A DNA stretch of 64,000 nt from Taxawa tesnikishii (nom. ined.) (Eukaryota > Ascomycota > Dothideomycetes > Dothideales), in NCBI GenBank assembly GCA_030247885.1, contig JAPDRO010000027.1:1-64000 (forward strand). Reading direction: 5' to 3'. Below the pieces are notes generated by a model. That model did no database searches, was not told the DNA's origin, and saw only the letters and a program-made list of their open reading frames with translations. This document shows, one piece after another, positions 1-64,000 of the stretch; positions within the stretch are counted from its first letter, which is position 1, and each line of letters starts with the position of its first letter. A program made the position numbers and the translations under genes.

Positions 1-52
1 AACCCTAACCCTAACCCTAACCCTAACCCTAACCCTAACCCTAACCCTAACC
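1..52. repeat. Telomere repeat array (AACCCT)n
   Basis: Eight perfect AACCCT units followed by a degenerate unit. The C-rich strand reads 5'->3' from base 1, so this is the left chromosome end and the complementary minus strand carries the TTAGGG 3' end. The array is short and was probably truncated by assembly. Confidence 0.97.
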
Positions 53-56
53 CCAC

Positions 57-134
57 CCACTCACTCACTCACTCACTCACTCACTCACTCACTCACTCTT
101 ATTCTTACTCATTCTTACTCTCACTCACTCACTC
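57..134. repeat. (TCAC)n tetranucleotide repeat next to the telomere
   Basis: About ten uninterrupted CACT/TCAC units directly abut the last degenerate telomere unit, then a degenerate stretch and a second short run at about 120-134. There is no G on this strand. Confidence 0.9.
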
Positions 135-1270
135 TCTTTTTCAATGTTTTTTTCTCTTTCTACTTTATTTCTTTCTTTCTATTTTATCTCTCTACTTCTT
201 TTATTCTTCTTATATCTTATTACTCTACTACTTTATTACTTTACTACTCTATTACTCTACTATTCTATTACTCTACTATTTTATTACTCTATTATTTTAT
301 TACTTTACTACTTTACTACTTTATTATTTTATTACTTTATTACTATATTTTTATTACTTTCTTATTCTTTTTAAATATTACTTTAACTCTACTAATTTAT
401 TATTCCATTCTTATATTACTATATCTCTATTACTTTACTCCTTATCTTTTACTATAAATCTCTTATTTTAACTTTTTTTCTTTTATTTCTTTTCTTTCTT
501 TTATTTTATCTCTTCTTATTTTCCTATTTTTTACTTTTATTCTATTTCTATATTATTATATCCCTATTACTTAAACTTTCTTTCTTTATTCCTTCCTTAT
601 TATAACTCTTATTTTCTAACTTACTTATTTTATTCCTTCTCTTTTTATTACCTTTTCTTTTTATTATCTTCTTTTTCTTTTATATTATCCTCCCTTACTT
701 TACTTTCCTTTTTACTTTTTTTCTCTTATTCTTAACTAATCTCCTTTTTCTTTTTATATTCCACTATTTTACTTTAATTTCTTTTACTTTACTATTAAAT
801 CTATTAGTTTTTCTTTTTCTTTCTTTTATCTTTTTTTATCTTAAGAGATATATCTTTTTCTCTTTAAAATATTATACTTGTTATAGAGAGAAATATTACC
901 TTTTTTTTTGAAAATCCTATATAGAGAAATATTGTTCCTTTCTTTAAAACTTAGCTTTTCTATGATTATCGTCTTCTTCATTTATATACTTACTTTTTAC
1001 CCTTATTTATCTAAACCCTAACTCTTAGTTCTATATTATCCTATATAATCCCTAAGGTTTAAGAAGAACTTTATTATACTTTAGGATTCTTTCTTAACTT
1101 CTTTATAACTTAGCTTAAGTCTATTTAACTAAGTTACTTTCCTTATCTATTAGACTTCTTCTTAACTACTCTAACTAACTTATTATTAGGCGTTTACTTT
1201 TTGTTAGGACTCTTTCTTGCTTGTCGGAGCTAGTAAGGACCTAACGTATTTACCTCTTAAGCTATTATCT
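101..1270. other. Subtelomeric low-complexity tract with extreme strand asymmetry
   Basis: The tract is made of T, C and A words (CTTT, TACT, TTAC). From base 1 to 840 the + strand has only two G (at 146 and 807), while C remains common, including in CA. From about 840 onward G returns and the sequence looks like ordinary AT-rich RIP-type DNA. No gene is supported; the one open frame near 144-374 is a low-complexity Leu/Tyr/Phe/Thr string. Confidence 0.85.
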
Positions 1271-1272
1271 AT

Positions 1273-1368
1273 TTTTTTCCTTCGCTACTTCTTCTGTTTT
1301 TTCCTTCACTACTTCTTCTGTTTTTTCCTTCACTACTTCTTCTGTTTTTTCCTTCACTACTTCTTCTG
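1273..1368. repeat. 24-bp tandem repeat, 4 copies
   Basis: Four head-to-tail copies of a 24-bp unit starting TTTTTTCCTTCACTACTTCT; the first copy differs by one base. The array lies about 50 bp beyond the helicase stop, on its telomere side. The unit length is a multiple of three, and one minus-strand frame reads as a Glu/Lys/Val-rich octapeptide, but nothing shows that it is translated. Confidence 0.9.
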
Positions 1369-1415
1369 TTTTTTCTTATAGGTCGTTGCTATTAGTTGTC
1401 TCTGACCTCGCTATC

Positions 1416-4400
1416 TTAGAACGACAATAAAGCCTTTGCCGCTACTCTGACTCCCTGTACCGCCATTCCGCCTCCAAATCTTGTCTCCTCTCCCAACCAG
1501 TCAAAGAAATCCTCCACCCCGGCGAATCTGCGCCGGAAGTGGTCCTCTAGCCATCTGGCTCCTCCGGCGCTCACGAATATCCCGTAACAGAGCGGCAGGA
1601 CCACGTCTCCGTGCTCACACGCTTCTTCCTTACTGGTCTTGCTGAGCTCAGCCCTTTGGCAGATGGACTGAGGGTTTAGGCACCAGAAGCAGCTCGTGTA
1701 CGGACGCAACCACTTTCGTCCGCGTGTCTCGTGCCGCTGCCGTACTCGACTGCGCTCGTGAAACACCTCATGCCGCCGGGCACACTTGGAGAACTCGTGC
1801 TTCCATTCCTCGTCCATCGCACGGCAGAGCAAGCATGTCCCGCGCACGCTGGCCAGGTCCAGACGGTAGTTGACAAGTTCGGAGGAGCCTGCAGCCGCTC
1901 TTGCTGGATGAGATCGAGTCCGGTGTGGGCGGTCTGCCGTCTTGTCGCGTCCGAGGCTGCGATTGGATCCTCGTGAGCCGCTTTGCAGACGTCGCAAGCC
2001 ACGTCTTCCGGCATGCACCACCTTCGGTGCTGAGCGAGATCGAGGTGTTCGCTCAGCGAAGTTCGGAAACATTGCTCGCCTCGTAAGTACTTGTGCACGG
2101 CCTGCTTGTCCCGTCGCTTGCGAAGTGACACGTCGTCCCTGCAGCTGCCCGTCTGCTCCGAACCGACGTCGACGTCGTCTTCGAGCTGTGCCTGCCACGT
2201 CGCCGGCAGGAGAACCATCGAGTACGCCTCCATCCCGTCGCGGCCGGCCCGACCCGACTCCTGCGCGAAGGTGACCAACGAGTCCGGCTCCCCTACGTTC
2301 ATGACCAGACGTACATGAGCGTGGTCGAAGCCTTCGGCAAGAGCGGTCGTGGCAACGAGATACGGGCGGTCGGAGGTATGGATCCAGCGATCAACGATGA
2401 GCTTCTTCTGTTCCGGCGTTCCGCTCTTTGCGGTGTATGCAGCACAACCAAGCAGTTGGCACAGGCTGTCCGCGTCCTCACACGTTCGGACGTATAGGAC
2501 GATCTTGTCACGGGAATGATCGAACAGGTCGGAGTCGCGCCACGCGTCTTGCGCTTCGACCGCACTCTGCTCCAGAAGGCTGCCTTTGCGAGGGTCTGCC
2601 CTGCGGACCATGTAGAATATGTTGGGTCGGTTGCTCGATGCTCTGATGGTTGTCGGACGGTAGAGGTAGTTGCGCTCCTCAAACTCCTCTTTCATGGACG
2701 GAGGCAGTGTGGCTGTCAGGTAGACAAACTGCGTCCTGAGATTGCGGACCGCAGTAAGGTCGACGATGCTCGATCGGTAGTCAACGGCAGTCACCGTCAG
2801 GTGGCATTCGTCGATCACGATTCGATCGAGTTTCTGCTGGACGATCAGGCTTCGTGCGTATTTCGTGAAGTGTGTTGTGGCCGCAGCCTCAACGCTGACG
2901 ATTATCAGCGATGCTTCTCGACTTTCTCCCGGCAACCATTCGAGGTGAGCGATGTTCAGTTCCCGTATCCGCCGAAGCAGGTCTGCCCGAAGGGATACGA
3001 GCGGCACGATGAGGATGGTGATCCCGGCATCAGGCAGCGTACACGGCAACATGAAGGACAGGCTCTTTCCGGCTCCGGTTGGCAAGATGGCCACCACCTG
3101 CTCCGTCCACGACATGATCGTGGTGAGGGTCTGTTCCTGCTCCCTCGATTTCCACATCATTCTCTGGTTGCCGTAGAGCTTTCTGAGCCCTTCCAGCAGA
3201 GCCTCTGCCGACCACGGTTTGCGGGGCCGATAGACACCCTTGGCAAGTCGTTCCTTCAGTCGACACTCTTCTCCGTCCCTCTTTCGCTTCTTGCCTTTTA
3301 GCATCGTCTCCACTCCCCAGAAGTCCTGCCACAACGTTGACGCGCGAAGTCCCATTCGGATCAGCCCGTCCCACACGTTGCCGAAGGTCGCTCCCGTCTG
3401 ATTGGCATACGCCCTGTTGACCGTGCGTGTCTTGTGGTTGCGCTGTCTCGTCATCGCTCGGATATCCTCCTCCATCTCCTCGGCGTCCTCGTCGTCTTCG
3501 TTGACTTCGAAGCAGCCTATGTTGCTCGCAAACTTGGTCTTGACGATGGCCACGCTCATCTGGCGCCAGTTGGAAACGTGAAGCCGGGGTGTGCACGCCC
3601 GAGCACTGGCTTCCTCCAGACAACGACTCAACCGTCCTTCGCCCCACACCTTTCCGTCTTTCTCCCACAAGAACGAGGAGAGCAGTGCCTTTGGTGATTG
3701 CTGCCGCAGAAAGACCTGTCGTAGCGGCACGACATAGACGAGGTAATCCAGCAACAGGTCGCCCACCGGATTGGCGAGAAACCGGATGTTTTCCTTGTAC
3801 CTGCCCGTCTGCTGCTGACCTTTGTGGTATTTGACATGTATCATGACACGATCGTGGCGGAGTGTGATGGATCGTCGTCGTTGCGTGTTCCGCCAGGTCA
3901 TGGAGAAGAACTCGCTTTCGCGGATGGGCTGACCGCCACTGATGTGAACGAGGACACACAAGCGTTTCAAGAACTCCTGCACAGTTGCCTCGTAGCCGGC
4001 TAGCGCACTGTCCCTCCAAACGAAGCCGCTCGCTGATCGACGGTCTTGCTGAAGGAAAAGGCGGCACAGTTGCTCGGAACGCTCAACGGCGGCCAACAGA
4101 GCTTTGTCCGTCCCCCTCAGCAGGAGAGCGTTGTCACGATGCTGGATCAAGCTCCAGCCGACGGTATCGACGTTGCCGCTATCTCTAAGCGCCCAAGACT
4201 GCATGCGGCGTAGGTCCTTCTGACCCAGCAGCAAGTCGTCGTACAGTAGCCGTTCGCACTCACGGTATTCGGAGAGCAGTAGCGTGGGGATCTGGTCCAT
4301 ACGCAGCTCTGTATCTTCGTATGTCAGGACCTGTTCGCTTTCGTCCCAACAGGCCTCATGATCACCCACGCTGTCCTTCGAGATGCGAAACAGCAACAGG

Positions 4401-5849
4401 CGCCAGCGGAGTATCTCCCCATCGGCGTCTCGGCCGTCTGCTGCAGATAACTCTCACAGCATTCCTTGACGAGCGCGAGCGTTTCTCCCCACCCTGCCGC
4501 TCTTTGCGAGCACAGTCATAGAAGATCAGCAGCTGCGCGACCCATATCATCGCAGACAGACTGCTGTTGAAGTTGCCGGGTTCCATCCAGCCTTGCGTAG
4601 ACGGCTTGATGCTTAGCATCGCGCAGAAGCTCACTATTGGCGAGCGGTACCGTCGGGCTCCGGTAGTGTGACGGATAACGAGCATCCATAACTCAACCAG
4701 CCCATCTCTCAGTTGGCCCTTGATCCCTTCACCCGTGCCCGTCGCTCCCCGTTCTGCTAACCGACGGAGGTTATGCCACACCACCCTTTGCTTGTCCGTC
4801 GGTTCGATCACGTCCTCTGGCCGGATCGTCTCCTCCGAGTCAGCACTGAAGTGGTACTCGTCACAGATCGCCACTCGCTCCAGGTACGACAGGAACTGTG
4901 ACGCCAGCTTGAAGTAGACCTTGAGCGTGCCGGGCTCCTTGTAAGGATCGAACGGCCGAACCTTCCCAATCGACTCGACCTGCGACGACTGGAACCGACT
5001 GAGAACGACGCGACATGGCCAAGTGAGCATACAGTCGGGTCCGTCGAAACACCAGCCGTGCGCCTCCCTGAGCACGTCCTCCATCGCATCGACGATCGTC
5101 CGCAGAGGACATCCTTCGTCTCGCGAGGGCACGGCGATCGCTGCTCGGATCTCGTCTTTCTTCAAGCCGCAGACATGGTCGACGATGCCGGTCTCTCTGA
5201 GCCATGGTACCACGGTAGAACGATGCTCGTCGAATCCGCGGACACGGTTGGCCGCAGATGCGGCGTCGCGCTCTGCCTGAAGGATGTCTTCTTCTTGCGT
5301 CCGGAAGAAGTCACGCTGGTGACCGGCTCGCCTCCGACCGCAAATCTCCAGGTCCGCTACTTGGACCTCGAAGTACCTCTGCCAGCTTCCGACCTTGAAG
5401 AAACGCTGACAGGCGCGGTCGCAAGACCACAGCTTGTTGTGGGTATGGACCTGCTTCAAACGAGCATCGCCGCCTCGCTTCTGTCCGTTGACCCAGCCGT
5501 GTTGCCGCTCACAATGATCTTGCATGCCACGCGGAGTGCGGCATATATAGGGACAAAGCCTGCCTTCGCCATCTTTCCCGCCACACTTCAAGCCGTCGAA
5601 GTACACCGGAAGTCCCGTTACGGGAGGCTCTGTTGCTGCTGGATAGATGACATCTGCCTCGACTTGCGCAAGTTCGGTAAAAGACCCGACTTTGGCAATA
5701 ATGTCCCGCCGTTGTTGTAAGCTGAGACGCTTGTGATGCACACGAAGATGTTTGGCGAGCTGCGAAGGTACGACTGCATACTGACAATGGATGCAAACAA
5801 GGATGCGGTGCTGGGCGACTACTTGGAAGAGACGATGAAAATCATCCAT
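1416..5849 (-). CDS. Telomere-linked RecQ-like helicase (frame broken at about three points)
   Basis: A large subtelomeric helicase transcribed toward the telomere; the N-terminal ATG is at 5847-5849 and the stop at 1416-1418. The N-terminal part carries a C2H2-like finger (CIHCQYAV...HLRVHH) and the DUF3505-type region of fungal telomere-linked helicases. The middle part has RecQ motifs: LPTGAGKS (Walker A), DECH, YLTATLP and QESGRAGRDG (motif VI). The C-terminal part is Cys/His-rich (CLLCR...HEFSKC). Coding moves between frames near 4,487-4,490, 4,417-4,420 and 1,880-1,890. Each change fits loss of one base, the first two in runs of four C on the + strand, and the frames continue family-like sequence across each point. 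It is either a recently broken copy or an intact gene with sequence errors. Helicases of this family are typical of the last gene before many fungal telomeres. Confidence 0.85.
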
Positions 5850-6189
5850 CTGAGTCTTGGCTTGCCTTCACGGCTGCCATACTTGCGAGGCCAGACATAG
5901 CTATATTACCTTTCTAAGGATTTAAAGGATCCATGTGATGCTCAGGATCAATTGTTTAGAGCGTACTGATCACGTCGCATAGACACAGGGCTGGTCTTTG
6001 TTTGGAGAGGCCGCCCTGCGAAAATGCGGGAGTGGCCTATGCACAAGGCGCCTCATCTTTTTCCTTTTAAGACCGCCGCCCTTGATGTTCCATGTATATG
6101 GCATATATATGAGTGGTGTTTGGCATGCAGAGAGAATAACCTTATGACAGTATAGTGTGTGGGTTTCGAGAAGGTTGGGGCTCGGGAAG
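5850..6189. other. Upstream region of the helicase, no gene seen
   Basis: Ordinary-composition DNA upstream of the helicase start. It would hold the helicase promoter, but I see no convincing TATA element or further gene. Confidence 0.6.
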
Positions 6190-6291
6190 GCAAACGAATC
6201 GTGGTCAACAGGTGCAAACGAATCGTGGTCGTTCCTCTAACCCTTAGGGTTATAGCCCACGCAAAAGCAAACGAATCGTGGCCATTCGTTT
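6190..6291. repeat. Three 17-bp repeats with a telomere-like hairpin and a second hairpin
   Basis: GCAAACGAATCGTGG recurs at about 6,190, 6,214 and 6,267. Between copies two and three is TAACCCTTAGGGTTA (6,238-6,252), two opposed telomere-type heptamers around one T. The third repeat forms an 8-bp inverted repeat with ATTCGTTT (AAACGAAT at 6,269-6,276 against 6,284-6,291). The cluster sits exactly at the edge of the RIP block. Confidence 0.85.
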
Positions 6292-6329
6292 GACTTCTAC
6301 GAGTAGTATTCTTACGAATCTAGAACGTA

Positions 6330-8800
6330 TTAACTATACTATTACTAAAGGAAAATCTTAATTCTATATATTTAGAATTAAGATCGTTAGCTATATTTAC
6401 GACTTAAAAGGTAAATATTTAGATATTACTAAGGTTATTAAGATCTTAAAATAAGATAAGTTTAAAAATATTATAAATGTTCGGGTATTTCTTAGCTTAA
6501 GCTTATACTATTATTTCTAGGTAGAAAACTTTATATATATAGTAGTACTACTATATAAACTTATATAAAAAGACGTAGTATTTTCCTTTAGAAAACTAGC
6601 TAAATAGGTAGTTAAGTTACTAAAGGTAAAGCTTACTAATACTCTAGTACTAAAGTCTATTAATTATACTAAAGGAATAGGATCTATTATTTTAGCTATA
6701 AATTCTAGCCTTCGCGAATAGGGAACTATCTTAATATAGTTAACTAGAGATAATAAGAAGAAATAGTATTTAGTATAATATAAAAGTAGCTTCTAAACGA
6801 CTATAAAATCCGGCTATAATACTAGAAAACGCGAATATAGAGGAGTACTTAAGGCCCTAAAGAAAGTACACTCGTATTTATATAGCGTATTCTTTATCTT
6901 AGAAATTAATACTAAAACGCTAGTAGCGTAGCTTAATAAATTATCCTCGGATCTTCCTAGTTTTATTATAGCTTAATAAGTAACTTAAATACAACTATTT
7001 ATATTCGAGGTTTAATATATACTTAGTACTAAATATACTACTATAAATACGCTATCTTAGAGACCTTACTATCCTTTAAATAATAATAATATATTAAACG
7101 AGTAAGATATTAACGTAGTTATTAACGTAGATTTATTTACTACTTTTATATATACTATTATAGTTAACGGGAGTATTAAAATGTACCTTATAACTATAGC
7201 GGCCGCTATTAGAATATCGTTAGTAAAAGGTTACTCGGAGAAATTTTAGAGAATAGCAAAATACCTTATAACTTTAAAAAGCTTATAGTTATAAATCTTA
7301 AGGAATTTTACGTATTTAAGAAAGAAGCGCTTAACTATTTAGTATATAGTTAATATCTATTTCGGAGAAATACTAGGAATATACTACTATAATAAGTAAT
7401 TAATAGCGAGGATTAAAGGTGAAAGATTATTTAAAGCCTATATAATAAAAGTAGCTACTAAGAATAAGAAGTTACTTATAAAAAGGTCGCTAACTATTAC
7501 TAGTAAAATAATACCTTTAAAGATATTTCTAGATATTACGCGGGCTACTTAGAGTACTAGATACGTACTAACTATAAGGATATAAAGGAATTATATTCGG
7601 TTTACTAGTAAGTCCTTAGAGAAATATAGTTAGTAAATATTATCTTTATACTCGCGTCTAATAGTAAGAAATACCTCGTTATTACTAGAGAATTAGTATT
7701 AGAGTAGCTAGAGGCTAGAGTATTACGTAAGCCTAATAGCTAGGCTATTATAAGATTCCTTTACGAGGATGTTATTTATAAATATAAGTACTTTACTAAA
7801 CTAATTAGCGACGAAGAACTTAAGAACTTTAGCTATATATTTATATTAGCTATATAATATAAAATTTAGAAGATTATTACTTCCGTTTATTATCTTAAAG
7901 GTAATAGATTAATAAAACGTAAATATCCGAACCTTATTAACTACTTATTAAAGCTTACTTTTAGGTTTAGTAAGCCCTAGGACGTATAGTTACTAGAAAC
8001 CTTATAAGTAGACTAGATTACGCTAAGGTAATCTATTAATATATTTCTAGTATAAATCCTATATAGAAGAAATATTATTCTTCCGATCGAACTAGAATTC
8101 CTATTATAATAAGTACTAAATTAGAGTACTATTAAAACTATTATAAATCTAGTAACTATACGCGTATAATAGTTAGTACGCTAGGATAAAGTTCTAGAGG
8201 ATATACTACTATACTAATAGTAAATATAAGAATAGAACGTAAAGGAATTTAATAGTCGAAAGAATACTACGTTCGAATAGTTAAATATTAAATAAGAAGT
8301 CCTTATTTATAATATAAAACGTAAGAAAATCCGGAGAGATAAGCTACTATTTCGATAGTATAGTCCTTCTAAAATTAAAAGTATTACCCTTATAAGTACC
8401 TACGTACTAGAAACCTTAGATAGTATTAAAATAAAGGGGACTTATACCCGAAATTAACTAAAACTATAGATTTGACTTATCTTCTTAACTACGCTTAAAT
8501 AGTTATAAGATTAGTTAGTAGCTACTAAAGATAATATACCTTTACTTAAGGATAAAGGATTAGAAATTAATTTATAAGACAAGAAACTAGAAGATAAATT
8601 ACCTATAAATATTAGAGATATAGGCTTAAAGGTAATTATTAGCGTACTACAAGGATTCGATCTATTATAGTACGAGGATTATATAAAGTAGCTAGCTAGC
8701 TAGTAGGCTAGGTTTTATATAGTTTCGAGAGCTATATAAAAACTTAAGTCTAGGAATAGACTTATAAAGAAAGGAAAGTATATTTCTATATTATTTTAAT
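6330..8800 (+). mobile_element. Ty3/Gypsy LTR retrotransposon relic (pol part)
   Basis: Heavily RIP-mutated remains that still resemble Gypsy pol in the usual order: end of reverse transcriptase and RNase H (about 6,330-7,080), then integrase (about 7,250-8,470). It is broken throughout by many changes and appears old. I did not find its LTRs; the pyrimidine-rich stretch at 8,800-8,950 might be part of one. Boundaries are approximate. Confidence 0.65.
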
Positions 8801-10920
8801 AATCTTTCTATTTATTTCTTTAGATAATTTCCTTTATTAACTTTCTTAATAATTTCTTTTATTATCTATTTCTCTACTATTCTTATATTCCCTTTTATAA
8901 TAAGGCCTTTATTTATTTACTTAAGATAGTAGTCTTATTTTATTACTAAATAAAAGTATAAAGCTCGTAAGATAAGAAGTTTATATTTATATAAAAAGAT
9001 ATTCCTTTTATATTATAAGTTAAAAGGATTAAGTAATAGTAGTAATAAGGGGTAATAAGAAAGAAGTAAAAGGAAGGATACTTTTAAAACTAAAATCTCC
9101 GGATATTAGTTATATTTCCCTTTAAGGAAGTAAAACACGTAATAAATATCTAAATTTATATACTAAACTATAAATCCTTTAAAAACTACGCCTTAAAGCT
9201 ACTACTAATAACGCTACTATAATTCGCAAGTATAGTAGTTATAAATACTTTAGAAACTTACTAGGAGATAGTATTTCCTTACTATATACTTACTAAAGTT
9301 TAATTATACTTACGACTTACTATATCGTAACTTAACTTACTTAGTAGTTAAGTTATTAGTACTATTAAAGCTAATAACTTTATCGTTTTAATTTCCGAGT
9401 TATTTTACTAAGTATTTAAAGAAGTAAAGAGGATTAGTAATAACGATAAATACTACTACGTAGCCCTTAACTTAAGTAATAAAATCTCCTAGGAAGAAGA
9501 AAGACTAAGTAAATACTAGTTCCTACTATTATAAGACTATTATAAGAAAAGAATAACCTTTAAATTAAACTTCTAAGAAAACTTCGGAGATACTATTTAA
9601 TTAAAAAGACTTCTTTTAATAGAAGAAACGAGTAAGTAAAAGCTAAAAGAACTCTTTATAGTCTATAGTAAATTATAAGAAATATAAATATCTTTTAATT
9701 TAACCTTAATAATATAATCTTCTTTAAGATAAGATAGCTAGCTAGAAAGGGGTTTACTATAAAGTAAGTAGTTTACGCGTTCCTTTATAAGTATATATAT
9801 CGTAATTATACTAGAAGTAAAGGTTTTAAGAAGAGTTAACTATTTTAGCCTAGGGACTTAGAAAATATTAAAAAGTACCCTAAGAGATATCTACTACTTA
9901 ATTAAGGAGAATACGAGTACTTAATTATACTAGGATATATTATTAATAAGTAAGGAGAAGTTTATAAAGTCGCTAATATTAAACTATTATATAGTAACTA
10001 CGCTTAAACTCTACTTATAAATATTAATAATATAAATATATTTATACTAGAGAGCTCTCCCTTTTATTACTTCTAGAAGGAGTAAAACGTAAGATTAAAG
10101 AGGAGGAAGTAAAGGAACGTAAGCGTAAGATAATAGCTAATATACTTCTTAACTAAAATCTAAATACTCTTACTAATTTATATAACGATCCTAGTAGATA
10201 AAATACTCGCAACCTCGGTAATAATTTCTATAAGAATATAAACGATAATAAGATACCTAAGGATTCTATCCTATTTAATCTAAAGGAGGAGGAAGAGTAA
10301 TATAAGGAAAATATAAAGGAAACGACTTTAAAGAAAAAAGCGGCTATAGTTACTAGATTAGTAAGAAATATAAAGCTCTTTAAAGGGAGATCGATTAACT
10401 CCCGAGTAAGATATTAAATCCTAATATTACTAACTTAATAAAGAAGGTACTTCGTACTATTAATAAGGATAATAAAGTATTTTATAAGGTATATCTTTTC
10501 TAACTCTACTAGAAAGTTAAATACTATATTAGAGCCCTTAGTAGGGAGTAGCTAATTATACGTATAAGAGAGTTTTTATTTAGTAAAGCTTTTAAGCTTA
10601 AAACTAACCTTAAGACTATAAATTAATTTTATAAGTCTTATAGGCTAGCTTATACTTTTAATACTTATAGTCTCTATAGATATTAGTACTATATTCCTCT
10701 AGCTAAAAAACACGATTATAGAGCCGTTATAGAGTCTATTTTTCTAGGTACTTACGACTAGTTTTAGAAGGATAGTACTATTAATATTAATGTATTTAAC
10801 TAGCTATTTAAAGAAGACCTTATAAAGAATATACTAAAAGAGCTTACTATATATAAGTACTATCTTTATCTTCCTACTAGTTAATCTAATTAAGGCTAGT
10901 TATATAACGCCTATTATAGC
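8800..10920. other. RIP-degraded repeat, family not recognised
   Basis: The composition matches the neighbouring elements. Long stretches look formerly coding in one + frame, but I could not assign a family. It ends precisely where the pogo-like element at 10,925 begins. Confidence 0.45.
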
Positions 10921-10924
10921 TATA

Positions 10925-12771
10925 ACGTATTTTATAAGTAAGTTAACTACCTAAGTAAGTCGGCTACCTTACGAAACTAGAACGCCTACGTAGTAATATT
11001 ACGTAATACTACAATACTTTATAGTAGTCTATAGAATAGTATATAATTATTTAGAAACATTGCTATCTTCTATATCTTCTATTTTTACTTTATAAGTATA
11101 GGAGTTATACCTAGTCTTATTATAATAGCTATAACGCTACTTTATACGTACCCTCTTCGTAGCCTTCTTACTATTATTACTACTACTACCCTCCTTAGTA
11201 GCGACTAGATTAGTTACCTTACTTACTATTAGAGTTTCCTCTATTTATACGTATTACTTTTTGCGGCTCTTACGCTTTATAGCCGCCTTAATTACGTCTT
11301 ATAAACGCGCTATTTCTTCGCGTATTAATACTATCTTATATGCTATTTACTAAGCGCCCTTAATTAACTACTTAACTTACTTATTTAAAGAGCTTACTAG
11401 AGACCCCTAATGTTTTTATATACGATTTCGAATTAGCGTTAACTACGCCTCTATTTCGCTAGCGTTACGCGGTATTTTCGCCTCCTATTTAACTATACTT
11501 AGTATAAGTAGCGTTAGCGTACGTAGCCTTATATTTAACTTCGATAATATAGCCTCTAAGTTATATAAGACTAGCCTAGCGCCTCGAAACTTTACGTAGA
11601 TATTCTCTTATATAAACGCCTTCTTAAAAGTTACTTTAAAGGTAATTAAGAAGGTTTCTTTCGTAATATAGTAAACGCGACTACGTACTAAGGCTAAGAT
11701 CTCGTCGCTATATAGGCGCTTTAGTAGTAAGTAATAGACGACGTTAAGTAGCTATAGTAAGTATAAGGAATATAAAGGTATATAGAGAGCTATAATATTA
11801 TTTTCCTTATAGTAATTTTAGAATTTAATTAAGTAATAGCTCTTATAGCTATTAATAATAAGTAGCCTATATACCCTAATAGTATAAGCCTTTATATACG
11901 TATCGAAGTACTTAAGCTATGCGAGCGCGAGCTTATTATTAGTCTAGCTAGTAGAAGAGACTTTAATAATCTAGTTACAAGGTAAATTATTAAACTAAGT
12001 TAAGATAAGGACCTTACTTACGAAGATAATAAAGGGTAAGATAATACGCCTTATAGTCCTAACGCCTTATACTAAGGTAACTTACTTGCGATTACTAGGC
12101 TATAGTTTCTTTTATTTACTAGGTTTCTCTAAGCCTATAATAATTAGCTAAGACGATATCTTACCTATTAGAAAGCTAGATTTATTAAAATTATAAGTGT
12201 CCTTATTTAAGATACTATACTTCGCCTTTATTAATTAGATAAGCGCGAACTAGAGCTAGATAACTACTAGATCCTTATAGGTAGCTTACTAGCGATCGTA
12301 CGAACGGCTTTATTACGTTCGTAACTTAAGTATATACTTAATAAAGTTATTAACTTAGTTCTTACTAATAGGCTTCCTATTACGCTCTCCTAGTAGTTTA
12401 TCTACTATATTTCGTACGTTTCCCTTCGAGGGTAATATACTACGTAGACTCTCGTCTAATATACGCTATATTATTACCTCTTCTTCTAGTTTTATAAGGC
12501 GCTTTAATTTCGGCTCGTAGTTACGTCGAGAGCGCCGTCTAGCGCGTCGGTCTTATAGCGTTAATTAGAGTATAGTATATACTACTATAGTACGTCTCTC
12601 GCTTTAAATTTACTTAGATATAATATTAGAGATAGTAAGGTATATATCTCCTTTAATATAAGTATATTATACGTTGCGTTGTTAAGGTATTACGTAATAT
12701 TACTATATAAGTATTTTAGTTTTGCGAGGTAGTTAACTTACTTAAGTAGCTAACTTACTTATAAAACACGT
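10925..12771 (-). mobile_element. Fot1/pogo-like DNA transposon, family B (1,847 bp)
   Basis: Terminal inverted repeats of roughly 70-80 bp begin ACGTATTTTATAAGTAAG on the left, with the matching inverted copy on the right ending AAAACACGT. TA flanks both ends (10,923-10,924 and 12,772-12,773), as expected for Tc1/mariner-superfamily elements. The minus strand retains similarity to a pogo/Fot1 DDE transposase. RIP has destroyed the frame. Confidence 0.8.
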
Positions 12772-12773
12772 TA

Positions 12774-14236
12774 CTTAGTAAGTTATCTATTAAGATATAT
12801 TATACTATCTAGCCTATATATACTTACGACTTAATTATAATTAATAGTTAGTTTCCTACTTATACTACTATAAGTACGTAACTAGAGCTAGTAAGACCGA
12901 ATTTTATTACTTAAATAACTATTTAGACTATCTTTTAGCTAGTAATAGTACTAATATAATCTAAGGAACTATGTCCCTAGTAAATAAGATAAAGAATAAC
13001 TATATAGTCTTAATTAAAGGTATTTACTAGTATTTTAAAGAATAGTAATATAATATATAAGAGCGTAGTAATAATAAGACTTCTAGTAGAGTCGTTATTC
13101 GTCTTAATAATAAGATCTAAAGTAAGGAGAATAAAGAAAAGTATAACTTATAGTAAGAGAAAGTCCCTTATAAAGTTAGAGAAGTACGTATTACTTTACT
13201 ATACTTCCTTTATAGTTTTAACGGAGGACTAGTTAAGAAGAGAGTAATAGTATTCTTATAGTATATAGCTATTAAAGAGGACCTTAATACTCTAGAAATT
13301 AATACTAGAGCTAATAACTAAACTATTTTTACTCTTAGTTACTTAAAGCTTACCTTACCTTTATTTATACCTTTTAGATATTCTCAAATATACGGTACGA
13401 TTACGTACGCTTTTCTAATAGCTATTCCCTATATTATAAATAGCGTAGTATTTTAAGTAATCGTAGGACGTACTACGTAGGTAGACTCTTATATTATAAT
13501 TAAGCGCGTTATTCTTTTTAGTATTAATAATAAAAAGCGTAAGAAGTTTATTAATAAGTATTACGCTAACGCTATACGTAAGTTTCGTATTTACTTTTAT
13601 ATAACTATAGACGCCGAGGCTTAGTACTATTTAATAAAGTCTTACGATTACTATAAGTAAGAATATAGTAAGGTCTCTTCGGATAATAAGCTAGTAAAGT
13701 CTATTAGTTTAGAAGAGAATTCCGAAAAGAATACTAGTAGTAAAGGTAAAGGAAAAGGATCGGCAATAAATATTTCTAATAAGAATAATTCTAGTAAAAG
13801 TCCTTATAGTAAAGCTTCTAATATAAATATTAACTAAGAGTCTTATCTTAGCTACTTATCTTAACTAGAGTAGTTATTTATATTACTCTTACTAGTTTTT
13901 ACTCTTATCTTTCCTTAACAAATAAGTAGATTATATAACTTCTAGAGACATATAATAAGTATAGTTTATATAATACTTAGGAGACGAGTACTTAAGGGAA
14001 AAGGGAAGTATATAGTAGGGTAGTTACTAAATAGTTATAAGTTATTAGTTACGTAGAAGTTACCTTTAATTCCTACTTATTTAGTTCGTATATAAGATAG
14101 CTACTTATTTAATTAATAACTATTCTTTTTATATCTTATTCTTATCTTATATCTTACTAACTACTATCTTTATTACTACTTACGTAGCTACCTTTTATAG
14201 TCTTAACTTAACTTAATATAAGGTTCTCCTTACTAT
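12774..14236. other. RIP-degraded repeat, family not recognised
   Basis: Between about 13,050 and 13,920 one + frame keeps a protein-like pattern, including a Lys/Ser/Gly-rich segment, but I recognise no domain. The last part, to about 14,236, is AT-rich with no coding look and could be a terminal repeat. It ends where Copia-like sequence starts. Confidence 0.4.
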
Positions 14237-14551
14237 AGTAGTAACTTCTACTATAAATACTAAGTATATAGTAATATATACTTACTTAAAGTAATTATAA
14301 TAGCTTATACTACTCTTAAGAAATATAAGCTATTAGTACCTTATTAGTAGTAACTCCTTTAAGCTAATAGTTTAAGAGGAGCTAAAGTTTACTATTAAAT
14401 TACTTATTATACTTAAAGGAGATAACTAAGTTACTCTTTCTCTTATTTAAGATACGTATACTTATAATAGATTAAAGTATATCGATGTAGTTTATTATTA
14501 TATTAAAGATTTATATAAAAGAAAGAGGATTATATTAAGTTTATTAATATA

Positions 14552-16396
14552 ACGTATTTTATTACTAAGTAGTTACCTCCTACTAAGCGGCTACCCCTTA
14601 CTAATATCGCGACTATTATAGACTATTACCTTCGCACTATAATACTATATAAAGACTTACTTTAGCCTATAATACTATTTAGAAGCGTCGCTATCGTCTA
14701 TATCTACTATTTCTATAGTATAGGTACGCGTATTATAGTTAGTCTTATCGTAACGTTTATAGTACCTTTACGCGCGTACCCTCTTTATAAGCTATTTAGT
14801 ACCCTCCTTACTACTACTATCCTTTTCGGCTATTAAATCCTATACGTTACTTACTATTAGGCTCTCCTCTATTCGAATATACTTTCTTTTATAACTATAC
14901 TACTCTATTAACGCCTTAATCGACTTCTAAAGACCTACGATTTCCTTGTTTATAACTCTAATTTATAACCTATAATAGCTACGCCTTTAGTAAGCGAATT
15001 TATAACTTATAAAAGAGGCGAAATAGGCGATTCTCTATACTATTATATTCGCTCGCGAACTAGCGTTATTTACGCCTTTATCTCCTTTAGGTTAGCTAGT
15101 ATTTTAGACTCCTACGGAGTGACTTTTAATAGTACGAATATTAGCGTATAAAGTACTACGTTAAGCTTTAATAGTACTCGCTCTAAGTCGTAAGGAACTA
15201 AACTAGCGCCTCTAAAGCTTACTAGGATATTTTCCTTTATAATCGCCTTATTAAAAGCGATATAAAAGGCTAGTAAGAAGGCCTCTTTCTTAACTTACGT
15301 AGTAGAGTACTATAACTAGCTATTAATCTCCGCGTTATACGCTCGCTTTAAGGGGCAAAATAGCCTACGTTAAGTAGCTATAATAAGTACGATAAGTATA
15401 AGGGTATATAAAGAATAATAATCTTCTATTCTTTATAGTAGTTATAGAAATTATAACTACTATAACTCTCGTAGCCGTCTATAATTAGTAGGTAGTATAT
15501 ACTTACTTAACGCGCCTTTATATACGCGTTAAAGTACTTTAACTACTTTAAAGTAAGCTTATTTGTCGTCTAGCCGTTAGCGCTAGTCTTAATTACTTAA
15601 TCGCGAGGTAGGCCGACGTACTAGCTCGATATAAGGACCTTATTACTAAAGATAATAAAGGGTAAGATAACTTACCTAGTAGCGTAAATACCTTAAATAA
15701 TTATAACTTACTCCTAGTTACCTAGTTATATCTTTTAAAATTACTTCGTTTCTTAGAGCCTATAAAGACTATTTAAGCGTTAATTATACTTATTATAAAC
15801 CTAGACTTATTAAAGTTATATATATCTTCGTCTAAGATACTATACTTCTTCTTTGTCTTTTAACTAGCTCGAACTAGGGCGTTATAACGCGTGCGTCTTC
15901 GTTTAAGGCTCGCTAATAATCGTATAGATAACTACGTCGAAGCTTAACTTCCTTAGTACGTATCTTAAACCTATCTACCTAGTACTTACTAATAAGTCCT
16001 TTACTATACGTAGTAAGTAAATCGTTAGCTATTTCTTCTACTATAGTCCTTATAGCGCCTATCTCTCGTAAGTCTAACTCGAGTATACGTACTACTATCG
16101 CTTCTTCCTTTATTTTCTTTAGCTTTTTCGAGTTAGGCTTATAGTCGCGTCGTACGAGCTTTTCGTCGCGTCGTCGTCTTAGCGTCGTTTAGGGGACGTC
16201 GTATACCTTAGACGCGTATTTTATACTATTAGGAGGAGTTACTTAGGTAGCCTTAATAGCAAGGTATAGTATACCTTTATTATAGGTAAATTGCGCGTTA
16301 CGTTATAGTAGCATTATTATAATAGTTTATAATAGTTACGATGTTAGTAAGGGGTAGCTACTTAGTAGGAGATAGCTACTTAGTAATAAAACACGT
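14552..16396 (-). mobile_element. Fot1/pogo-like DNA transposon, family A, copy 1 (1,845 bp)
   Basis: Inverted ends ACGTATTTTATTACTAAGTA (left) and the reverse complement on the right, extending about 75 bp inward, with TA on both sides (14,550-14,551; 16,397-16,398). The minus strand resembles a pogo/Fot1 transposase: a DDE-type catalytic region is recognisable near 15,600-15,850. It sits inside the end of a Copia pol region. The frame is destroyed by RIP. Confidence 0.85.
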
Positions 16397-16506
16397 TATA
16401 GGAAATAATTACTAATAGCTTTATAAAGCCTTTTAAGGTTAGTATTTCTAGAAGTTTATTAGTTAACTTAAACTATTTAAAGAAGACTAATCTAGTTAAG
16501 GAGGAT

Positions 16507-16673
16507 TATTATAAGATAATAACTACCTAGTCTAAATAAATAGTTATATAACTTATTAAGCTAAGTAAGGAATCTCTTTATCCCTTAGTTACTATTATAA
16601 ATAGGATAATTAATTAATAAGTTATAGTTAGTTCTACTATATATTTAGTTATAGTTAAGTATTTAGTTTAACT
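16507..16673 (+). repeat. Copia LTR (167 bp), 3' LTR of the fragment
   Basis: Starts TATTATAAGATAATAACTAC and ends TTTAACT. It has the same length as, and is near-identical to, the four LTRs in block 2. Confidence 0.85.
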
Positions 16674-16678
16674 AATAC

Positions 16679-17617
16679 TAAAGTTAATACTAGTTTTAAA
16701 GGTAGTTTATCTAATTAAAAAGAATAAATATTTACTACTATAATAAAGTAAGTTTTATATTTAATAGCTTTGTTAAATTATATATAGTTAATAATACTTT
16801 ATTATCCTTCTTAGTTATTTAGCGTATTAATAGTATTTATTATAGTACTTAGAAAACGTATAGTTACTACTAAGGTAATAATAGCTATATATTTATAATA
16901 GTAAAAGGACTTAGGCTCTATTTTATTTTATAAAATAGTATCCTTTATAATAGTAGTATTTATACGCTTATATTAGTTTATTTAGAGGTCCTTAAAAGTA
17001 GTACTTAATATACTATTAATATAAAAGATAAGTTAGTAATTATAGTAAGCCTTAAACTTTATCTTTATAAGTATAACTAACTTATAATAAGGCCGAGGAG
17101 TCCTTTAAAGTAGTATTAAAGTTATTTAAGTCTTACTTATATTACTATCTTTTTAAGTTAAAGGCATAGTTTTTAAGGCTTCTTTTTTAATTAATAATTA
17201 ACGTAACTCGTCCTTCTTCTTTTATAACTCTTTATTTTTCCTTTATAATTCTTTCTTTTCTTTTAACTAATACGCTACTTTTACTAAGTAGTTTAATTTA
17301 GTAACTAAAGTATAAGTAATAATTACTTTTAACTTAACTATTAGCTTAACTATTTCTTTAAAGTTAATTATATAAGTATTATAAGTAGCTACTTATTAAA
17401 TAAGTTATTAAATAAGTTACTAAGTATAAACTACTTTCTAGTTAGTTAAAGTATTTATTACTACTAGTTTTTTACTAACTAAGTCCTAGTAACTTTCTTC
17501 TTAACTTTTATATTTTTTAAATACTCTTTAAAGGCTTACTTATAATTAGTTAAATTTTCTAAGAGTATATAAGTAATACTTCTTTAATTAGCTTTATAAA
17601 GTACTTACTAATACTAG
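16679..17617. other. RIP-degraded DNA, not recognised
   Basis: AT-rich, CA/TG-poor sequence between the Copia LTR and the family C transposon. I see no terminal repeats or domain similarity. Confidence 0.45.
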
Positions 17618-17619
17618 TA

Positions 17620-19467
17620 ATATAAACTACGAGGTAGTAAACTAGGTAAAGTAGTAAACTACTAAAACGTAACTCTTTAATCTTTTAACTTTATTACTAC
17701 CTATTATAAATGCTTTTATAACTAGTAAACTAGTCTATACTAAAGCTAATATTTAGAATGTACTTTATACCTTAAAAGAGAAGTAATACTCTTCTATTCG
17801 TAAGGCTATTAGCGTATATAATATTCCTTATAATACTTTACGTAATTATATAGTTAAACGAACTTTACGCGTAATAGCGCGTAAATCGTAATAAATCCTT
17901 TCGAACGTAAAAGAGAAGACGTTAATTTAATAAATTATACGTCTTATATATACTAGCTTTTCTACTTCGCTTATATTAGTTATATAAATAGCTAAAGAAA
18001 TTTAACGCGAACGCGTATAATTATCGAGGACTTTATAACTTTCTCCTCGACTAATTAGTAAGAAGTAGCTTAACTACTTTAAAACTTACTATTTTAAGAT
18101 AGTAAGTATTTAGACTTATTAGATCGAAAGTATACGCTTTAATATAATAAGTTATAACGTTATAAAGAGATAGTTTAATATAATAACGGAACTATTTATA
18201 TAGTATAACTACTCTCTAAAGTACGTTTATAATATAAACGAGTCTAACTTTATAGTTAGAGCGAGTTAAATATTAAGAGTATTAGTTAATATACGTAAGG
18301 TAGCTAGTTAAAAGTAAATTAAAAGTAAATAAGAGTAAATAATTATAATCGAGTATATAAATACTACTAGAAAAGTTATATTACCCTTAATTATCTTTAA
18401 GGCTAAATATACTAATACTATATAAGTACTTATATATACGCCTCTAGACTAGAGGTTCTTAACTAGTAGTAGTAACTAGACGTTTAATAGTTATAGTTTA
18501 TAGTAACTAACTATTATCTTCGAGTCTTTAATATAATTAAAGGACTTTATAATACGAAGAATACTAATTATAAATAGCTATAGTAGCTATATAACTATAA
18601 AGGTAATTGCTTTTTATATAGAGAATATAATCGACTTACTTATCTTATTACTATACTATTCGCATATATTTTAACTACTTAATATTAGTATATTTACGCT
18701 ACTTAAGCGTACGCTAGCTTTAGAAACTAACGCTACTTTATAAGTCGACTCTAGTTATATATTATATATAAAATAAACGGAGATATATATCTACGTAAAA
18801 GCGAAGGCTCTTAAAGCTAGTAGTATCCTTAGTAAGTAAAAAGGCGCTAGTCTCTAGCCTTTAAGCCTTATAATAGTACTTAATAAGCTACCTACGAAGT
18901 TAACTATAATAAATATATAACTTCGTATACTTTTATAACGACTTAATCTAGACTTTTTACTATTAGATAGCTCTTTACTAAATAGTACTAAGTTACGCGA
19001 AGTAAATATAATACTTAAATTAGTAATTAAAGCTACGTAGGATATTTCTTCTTTAGTAAAGCGTTATATAAAGTAAATAACTTACGTTTTTAAAGCGATA
19101 TATAGCGAGAACGTTATATTATATAAGTAAGTAAAAGAGTAGTAAGAGTTTCTTAATATATAAAAGACTTAAAAGAAGGGAAAGTAAGTTATATTAAAGA
19201 GAAAGTTCGTATTTAGTACGTAAGAAGTACTCGAAATAATTAAAGTAGTCGAAGCAAAGTTATCGACTAAAAACTACGTAAATAACTACGTAAGCGTCTA
19301 ATCGAGAAAGCGCTAAAGGATAAGGAAGATAAAGTACTTAGAAATATATATAGCAACTTAGATTCTAACTATATTATTATTATAGTACGCAAATAGTAGT
19401 TAAAGCGAAAAGAGTCGCATCTTAGTAGTTTACTACCTTACTTAGTTTACTACTTCGTAGTTTACGC
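17620..19467 (+). mobile_element. Fot1/pogo-like DNA transposon, family C, copy 1 (1,848 bp)
   Basis: Inverted ends built from TAAACTACGAGGTAGTAAAC and a second similar word; the right end is its inverted copy. TA flanks lie at 17,618-17,619 and 19,468-19,469. A RIP-mutated pogo-type transposase frame (helix-turn-helix then DDE region) runs on the + strand. It aligns along its whole length with 56,227-58,069. Confidence 0.85.
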
Positions 19468-19800
19468 TAGTAAATTAAGTACTAAAAAGTAAACTAGTAC
19501 TATAATATACTAATTTACCTATTAGGATTTTGTAATAGAATAATAATAGTAAATATTAATACTATAAACAAATATATTAACTAGAGTTAAAACTACTTTT
19601 CTAAATAAATAAAGATTATATTTAGGACCGTTAAATAGAATAATAAGGCTATAATATTTACCCTCTAATTTTAAGAACTCTAGGCTTAGATCTATTATAT
19701 TATTACTACGGCGTAAACATATCTCCCTAGGAGCTTTTAAAGTATAAATCCTTATACTTAGGCTAGCTTAATTGTACTACGAACTCATCTTGTTTACTAG

Positions 19801-21648
19801 TCAAGCTAGTTTGCCCGCTCCTTCCCTCGGCTTAATACGTACATTAAAGTTTATCCGGTGCACGAAGAACGCATTCTTCAAATACATCGGCTTTGCAGTG
19901 TCGACAAGCTCGATCTGTACTCACGTTAGTCTCATCGAGATTATGCTAAACGCATGCCACTACAAGATTCTTACCTCGAATTTCCTTAGAAAGCTAGGGA
20001 CCATTTTGTAAGTTTCCATAAGGCTAATGTTTTTGCCAATGCAGGTTCTCGATCCAGCGCCAAATTGGAACATGCTTTGGCGCATCTTCGACAGTCTAGC
20101 GGGTTCACTTTCCATCCAACGCTCAGGTCGATATTCGTCGGCGTCTTCGCCAAACACCTCTTTGTTTTGGTGCAAGACCCAAGCGTTGCAACCGACGACT
20201 GTGCCGCCCGGTACAAATTGGCCACATATCTTTGCGCCTTGTGGAGGAGTGATGCGTTCCAAAAGAAGCCCGACGGCGGGATGCATGCGGAACGCTTCGT
20301 TGATCACAGCGTCGAGATACGGCAGCTTGTTGGCAGCAGTGAAAGGAACCACATCACCTGCGCCGGTGGTGTCTTGAGACGAGGCAAGAGCGCCTGCTGC
20401 ATCCGCCGCGTCAATCTCTTGCATCAGTTTCTTGTAAACGCGTGGGTTTTGCAAGAGATAGTGGAATACGCTTGCCAGACTGATCGCAGTGCTGTCGGAG
20501 CCTGCAATTATCAACGATGCACACATGGCCGTGATGCGATTGTCTGTTAAGAACTCCGGGTTCTTCTCTTGGGATTGCAAAAACCTTTCAAGAAAGTTGA
20601 CGCCTCTTTTGGGGCGCTTGCCTCGACTTGATCTAGGCCATGTCTGAGATGCTCGCGTTGCCGATCAAGAGCAAACTTAACAATGGCCGCGTTCGGGCTC
20701 GACGGCCAGAGCCCCTTGGATTCAAAGAACAGCTTGATCGGGTTCTTGACGAAGAGCCGATCCAGCCAGGGGTCTTGACCGATGACCGTGCCGTAGTTCT
20801 GGAAGGAATCGACAGTCGAGATGATGTTCGACACGTCCTTGTCCTCCTCCACGAAGCCGAGGCGTTTCGACCATGTAATCTCACCAATGACATCGAACGC
20901 GAAGTATTGGATCCACATCGAGAAGGAGCAATCTCGGCCTGTGTTTGCAAATCGTTTCTGTGTTTGTTGGAGGAAAAACGAAGTGCAGCTATCCACGAGC
21001 GGCTCATAGTGGAGCAGCGTCGACAATGCAAAGGCATGATTGACAGATCTTCGAAGACGAGCATGGAAGTCCTCCGATCTGGTCGAGAAACTACAAAGCC
21101 TCTCTGTCAGCTCTGATAGGAGCTTTGAGATCCTTGAATGCTTCGTTTCCCAAGCGCCCACGGCTGAAGGCGTTGTAGACGGGTACGGAAAGACAGTACG
21201 TTCTGACTAAAAATTTGGCAATACTTACAGATTATAGATAACATTCCCTTTGTTCACTGTGGCAAAGACATCATAATATCCACTCTGAGTGATATCAGTA
21301 ATGCGGCCGTACCAACGTCAAATTCTCAGGACTGACCTTTGTGTACCCCTTGTTTAGACCATAGATATCTGCAATAGCTCCCGGATCACCGAAAGACAGC
21401 ACGTTAGGTGCGACTCGAACGATATCACCGTACTTTTGATGTAGCTGGCGGAAGGTGATATGTGTGTCCCGCTTCCAGACATCAACTAGCCGCCACGTAT
21501 TCGTTAACGAGGCGAGAAACGGGCCTGGATATCTGTTCAGTCCTTTCTGATACTTCTGCAACATGAAATACACAATCAAAAAAATCACGAGGAGAACAGT
21601 AGCACGATAGCCATTCAACAAAGCAGAGAGCTTGAATTCTGACATCAT
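19801..21648 (-). CDS. Cytochrome P450, pisatin-demethylase-like
   Basis: A microsomal haem monooxygenase; substrate unknown. I read exons 21,337-21,648, 21,229-21,284, 19,975-21,091 and 19,801-19,914 with GT-AG introns of 52, 137 and 60 bp, giving about 530 residues, normal for the family. Seen in order: an N-terminal membrane helix, YPGPFLASL, the I-helix AGSDST, ExxR in NEAFR, YRPERW, and the haem loop FGAGSRTCIG. Frame is lost once inside exon 3 near 20,606, consistent with one missing base; the protein pattern continues on both sides. The start is the ATG at 21,646-21,648. It is divergent from the SnoaL-like gene across 377 bp, suggesting shared control. The best family guess is the CYP57/pisatin demethylase type, made from general resemblance only. 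Confidence 0.88.
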
Positions 21649-22025
21649 GTTGAAGAATGTACTCCTAACGTCCGTGCGGTACTTCTTAGGACTTGTGAGG
21701 CACCTAGTCGTTATTTATAAATCCCAGAGTTAGCTAGGCTTATTGCTCGGATGAAGGCCATAAGAATGTAAGTACCCCACAGTACTGCAAGCCGAGCGTT
21801 CTCGGATCGGCCAGCACACGCGGAGATGGTTCTATGCCGCGAACATCCGCGAACATCCACAATTCCAGACCTCGACTTTGTTACGACGCTCGTACCCGGA
21901 TTTCCAGACTCGTGTGAGCACCCGATAGTGTACCACCACGCACACAGGGTATATAAAAGCGGCTTTGGGTGCAGTCGCACTCCTACAGTGCCATTTAGTC
22001 GCTTATTCCAGTTCTGAACACGCAA
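21649..22025. promoter_or_regulatory. Bidirectional promoter between P450 and SnoaL-like gene
   Basis: 377 bp separate the two divergent start codons. A strong TATA box, TATATAAAA at 21,950-21,958, lies 68 bp before the + strand ATG. The directly repeated decamer CGCGAACATC near 21,838-21,858 could bind a regulator, perhaps the Zn2Cys6 protein of the same cluster (inference). Confidence 0.6.
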
Positions 22026-22744
22026 ATGGTCGACAGACACACATTACCGGAAGGCTCAAGGCCCAGTCAAGCCATCCGCAACAATGGACCTGACAACCTC
22101 GCCCTTGAGCGGTTCAAGCTTCGCGAGCTTGCCGAAGGCTGGCCCATGTACCGGGACGCCTGCGAATGGGAGAATTTCGCATCCATCTTCCACCCCGACG
22201 CACATATCTACACCACATGGAGTGGACGCGTGCACTTCCAAAAATTCTTCGAGATCTCAAAAGCCGGCATGGACAAAGGCGCGTTCATCATGCACCGTTG
22301 CAATGGAGCTAGCACCGATATCCGACCCGATGGCACCCGCGCCGTCACCAAATTGAAGGCGGTCATCACTCAACGGTTCACCATCGACGGGGTCGAAGTC
22401 GATGTCGAAGCCGACTGTCGGTTTTGTTACTTGTGGGAGCGCAGCAGTTCGGGAGATTGGCAAGCACGACTGGTCCGGCATTGGTATGAGAAGGACAAGA
22501 TGATCCCAGTTGATCCAAACAAGATCCCGAAACTGGACGATGCAAAACTAGCGAAATACTCCCGGGTTATCGCATGCTTGCCTACTGTCAAGAAGCGACG
22601 ATGGAGGGTATCACTGTCTTGCATGGAATGCCTGGACATCGTCGTGAAGAGGAGGGCACTCCGTCTCGCCAAGCTCATGACAAGTTGTACTGGCAGTGCA
22701 AGAAATGGTTGGACGGTGCAGATATTCGTGCGGAAGACTTTTGA
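22026..22744 (+). CDS. SnoaL/NTF2-like protein (one frame break)
   Basis: A cone-fold NTF2-like protein of about 239 residues. Such proteins act as small enzymes (cyclases, dehydratases, hydrolases) or ligand binders; the exact reaction is unknown. The N-terminal part reads [28 protein letters not shown] and [11 protein letters not shown], typical of the fungal SnoaL_4 type. The frame changes by one base near 22,560 at a CCCGGG run; after it the family-like tail with AYCQE and [12 protein letters not shown] follows to a TGA at 22,742-22,744. If the break is real, an aberrant frame continues to 22,847. It is paired head-to-head with the P450, which suggests work on the same small molecule. Confidence 0.8.
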
Positions 22745-23548
22745 GCGGTCGCGATTCGGTCAGTTGCTGACTCGCTACGTTGCCGATGGAAGATTTAGCA
22801 GGACGGCCTGTCTCATCTACCATATATGCGCTACAACGAATGTTTAGAATACTATTCTGCTTGTCCATCTTGTGGAACACCGTATAATATTGGCTGGCGT
22901 TGTGCCCTTGTAGATGGTAACTCTTGACAACATTCTGCAGCGGTGGATTCATGGCTATGGACGTTTCATTGTTCGAGGAAGTTCTCCGTTACTGTCGTTG
23001 CCTGTAAATGCTACGAGTAGGCCCACATAACGAGATTTTTTTCCAACCCAAATGCAATCCTCTTCTCCCTAGCATTGCCATGATCTCCGTCCAAGCAACC
23101 CAGCCGCCCACCCTGGTTCTTTTCTGCCGTTGACGAGCGCATCCCGAGCATTGCCTACGGTGTTCTCTGGAACTCCTCCGTGCGAAGCCCGTCGGTGCCT
23201 TATGACCAAAGTGGGTGCTATCCTTGCCAGAGGTTGCTTCGTAACATCCGAAGGAGTGCTAGCAATAATGTCAGTTGAGGACAGCTACGCATACACTATG
23301 GCATGGATAGCTCGGTTTGCGGACCAGCTTTCAGCTTTCTCGGTGCGCGGAGTACAGTACCTCCGTTGGTCTGATAAGATGGAGTAATCTGGGGCATTCG
23401 CTAGTGGCGTCAGATTACACTTCGTATCCGGCGGGGTTAAGGAAATGCCGAATAGTGGGGAGTTGGCGGCACGTCACGGCTGTGCCGCCTCTAAGGGTGT
23501 CTGCGTCTCGAGTTCCTGTTGCCGTGCCATTATCATTTTCTTCCGACA
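22745..23548. other. Intergenic region before the regulator, no gene seen
   Basis: About 800 bp of mixed composition. Small open frames here have no protein-like pattern. It should hold the SnoaL-like gene's 3' end and the regulator's promoter. Confidence 0.55.
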
Positions 23549-26400
23549 ATGGCACACGTTAACAATGTATCCGTTGACAATCACGTCTTCCTTGAACCAA
23601 GTTCTAGCCACTCAAACCATACGGCTCTCTCGAGAAGATCCGACAACTACCGACGCAACTATCGGGCATGTGAGCTTTGCCGAAGGAAGAAGGTACGCTG
23701 TGACCTGGGTGACTTGAGTAATCCTCAACCTCCTTGCGCCAAGTGCAAGCGGGAGAAAAAGATTGCATGTTTGCACCTGGTCTATCAAATCGAGCTGGCA
23801 GAGCTCGTGAGCGCAAGAGTGCGTATGCGCTCCACTCAAACATCTGCTTAATCGAGTCCGTTGACGTCCGGCGGTTAGATCGTCTCAGTACCCCGCTGCC
23901 CTCCACACCAGAAGAGCGAGGAGGATCAGTCACATCACAGAGGCAAGAACAACATGAGTTTGGTGACACATGGGTGGATGCTTCCGCTCTGGAAACAGCA
24001 TCCAACATTTCTCGTCAAGCAACAGTCAATCAATCCGCCGGCAATGCCTCCGAGCATCAGTCGGACCTACTGTCCTCAGGCTCAGGTCTAACAACAACCA
24101 ATGCTCCAATCTCTCAAAGCCTAGTGGAAACCGTGGTCCGCGACGATACCGATGCGTTACATCTTTTGTTCGACGTCGCTTTGCGTCGCGTTCATCAGAA
24201 AGACCAACCGTCTGCTCCAGATGTTGAAACAAACCCACAGCCAAACGATGACTATCGAGATCAGGAGTCGGCTGGCTCCACAGCCTTGAATAGTGCATCT
24301 CTGCCCCAGTCCGGAGCTCCACTCAGCGCAGATCCCAGCACGATTGCAGACCGGGAATTGTACGGAAGGCTCCCCGCTTAGATCCAGAACAAGTAGCATT
24401 ATGGTCTCATTTTCCGCCTTGCTCACAACGTTTTCTAAGTCCGGCAGAAGTGGTGGCTTACCTAGACTTGTCTGTCGTGACCCAACCGAAGGACCGACGA
24501 TATGCTGACTAAGCTCCAGCTTCTACACTGTGTTGAATAGGCAAATGCCAATTCTTAGTAACTGGTTCCATGGCAAAGCCAACCATAAAGCGCTGTTGAT
24601 GGAAGAGCCTGTCCTTTGTTGCGCCATTCTTACAGTTTCGTCACGGTTTTTAGTCTTGCCCGGGTACGACGGACGCTCTCGAGGTCATCTCTTACATGAT
24701 CACTTCTTTAAGTATGTTCAGGAAGGTATTCAGGATCTTCTTTGGGGCTGTCCATTGGGACTTGGGAATGGGATGACCTTAGTAGGAGCTATCGAGAGTC
24801 TCATTCTTTTGACACAGTGGGTACGACACCATCTATGTCCTGTGCACAGATCTTGAATGTTTAATGATCTGTAGCAACCTCGGGGATTGTACATGCAGAT
24901 GTCTCTGTTTGGTTGGTCACGTGCAGCTACGGTTTCCGACGATACGCTTTCTAGGCTTGGTGACGATCAACATGGTATGTTGTTAAGAATCATGCAGATG
25001 AGGCTTGATCGGAACTAAACAATAAAGATGTCGCAGGCCCATCCGCCATGACATTGGCTTTACGTTTCGACATGATGTGCTGGTAAAGAAACCCTCTTGC
25101 AGCAAGTTGAGAAGGCTAACCCATTACCAGGCGCCTCACTAACTTAGCAGTGGCTTTAGCATTCGAGGGCGGACTTCTCACGGAGAACTACGGAATAAAA
25201 ATGCGACAAGAGACAGCCCCGGAAAAGATTTTCGATTGTCCCACATCCTGCAGATATTGTACATTTACTCATCGCATCTGTCTATGCGTTTGAAACGACC
25301 AAACCCTCTCGAAGATATCCCTGTATCACACCTGAAGCAACTAGTCGCTTCATCAACTGCCGTGCAACTCAACGGACAACGCTCGGAATGGCCCACGATA
25401 CTCCATGGATGGCTTGACCTAGTTGAACTTGGGCGTGTGGCAAACCGAGCATTGCACTCACTGCACGCAAGCACTCTCAACATGGCAAAAGATGGCAGAC
25501 ATGATGGTGTGATGCACCACTTCGCTCAATCTGTGTCGCAGTGGTGGCAGGGGTTCCAGACCATGAACGGTGTGTAGTTATTCCAGCGATTTCACCGGCA
25601 TCGACTAACAGCAATCGTAGTGCCGAAGCCCTTTTACTGCAACATGGAAGTGATGTACCATTACCAGAGAATACTCATCTACTCCGTTGGCTTGCAACCT
25701 CTTCTAAAATCTACATCGCAGCAGACTTCATGGCAGCTTGAAAGAACTTGTCAACACAGACCAAAAGACCACAGACTGCTTCAAGAGGTACGCTTTAGGT
25801 GTTGAGAATATCATGTCGACGACTAAAGCGAGCGTTCTTCTACAGGTGAAGCACAGTTGCTGCAGGGTCTACGCAGTGATCATTGAGATGGAACGGATAG
25901 CAGCCTTGCGGACAATCACCACCCCGTTATTGATGCGCCTGATCACCATATGTATGTTCGGGCTCAAAGTAAGCTATCACGACATCCATACGATGGCATC
26001 CGATTGATTGATACAGGTTGTTGCATCAAACGAGATGGACAATGGCGATCTTCTCACGCTCCTGTCGATGGCAATCTCTGCCCTCCGACAGTCTGCTGTT
26101 GATGACCTCCACCCTGCTGGCCATTATGCTGAAATGCTTGAGCACCTGGCGCAAAAGGCCGAGGACCGTTCCCGAGTTGCTCATGAACGACCGGATGTCG
26201 GCAACACGACTTTGCCTGACGATGTCGATCATGTTGAGCAACCCAGGAGTGGAGCCGCCCCGGCTTGTGGGGAATATCTTCCCGTCGAAAATATTGATTC
26301 GAACGTCCCGGATAATTGGGATGAGTGGCTGGCTTTTCAACTCGACCCTACCTTCACGTCCGTCGGAGACCTGGATTTGACGGGCACAATCCAGATCTAA
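23549..26400 (+). CDS. Zn(II)2Cys6 transcription factor (several frame breaks)
   Basis: A nuclear regulator, probably of the surrounding cluster. The N-terminus has the binuclear zinc cluster [11 protein letters not shown]...[11 protein letters not shown] followed by the sixth Cys; spacing is C-x2-C-x6-C-x11-C-x2-C-x6-C if one base is missing near 23,760. A middle homology region follows ([27 protein letters not shown]). GT-AG introns fit at 24,470-24,519, 24,821-24,874, 25,570-25,620 and 25,969-26,016, with others around 24,974-25,131. Further one-base losses fit near 24,372-24,375 (CCCC) and 25,230 (TTTT). The region 25,735-25,900 is harder to follow and may carry real damage. The stop is at 26,398-26,400. 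I estimate about 750-800 residues. Confidence 0.75.
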
Positions 26401-26599
26401 AAGAGTCCGGGGTCTTTCCTGGAAGAGATCATTGATTATGTGGAGCACTAGGTTTGGTGGCTAATGCAACGGGCTTCGCGATGAGTGACGGACCAAAGAG
26501 CGAAGTCAAATATGCCGTGGTCAGAGGGTTCCATCTCCAGGCGGCGGATGTAGCAGCAGGAAGAGGGCGTCTTTGCCGGTATGATCCACCGTATATTGA

Positions 26600-28099
26600 G
26601 CCTATCTCTGTGCAGATGAGACATCCGAAAAGACCAGAGGCACATCAGGAAACAACACTGATTCCCGCCAGGCGATAGCTGAAACTTCATGGATTGTCTT
26701 CGAGCATTCCGCTTCCTGTCCACAGTGAACACAAGCAAGTTCACAGTTGCCATTTTGCCTCTGGCCAAAGAATTCAAAAAGACACAAACACTACTGCTTA
26801 TCTGGTTTCCTTCAGCGTCCTTTTCTTGGGGTTTGGTAATCTCTTGTGGGTGACTGTGCTTCGCACTCTGGGACAACGACCGACATTTTTGCTGGCCATG
26901 CCCCTGTTGGCAGCCGCGAATGCATGGTCTGCTAGAGCTGAGAGTTTCGGTCCTCTTTTGGCGGCCACCATCGTGGGGTCTCTAGCTGCTGGAGGCGGAG
27001 AAGCTCCGATCTCCGCCGTCGTGGCGGATCTCTTTTTTGTGCAGGAACGTGGCACCATGATGATGATCTTCCACCTGGCCTTGTCTGCTGGTTTTTCCAT
27101 CGGACCTGCAATGAACGCACCTCTGGCACAACACGTGGGCTGGTGCTAGATTTGTGGTTGGATCTCCATCGCAAGCGGCGCAGCGTGGATTGTAGGCATC
27201 TTTACCATCCGTGAGACGGCTTACTATCACCGGAACGTCGACCTTCTCCGGTCCGAACATGGTGCGAAAAGAGGATTCACGCAATTGTTGAGTGTCCGCT
27301 CTGGCTACAATACGAATTCGAGCATATTTACTGCCCTTTACAACGATCTGGCTGTTATCTCGTACCCGGCCATCCTGTGGGCCGGCCTCACTATCGAAGC
27401 CTTTGTCGGATGGTATGTCTTTTCAATGCCCAATAGCTGGATTCACCAAACTCACGTCCGTATAGGGATATCGTTGTGCAGGTCACTGCGGCTCGACGCC
27501 TCGCCGTCGCACCCTATTCTTTTACGTTAACTGACATTGGGCTCTACTCGCTAGCAGACTTCATAGGCGCCCTTGTTGCCATGTTCTTCGGTGGTCGGCT
27601 TATCGACAGGATCTCTAACACCATGACCGAAAGATCTCATGGACGGCGTGAAGCAGAATACCGTCTTCCTGGTTTGATTGTACCTGCTATAAATGGTCCT
27701 ATGGGTATCCTCATCTTCGGCCTTTGTCTGGCTCACAAAGTGCCTTGGATTGGTTCGGCGTTCCGCTTTGGTATGCAAGGCTTTGGACTTACTGCGGCGA
27801 GCAACGTGCTAGTCACTTACGCTGTCGATCCCTATTTGCCATTCGCAGGAGAAGCTCTAGTGATTGTCTTCCTTATTCGAGGTGTTAGTGGATGTCTTCT
27901 GCCTCTCTACTGCTACGACTGGATCGTCGCTGCTGGCATGTCGAATACTTTTGGCCAGATGGCGGCGGTGCAGTACTTCTTGATCTTGATCGGAATTGTG
28001 TTCGCCTACTACGGTAAGCATATCCGGAACTGGACCGCAAGCTACAGCCCTCTTGAGCATGTTTCAAGCTATCAACGGCTATTTGTTGTTGGAGGCTAG
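26600..28099 (+). CDS. MFS transporter, damaged
   Basis: A plasma-membrane 12-helix major facilitator, likely exporting or importing the cluster's compound. Membrane segments are clear from about 26,730 (SKFTVAILPLAKEF) to 28,060, with LLAAANAWSARAESFG, a VVADLFFVQERGTMMM loop and the late GMQGFGLTAASNVLVTYAV helix typical of fungal drug/polyamine-type MFS proteins. One intron, 27,413-27,465, is well supported. Frame losses of one base fit near 26,680 and 26,770, in A runs. A TAG codon at about 27,147 interrupts the conserved Gly-Trp region and is a substitution, not an indel, so it may be real inactivation. The start is uncertain because the first 100-150 bp cannot be read cleanly. Confidence 0.72.
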
Positions 28100-28560
28100 T
28101 AAAGCGAGGCTCTCAGAATATACTATCTAGGCGTAAAGGTCATACATGTTAGTATAGGCTTTTCGTAACTTCATTTACGGGGTAACAGATTAGCCTAGGT
28201 AGTGAACTACTTAATATCTAACCTTCTAGCTTTGTTAGTTATTCACGTACCGCAATAACAATATAATTAGAATCTAAACTACCAGATAAGTTCTGGAGTA
28301 GTTTTTATCCTCGTCTTCGACTACTTCTTCGGGTAGCCGCTTACGTAGCCGTCTACAGGTCTTTTCCTTTACTATAGCTACTTCCACTTTCCTCACTATC
28401 GTATTGCACTATCCAAAGTCCCCATGGTCGTGAAGCGGTGTCGATCGTATCCTGTGATTGTGGCTGCGCGCCATCCCTGGCTATACAACTGACAGACATA
28501 GCTCGTGAACAAACATAGTAAGGCTCCTGTATGTACACATACACACGCAGTAGCATGCGA
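28100..28560. other. Intergenic region, no gene seen
   Basis: The part from about 28,110 to 28,380 is CTA/TAG-rich and could be a small repeat remnant. The rest is the 3' side of the persulfide dioxygenase gene. Confidence 0.45.
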
Positions 28561-29570
28561 TCAAACTTTGAGACCATCTGGGACAGTGACAGGGATAGAC
28601 AGTATCACTGTGTTCCCATTGCCCGCAAGGGGGAACCTGCCGCCAAGGATATTCACTTGTAAAGACTGGTGCAGTAACTTTGGACTTTGCAGGCCCTTAT
28701 CCCTTGCGGTACGCAACCTGATGAAATCCTCCTCCTTCGTGCCGCTTCTAACATGTTTGTTGTACGCGCGATGCTCTTCAACAGTCGCAAACGGCCTCGG
28801 TTTCCCTCCTTCCCCATCAACATCGCGGTCGAGTGGCGGGTAGTCGTGACCAGTATACAATTTGAAATGACCCGGAAGCGAAAGCAGCGATTGTATCGAG
28901 GCCCAGAGCGCGCTGGCGGAGCCATTGGGAAAGTCTGTCCTTGCGGAGCCAACGTCGGGGTTGAAGATGGAGTCACCTACGAAGACGTTGTTCCCAATGA
29001 CGTATCCGAGATGGTCTGGGGTATGACCCGGCAAGCCTAAGACTTTGGCCCGGATGGAGCCGATGGAGAAAGCGTCACCGTCTTGAAACGTTTCGTCGAA
29101 AGCGCCGCTGACTTGGGAAGGGAAATGCCGTATTGGGGTGCCATGGCGGCCTGGATCCGGGAGGTACCCAATCCGATACCGATGGCTGGAACGAGAGGCT
29201 GCATGGCTGACAGACTTACTTTAAGATAATGAGACGCGGTAAGATGGTCCGCGTGCACATGCGTTTCCAGCAGCCGTTCAACGAGGTAGTTGTGTTCTGT
29301 GATTACTGACAGAAGTGAGTCGGCGGATTTGGTTCCGATGCTGTAACTAGTCGAATCGAGGTCTAAGACAGGATCGATAATCACTGCCCGCTTGCTTTTG
29401 CTGTCGGCGATGATGTACTGCCATGTGCCCGTGGTTGGTTCGTAAGAGCTGTGCACGATCGGCTCATTGATAGCCGTCGTGTTCTGAGAGCGGCGGTGTT
29501 GATCACAGAAAGTACCTAGAGCGGACACCCTGTGGTTACCAGCCAGGCCGCGTCTGAGTATTGTGTTCAT
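28561..29570 (-). CDS. Persulfide dioxygenase, ETHE1/Blh-like metallo-beta-lactamase fold
   Basis: A mononuclear-iron enzyme of the MBL fold that oxidises glutathione persulfide to sulfite; normally mitochondrial. Motifs in order: THVHADH, PGHTPDH, GDSIFNPDVGSARTDFP and YTGHDYP, together giving the metal ligands. The start is the ATG at 29,568-29,570, giving an N-terminus with Arg and no acidic residues (MNTILRRGLAG) that fits a mitochondrial presequence. One frame change near 29,120, at TTTCCCTTCCC, fits a single missing C; no credible intron explains it. It lies downstream of sulfide:quinone oxidoreductase on the same strand, the enzyme that makes its substrate. Confidence 0.87.
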
Positions 29571-30001
29571 GGATCTGGTCAGAGAAGGGAAAAGCAATAG
29601 AAGGTCTCGTTTGGGCGACTTGGTTGGGAGTTGATGCTTCGATCTGTGTTCTTGCAGGGTAAACCACGAGCTTTTGACACTGATGACCGCAATGGTTCGG
29701 TCGGAGATGTGCCGTGGGGAAGTCAGCACATTCGCCGACCTTGCGGCTTGCTCTGCAAGGAACGGCGACCTCAACCAAGCCGCATCTTCGGAACTGTGTC
29801 ATCCCCGTCTTAAACGCCCAAGAGTCGATTGCGGTTGTTTTACAGACCCTTCGAGGCAAGTCAGCCATACAGATCTGTAGGAGAAGTACAAGATCGATAA
29901 CGTATGCAGTTGTGACGCGCCTGATTGTCTGTTGATAACAGACTATCGATTTATTCAAGAAATGCATCAAGCGTAATACACAGACGAGTCCTATGCCCGT
30001 C
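29571..30001. promoter_or_regulatory. Gap between the two sulfide-oxidation genes
   Basis: 430 bp holding the persulfide dioxygenase promoter and the sulfide:quinone oxidoreductase 3' end. No further gene or clear motif is seen. Confidence 0.5.
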
Positions 30002-31363
30002 TCATCTGATCCAGCCCTTAGGCCCGCCCCAAGTGCCCTTGACCATATTATTGTAATACACCCATGGAAAGAAGTCCTTCTTCAAATGGTAGAACGCGCG
30101 TCGGGGAACTGCCTGATCAATTCCCAGCCAGCCAAACGACTCTTTCGGCACGCCACCGTACTTGAACTCGGCAAGAAGAACTTTACCGTACTCTGTCAAC
30201 AACGGGCACGAGGTGTAACCGTCATACGTTGTCTCGGGCTCCTTGCCATCCAAGCATTGCAGCAGGTTGCGAACTAGGACAGGTGCTTGTGAAGTGATGG
30301 CTGCCGCCGTTTTGGCCGTTGGCAGGCTTGAAGCATCGCCAGCAGACCAGACATTGGAGTACTTCTTGTGGCGAGTAGTACCCTCGTCGACGTCGACGTA
30401 GCCAGCCTCATTCGCAATCACACTGTTCTTGACAAACGCATGAGGTCCCATCTTTGGGACGACGTGCAAAAGATCAAAATGCCTCGTGACCTGCCCTTGC
30501 CCGTCCGAACGTTCAAAGATTGCCTTGTTGCCCTCAACAGCGACAAGATCGTGCTGGAAGAGGCCTTCGACACCTCTCTCATGTCGCAACTCATCGAGCT
30601 TGTTGCTGTAATTGGCAACAGCAAACATAGTGGGAAGTGGAGTTGCAAAGGTTATGTCGATCGGCGAGCCGGAGGGGTTGTTGTAGCTGTACAAGCCTGC
30701 CCGCTTCCAGTAATCCAGCGCGAGCCACATGATTTTCTGCGGAGCGCCTCCGCATTTGACAACGCCCATCGGTTGCGTGAAGATGGCGGTACCTTTCTGG
30801 AATTCTTTGATTGTGCTGAAGACTTTGTCGCAAGTATCGTAGCCGTAGATAGAAGACACTGGAGTACTGGGATTGGCTAGTGCCTCGGAAAGACCCTTGA
30901 TTCGATCATAGTCGGTGTGATTGATGCCGGGCGCAACGATGAGGTGCTCGTAGCTGACCTTATCGCCATTGCTTAGAGTGACAAAGTTCTCTTCAGGGGA
31001 AAAAGTATCCACACCATTGTTGCAGAGCTTGAGCTTGGGATCCAGCAAGCTGTCCAACGGTCTACGGAGCTCCTGTTTGGTTTTGAGACCGCCGCCGACC
31101 AGAGTCCATCCAGGCTGGTAGTCGTGATACGCCGAAGGGTCGACAATAGCGATGTCGTCTTGAGTGAACCTTCCGGAACGAAGAAGCTGATGGCTGATAG
31201 TGAGACCAGCGCTACCACCGCCAATCACCACAATCTTATGACTCTGAGAGGCAGGGTTCACCGGTGATATTGTCGCAAAGCTCCGGGAAACGGGAAGACA
31301 CTCTGCAGTGATGGCCGAGCGACCAGCAGCACGAGCTGTCCACTTCACACCCCTGCTAAACAT
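30002..31363 (-). CDS. Sulfide:quinone oxidoreductase, mitochondrial
   Basis: A 453-residue FAD enzyme of the mitochondrial inner membrane that oxidises sulfide, passes electrons to ubiquinone and yields persulfide; the fission-yeast homologue is hmt2. The frame is intact. Seen: a presequence (MFSRGVKWTARAAGRSAI), the FAD-binding VVIGGGSAGLTISHQLL, a conserved catalytic Cys in VVKCGGAPQK, the second nucleotide-site region, the FAD site near VWSAGDASSLPTAKTAAA, and the conserved tail YTSCPLLTEYGKVLLAEF. The ATG at 31,361-31,363 is chosen because the longer frame begins with GTG and lacks family similarity. No intron is present. It precedes the persulfide dioxygenase on the same strand. Confidence 0.95.
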   Translation of the reverse strand: MFSRGVKWTARAAGRSAITAECLPVSRSFATISPVNPASQSHKIVVIGGGSAGLTISHQLLRSGRFTQDDIAIVDPSAYHDYQPGWTLVGGGLKTKQELRRPLDSLLDPKLKLCNNGVDTFSPEENFVTLSNGDKVSYEHLIVAPGINHTDYDRIKGLSEALANPSTPVSSIYGYDTCDKVFSTIKEFQKGTAIFTQPMGVVKCGGAPQKIMWLALDYWKRAGLYSYNNPSGSPIDITFATPLPTMFAVANYSNKLDELRHERGVEGLFQHDLVAVEGNKAIFERSDGQGQVTRHFDLLHVVPKMGPHAFVKNSVIANEAGYVDVDEGTTRHKKYSNVWSAGDASSLPTAKTAAAITSQAPVLVRNLLQCLDGKEPETTYDGYTSCPLLTEYGKVLLAEFKYGGVPKESFGWLGIDQAVPRRAFYHLKKDFFPWVYYNNMVKGTWGGPKGWIR

Positions 31364-32322
31364 GGCGATAGTGAGGGAAACGAGACTGTGTTCGGGGAGA
31401 AAACGCAGATTGACAGAAGGCAGTGTTGGAGAGAAAACCCTCAATCTCACCGACGCCGCTCTGGCCCGTGTCAGCCGAACCTCAGATGACTGTGGATAAT
31501 GCGGGGTCTACGGTCGGTCTCCGAGTCACCGATGAGCGTGGATGGTGAGCGCTCACTGATCAAGGTCGCCGATGATTGAAGGCTCAAGTCTGCCTTTGTC
31601 CACTGGTCCTCTATGCACTGCTGCACTCCCGACGCCAACGCCAACGCCAACGCCAAAGCCAACGCCAAAGCCAACGCCAACATTAACATCAACAGCGCGA
31701 AAAACTTTGCAGTCAATTTTCGATGTTCCTCCTCGTGGACTGGAATCCGGGGTAGTGGTTTGCTTCGTTTGCACAGCCCGTGACCCGTAACCAGTAAACA
31801 GTAACCCGTAACCAGTAACCCGTAACCGTTCATGACACGGATGTGCATGAGCACCAAACCGTGTTCTTTGACTTGGAACTGCAACGCATTAGGGAGGTGC
31901 CACGGGGCCCTAGTCCCTTCTTCTTTCTCCACTCCCAACTTCTCCAAGACATGTCGCGGGTTAGTGGCAGTGCACGCAAAACGTGAGTGTGACGGTGTGA
32001 GTGTGACGGTGTGAGTGTGACAGTGTGGTTATGAGTGTGAGTGTGAGTGTGAGTGTGAGTGTGAGTGTGAGTGTGAGTGTGAGTGTGAGTGGTAGAGTTT
32101 GACTCACCTCGGCAACCCCGCGGCTCATCCACTCGGCTGCGGGCAGGGACTTCGATAGCTAGGCGTTCAATCTCTTGAGGGGCCTTCCAGAGGTGAGCTA
32201 TCTCGAGCCTACTGTAGGGATCTTCCACAAACTAGCTAGGTTTCTGGATCAACACATCGCAGAACAACGCTTACTCCAGTCGCTCTTCACCTCCAGGAAA
32301 ACGGGCACTCGAGAACTGCAAC
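31364..32322. repeat. Intergenic region with three microsatellite types
   Basis: No gene. It contains a CCAACG/CCAAAG hexamer array (about 31,632-31,682), a GTAACCC/GTAACCA heptamer array (about 31,782-31,828), a 14-bp GAGTGTGACGGTGT repeat (31,984-32,026) and a (GTGAGT)n run of about ten units (about 32,031-32,091). The part after 32,100 is the promoter side of the GFA-family gene. Confidence 0.85.
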
Positions 32323-32905
32323 ATGGCTCCCAACTTCCCTCTCGGAGGTGAGGATATGTCTTCACAAGACAAGGCTACCGCAACCTGCTACTGCGGCGCC
32401 GTGCAGCTATGCTTCGTGCGTTCTCACCTCCTCTATCTTCAATACTCCTCCCCATTTTTCATCACTAACCTGTCAGTGTCACCAGCCCACCTCGGGCCAC
32501 GACCTGATCGACACCTTCATCTGCAACTGCACCGACTGCCGCAAAATCACTGCCAGCATGTTCGCCTCCAACTTCATCGTCCGTAGCTCCGCGGTTCAAC
32601 ACACCCGCGGGCAGGGCAAGCTCACCAAGTTCGCGCAAAACAAGACCATCGCTACGGGTAATACCATGGAAAACCACTTCTGCTCCGTCTGTGGCACTTT
32701 GATGTATAGAATTAGCAGCGGCGCGTCGGATTGTCTGGTGATGCGGATCGGGACAGTAGATGATTTCGAGCTTCACGAGACAAAACTAAAGCCGAGAATT
32801 GAGCAATTCGCAAAGGACCGTGTCGCTTGGTGCAAAGGAGGTGGGGGCATTGAACAGAAGCATGGTAACTATTATACCTTGGGTGCGGACGCATCGAAGT
32901 TGTAA
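32323..32905 (+). CDS. GFA-family (glutathione-dependent formaldehyde-activating enzyme-like) zinc protein
   Basis: A small cytosolic zinc protein of about 173 residues. The family includes glutathione-dependent formaldehyde-activating enzyme and centromere protein V; most fungal members have no proven reaction. Exons are 32,323-32,415 and 32,477-32,905 with a 61-bp GT-AG intron in phase 0. Zinc ligands are visible as CYCGAV, CNCTDCRK and FCSVCGT, the usual three Cys clusters. Complete, with an intact frame. It carries an N-terminal extension (MAPNFPLGGEDMSSQDK) of no known role. Confidence 0.9.
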
Positions 32906-34480
32906 GCGTTGCATCCGTGCAACAACAGACAACAACTTGCGTTTCCGGAACGCTTACAGCACGTGAGAATCCACGTGCGTTGACATCGAGCATCTTGGGT
33001 GATAGGTTGGAAGTTCATTTTGAGGACCAATATCGTTAATTGATGGACGTTATGACACAGAAACCTTTAGGATAGTTGAATCACAGAATCTCCTCTAGGA
33101 TACTCAAGCAGCATTTGCACAGTCAACCATCTCTCCAATGGGTGCAATACGTCTAGTCGGCTCGAACTCGTCTCATCTGATACTTGTGGTTACAAGGTAA
33201 GATTAACCCAAGGCGCCAAGGCAATCCAGAAATTCCTTTCTGCCATTCGAACAAAAGCAGCTAGATCGGATGCTGTCCATTTTTATTATGGGATGTAGTG
33301 TTCAGATTCACGGGTAGCTATATGTTTAGCTGTCGGAGGAAGTTGACCCGGATAGGATTGGGGCGTATCAGTTGCTGGTGATGGATCCAAGACCTACACT
33401 ATCGATCTAAACCTACCCAGTGGTTCGAGAATTGCAGTGGCATTCGCGCGGCTCTCTACAATGCCTGCTCGAGGCTAGGTTAGATGGAATGCTGCCTTGT
33501 TGTCGATCGGGCTCAGCCAACGATCTACCAGATGCCGTGATTCCAACTAGAATTGCTCGACGTGGTCCCGTTCAGCGACACTTTCAGTGCTGTTTCGCGG
33601 TTTTGCTGCTTTTGTCGTGTCCCCACCTTTCAGTCGTGGAGGATGTGAGAAGGTAGAGTGGATGGCTGTTGAATTGTGGTGTAGGTAAGTTCCAAGTACC
33701 ACTCCTGTTCTTTGACTCACTTGTGCAGCGCTTGCGTGTACAACAACGCGTGAGTGGTATGCGGCCGATGCCAGCAAAGATGTGAAGTTCGTGGCCAACA
33801 GTTAGAAGGGCTTGCAGGCTTGTTAATCGGGACTGATGCGGCTAGGACGGTTCAGTAATGCTGAGCCATTGGGTAGGTGGGAATCCTGGTACGTCTCATG
33901 GCATGTTGTGTGAATAACAGTGTGCTCGGAGTGGGCAATGTGAGTAGCTGGCAATGCGTGCTGGCAAAAAAATGTTATAGACGCGTCGGGGGTCTGATTG
34001 TTGGGCATCTGATCCGTTCGATGCCCAACGATGGGCAATGATCTATGCACAGTCCACATCACCGCAGTCCCTACAACAATTTTCATTACCCTGCAGTATC
34101 AGAGTACGTGCAGCACGTTACACGAACCAAATCATCTCAACGTTTCTACATAAGTACTTGTTCAAACTCGCCTATGCTCTCAGGCCTGGCAGTTGACAAG
34201 AGTCTACGGTTACCTTTTTGGTATGGGCTATTTATTTTAAACGTCTTCACGATTATGCTCTTGGAGAAATCAGACCGGATAGTATGCAGTCCATTGATCG
34301 TCTTGCTAGTAGCGTCTATAGTGGGGATCGGATCCGTGGACTAGGGATTGGACCCGTCGGCTGGGGAGTTGGCAATTTCCGGCGCTTTGGGAAACCTGGT
34401 ATAGGCCTAATAACAAGTTTCGGATGCTGAGTAGGAAACACATACGAATTACTTAGCACGGCTCGTCAACTTTGCACGCA
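32906..34480. other. Intergenic region, no gene seen
   Basis: 1.6 kb without a convincing open frame, repeat or RNA gene on either strand. Small open frames are low in protein-like pattern. Confidence 0.55.
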
Positions 34481-35582
34481 TCAAGGCTTGTAGTACTTCC
34501 TCCAATCATGCTCCTCCTGAAAACCAAGCACCTCCCTAATCTTTCTGTTACTCAACGGAGCCTCCCACTCTCCCATCTCCCTCGTAATCGGCGTGTTCGG
34601 CGCCACCTGCTTCAGATACTCTTTCGTCGGGATTTTGGTCGTAATCGTATCGTTCGTTGCGTTGAACACTTGGAAGCCGAGTCCATCCTTCTGAATACAA
34701 AGATCGCAAATCTGGCCCAGATCCCTCGCGTCAATGTAGGACCAAGCATTCCGCTTCCGCGTCTCGGGCTGGCCGACGTGCTTAGGGAAATCGCGTTCGT
34801 ACTCGTGCGGCTCGATCACGTTGCCGATACGTAGGGCATAGATGTCGGCGCCGAAACGTCGGGCGAATGTGCGCGCGGTGCGCTCGCCGCAGAGCTTGGA
34901 CAGGGCGTACGTGTCCATGGGATCCACGTCGTAGTCCTCTTCCAGCGGGAAGGAGTGGTAGTCCGTGTCTCCTTGCGAGAAACAGACGCCGTATACAGTC
35001 TCGCTGCTCGCGATCATGATCTTCTTGACTCCGAGCTTGCAGGCAGCTTCGACGACATTGTAGGTTGAGAGCACGTTGCCACGGAAGCATTCGCTGTCGG
35101 GGACCAGCATGTTCCTTGCGTAGGCTGAACGAGAGTTGGGTTAGTGGCGAAGTGGTTTGAAGAAGGTGAAAGGTGAAGTTTGGAGTTGATACCAGCGAAA
35201 TGAATCACCACGTCCGGCGGCTGGGGCACGTTGGGCTCCTCGTAGCCGCCGAAGTTGAAGTGCGTGGTCAGGGCGTTGAAGACCTGGCCGCTGTCTGTAA
35301 GGTCCGTCCTGAGTGTGAAGACGTCCGGATTGGGAAGGTCGACCAGATCGAGGTTGAGGACCTGTAGACAGGAATGGTGAGTAAAGGAGCAAATCCTCGT
35401 GGCTGCCTCATGACCGTGCATATAGACGCGTAGTTGCTGCTTGTTGGCTCGTGAAGGCTCACCTTATGGCCTTTCTTGAGCAGTTCGGGAATGACATGAC
35501 GGCCTGCCTTTCCAGAGCCGCCCGTGAAGACGATGCGCTTGCCGGCGCCTTTGAGCGATTCTCGCAACGCTGCCGCTGCCAT
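34481..35582 (-). CDS. Extended short-chain dehydrogenase / NAD-dependent epimerase-dehydratase
   Basis: A 310-residue Rossmann-fold protein, probably cytosolic; the substrate is probably a nucleotide sugar or similar but is not determined. Exons are 35,463-35,582, 35,193-35,361 and 34,481-35,124, with GT-AG introns of 101 and 68 bp; all junction phases agree. Seen: the NAD-binding FTGGSGKAGRHV, VIHFAA, the Ser of MIASSETVYG, and the catalytic YALSK (Tyr-x3-Lys). The frame is intact, and the start is the first in-frame ATG at 35,580-35,582. It is divergent from the next gene. Confidence 0.9.
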
Positions 35583-36065
35583 TTTGCACGAAGATGGAGA
35601 TTCGACGAAGGAGAAGGAGAAGAAAGAACGAAGAAGCAGGAGCTGCACGCGAGATGGTTGGTTTCGGTGAGGCGTTGGTCGGGAGGAGTTGTTCTTGCGA
35701 TAGAATATAACAATCGTTTATTATATACTTGTTTGCTTCTCCCTTTCTTCTTTTCTTCCTGTCTTTCTTTCTTTCTTTCTTTCTTCCTTCCTTTCTTCTC
35801 CCCTCGTCCCCGTGCCCGTCCCTTTGCCGTGTCATAGACAGACTACTTTGCCGTGTCACAGGCTAAATGCCAAGCAACGTCATCGTCCACGTCCAAACAA
35901 TCTCCTCTCCGCATCTTTCTCGGCAGCAGACGCCCATCTCCGAGTACGAGTAGCATCCCAAGGCCCATCTGTACAACGTTCACAGCACACAGACAGTACA
36001 GCGCCATCGAGCTGCCTACAGCCGGTACCCTACAACCCGCCCATGCCTTTGGTATCAGACTGTAC
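35583..36065. promoter_or_regulatory. Divergent promoter region with pyrimidine tract
   Basis: 480 bp between divergent genes. A CT-rich tract with (CTTT)n at about 35,735-35,800 is typical of fungal core promoters. No clear TATA box. Confidence 0.5.
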
Positions 36066-37047
36066 ATGATCGCCGGGCTGATGCGCACGCCTTTGCCATC
36101 ACGCCTCCTCCGCTCTAACCATGCTTTGACACCGACCCCAGCCGTCACCGCTCCGCTGGCTCTCGGTGCAACACGCACGCGAACATGCACTCGCTCTTTC
36201 GCCAACATCCGCGATCCGGGGCTGTTGGCCAGCGACGTGTGGTTCAGCAGGACGTCTCCGCGAGCCGCGCCAGAGGGAGGACTGGCTGGAGGCGACCACA
36301 AACCCCTGACAAGCGGACCATAAAGCTGGGCAAGAGTACGTCTCGCACATGTCAACCCCACCCGTCCGACTCCATGCCAATCCACTGACGCACGCTACAG
36401 CAATCCGTATCCTCCACGATCGTCTCCCGACGTTACTTGCCTCACCGCTTCCTCAAGAGATCCTCTCGCCGCAAATCACTCTCCACCTCTTCCCCTCTAC
36501 CCACCCGCACCTTCCAACCGTCTCCGGTCGTATAGCCTACCTGGCCGCTCTTTGGACAGCACCTATGGCGTGGGGCCGAGTCCCCGTCGTTGGCAACGTC
36601 AAGCTCATCGTCCTTTCCGAGCGTATGCACCGTTACGGCGGCACCACTGTCCCGCACGGCTCGCGCGACGAAAAGCTCGTCGTGAAATGGAAAACCTGCG
36701 GCAAGACAAAAGGCAAGGGCATGGGGGCTCTGTATCGCGGCATCAGCGGCAGCGAGCAGGTGGACAAGATCACCGAGTTTCTGGGCGGCGATGCGAGGGA
36801 CGACGAGGAGTTTTGCGGCATCTTCGTGTTCGAGTTCGATGAGGAGGGTCGCATTGTAAAACACACGATTGAACATGCTGAGGAAGGCAACAATTGGGAC
36901 AAGACTACCAGGGTTGTCAGTGTGACGGATTGGTTGCTGGGCAAGTTCAATGGCAAGGGCAAGGAGGAGGGTATTCCCGGATTGGCATGGTGCGAGAACC
37001 CGAGAGGTGGGACGAGACGACTGGGTAGGAGGGACAGCGAGAACTAG
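36066..37047 (+). CDS. Conserved fungal protein, probably mitochondrial, function unknown
   Basis: Two exons, 36,066-36,335 and 36,401-37,047, with a 65-bp GT-AG intron, giving about 305 residues. The N-terminus is rich in Arg, Ser and Thr and poor in acid (MRTPLPSRLLRSNHAL), like a mitochondrial presequence; the second ATG at 36,081 is an equally good start. The core includes LPQEILSPQITLHLFPSTHP and AAPMAWGRVP-type sequence that I recognise only as conserved in filamentous ascomycetes. A one-base loss in the CCCC run at 36,303-36,306 separates the frames of the start and the exon end; with it, exon 1 reads through into KLGKT and exon 2. The alternative is an unrecognised small intron, which seems less likely. 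Confidence 0.7.
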
Positions 37048-37746
37048 GACGAGGGGACGGAGCACGTGCGTATGTATATGCATATGCAAGTGCGAATGGC
37101 AAGGCGTTGGTGGTGGGTTGGCTTTCCTCGGTATGGGGGCGTCGCGGTGCGGTGCGGTGCGGTGCATACGATACCTCACCACTCCTGTATTATTTTTACT
37201 TTGTGGGCATCGGAGGCGTTGTTGCGTCAAGAACAGTGTACAAATACAATGCATGTGTAACTGTACGAACAAAACAGCCTCATCAAGAGCACTCGCTTTG
37301 TACATTCAATTGTTGAGTAAGCGTTCGCTTACCTACCAGTACTTGTATGTACATGGTACTGTACATGGTATCTACACGAGTATATACGTTGGCCGCGGAA
37401 GCCGGAACCTCGGGAAGGTCGAGGTCCAAGCTGTTGCTTCAACACCAAGCTACCCTGTCTGCTCGTGCTGTGTACATCCACCTTGTACCTCTACCCGTAC
37501 CCATACACATACCCATACACACATACCATACACCTTCTCATCGTATTGCGCAGTTGGCTTCTCCTCAAGACTGCACGAACTCGATAGAGGATCCATACAA
37601 ACCCTCCGCTCCGCCCGCGACAAACGCGATTGGATCCGCGGTATCCTGCACCGCAACCTAGTACCGCGTCCCGACACCTTCGCGTTACCTTCAGGTCACC
37701 TCCATTTCAAAAGCATAATCGTCCTGAGCCGAGGAGAACTGCCGCA
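37048..37746. other. Intergenic region with CATA microsatellite
   Basis: No gene supported; the long open frame across it is an overlap artefact without a protein-like pattern. It has a short GGTGC run (37,145-37,165) and a CATACACATACC repeat (37,495-37,530). It holds the EDE1 promoter. Confidence 0.6.
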
Positions 37747-40700
37747 ATGTCCGAAAGGAACAGCAGTGACCTCAGTAAGAGCTCACTTAAGCGACATGCA
37801 AGCACACCCCAGCCGCTAATTTCGAGGCAGACCACCCTGCGCTGAACCTCAACCCAGAGGAGAAGCGCGTCTTCGGCCAACTGTTTCAACAAGCCGACAC
37901 GGACCGACTGGGCGTGGTAACGGGAGAGGTGGCTGTAAAATTCTTTGAGAAGACGAGAATAGCGCCGGCTGTGCTTGGAGAAGTAGGTTGAAAGACATGC
38001 TACCTACGGACAAAGTCAAGGAGACGGCACGCTCACACGAGGATCCTGCAGATATGGCAGATTGCGGATTCGGAGAACCGTGGTCTGTTGACAAAGCCAG
38101 GCTTCTGCATCGCTCTGCGACTCATCGGCCACTACCAGGCTGGTAGAGACCCTTCTGCCGAGCTCGCGCTCCGACGTACGTTAGACGACCGGACACTCTC
38201 TACTAACCAAATGTGTGGAGAGTTGGCTGATCGAAGAACATAGCTGGGCCTCTGCCCAAATTTGAGGGCGTGAACATCACCTCTGCTCCAGCCTCTCCCG
38301 TTGTGGGCGCCCTTCCAGCTGGTCCATTGCAGGCACAGGGAACTGGTGGACCCGTCCGCATTCCCCACTCGATCCACAGAAGGTGGCACAATACTCTGGC
38401 TTGTTCGAGAGGTCGAGTACACAGAACGGACTGCTATCGGGTAAGGTTTGCAAATCTGTCAATCACGGAGACGAGTCTAACTGCGCGCTATTGCAGGCGA
38501 CTCGGCGAGAGCGATCTTCGAGAGAGCTGGCTTGCCCAATGAAATCCTTGGCCGCATATGGAACCTCGCCGACCGGGAGCAAAGAGGAGCCTTGGACGCC
38601 ACGGAGTTCATCATTGCCATGCACCTCCTTACGGCTTACAAGAGCCGCACCATGACTAATCTACCTTCTGTGCTACCTCCAGGACTTTACGAGGCAGCTG
38701 CGCGGCGTGGCGCACCACCAGCCCGTCAAGGAAGCGGATCTCTGCCTCCGCCTGGTCCCGGACCGATACCACGGCAACTTACCGGACAATTTACTGGCCC
38801 GCAGCGCACTCAAAGTCCATCAATCAGGCCTCCATATTCGACGCCACCGCCTCAGCAACCCCAAACAACTGGCAGCAACTGGCTGATCACGCCTCAAGAG
38901 AAGGCAAGATTCGACCAGTTTTTCTCATCCATCGACGCTGGACGAACCGGCTATCTCAGCGGTGACCAGGCTGTAAAGTTCTTCAGCGATTCTGGTCTTC
39001 CCGAAGACACCTTGGCCTCCATCTGGGATCTTGCCGATATCAATTCCGAGGGCCAACTAAGCCGTGACGAGTTTGCCGTCGCTATGTATCTGATTGGGCA
39101 ACAACGTCGTGGAGCCCCATTGCCGGCTTTCCTGCCTCCACTGCTTGTCCCGCCAAGTATGCGCAATCAGCCCAAGGCTCCTCCACAGTCCACAGCCCCG
39201 ACTTTTGATAACGAAGCCAACTCTTCCCAGCTCCCAAAGTCGGCAACAGAGGATCTTTTCGGTCTTGACAATCCATCTCCTCCTTCTGCAGCGCCGGCAC
39301 AGGTCGCGCAGTCAACAGGCGGTTCGGCTTCAGGGTTCAAGAGTCCGTTCGACGCTGATCCTTTCACTGGCGGTAAGCGGTCGTCTCCAAGCTCGCCTGA
39401 GCGTCAGACCTTTCAACCAACGCCGCAAGGGCCTGCATCACAAGGACCTACCATCTTCAGGCCATTCATGCCAACTTCCGCATTCGGTGCGAGTCTCGCG
39501 GCGCAGCATACTGGGGGCAGTGCTACTTCATCGCCGGCCCAAGCGCGCGGAGTGCCATCAGCATCCCAGCAGCAACCGTCAGAAATGGACGATTTGCTTG
39601 GCGACAACCCAGAGGAGAGCAAGAATATTACTAATGAGACCACCGAACTTGCAAACATGTCAAACCAAATCGGCAACCTTAGGAACCAGATGCAAGATGT
39701 TCAGACCAAGAAGGACAGTCATGAAAGAGATTTATCGGCCACGCAGAACAAAAAGAGGGATTTAGAGCAACGGCTGGCACATTTCAGAGCGCAATACGAG
39801 CAAGAGGTCCGGACTGTGAAGTCTCTAGAAGAGCAGCTTGCAAGTTCGAAGAAGGACAACCAGAGACTTCAACAGGAATTGGCAATGCTCGAAGGCACCC
39901 ATCAGGATCTGCAAAACCAGCACAGACAAGTCGCTCAGGCTTTGGAAGCGGACCAGCGCGAAAACACTAACCTGAGGCAACGTATCAGCCAGCTAAATGC
40001 CGAGGCAGCCCAGCTAAAACCACAGATAGAGAAGATGAGATCGGATGCTCGCCAACGGAAAGGCATGGTTGCGATTAACAAGAAGCAGCTCGCTACGAAC
40101 GAAGCTGAGCGAGACCGTCTGCAGTCGGAGATGAAAGACCTCAAGGCGCAAGAAGAGGAACGTTTACGCAATGCACAACCACCGACCCAGCCATCCTCCA
40201 CCGTCGCCAGTCCAGCGCCGTCGTCAAATAAGAACCCTTTCTTCCGCAAAACGTCGCAAACTCGCGAGGAAGGACATGGATCTGGACTCGCCTCTCCATC
40301 GGGCTTCGTGGCGAACGCACCAAGCCCAAGCGCATTCGATGCGCTTTTCGGACCATCTTTCGCTTCTCAGCAGCAGTCCGGAACGAGCACTCCTCCGGTC
40401 ACTTCTTTTGGAGGCGCACATGCGCCAGGTTCATCTGCCCCATCAGGTCCTTCAGTCCCATCAGAGGGAAGACCCACGCCTTCTGCAACGCCGCCTCTGT
40501 CCACTGCCCACGACTCTCCGTATACGAATGAGCCTCCACCACCACCACCAGAGTCGAGGCAGTTTACTCCAAATGTCCTGCCATTCAGGCAGCCGCGGTC
40601 TCGTGATCAGTCTATAGCATCTTCGACCCGGGTCGTTGCATCGGGTAGCAGAATGGGCGGTACTGAAACTCCCTTGACTTCGGGTCCTGCTAACGAAGAA

Positions 40701-42417
40701 GCTGCGCAGAGGAACGTCTCGAGCCCCTTCGATGAGGAGCCTTCCGCTTCTCGTTCTTTCGGCGGCCCGGCCTTCGGGGAAGAAGAGCGCGCCAAGTTCC
40801 CTGCAATGCCACTCAGTCCACAAGAACAGGCGGCACAGTCCGTAGTGCGCCCAACCTCCATCGACGAAGTCCCGAAGACCGTCACCGATGACATCCCCGG
40901 CGCCTTTCCAGAAGACACCGCTACGCTCATGTCGCGTAACACGATTGGCGGCGCTGTGAACCAGTCCGAACCTGACAAGGTTTCAACGAACGATGATTTT
41001 GACGCGGCTTTTGCCGGCTTCGGAGATCCTTCGCAGTCTAAGGGAAAGGAGAGGGCGGTCGATCCATTCGGCTCAGTGGCAAAGGATGCGGCGCCTCGTG
41101 CCAGGGGCTTTGATGGCGAATTCCCGCCTATACGAGATCTGGATCAGGACGACGAAAGTGAGAGCGAGAGTGAGACTGGCTTTGATGATGACTTTGCGTC
41201 GGGTGCACCCAGCGGACATGTCCCGCCGGCACCAACATCACCGGAGCATCTCAAGTCTCCATCTACGACAGAGGAGACTGTCCGACCAAGCGTGACTTCC
41301 GCCGACTCCACCGCCACCGAACTGCCAGATATCAGTGCGCAGAAGTCTCCACCGGCATATGAACAGTCTACGTCTCCTGCCCATGGCCACAGAGACACCG
41401 ACCAGTTTCCGCCTGAATTTGGCGGCCTGCTCCCATCCAGGGAAGACCCGACATCCCCTGCTGCCCACGCCGCTCATGTCAACGAACAGCAAGTTCCACG
41501 CACCCCTAGCGTAAACGTCCAGTCAACACAACTCAATCCACCCGAGACACCAGCCTCGACGGCCGGTTTCGACATCTACCAGGACGCTCACTCACGCCCC
41601 ATGAGCAGCGTGACCGAAACCTCGGTACCAGCACCGGTGAGCAATGCGCCGCAGGCACCAAAAGCAGCGTCCAAGACCGCTTTTGACGACGATTTCGACG
41701 ATTTTGGCGACCTCCCAGAAGCAAAGGAGGCCGGCGGCGAAGGCCTTGATTTCGGTTTCGGAAGCAAAGAAGCCGCCGACGAATTCAACCCGCACTTCGA
41801 CTCTCCCGCCAACTCCATGAACACCACCACCATGACGAGCGCGCACCAGACGCCGACGGCTGCTAGGTCTGGCCTTGTGAGTAACGGCTTCCACGACTTT
41901 GAGTCTGGCTTTGGTTCGCAGGCTCCGCAGGCTTCGCAGCCAAGCATCGCAACCGCCTTCGGCGAGACGAAGCCTGCCGTGCAGCAGAACGCCAACCACG
42001 ATTGGGATGCCATCTTCTCCGGCCTTGACACACCAGCGCCACAGGTCGAACCCAGTTTCGGAGGCGTCACCAGCGGAAACACCGGCAATAGACTACCGTT
42101 TCCGGGCGTGAAGCAGCCCCAGCCCCAACCCCAGCCCCAAGCGGACCCGAGGCTGGACGCTCCGAAGGCAGGCTCGCCCACAATGGGAAGTACGGGGGAA
42201 TGCCTCAGCTAGGAAGAGCGATCAGTCAGGGCACAGAGCACGACGACCCCATCTTGAAGCGTCTGACAGGAATGGGATACCCGAGACAGCAGGCCTTGGA
42301 TGCGTTGGAGAAGTTTGATTACGATATCAATAAGGTACGTTTGTGATTTCAGTCCGCGGTCGGTAAGTTGATGCTGACGCGAAAATGTAGGCTGTCGATC
42401 ACCTGACGTCGAGCTAA
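37747..42417 (+). CDS. EDE1: EH-domain endocytic scaffold, EDE1/Eps15-like
   Basis: An early-arriving scaffold of clathrin-mediated endocytosis at the plasma membrane, about 1,460 residues. Exons: 37,747-37,774, 37,813-37,982, 38,052-38,175, 38,244-38,440, 38,497-42,334, 42,391-42,417. Three EH domains with EF-hand-like loops occur at genomic 37,840-38,130, 38,385-38,690 and 38,880-39,180 (DTDRLGVVTG, DREQRGALDATEF, DAGRTGYLSGDQ). They are followed by a coiled coil (39,640-40,165), a long Ser/Pro-rich disordered region with NPF and DPF motifs, and a C-terminal UBA domain (GMGYPRQQALDALEKFDYDI). The frame is lost by one base at CCCC 38,363-38,366 and GGG 42,185-42,187; both fit run-length errors because the domains continue. 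The first intron would be only 38 bp, unusually short. Confidence 0.92.
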
Positions 42418-43335
42418 TGCAGTGAGTTGGGGGAAGAGGGGTAACAAGGGGAGTGTGGGATATGTGTATAGTGTGTAGCTCGATACCTAGTCGCCCCATG
42501 TATGTTCTATTACAGCTCATTCGACTGATGGGACCTATACGGAGTGAGCTTAGCATAGCCCCGTTATGTAGAGCGGCAAGTCATCCAAACGCTCCTAGAC
42601 GTTATTCGCTTTCTTGAAAGGTCCGCGTCCGCTACTTAGATGTTACCCTTCGGATTTCGTTATACCGGTATATAGCTGTACATCGCCTTCCTATAGTCTA
42701 AGTACTACGCCGAGCTATCGTAGCGAAGGTAGACAATTTCAATTAAGATGTTAAAGGGAATATTAGTTTACTAAAAGAGAAGTATATTATGTTAGAGCAA
42801 AGGTTAGAGCTAATAGTTATATACGTAAAGACTTAGAAAGTCTCGATTTTAAGTTAAAAGTAAGTTTTCCTTATTTACGACTCTATCTTTTCTTAGAATA
42901 CTACCTATTCTATATATGAAAGTTTTAAAGATAAGCCTTCTTATATTTATATAATTTTAACTCTTTTAGTATAAGTTTCTTACTATAAGTAATATCTATT
43001 TTTCTTAATAGTTCTTTACTTTACTTTTATAGAAAGTTTTTTATTAAGATATTTAAATTATCTATTCTCTTAATAATTATTATATTTAGAGTCTATATAA
43101 GAACTATTACTTTATAATTTTATAATAAGTATATATAAAGCTTCTAAGTATATACTTATAATATTTCTACTTATATTAAGTTAAATTTCATTTGAAAGAT
43201 ATTTTTCTTCTTTTTAGTTAGTATTTTCTTTTCTATTTAAGTACTTAAGTATTTAGTATCTAGTAATATAATCTACCTTTATATTTATTTTAAATAATCT
43301 TAAAGCTTAATTATATATTACTTTATATATATATA
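42418..43335. other. EDE1 downstream region passing into RIP-type DNA
   Basis: The first 220 bp are ordinary 3' sequence. From about 42,740 the DNA is AT-rich and CA/TG-poor. No element ends or domains are recognised before the pogo-like element at 43,338. Confidence 0.55.
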
Positions 43336-44627
43336 TAACGTATTTTATTACTAAGTAGCTACTATTACTAAGCGGCTACCTCTTACTAATATTGTAACTA
43401 TTATAGACTATTACCTCCGTACTATAATATTATATAAAAAGACCCTTTAGTTTATAGTACTATTTAGAAGTATCGCTATTATTTAAATTTACTATTTTTA
43501 TAGTATAAGTACGCGTATTATAGCTAGTCTTACTATAATATTTATAGTACCTTTACGCGCGTACCTTCTTTATAGGCTATTTAGTACCCTCCTTACTACT
43601 ACTATTCTTTTAAGTTATTAAATCTTATATATTACTTACTATTAGGCTTTCCTCTATTTAAATATATTTTCTTTTATAACTATACTACTTTATTAACGCC
43701 TTAATTAACTTCCGAAGACTTACGATTTCCCTTGTTTATAACTCTAATTTATAACTTATAATAACTACGCCTTTAGTAAGTAAATTTATAGCTTATAAGA
43801 AAGGTAAAATAAGCGAATTCCTATATAGTTATATTTACTTATAAACTAGCGTTATTTATACTTTTATCTCCTTTAAGTTAGCTAGTATTTTAGACTCTTA
43901 TAAGGTAGTCTCTAATAGTACGAGTATTAGCGTATAAAGTACTACGTTAAACTTTAATAGTACTTACTTTAAGTTATAAGGAACTAATTTAATACCTTTA
44001 AAGTTTACTTAGATATTATCCTTTATAATTACCTTATTAAAAGCAATATAAAAGGCTAGTAGGAAGGTCTCTTTTTAACTTATATAGTAAAGTACTATAA
44101 CTAGTTATTAATCTCTATATTATACGCTTACTTTAAGGGAGTAAAATAGTTTATATTAAGCGACTATAATAAGTACGACGAGTATAAGAGTATATAAAGA
44201 ATAATAATCTTTTATTCTTTATAGTAGTTATAGAAGTTATAACTACTATAACTCTTATAGTTATCTATAATTAGTAAATAATATACGCTTATAGTATACG
44301 TCTTTATATACGCGTTAAAGTACTTTAATTACTTTAAAGTAAGTTTATTTATTATTTAGCTATTAGCGCTAGTCTTAATTACTTAATCGTAAGGTAAGTT
44401 TACGTACTAGCTTAATATAAGGACCTTACTACTAAAGATAATAAAGAGTAAAATAACTTACTTAGTAGCGTAAATACCTTAAATAATTATAACTTACTTT
44501 TAGTTACTTAGTTATATCTTCTTAAGATTACTTCGTTTCTTAGAGCTTATAAAGACTATTTAAGCGTTAATTATACTTATTATAAACCTAGACTTATTAA
44601 AGTTATATATATCTTTATTTAAGATAC

Positions 44628-44794
44628 TATTATAAAATAATAGTCGCCTAGTCTAAATAGATAGTTATATAACCTATTAAGCTAAGTAAGGAATTTCTTT
44701 ATCTCCTAGCTACTATTATAGATAGTTTAATTAATTAATAAGTTATAGTTAGTTCTATTATATATTCGGTTATAGTTAAGTACTTAGTTTAACT
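44628..44794 (+). repeat. 5' LTR of Copia 1 (167 bp)
   Basis: Begins TATTATAAAATAATAGTCGC, ends TTTAACT. The adjacent internal sequence GTTATAAGCCCGAG is a plausible primer-binding site. Confidence 0.85.
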
Positions 44795-47700
44795 AGTTAT
44801 AAGCCCGAGTTTATAATAGCTTACTACTTAATTAAGTATAATATATTTTGTACTTAAAAGGACTATAATAAGTAGTAAGACTAGTATAATTAATACTTAT
44901 ATTAAAAGGGCTACTATAAGTAGTAAGACTAATATAATTCTTATATATAAAAGAGCTACTAAAAGTAGTAAGACTACTTATAAAAGTATACTAGTACTTA
45001 GAAGAGTTATAAGGTAGTAAGACTAAGTACTATAGAGTATAGTAACTAAAAGGACTATAATAAGTAATAAGACTAATTATATTAAGTAAAGTTCTTTACT
45101 ATTATAAGTTTACTAAGTATTATAAAGCCTACTCTACTTTTATAAATATCGAAGTCTATTAACTTATTACCCTCCCTTTCGCGCTAATTCGATTTTACTA
45201 TACTATTTTAATTTATATAAATAACTATAATAAGCTTAATAGACGAATTCTTTAGTAAGAGGAGGCTTATTTTTATTCTTATAAAAGGGAATTTAGAGAG
45301 ATAATTTATACTTATAAGAGAGTAGTTAATAGGAAAGAATATCTAGTTTATTATTAGAAATAAATTAAAAGAAAAGGAAAGTATATAGATAATAACTTTA
45401 TTTTTAACTTTAAGGGAAGAGTTTATAATAACTATATAGTTTCTTATCTTCCCGTCTTATATTTAAGTTAATATAAAAGCTAAATACTAAATTACTATTT
45501 ATATTAGTAAGGATAACTAAGACTAGATTAAGGACTTAAATATAACTATAACTAAATAAAAGGAGCTAAGGAACAAATACTTAGATAAGCTTTAAATAAT
45601 AATAAGGTAGTACTTATAGGATTTTATTAACTATAAAATAAGCCTAGAGACAACTATAAATAAAGTATAAACTTAACTAACTAAGCTAAGTAAGAAGGTA
45701 GTTACTATTTAACTAGATATAGTAACTATTAAGAAGTTAAGTAAGAGACTTTAGTAACTACTCTAAGCTTTACTAAATAAATATACTATTATAAGGGATA
45801 CTATTAATACTTAAATAAATCTACTAATTAAGGAGTTAATCCTTAAGCTTTAAAAGAGAAAAGTTTCTCTTAAGACTAAGGCTAGCTAATTTATTCTTCT
45901 TACTAAAAGGTATTAATAATAAAAGATATCTAATAGAAGGAAATCCTAGTTACTAAATTAAGCTAAGTATTATCTTTATAATAGTAACTACTAGCTAAAA
46001 AACTACCCCTCTTTTAAAGATATAAAGACTATAATAAAGGATAAAAGGAAATAAAAGAAGTCTTAAGCTAAGTTAAAGAGGAGTAATAACGATATAATAG
46101 ACTTAATTAATAAGCTTTATAAAGAAGTTATAAACTTAAAGTAAGAAAAATAAGTTTAAAGTAAAAAAGAAGAAGTATAAAGCCTTTAAAGTTAAGGAAA
46201 CTTTAACCTTAAGTAAATCCTAGACTATAGAGTTAAATCTATTAAGCTAAAATTAAGAGTCTATAGACCTTATTAAGGAAGTTACTTATTTCTTTAAGGA
46301 AGTAAGAAGTAAAGTTCCTTACTAAAGCTAAGCCTCTAATACTAGTATAAGTTTATATATAACTAACTAGCCCTAGTTATTTAAGGGACTACTTCGAGAT
46401 ATCTTAAGATAAAAGATTATAGTAAGAAGAGGAGTTCTATTCTTAAACTACTAGGGTATAGTAGAGATAATAAATAAAGATAAGAACTCGATCTTTTTAT
46501 TAAAGATACTTTATATTTCTAATTTCGAAGTTAACTTATTATCTAGAAGGAAGATATATAAAAGTAGACTTTATAAGACCTTCGACGAAGATAATATATA
46601 CTTAAAAGATAAATAAGGAAATATTATAGTAAAGGTAAAGTATAAAGGTAATATTTATATTATAAATAAGATTATCTCGCCGAATAATTAATATACGTTT
46701 TAAGCTATATTAAGTACTTATTAAGGTTTTATTCTATTACATTTACGAGATAAGATTACTTACTAATAAGTAGAATCTATATAGCTTTAAGAGCCGAGTA
46801 ATTAGCTAGCTAATATACTTAAGGATTTACTAATAAAAGTTAAGGTAAATATTATATAACTCCTAGAGTTACGTAAAGATTTAATAGATAGTCTCGAAAA
46901 GGTACTAGTAAAAGATATAGCCTAAAAGTAGAAATACTAACTATAATATAAAAGGCTTACTTATTTTAAGGCTAAAAGATTAGTAACTTATATAAGGTTA
47001 TAATATTTACTAAACTAATCTAAATTAATAAAAGCTATTAATATAAGATTTATACGCTTACTAAGATTAGGAATAAGAAGGGACCTCTCTTAATAAGAAA
47101 GCTAGAGGTACTTAACTTAGTTTATATAAATATTTATAAACTATTTAAACTATTATAGTAAGGGTATATTATATTCCTTCTTATTATAAATAACTACTTA
47201 AAGAAAACTTAAATCTATAGACTAAGGACTAGGGATAAAGCTCCTACTTACCTTTAGTAATAAAAGAAGAAAGCGGAACTTTAGAGTAAAGCTAAGCTTA
47301 AGGCTATTAGAAGTAATAATACTCCTAAGCTAAAGGAAGTCTTTTAAAAGTAAGAGAAATAAGAGGGAGTCTAACTATAGTTTACTATTACTTAAATATC
47401 TTTATAAAATAGAGTTATTAAAAGAAGTAACTAGACTATAGAGTTTAATATAAGGGTAATACTTAAGGACGTAGGGCTACTAAACGAGTTCTAGTTTAAG
47501 GTAATATAAACTAATATTTACTTTAGAAACCTTATATCTAACGGACTAGTTATTAATAATAAATAACTTAGTCTTAAGGAAGCTTTTACTAAAATTACCT
47601 TATTAATTAACTATATTAAAGTCTAAGGTTATAAAGTTATTACTTATATAAACCTAAAATCTCTACCTTTATTCTTAAGATAAAATAAGCTAATAAATAA

Positions 47701-48875
47701 AAGTAAAGTTAAAGTCTTTATAAGTTATATTAAAGGTACTACTAAGTAATAAAAGCTTTAAGTACTAGATATAAGAAAGATAATTATAAGTAGAGTAGTT
47801 AAGTTCTTTAAAAATAAAAAGGAAGGGAATATTAAGCTTAATATACTTATTAAATCTACTCTAAATATAGTACCTTAAAGGAGGCTAATTAGTAAACTAA
47901 GGAAGTAACTAATAGAGCCTATACTAAGTATTTATAAGGATATACTATAGTAGGAGGAACTTCTTAAGACTATAAATTAGGAGGAGTCTTATATAACTTA
48001 GTAAGAAGAGTCTTTACTAAAAGAACTATAATAAGAGGAGCGAAAGATAGTTATTTTAACTTAGCTAAAAACTATATTTTCTTACGTTAAGATTCCTACT
48101 TTAGTTTTACTAAAAAGGTCTTTTCTTACGTCGAAATCTTAATACTTAAGAAAATAAGAGAGAATCTTAATAAAGACGAGTTAGAAATTAACTATAGGCT
48201 AGCTAAGATCTTTAAGGCTCTTATAATTCTACTTATAAAAGAAGAATAAAATTAAGTTATCGCTCTTTTTAAAGTTAATTAAGTAGAGGAAGAGTTTGCT
48301 TTTATAATAAAAGGTAAAATAAACATCCTAATTTTATAAACTTATTTAAAAGTTATTTATAACTCTATTTAGGAAGAACTTTAAAAGGAAGTTATTAAGA
48401 AAGAGCTAGATACTTTATAAGTAAACGTAACGTTTAAAATAGCTACTCTATTAAAGGAGTATAATATTATATTAAGTAAATAGGTTTTCGATATTAAGTT
48501 TAACTTAAATAAATCTCTAAATAAGCTAAAGGCTAAGCTAATAATAAGAGGATTCTCTTAGAAGTATAGTATTAATTTTAAATATACTTTTACTTTTACT
48601 TTAAGGTATAATATTTTAAGAGTCTTTTTAACTATTATTATAATCGAGGATTTAAAGTACTATTAAATAGACGTTAATAATACTTTTACTAAGTTGTTCT
48701 TAAAGGAAGAGATTTATATAGTACTTCTACTTAGTATTAATCTCGCCTTTAGCTAAGTACTTAAGGTTCTTAAGAGTCTATATAGTCTTAAGTAAGTAGT
48801 AAGAAACTAAAACTAGAACTATATATTATAGCTTTAAAAGCTAGGCTTCGTTTAAAGCGAAGTAAACTTATATCT

Positions 48876-49042
48876 TATTATAAAATAATAGCCGCCTAGT
48901 CCGAATAAATAGTTATATAACCTATTAAGTTAAGTAGGGAATCTCTTTATCTCTTAGCTACTATTATAAATAGCTTAATTAATTAATAAGTTACGGTTAG
49001 TTCTACTATATATTTAGTTATAGTTAAGTACTTAGTTTAACT
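48876..49042 (+). repeat. 5' LTR of Copia 2 (167 bp)
   Basis: Same ends and length as the other LTRs; the next bases again read GTTATAAGCCCGAG. Confidence 0.87.
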
Positions 49043-52000
49043 AGTTATAAGCCCGAGTTTATAATAGCTTACTACTTAATTAAGTATAATATATTTTATG
49101 CTTAAAAGGGCTATAATAGGTAGTAAGACTAGTATAATTAATACCTATATTAGAAGGGCTACTATAAGTAGTAAGACTAATATAATTCCTATATATAGAA
49201 GGGCTACTAGAAGTAGTAAGACTACTTATAGAAGTATACTAGTACTTAGAAGGGCTATAAGGTAATAAGACTAAGTATTATAAAGTATAGTAACTAAAAG
49301 GACTATAATAAGTAATAAGACTAGTTATACTAAGTAAAGTTCTTTACTACTATAAGCTTACTAAGTATTATAGAGCCTACTTTACTTTTATAAATACCGA
49401 AGTCTATTAACTTATTACTTTCCCTTTCGCGCTAATTCGATTTTATTATACTATTTTAATTTATATAAATAACTATAATAAGCTTAATAGACGAATTCTT
49501 TAGTAAAAGGAAGCTTATTTTTATTCTTATAAGAGGGAATTCGAAGAGATAGTTTATACTTATAAGAGAGTAGTTAATAAGAGAAAATATCTAGTTTATT
49601 ATTAAGAATAAATTAAAAGAAAAGAGAGTATATAAACGATAACCTTATCTTTAACTTTAGGGAAAGAGTCTATAATAACTATATAGCTTCTTACTTTCTT
49701 ATTTTATATTTAAGTTAATACGAAAGCTAAATACTAAATTACTATTTATATTAGTAAGGATAACTAAGACTAAATTAAGGACTTAGATATAGCTATAGCT
49801 AAATAAAAGGAGCTAAGGAACAAATACTTAAATAAGCTTTAAATAATAATAAGGTAGTACTTATAGGATTTTATTAACTATAAAATAAGCCTAGAAATAA
49901 CTATAAATAAAGTATAAACTTAACTAACTAAGCTAAGTAAGAGGGTAGTTACTACTTAACTAAATATAGCGACTATTAAGAAGCTAAGTAAGAGACTTTA
50001 GTAGCTACTTTAGGCTTTATTAAATAAATATACTATCGTAAGGGATACTATTAATACTTAGATAAATCTACTAATTAAGAAGTTAATCCTTAAGCTTTAA
50101 GAAAAGAAGCTTTTCTTAAAGCTAAGGCTAGCTAATTTACTCTTCTTACTAAAAAGTATTAATAATAAAAGACGTCTAATAGAAGGAGATCTTAGTTACT
50201 AAATTAAGCTAAGTATTATCTTTATAATAGTAACTATTAGCTAAAAACTACCCCTCTCTTAAAGATATAAGGACTATAGTAAAGAATAAAAGGAAATAAA
50301 AGAAGTTTTAAGTTAAGCTAAAGAGGAGTAATAACGATATAATAGACTTAATTAATAAGTTCTATAAGGAAGTTATAAACTTAAAGTAAAAAAGAATAGG
50401 CTTAAAGTAAAAAAGAGAAAGTATAAAGCCTTTAAAACTAAGGAAACTTTAACCTTAAGTAAATCTTAGACTATAAAGTTAAACTTATTAAGCTAAGATT
50501 AAAAGTCTATAAACCTTATTAAGGAAGTTACTTATTTCTTTAAGGAAGTAAGAAGTAAAGTTTCTTACTAAAGCTAAGCCTCCGATACTAGTATAAGTTT
50601 ATATATAACTAACTAGCTTTAGTTATTTAAGGGACTACTTCGAGATATCTTAAGATAAAAGATTATAGTAAGAAGAGGAGTTTTATTTTTAAACTACTAG
50701 AGTATAGTAGAAATAATAGATAAGGATAAGAACTTAATTCTTTTATTAAAGATACTTTATATTTCTAATCTTAAAGCTAACTTATTATCTAAAAGGAAGA
50801 TATATAAGAGCGGACTTTATAAGACCTTTAACGAAGACGATATATACTTAAAAGATAAATAAGGAAATATCGTAGTAAAGGTAAGGCATAAAGGTAGTAT
50901 TTATATTATAAATAAGATTACTTTGCTAAATAATTAATATATATTTCGAGTTATATTAAGTACTTATTAAGGTTTTATTCTATTAAATTTACGAGATAAG
51001 ATTACCTACTAATAAGTAGAATTTATATAGCTTTAAGAGCCGAGTAATTAGCTAGCTAATATACCCGAGAATTTGCCGATAAAAGTTAAAGTAAATATTA
51101 TATAACTCCCGGAGCTATATAAAGATTTAATAGATAGTCCCGAAAAGGTATTAGTAAAAGATATAACCTAAAAGTAGAAATACTAACTATAGTATAAAAG
51201 GCTTACTTATCTTAAGGCTAAAAAGATTAGTAACTTATATAAGGTTATAATATTTACTAAACTAATCTAAATTAATAAAAGCTATTAATATAAGATTTAT
51301 ACGCTTACTAAGATTAGGAATAAGAAGGGACCTCTCTTAATAAGAAAGCTAAAAGTACTTAACTTAGTTTATATAAATATTTATAAACTATTCGAACTAT
51401 TATAGTAAGAGTATATTATATTCCTTTTTATTATAAATAATTACTTAAAGAAAGCCTAGATTTATAAACTAAGGACTAGAGATAAAGTTCCTACTTACCT
51501 TTAGTAATAAAAGAAGAAGGCGAAACTTTAAAGTAAAGCTAAACTTAAGGCTATTAAAAGTAATAATACTTTTAAGCTAAAGGAAGTCTTTTAAGAGTAA
51601 GAGAAATAAGAGGGAGTCTAACTATAGTTTACTATTACTTAAATATCTTTATAAAATAGAGTTATTAAAAGAAGTAACTAGACTATAGAGTTTAATATAA
51701 GAGTAATACTTAAGGACGTAAGGCTACTAAATAAGTTCTAGTTCGAAGTAATATAAACTAATATTTACCTTAAAAACCTTATATTTAACGAACTAGTTAT
51801 TAATAGTAGATAGCTTAGTTCTAAGGAAGTTTTTACTAAAAATTACTTTATTAATCGACTATATTAGAGTCTAAAGTTATAAAGTTATTACTTATATAAA
51901 CTTAAAATCCCTACCTTTATTCTTAAGATAAAATAAGCTAATAAATAAAAGTAAAGTTAGAGTCTTTATAAGTTATATTAAAGGTACTACTAAGTAATAA

Positions 52001-54199
52001 AAGCTCTAAGTACTAAATATAAGAAAGATAATTATAAGTAGAGTAGTTAAGTTTTTAAGGATAAAAAGAAAGGGAATATTAAACTTAATATACTCGTTAG
52101 ATTTACTCTAAATATAGTACCTTAAAGGAGGCTAATTAGTAGACTAAGAAGGTAGCTAATAGAGCCTATACTAAGTATTTATAAGAATATATTATAGTAG
52201 GAGGAACTTCTTAAGACTATAAATTAGGAGGAGTCTTATATAACTTAGTAAGAAGAGTCTTTACTAAAAGAACTATAATAAGAAGAGCGAGAGATAGTTA
52301 TTTTAACTTAGCTAAAAACTATATTTTCTTACGTTAAGATTCTTACCCTAGTTTTACTAAAGAAGGTCTTTTCTTACGTCGAAATCTTAATACTTAAGAA
52401 AATAAGAGAGAATCTTAATAAAGACGAGTTAGAAATTAACTATAAGCTAGCTAAGATCTTTAAGGCTCTTATAACTCTACTTATAAAAGAAGGATAAAGT
52501 TAAGTTATTACTCTTTTTAGAGTTAATTAAGTAGAGGAAGAGTTCGCTTTTATAGTAAAAGGTAAGATAAATATCTTAATTCTGCGAACTTATTTAGAAG
52601 CTATTTATAACTCTATTTAGAGAGAACTCTAAAAGGAAGCTATTAAGAAAGAGCTAGATACTTTATAAGTAAACGTAATATTTAAAATAGCTACTTTATT
52701 AAAGGAGTATAATATTATATTAAGTAAATAAGTTTTCGATATTAAGTTTAACTTAAATAAATCTCTAAATAAGCTAAAGGCTAAGCTAGTAGTAAGAGGA
52801 TTTTCTTAGAAGTATAGTATTAATTTTAAATATACTTTTACTCTTACTTTAAGGTATAATATTTTAAGAGTCTTTTTAGCTATTATTATAATCGAGGATT
52901 TAAAGTACTATTAAGTAGACGTTAATAATACCTTTATTAAGTTATTCTTAAAAGAGGAAATTTATATAGTACTTTTACTTAGTATTAATCTTACTCCTAG
53001 CTAAGTACTTAAAGTTCTTAAGAGTCTATATAGTCTTAAGTAAGTAGCGAGAAACTAGAATTAGAACTATATATTATAACTTTAAAAGCTAGGCTTCGTT
53101 TAAAGTAAGGTAAACTTATATCTTTTAATTTACTTAGAAAGGAAGATACTTCTCCTTATTTACGTAAATAATATCTAAGTAGCGTATAAGGACATTAATA
53201 ATATCTTATAGTTTAAAGAGGCTTTTACTTTTATCTTTAAGATTAAGAACTTAAGAGAAATTAACTTTATCTTTAAAGTAAGAATTATAAGGGATAAGGA
53301 AGCTAAAATAATTAAAATAGACTAGTCTTATTATATTAAAGATATTCTTACTAAATATAATATAGAGAAAGATAAAGCTTACTTAGTAAAGGTACTATTA
53401 AATAGTTATAATATACTAAGACTAGCTAGACCTTAAAATATAAGGATAAACTAAAGAGAGTACTAGTATCTAATTAGAAAGATAGTTTACCTTAATATTC
53501 TAATAAGGCCTAATATTACCTTTACCTTAAGTAAACTAAGCTAGTACTTTATAGATCTAGTAGAGTTTTATATTAAGGTAGTTAAGGGAATCTTAAGGTA
53601 CTTAAGATTAAATACTAACTTAGCAATTATTTTAGGAGTATATTAAGACTAATATTTAACTAGCTTTTTTAACTTTAACTATATAATAGATAAACGAGAT
53701 AAAATCTCTATCCTTAGTAATATGTTTATACTTAAAGGAAAGCTAATTAGCTAAATAAGTAAGAAGTAAAAGTTAGTAGTAACCTTTACTATAAATACTA
53801 AATATATAGTAATATATACTTACTTAAAGTAATTATAATAGCTTATACTACTCTTAAGAAATATAAGTTATTAGTACCTTATTAATAGCGACCCTTTTAA
53901 GCTAATAGTTTAGAAAGAGCTAAAGTTTACTATTAAATTACCTATTATACTTAAAGGAAATAACTAAGTTACTCTTTCTCTTATTTAAGATACGTATACT
54001 TATAATAAATTAAAGTACATCGATATAGCCTATTATTATATTAACGATCTATATAAGAGGAAGAGGATTAATATTAACTTTATTACTATATAAGAGATAA
54101 TTACTAATAGCTTTATAAAGCCTCTTTAAGGTTAGTATTTCTAGAGGTTTATTAGTTAACTTAGACTATCTAAAGAGGACTAATTTAGCTAAGGAAGAG

Positions 54200-54366
54200 T
54201 ATTATAAGATAATAGCTACCTAGTCTAAATAGATAGTTATATAACCTATTAAGCTAAGTAGGGAATCTCTTTATCTCCTAGCTACTATTATAAATAGCTT
54301 AATTAATTAATAAGTTATAGTTAGTTTTACTATATATTTAGTTATAGTTAAATACTTAGTTTAACT
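54200..54366 (+). repeat. 3' LTR of Copia 2 (167 bp)
   Basis: Follows the end of the RNase H region. Ends TTTAACT before the TATCT target copy. Confidence 0.87.
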
Positions 54367-55447
54367 TATCTTTTAATTTACTTAGAAAGGAAGATACTTT
54401 TCCTTATCTATATAAATAATATCTAAGTAGCGTATAAGGATATTAATAATATTTTATAGTTTAAAGAGACTTTTACTTTTATCTTTAAGATTAAGAACTT
54501 AAGAGAAATTAACTTTATTCTTAAAGTAAGAATTATAAGGAATAAGAAGGTTAAAATAATTAGAATAAACTAGTCTTATTATATTAAAGATATTCTTACT
54601 AAATATAATATAGAGAAAGATAAAGTTTACTTAGTAAAGGTACTATTAAATAGTTATAATATACTAAGACTAGCTAGACTCTAAGATATAAGAATAGACT
54701 AAAGAGAGTACTAGTATCTAATTAAAAAGATAGTTTACCTTAGTATTCTAATAAGGCTTAATATTACCTTTGCCTTAAGTAAATTAAGTTAGTACCTTAT
54801 AGATCTAATAGAGTTTTATATTAAAGTAACTAAGGGAATCTTAAGGTACTTAAGATTAAATACTAACTTAGCAATTATTTTAGGAGTATATTAAGACTAA
54901 TATTTAACTAGCTTTTCTAACTTTAACTATATAATAAATAAACGAGATAGGATCTTTATCCTTAGTAATATATTTATATTCGAAGGAGAGCTAATTAGTT
55001 AAATAAGTAAGAAGTAAAAGTTAGTAGTAACCTTTACTATAAATACTAAATATATAGTAATATATACTTACTTAAAGTAATTATAATAGCTTATACTACT
55101 TTTAAGAGATATAAGTTATTAGTACCTTATTAGCGGCGACCCTTTTAAGTTAATAGTTTAGAAAGAGCTAAAGTTTACTATTAAATTACCTATTATACTT
55201 AAAGGAAATAACTAAGTTACTCTTTCTCTTATTTAAGATACGTATACTTATAATAAATTAAAGTATATTAATATAGCTTATTACTATATTAAAAATCTAT
55301 ATAAGAAGAAGAGGATTAATATTAACTTTATTAGTATATAGGAGATAATTACTAATAGCTTTATAAAGCCTCTTTAAGGTTAGTATTTCTAGAGGTTTAT
55401 TAGTTAACTTAGACTATCTAAAGAGGACTAATTTAGCTAAGAAAGAG

Positions 55448-55614
55448 TATTATAAGATAATAGCTACCTAGTCCGAATAGATAGTTATATAACTTATTAA
55501 ACTAAGTAGAAAATCTCTTTATTTCTTAGCTACTATTATAGATAGTTTAATTAATTAATAAGTTATAGTTAGTTCTACTATATATTTAGTTATAGTTAAG
55601 TACTTAGTTTAACT
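55448..55614 (+). repeat. 3' LTR of Copia 1 (167 bp)
   Basis: Same length and ends as the other LTRs, followed by the AATAC target copy and the rest of the pogo-like element. Confidence 0.87.
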
Positions 55615-56226
55615 AATACTATACTTTTTCTTTGTTTTTTAACTAACTTAAACTAGGGCGTTATAACGTATATATCTTTATTTAAGGCTTACTAATAATC
55701 GTATAAATAACTATATTAAAGCTTAACTTCCTTAGTATATATTTTAAACCTATTTACTTAGTACTTACTAATAGGTCCTTTATTATATAGTAAGTAGATT
55801 ATTAGCTATTTCTTTTACTATAGTTTTTATAGTACTTATTTCTTATGCGTTTAACTCGAGTATACGTACTATTATCGCTTTCTCTTTTATTTTCTAGAGC
55901 TTCTTTAAGTTAGGCTTATAATTATATTATATAAGCTTTTTATCGCGTCGTCGTCTTAGTATTATTTAGAAAATATTAAATACCTTAGACGCGTATTTTA
56001 TACTATTAAGAGAAGTTACTTAAGTAGTCTTAATAGTAAAGTATAATATACCTTTATTATAAGTTAATTACGTATTACATTATAGTAGTATTATTATAAT
56101 AGTCTAAAATAGTTATAATATTAGTAAGGGGTAACTACTTAGTAATAGTAGCTACTTAGTAATAAAACATATTATATATATATATATTAGAGCCTTATAA
56201 TATTTATTTATAAGTTCTATTTACTA

Positions 56227-58069
56227 ACGTAAACTATAAGGAAGTAAGATAAGTAAGGAAATAAGATACTAAAACTTATTTTCTTAACTTTTAAACTTAC
56301 TACTATTAATAATAAGTACTTCTATATTAGATAAGTAAGTTTATATTAAAGCTAATATCTAGAAGTATATTTCTACCTATAAAAACAAAGACTATAAATT
56401 AGTTTGAGACGCTACTTACGTATTTAATATTCCTCTTACTATTATATATTATTATATAGTTAAATAACCTTTATACGCTATAGCGTATAAATCGAATTAA
56501 ATCCTTTTAAACGCGAAAGAAAAGACGTTAGTTAGATAAATTATACGTCTTATACGTACTAGCTTTCCTACTTTACTTACGTTAGTTATATAAATAACTA
56601 AGGAAATTTAATATATACGTATATAGTTATTAAAGAAACTACTACTATTTCCTCGGCTAATTAGTAAGAAGTAGCTTAACTACTTTAAGACTTACTATCT
56701 TAAGATCGTAGGTATTTAGACTTATTAAATTAAGAGCGCGCTTTAATATAATAAGTTATAATATTATAAAGAAGTAATTTAACGTAGTAATAAAGCTTTT
56801 ATAAAATATAACTATCTTCTAGAGTATATATATAATATAAACGAGTTCGACTTTACTATCGAAGTAAGCTAAATATTAAGAGCTCTAGTTAATATACGCG
56901 AGATATTTAGCTAAAAGGTAATTATAAGCTATTAAGAGTAAATAACTATAATCGAGTATATAAGTACTATTAAAGTTACCGTACTTCCCTTAATTATCTT
57001 TAAGGCTAAATATACTAATACCGCCTAAGTACTCTTATATACGCCTTTAAACTAAAGGTTCTCGACTAGTAGTAGTAGTTAAACGTTTAATAGTTATAGT
57101 TTTTAATAGCTAACTATAGTTTTTAAGCTCTTAACGTAGCCTAATAACTTTATAATACGAAGAATATTAATTATAGACGACTATAGTAGCTATATAATAG
57201 CGAAAGTAATTACCTTTTATATAAAGAATATAATTAACTTACTTATCTTATTACCTTACTATTTATATATACTCTAATTACTTAATATTAGTATACTTAT
57301 ATTACTTAAGTACGCGCTAGCTTCGGAGACTAATATTACTTTATAACTCGACTCTAACTATGTATTATATATAAAGTAAATAAAGATATATATATACGCG
57401 AAAACTAAGGCTATTATAACGAGGAATATCTTAAGTAAATAGAAAGCTACTAGTTTAGTACTACTAAGCCTTATAATAGTACTTAATAAGTTACTTATAA
57501 AATCGACTATAGTAGATTTATAACTTTATATACTTTTATAATAACTCGATCTAAACCTTTTATTACTTAATAGTTTTCCTTTAAATAGTACTAAGTTACG
57601 CGAAGTAAACGTATTATTTAACTCTATAATTAAGGCAATTTAGGAGGCTCTATTCCTAGCGAAGTAATATATAAAGTAAATAACTCGCACTTTTAAAGTA
57701 ATATATAGTAAGAACGTTACTTTATATAAGTAGTTATAAGAATAAAAAAGCTTCTTAATATATAAAAGGTTCGAAAGAAAAGAAAGTAAGTCGTATTAAA
57801 GAGTAAGTTTATATTTAATATATAGGAAGTACTTAAGATAATTAAGGTAACTAAAGCGGAGTTATCGACTAAAAAACTACGTAAACAACTACGTAAGCGT
57901 ATAATTAAAGAAGTACTAAAAGATAAGGAAGATAAAGTACCTAAAAATATATATAGCGACTTAGATTTTAATTATATTATTATTATAATATATAAGTAGC
58001 TATCAAATATAAATATTAGCATTATTATATCTCGCTTCCTTACTTATCTTACTTCCTTATAGTTTACAT
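56227..58069 (+). mobile_element. Fot1/pogo-like DNA transposon, family C, copy 2 (1,843 bp)
   Basis: Inverted ends ACGTAAACTATAAGGAAGTA and its complement, with TA at 56,225-56,226 and 58,070-58,071. The interior aligns with 17,620-19,467, including the transposase-like + frame. The terminal words differ from copy 1 (TAAGGAAGTAAGATAAG against TACGAGGTAGTAAACTA), so the two may be sister subfamilies. Confidence 0.83.
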
Positions 58070-58249
58070 TAGTTATATAGTTATAATAATCTTTTAGTAG
58101 TTATACTACTCTACTAGTAGATTTTTATTATAAAATAATATAACTAGAGAATAGTAGAAGCTAACTTTAATAAGGGTTAAACTAAATTAAGGCTTCTAGT
58201 TAGTCTTTCTATCTAGTCGGCTCCCTCGTAGTCTACGTTACTCGAGTAT

Positions 58250-61193
58250 AATATCGACTACATTATCTTCTAACTTTAATATTAATCCCTCGTTAGCTAT
58301 GCCGTAAATATAGGCCTGACCTACTAAGAGATAACCGTCACTCTACCTTCGAAGCACATACGGTACTTTAAGGCCATGTAAGATGCAGATCCAATCACCG
58401 TCCTTAGCGGATTTAGACACTAGTCCCATGTAACCCATTTCGCAGACAGCGAATCGACGTCCCGAGTATGACTTCGTAAAGTAGCCATCGTACTCGGCAG
58501 CATCTTTAGAGAGGGTATGCCGCCCCTTTATGTCATTTGGGTAGTCCCTAGCATACCGCCAAAGGCTAGTACCTCGTGGTACGAGGCAACCAGGTCTTCG
58601 TAGGAGTGAGAAGACATGTTGTTTTCGATATTCGTTCTCAAGAAAGCCTCCTGGAGGTTAGGATAGACGCTGTCACAGGACTGAGATAGTAGTTGTGAGG
58701 CCCCTCAACTATCCGTAAAGAATTTCCACAGCATCTTTGTAGTAGAAAGATGTCTGCGTAAGGTCGAGAGGCTTTGTTATTCCGGTGATACGCTTGAACA
58801 GGGTTCCCCTAATGACTATTGCGGTGTCTCGAGGGCCAAGACGTACGTCTCTCCATAGGTTGTTCTCTGCACTGGGGCCATAGGTGCTGTCTAACGGGTC
58901 CTCGAATGGTCGCCGAAACTCGCCGCTGACAGTCCAATCAGGAACCCAGGACGGCAAACCCAGAACCTCCTGACCAAGGCTTGCTGCGACAACGACCTGC
59001 AAGCCTTTACCGGTCTTGACGAAGTACCTTGCGAATTGTGTGTACACTTTGTCGACCGTCTGACTGTAGTCGACTCTGGGCACGAAATCTCGATCGGCGG
59101 CCAGACTATGAAGGGCGTATATCTTGTCCCTAGGATCCGTTGCTTGGACATTACGAAACCTACATAACAGGTCCAGTAGTGATGGTGGTGCCGTGAGCGC
59201 ATCTGGTGCTGTCTTACCAATCGCCTGCAGATTACGTCTTCCATGCCAGACACGTTTAACAGACACGGTTTCTGTCTCCATCGCATTGTTTGCGGCGACA
59301 ACGTCGCTGAATCGTGAATATCATCAAGACATTCTGATTGACTAAGACTTCCTGGACAACCCAAGCCCGCGAGAACCAAGGGAGTGATCTCATGTAGTTC
59401 CACGCTTGCCATGCTGTATGTGTTTTGTTAGGGATGCCAAATTTCGTCAGCTCGGAGTATTGAAGCGAGGGCTGTTCAGGCCGGACAGCGTGCAGAACGG
59501 AATATGCTAGAGACAGCATCTTGATCAGCCACGTAGCGTAGTAGACCCATCTCTGTACGGGCTCTATGCGAGGCAATCCGGGGTGAACGACTACTTCGTA
59601 GGCCGTTCTGTAGATTCTAGTCATCATCATGACCTGTTCGTTACGCTCATCAAGGTCGTCCTGATTTATGCAAACGGCATCCGCCCAGACTTATTCGTAG
59701 CCTTGGTCCAAAAGCTCGGAAAGCGCTAGGTGTAGACTCTGTGTGATCTCCAAGAACGAACCGTCCTTCTCCAAAGTAAGGCCTCTTCGACGATCCGGAT
59801 TGCCCCAACAGTATGAGAGAGCAACGTATCTTGGTGCGTTCTCCAAGGATGTAGTGATCATCTCGGCTATGATCCAATTCTTCGTGTTCGCGATCAGTTT
59901 CAACAACCTTATCCATTTACCTGGATTGTCCAATCTGAAATGGCTGTATTTGAAGCCTTCCACGTTCAGTAGCTGTTTCGCTTGTTGGCTGATTCGAGTT
60001 GAGAGGACATCATGGTGCGCTAGTTCCGCGGCGTCGTCTCCTTGGACACAGAGTGAATCGAGGAACAAGTTTGACTGCCGTGGCATCTTGGTGTGAGACA
60101 GTATGCTCACGAGGTTCCGCGGTCTGTAGATTGTCTGACCATGGCAGCGGATGGCCGTTGCTGGACCATATATCGGAACTCCCATGTGAAGCTTCGTATA
60201 CTCTGGGGTCGAGGATAGTGATACAATTTCCATGCTTATCTCGAGATTGAGGTTCTCCGGTGAAGAGGAAACTACACGGAACAGGCGTATCTCATCTGGT
60301 CGTTGGAGAGGTTCATACACGTACTGGGGGTTTGGTGAGCGCGAACGGGAGGACGGTCTTTCAACGTCCGGATTGAACACGGAGAGTATAGCTGAAGCTT
60401 TCCGGTAGACATCGAGGCGGAATCCCGCGGTACTTGGGCGTTCGTTTTCGTTAAGGCAAAGCTTGTCGAACCAGATCTTGTGAGGTTCCAATTTCCTAAA
60501 CAGTTGGAGCATCACGTATGTCTCGAATGTCACCCGTAGCTCCTTGCCGTTACATATTATCATGTGGTCAGGAGTCAAGTCGTGACTCCATCTCGGTTGA
60601 TAGATTGCAACATGATAGTCTGGTGTTTTGAATGGTGGTTTGTCAAACACCACCTCCTCTATATTGCAGGTGATAAGACCGAACATGCGGTCAACTTCGG
60701 TATCCGTCTTAGAAAGTGGATGTACCGTCAACAGCCGGAAGGGTCCATTGTAGTTACGAGCAACATCGACAGCCGCCGTGCGCTCGACCTCGGGGATGGT
60801 ACGTCCCCACTGAAGCCGCTCCACAAGTCCTGAGAGCTCCTTGTACAAGTCCACCACTGGTCTGTCGGGGAGATTGTGGGATCGTTCGTGGCACCACCGT
60901 CCGCTTGCCACACATAATTCGCAAATGTCGTAGTCGCATATGTCGCAATACCGACCTGTAGTGACAGGAAACATGCTACCATTGCAGCTGTCGCATCTCC
61001 ACATTGGTAGACTCATGGATACGCTGATAGGGTGTGACTTGTCGACGCGGCATTTGTGCTTTGCAGTACAACTTGCACAGAGGTTGAGTATTCTATCTTC
61101 ACAAGTACTACAGTGTACCTCCCGTAAGTCTCTGGTCGATGCCTTGCATACATCGCATGCCGTTGATACTGTTGTGCAGTCCGGCAAATCCAT
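58250..61193 (-). pseudogene. HET-domain protein with N-terminal zinc fingers, degraded at the transposon edge
   Basis: Start ATG at 61,191-61,193; the first 500 residues are open. Residues 13-50 and 67-106 are two Cys/His-rich modules, the second ZZ-like (CDSC...CDICDYDICELC...CHERSH). Residues about 152-275 and 301-413 each resemble a degenerate HET domain (FRLL...WFDKLCLN...YRKASAILSVF; IRLF...LFLDSLCVQ). A canonical HET domain starts near residue 455 with YVALSYCWG and continues as WADAVCINQDD, with MMTRIYRTAYEV and FSRAWVVQEV after it. The reading is interrupted about four or five times from 59,693 onward, and the last part (GRRFAVCEMGYMGL, then YIYGIANEG) fades into RIP-type DNA by 58,250. 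HET proteins act in allorecognition and programmed cell death in fungi. Confidence 0.82.
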
Positions 61194-62950
61194 TGGTATA
61201 TACAGGCTGTACGAGATGGAGAAGCAGATCACTGAAGTCGAGCGGAGAGAAGATCAGGAGACAGTAAGGGATGCTGCATAGTCATGTTTTGACAGGTAGG
61301 GAGTCGATTAGGCTGACTTACAGTAGTTATACTCACATAGGTGGTGGGCGAACCGGGCGGGATAAAGAGTAGGAGTATCCACTAGTAGGTACTTACAAGG
61401 CTGACCGGTGTTGCGCTGGATTCTGGCTGGCTACCCATGTGACTGATTTAGTCACTGATAGCCGTATCGGCCTTTCCATGTACCCCAGTAGTTACCAGAG
61501 TTCTCTAGCTTTTACAATCAACCTATCACACCCCGAAGCTCAGTTGCACGCCTTCACCGGTCAATAGGGTGGGGCAGCATTTGCCACCTTCTTCGAATTT
61601 TTGGTAGATAGACCTTCGCCATAAGAACGAGTCTATTGTCTGCAAGACTAGCCCATCGCGCCGCTGTTAAAGGCCTGACGAAACGATAACGCTTCGCCTG
61701 ATCATAACTACTACATCAAAAGCAAGTAACGGTAGTACTGCGTTCTTGTACACGTCGTCAATTTTGGAATCGTATTAGGATTGAAAGGTACATCTTACGG
61801 TAAAGAACTTGAACAACTGAGCACACATAGGAGTTCTATAGAAACGACTAGTAGACGTAACAGTTATCTACTTGGTCTCCTTAGTTGGAGTTTGAGGATT
61901 TCAGAAGCCTGCTCTGAGTGTTGAATACTTATTAGATGGAGTTTGGGGGTCCCAATTAGTTGTGGAGGATCCACACAGGTGGTTCTCTGATCGAGTTACT
62001 ACCTCAGAATATTTTAACATATGTCTTGTATGCTATCATATATCGTCGAAGCAGGTTCCTGGAACGATGCTATATAGTTTGCGTTATTTCAGTGTTTCGT
62101 TATAGTCTAGACTGGCTAGACTAGTTATTGAGCCGTTTGATTTGAGGGAGATCGTTTCCAACGTCAGCTGATGGTCATCTGACCGTGGTTGTCAACAATA
62201 CGAGATCAATTAGTAGAAGGTCATCATTGCAGTGCAGAGGCTGATTGTAAATGCTAAGCAATTTGGTTCAAAAAATGGACGTTCGCGGTTCGTTGCCAAT
62301 CGAATGAGGGTGTCCTGTTAGCATTATCAGTCAGGGCTGCCCATGGTGGAAAGGACGGAGCTGTTGAAGAAGAAGAAGAAGAGGAGGAGGGATAGGCGGT
62401 GGTGAACATACACAGGGAAACTAAGCTCGATGCGTTAGCGTGCTGACAGAACCTCACTGCGCTGAATTATACGATGATTGAAATATGAAGACCGGTTGGA
62501 TGTATAGGACAGTTGATGAGTATTATATATGGCAATGGTGAGTACTGCACGAGTGGTACTACGAGTTGCATGATTTGAGATTCCGAAAGGGATTGGTTAC
62601 CAAAAGGACGTAGCCGGTGGCAGCGTGAGTAGTAAATCTGCAGCGTGAACGATAATGACTGTCGGTCTGCTTTGACGACGACACACGCCAGAACTCTTTT
62701 GCCATGCGATGAATAGTTACGATCGTTAACGATATGTTGGAAATGCATTGCTGCAAACCATGCGACTAACGGACCGGTAGCAAGGAGAAGCTCTAGTGGG
62801 TGATTCTGAATCAACAAAAAGACTACACCTGCTTTTCCCTGCGCTTAACGCAGTCTCGCAACAAATGCACAACTCTATGGTATCATCTTCCCGTCTCAAC
62901 ATCAGCCCCGATCCCATCGTCCCGACCGATCCTATTCTTAGTTTCAATCT
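61194..62950. other. Intergenic region, no gene seen
   Basis: 1.76 kb of mixed composition, with a GAA/GAG triplet run at about 62,366-62,392. Open frames on either strand are short and without family pattern. It separates the HET relic from CSE1 and holds the CSE1 3' flank. Confidence 0.55.
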
Positions 62951-64000
62951 TTATGCTTGCATCACACTCTGCAACGCCGCCTTGGCCTCTGCACTCAGCC
63001 GCTCCTGCACAAACCTTCCTACCCTACCACCAGTCTTCCCGTCCGCTTCCCTGAGATAACTCCCGACCCAAGCACGTGCGTCCTGAACCTCGGGCCACGG
63101 ATCCTTGGACACCGGTCTACAAGTGTTCAGAGCAGTGAAACCCACGCCAAAGCCGACATCCTCAACGTCGCGGTCCTCAATCACCGCGTCATCCGCGGCG
63201 GGCGGCAAAGGTGGGTTGATGAGCAGCTTGAGCAGAGTTTCGCAGGTGAAGCCCCAACCTTCTTGCCGTAGCGGTCAACGAAGGCTTCGCTAGTCGCGAG
63301 CGTGTGCGTTAGGGAGATGACGGCGGTTTTGCGGTCGTAGGGGCGGGAGAGCTTTTGCGTGTCTGGGAGGATTATGCCTGTGTAAATGGGTGTGAAGACA
63401 CTGAGATGGAGTCAGTACCTGTAAGGAATGTGGATACGGTATGAGGCATATTGGGTGTGACTGGGTGACTTACTTGTTTTGAACTTGGTCGGCGACGCTG
63501 ATGAAGAAATCTGCGCCAAGGCCCTTCTCGTCTCTGGCAGAAACCATGTGGTAGAAGCGGACGAAGCGGAGAGCGAAGTTTTCCGTCTTGGAATTGGAAA
63601 GGCGGGTGAGCATGAGTTGGAGGATGGTAGTGAAGTAGGGTTGCAAAGCGGCGACTGGGAAGTTTGAAACAACCGTGTCAATGAGGTCGAATGCATAGCT
63701 TTCGTTCGCCTTGCCCGACACGAGCTTCTGGAAGATGACGAGGATTTGCTCGGTTTGTTGGTTGTTCTGAGCGATCTGGTTCGCAGCGCGCGGAATCATG
63801 GCGTTCAGCAAACGGACCAGAGCTGGAACGTTACCCCGAGTGTTGTACATGTCGAGATTGAGGATTGGTGGTAGAAGACCTTGGTACATGGTCGACAGCG
63901 TGCCAGATGGGTTGGCCTCCAGCAGAGCCGCAAAGAGCTGGAAGACGTATGGCTGAAATTCTTGCACATCGTTGGCCAGGGTCTCGGCAAAGGGCTCATA
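62951..64000 (-). CDS. CSE1: Exportin CSE1/CAS (importin-alpha re-exporter), C-terminal part, runs off the window
   Basis: A nuclear karyopherin that returns importin-alpha to the cytoplasm with RanGTP; essential in yeast. The window holds the C-terminal HEAT-repeat part: YVFQLFAALLEA, GNVPALVRLLNAMI, FALRFVRFYHMVSA, then after a 73-bp GT-AG intron (63,401-63,473) VFTPIYTGIILPDTQ, ending with QSVMQA and a TAA at 62,951-62,953. A single-base loss in the CCCC run at 63,252-63,255 separates the last two frames; the protein continues normally on both sides. As the gene should be essential, this break is best read as a sequence error. The 5' end lies beyond 64,000. Confidence 0.85.

Follow-up and report, generated by a model that had tools for sequence, protein, structure and literature searches.

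The sequence analysed here (the window) covers the first 64 kb of contig C20, from an assembly of 29.4 Mb in 34 contigs. On its minus strand, a frame that starts with ATG stays open for 500 codons (61193-59694) and ends at a TAA (59691-59693). This frame carries two ZZ-like fingers, two HET-like units, and the first part of a canonical HET domain, and further coding sequence lies beyond the stop (Table 1). The canonical domain exceeded the Pfam HET (PF06985) cut-off of 22.5 bits on both sides of the TAA, with 23.1 bits before it and 58.6 bits after it. The canonical HET domain that the original prediction placed after two degenerate segments is therefore present, but it is cut by the TAA. Four frames of the gene were tested against Pfam, and none gave a match to NACHT, WD40, PB1, or UBA.

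Table 1. Features of the HET gene, with positions in the 64-kb window
Feature	Position	Strand	Evidence
ZZ-like zinc finger 1, weak; residues 13-54	61032..61157	-	Cys/His spacing by eye; Pfam ZZ_ADA2 10.3 bits and ZZ 7.4 bits, both below cut-off
ZZ-like zinc finger 2, sequestosome-like; residues 67-106	60876..60995	-	phmmer best E 0.0022; two-copy profile E 3.1e-4; 28/48 residues identical to C3 paralogue
HET-like unit 1, N-terminal HET half; residues ~152-275	60369..60740	-	Pfam 25.0 bits; own-genome profile 27.0 bits; hhalign 97.3%
HET-like unit 2, N-terminal HET half; residues ~286-409	59967..60338	-	Pfam 14.6 bits (below cut-off); own-genome profile 37.1 bits; hhalign 97.5%
Canonical HET, first part; residues 414-500; leader IRLLKL, core YVALSYCWG	59694..59954	-	Pfam HET 23.1 bits, profile positions 1-46; own-genome profile 45.6 bits
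In-frame stop TAA within canonical HET	59691..59693	-	
Canonical HET, second part; frame unchanged past the stop	59349..59690	-	Pfam HET 58.6 bits, profile positions 50-146
C-terminal region, other frame; break near 59310 placed by eye	58712..59320	-	81/187 residues identical to C3 paralogue
Probable gene end, further piece, GRRFAVCEMGYMGLV...; tail paralogue-like	58346..58657	-	By eye; Pfam none

The window opens with about 50 bases of AACCCT telomere-type repeats (within 1-1000), and a long T/C-rich stretch comes next. The start of C20 seems to be a chromosome end, and because of these repeats we place the gene about 60 kb from it. Two blocks of low G+C content with sharp edges, at 6000-20000 and 43000-58000, have 22 to 33% G+C, compared with 43 to 60% in most of the rest. 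We would guess that these blocks are mutated repeats of a RIP-like kind. The HET gene sits on one edge of the second block (43 to 58 kb), where G+C content is 22 to 25%, and a CSE1-family gene starts at about 63.5 kb and extends beyond the end of the window.

We compared each unit alone with the HET family. Unit 1 (residues 141 to 284) scored above the Pfam cut-off (E 2.7e-5), and the genome-wide Pfam HET search flagged it as a separate match (60354-60569, 24.2 bits). Unit 2 (residues 285 to 412) scored below the cut-off (E 0.044). We also used a profile, HETA, made from 15 HETs of the same genome that were taken from 40 loci by motif (an IRLL-like leader, C-x-N/D/H-Q, and no stops), with the gene and its paralogue excluded. 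HETA gave 27.0 bits for unit 1 and 37.1 bits for unit 2, and the top scores among 2000 shuffles were 4.4 and 8.2 bits, respectively; the finger stretch of the same gene, used as a control, scored -2.3 bits. A type B profile from 16 HETs of the other subtype gave the units at most 5.3 bits. By hhalign, two-sequence alignments of the units matched the HET profile at 97.3% for unit 1 (E 1.7e-11, 104 columns) and 97.5% for unit 2 (E 4.9e-12, 123 columns). The finger control reached 0.2%, the best of 100 column shuffles each reached 4.1% (unit 1) and 16.3% (unit 2), and the reversed unit alignments gave 0.1% and 0.4%. When the search was reversed, over the frames of the 40 HET loci, locus L029, and the window, the unit profiles recovered canonical HETs at the matching place, with up to 27.2 bits for unit 1 and 15.5 bits for unit 2.

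Plain pairwise comparison found no clear similarity between unit 1 and unit 2 (0.7 SD above shuffles here and 0.3 SD in the paralogue) or between the units and the start of their own HET domain (-0.9 to 3.9 SD), and two-sequence profiles of the two units matched each other weakly (71.9%). The HET profile found nothing convincing in the PDB (two chains, at E 0.64 and 0.88), and a PDB sequence search with the units found no chain. The profile comparisons above show that units 1 and 2 are both of HET ancestry, and they bear out the original call of both segments as HET-like, by Pfam for unit 1 and by HETA, hhalign, and the shuffle and reversal controls. The more specific claim that both segments follow the HET pattern from an IRLL start onward stood in part: unit 1 scored 25.2 bits without its first 60 residues, and since those 60 residues alone scored -0.4 bits, its IRLL start is unsupported on its own. 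Without the 34-residue IRL leader, unit 2 scored 17.2 bits. This leader, PQYVYEPLQRPDEIRL, aligns with canonical HET leaders and sets the start of unit 2 at about residue 286, not at 301 as first given (301 to 413); the range proposed for unit 1 (152 to 275) fits.

The units are N-terminal half-HETs, because they match the profile no further than position 134 of 221 (unit 1) and 121 to 128 (unit 2), and the C-terminal half with WxxRxWxxQE is absent from both; the units lie back to back and leave no room for it. The proposed series of two degenerate HETs and one canonical HET behind ZZ-like fingers thus holds for the order, which is also found in the paralogue, but not for whole units. The YxALSYxWG core was predicted to be missing from both segments, and it is indeed eroded, with the first Tyr as the only core residue that all four unit copies share. 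Among 32 columns conserved across 8 or more of 9 HETs, unit 1 retains 15 (15/32) and unit 2 retains 11 of 31; the values in the paralogue are 12/28 and 13/28, the latter from an unsure alignment. The HET domain resembles TIR over about 100 residues, and this likeness fades past helix alphaC (2014, PMC4986451). Given that extent, the retained half probably corresponds to the TIR-like part. The remote homology of HET to the TIR fold, over about the half that the units keep, is taken from the literature (PMC4986451).

A search of the genome with residues 140 to 500 identified one strong further place, on contig C3 (C3:736103-736873; 35% identity, E 1e-28), with a HET domain directly behind it. 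The 27 matches of this search comprised the gene itself, two C3 rows, and 24 weak matches (E no better than 5.7e-5), many of which coincide with matches of the Pfam HET search. With the C3 units as the query, the only hits besides the units themselves were the window gene and a single match at E 0.80. A finger lies upstream in C3 (51% identical over 55 residues), so that the order of finger, unit 1, unit 2, and HET is repeated there. Over aligned codons, the identity between the copies was 58% for the finger, 42% for unit 1, 36% for unit 2, 48% and 55% for the two HET parts, and 43% for the C-terminal region.

In a tree of 21 rows, which took in HET as far as the stop, the two copies of unit 1, of unit 2, and of HET paired across the genes (support of 100/96, 96/89, and 99/98, respectively). 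All four unit rows have long branches, which is why we use only these pairings and why the place of the units among other HETs is unsettled. Because each unit pairs with its counterpart, the three-unit order predates the duplication of the gene. Unit 1 of C3 scored 18.0 bits with Pfam HET, below the cut-off, and unit 2 of C3 scored 0.1 bits with HETA and had no Pfam match. The HET ancestry of the latter is therefore reached only via its window copy, with which it shares 39 of 108 residues, 20 SD above shuffles. From its presence in two copies in one genome, we consider that the domain order is a real arrangement.

Both copies are broken. The window copy has the TAA inside the canonical HET and the frame break near 59310, so it holds no intact reading frame; in the C3 copy, a TAA follows the finger, the reading frame changes between unit 2 and HET, and HET itself is interrupted by a TAG. 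Since these lesions differ, independent decay is favored. An intron that would explain the TAA at 59691-59693 was rejected by eye, as the flanking residues align to the paralogue without a gap. Its sequence makes a null allele the most likely state of the gene in this strain. In-frame stops also lie inside 28 of the at least 95 matches of the genome-wide Pfam HET search (a hand count), and these may be pseudogenes or read-through introns. We computed dN and dS against the C3 copy and obtained 0.51/1.61 (dN/dS) for unit 1, 0.69/1.21 for unit 2, 0.47/2.72 for the first HET part, 0.36/1.23 for the second HET part, and 0.49/2.56 for the C-terminal region. dN was below dS in all five computable domains (dS was saturated in the finger), which suggests that the units were probably constrained as protein after the duplication and before the decay; the ratios are rough because dS is near saturation. 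Unit 2 has the lowest identity (36%), the highest dN, and the highest ratio among the domains. This divergence, together with the lack of a direct match for unit 2 of C3, also fits a loss of constraint.

The fingers were predicted to be ZZ-like and to precede all other domains. Their position agrees. Their assignment to ZZ is weak, as the Pfam ZZ (PF00569) scores of 7.4 bits here and 10.3 bits for the C3 copy are both below the cut-off of 21.4. The gene sequence matched sequestosome-1 chains weakly by phmmer (best E 0.0022), and a two-copy finger profile gave weak matches to sequestosome-1 chains (E 3.1e-4) and to the HERC2 ZZ (E of about 0.01). The best chain for this profile was a 99-residue "Protein kinase, putative" (4.5e-5), which has no ZZ label. 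The part of sequestosome-1 matched by the finger is presumably its ZZ domain. The sequence similarity of finger 2 to the p62/sequestosome-1 ZZ is weak but recurs in both searches; the fingers here differ from it in scoring below the Pfam ZZ cut-off, and the four frames of the gene give no match to PB1 or UBA. The p62 ZZ domain is described as binding an N-terminal Arg (PMC6197226).

A ZZ-like finger was also seen beside a HET domain at a further locus, L037. Its HET frame is of the other subtype (L037:3018-4500, C9:372517-373999; 111.5 bits). Some 0.5 kb downstream of it, in a different frame, lies the finger CDICGVRVISVYWHCDICSDGDFDVC, which scored 19.0 bits with Pfam ZZ, below the cut-off. 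By its sequence, L037 may be one HET protein with a C-terminal ZZ. As a ZZ-like finger adjoins HET here again, in the other order, the finger-HET association is perhaps not unique to the gene in the window.

Some fungi have more than 100 HET genes. Pfam gave at least 95 HET matches in this genome, two of them in the window gene and one in the C3 copy, and 40 of the 92 others, broadly the highest scoring, were scanned for extra half-units. The scan covered about 3 kb upstream in three frames of the HET's strand at the 40 loci, one strand at L029, and both strands in the window, with pieces of at least 40 residues. No extra half-unit was seen in the 3 kb or so ahead of HET at any of these 40 other loci. 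The one strong upstream match, at L069 (40.5 bits), appears to be the opening part of that locus's own HET in another frame, and weak matches at L034 (10.7 bits) and L058 (5.5 bits) were partial.

The canonical HET was also used as a query beyond this genome. Two stretches in viral contigs fit a pattern, and none was confirmed. Eight loci were found in bacterial and archaeal genomes (L070 to L077), all from one MAG labelled Deltaproteobacteria (isolate CPC1), with HET frames of 256 to 910 aa; no half-units like units 1 and 2 were seen in these eight loci. The two HETA pieces at each of L073, L074, and L076 were read as a single HET interrupted by an insertion, and at L072 a further HET frame lies upstream. 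Either the bin contains fungal contigs or HET has undergone an unusual expansion in CPC1.

Several known systems resemble parts of this gene. It shares a canonical HET outside an NLR with other non-NLR HET proteins, namely PIN-C, TOL, HET-6, and BH of het-B (PMC10197012, PMC10890737), and it shares with PIN-C, a protein of about 900 residues, a stretch of more than 300 residues ahead of HET (PMC2988816). In the window gene, HET stands third, behind ZZ-like fingers and two pseudo-HET halves; the HET of BH is reported to be N-terminal (PMC10890737). With the Podospora NLRs HET-E, HET-D, and HET-R it has in common HET as the presumed death effector (PMC10890737, PMC10197012), but it lacks the NACHT and WD40 matches in the four frames searched with Pfam. 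The original prediction knew of no description of such an architecture, and our search of the open-licence literature, mostly at title level, agrees with it: no description of this arrangement was found there among papers on HET with ZZ or other zinc fingers, on two, tandem, or degenerate HETs, or on HET architectures. The HET family is known, and what appears to be new, as read from the sequence, is the order of ZZ-like fingers, half, half, and HET.

Fusion of unlike fungal strains can set off cell death through members of the HET family. Our preferred reading, to which we assign a probability of about 0.45, is that the gene is the remnant of a non-NLR HET protein in which the finger and the pseudo-HET halves would sense for and restrain a canonical HET cell-death effector. 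The canonical HET would be the effector. The two half-units, with approximately the TIR-like part kept and the core and C-terminal half lost, would have no effector role and would instead pack against the active HET as its partners, either holding it off or lining copies up on a trigger. The ZZ-like finger would be the input, binding a peptide or protein ligand. HET has been described as a death-inducing domain and a remote relative of TIR whose mode of killing is not known (PMC10890737), its overexpression induces cell death (PMC2988816), and TIRs act by TIR-TIR pairing (PMC4986451). A stricter form, which we hold as a doubtful extension, is that the halves are a regulatory module, with serial non-effector copies of the protein's own TIR-like death domain serving as locks or templates and the ZZ-like finger as the sensor. 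The logic of such a module would be comparable to that of pseudokinase-kinase pairs.

The main rival, by analogy with Neurospora PIN-C, is that the fingers and units form an allorecognition specificity region, a variable non-self surface; we regard this as unlikely on present evidence. Codons 8 to 78 and 190 to 390 of pin-c are under balancing selection, with its HET at 335 to 533 (PMC2988816), and our two copies differ most in unit 2, but the divergence of two paralogues is not balancing selection. Somewhat less probable is the view that the units are passive, functionless debris of old tandem HET duplications. That they are cut short, have lost the core, include the most diverged part of the gene, and in the C3 unit 2 are no longer recognizable as HET by themselves would all fit such debris. 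Against this view, the two copies have each retained both units in order, at 36 to 42% identity with dN below dS, and the 500-codon N-terminal frame is still open in the window copy.

That same intact stretch ahead of the stop could mean that, despite the break in HET, a short protein comprising the fingers, the units, and the beginning of HET is still made and inhibits other HET proteins or serves as their decoy. We find this improbable, given that a second frame break lies downstream and that C3 is broken elsewhere, for which independent decay is the simpler account. Least probable is a chance match of the units to HET. Unit 2 does fall below the Pfam cut-off, and the type B profile gives both units little, but the shuffle and reversal controls and the recovery of canonical HETs at the matching place by the unit profiles speak strongly against coincidence.

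A 2023 review counted the HET family, without clearly assigned architectures, among the most obvious gaps in fungal immunity (PMC10197012), and the HET entry in the table of a 2025 review is marked only "ND" (not determined) (PMC12881547). The gene shows that HET ancestry can hide in stretches below the Pfam cut-off. If the regulatory-module reading is true, fungi would have here a death switch that is self-contained and needs no NLR. A gene type in which two HET halves without effector activity stand beside a complete HET would offer a natural handle on how HET is held off or set off.
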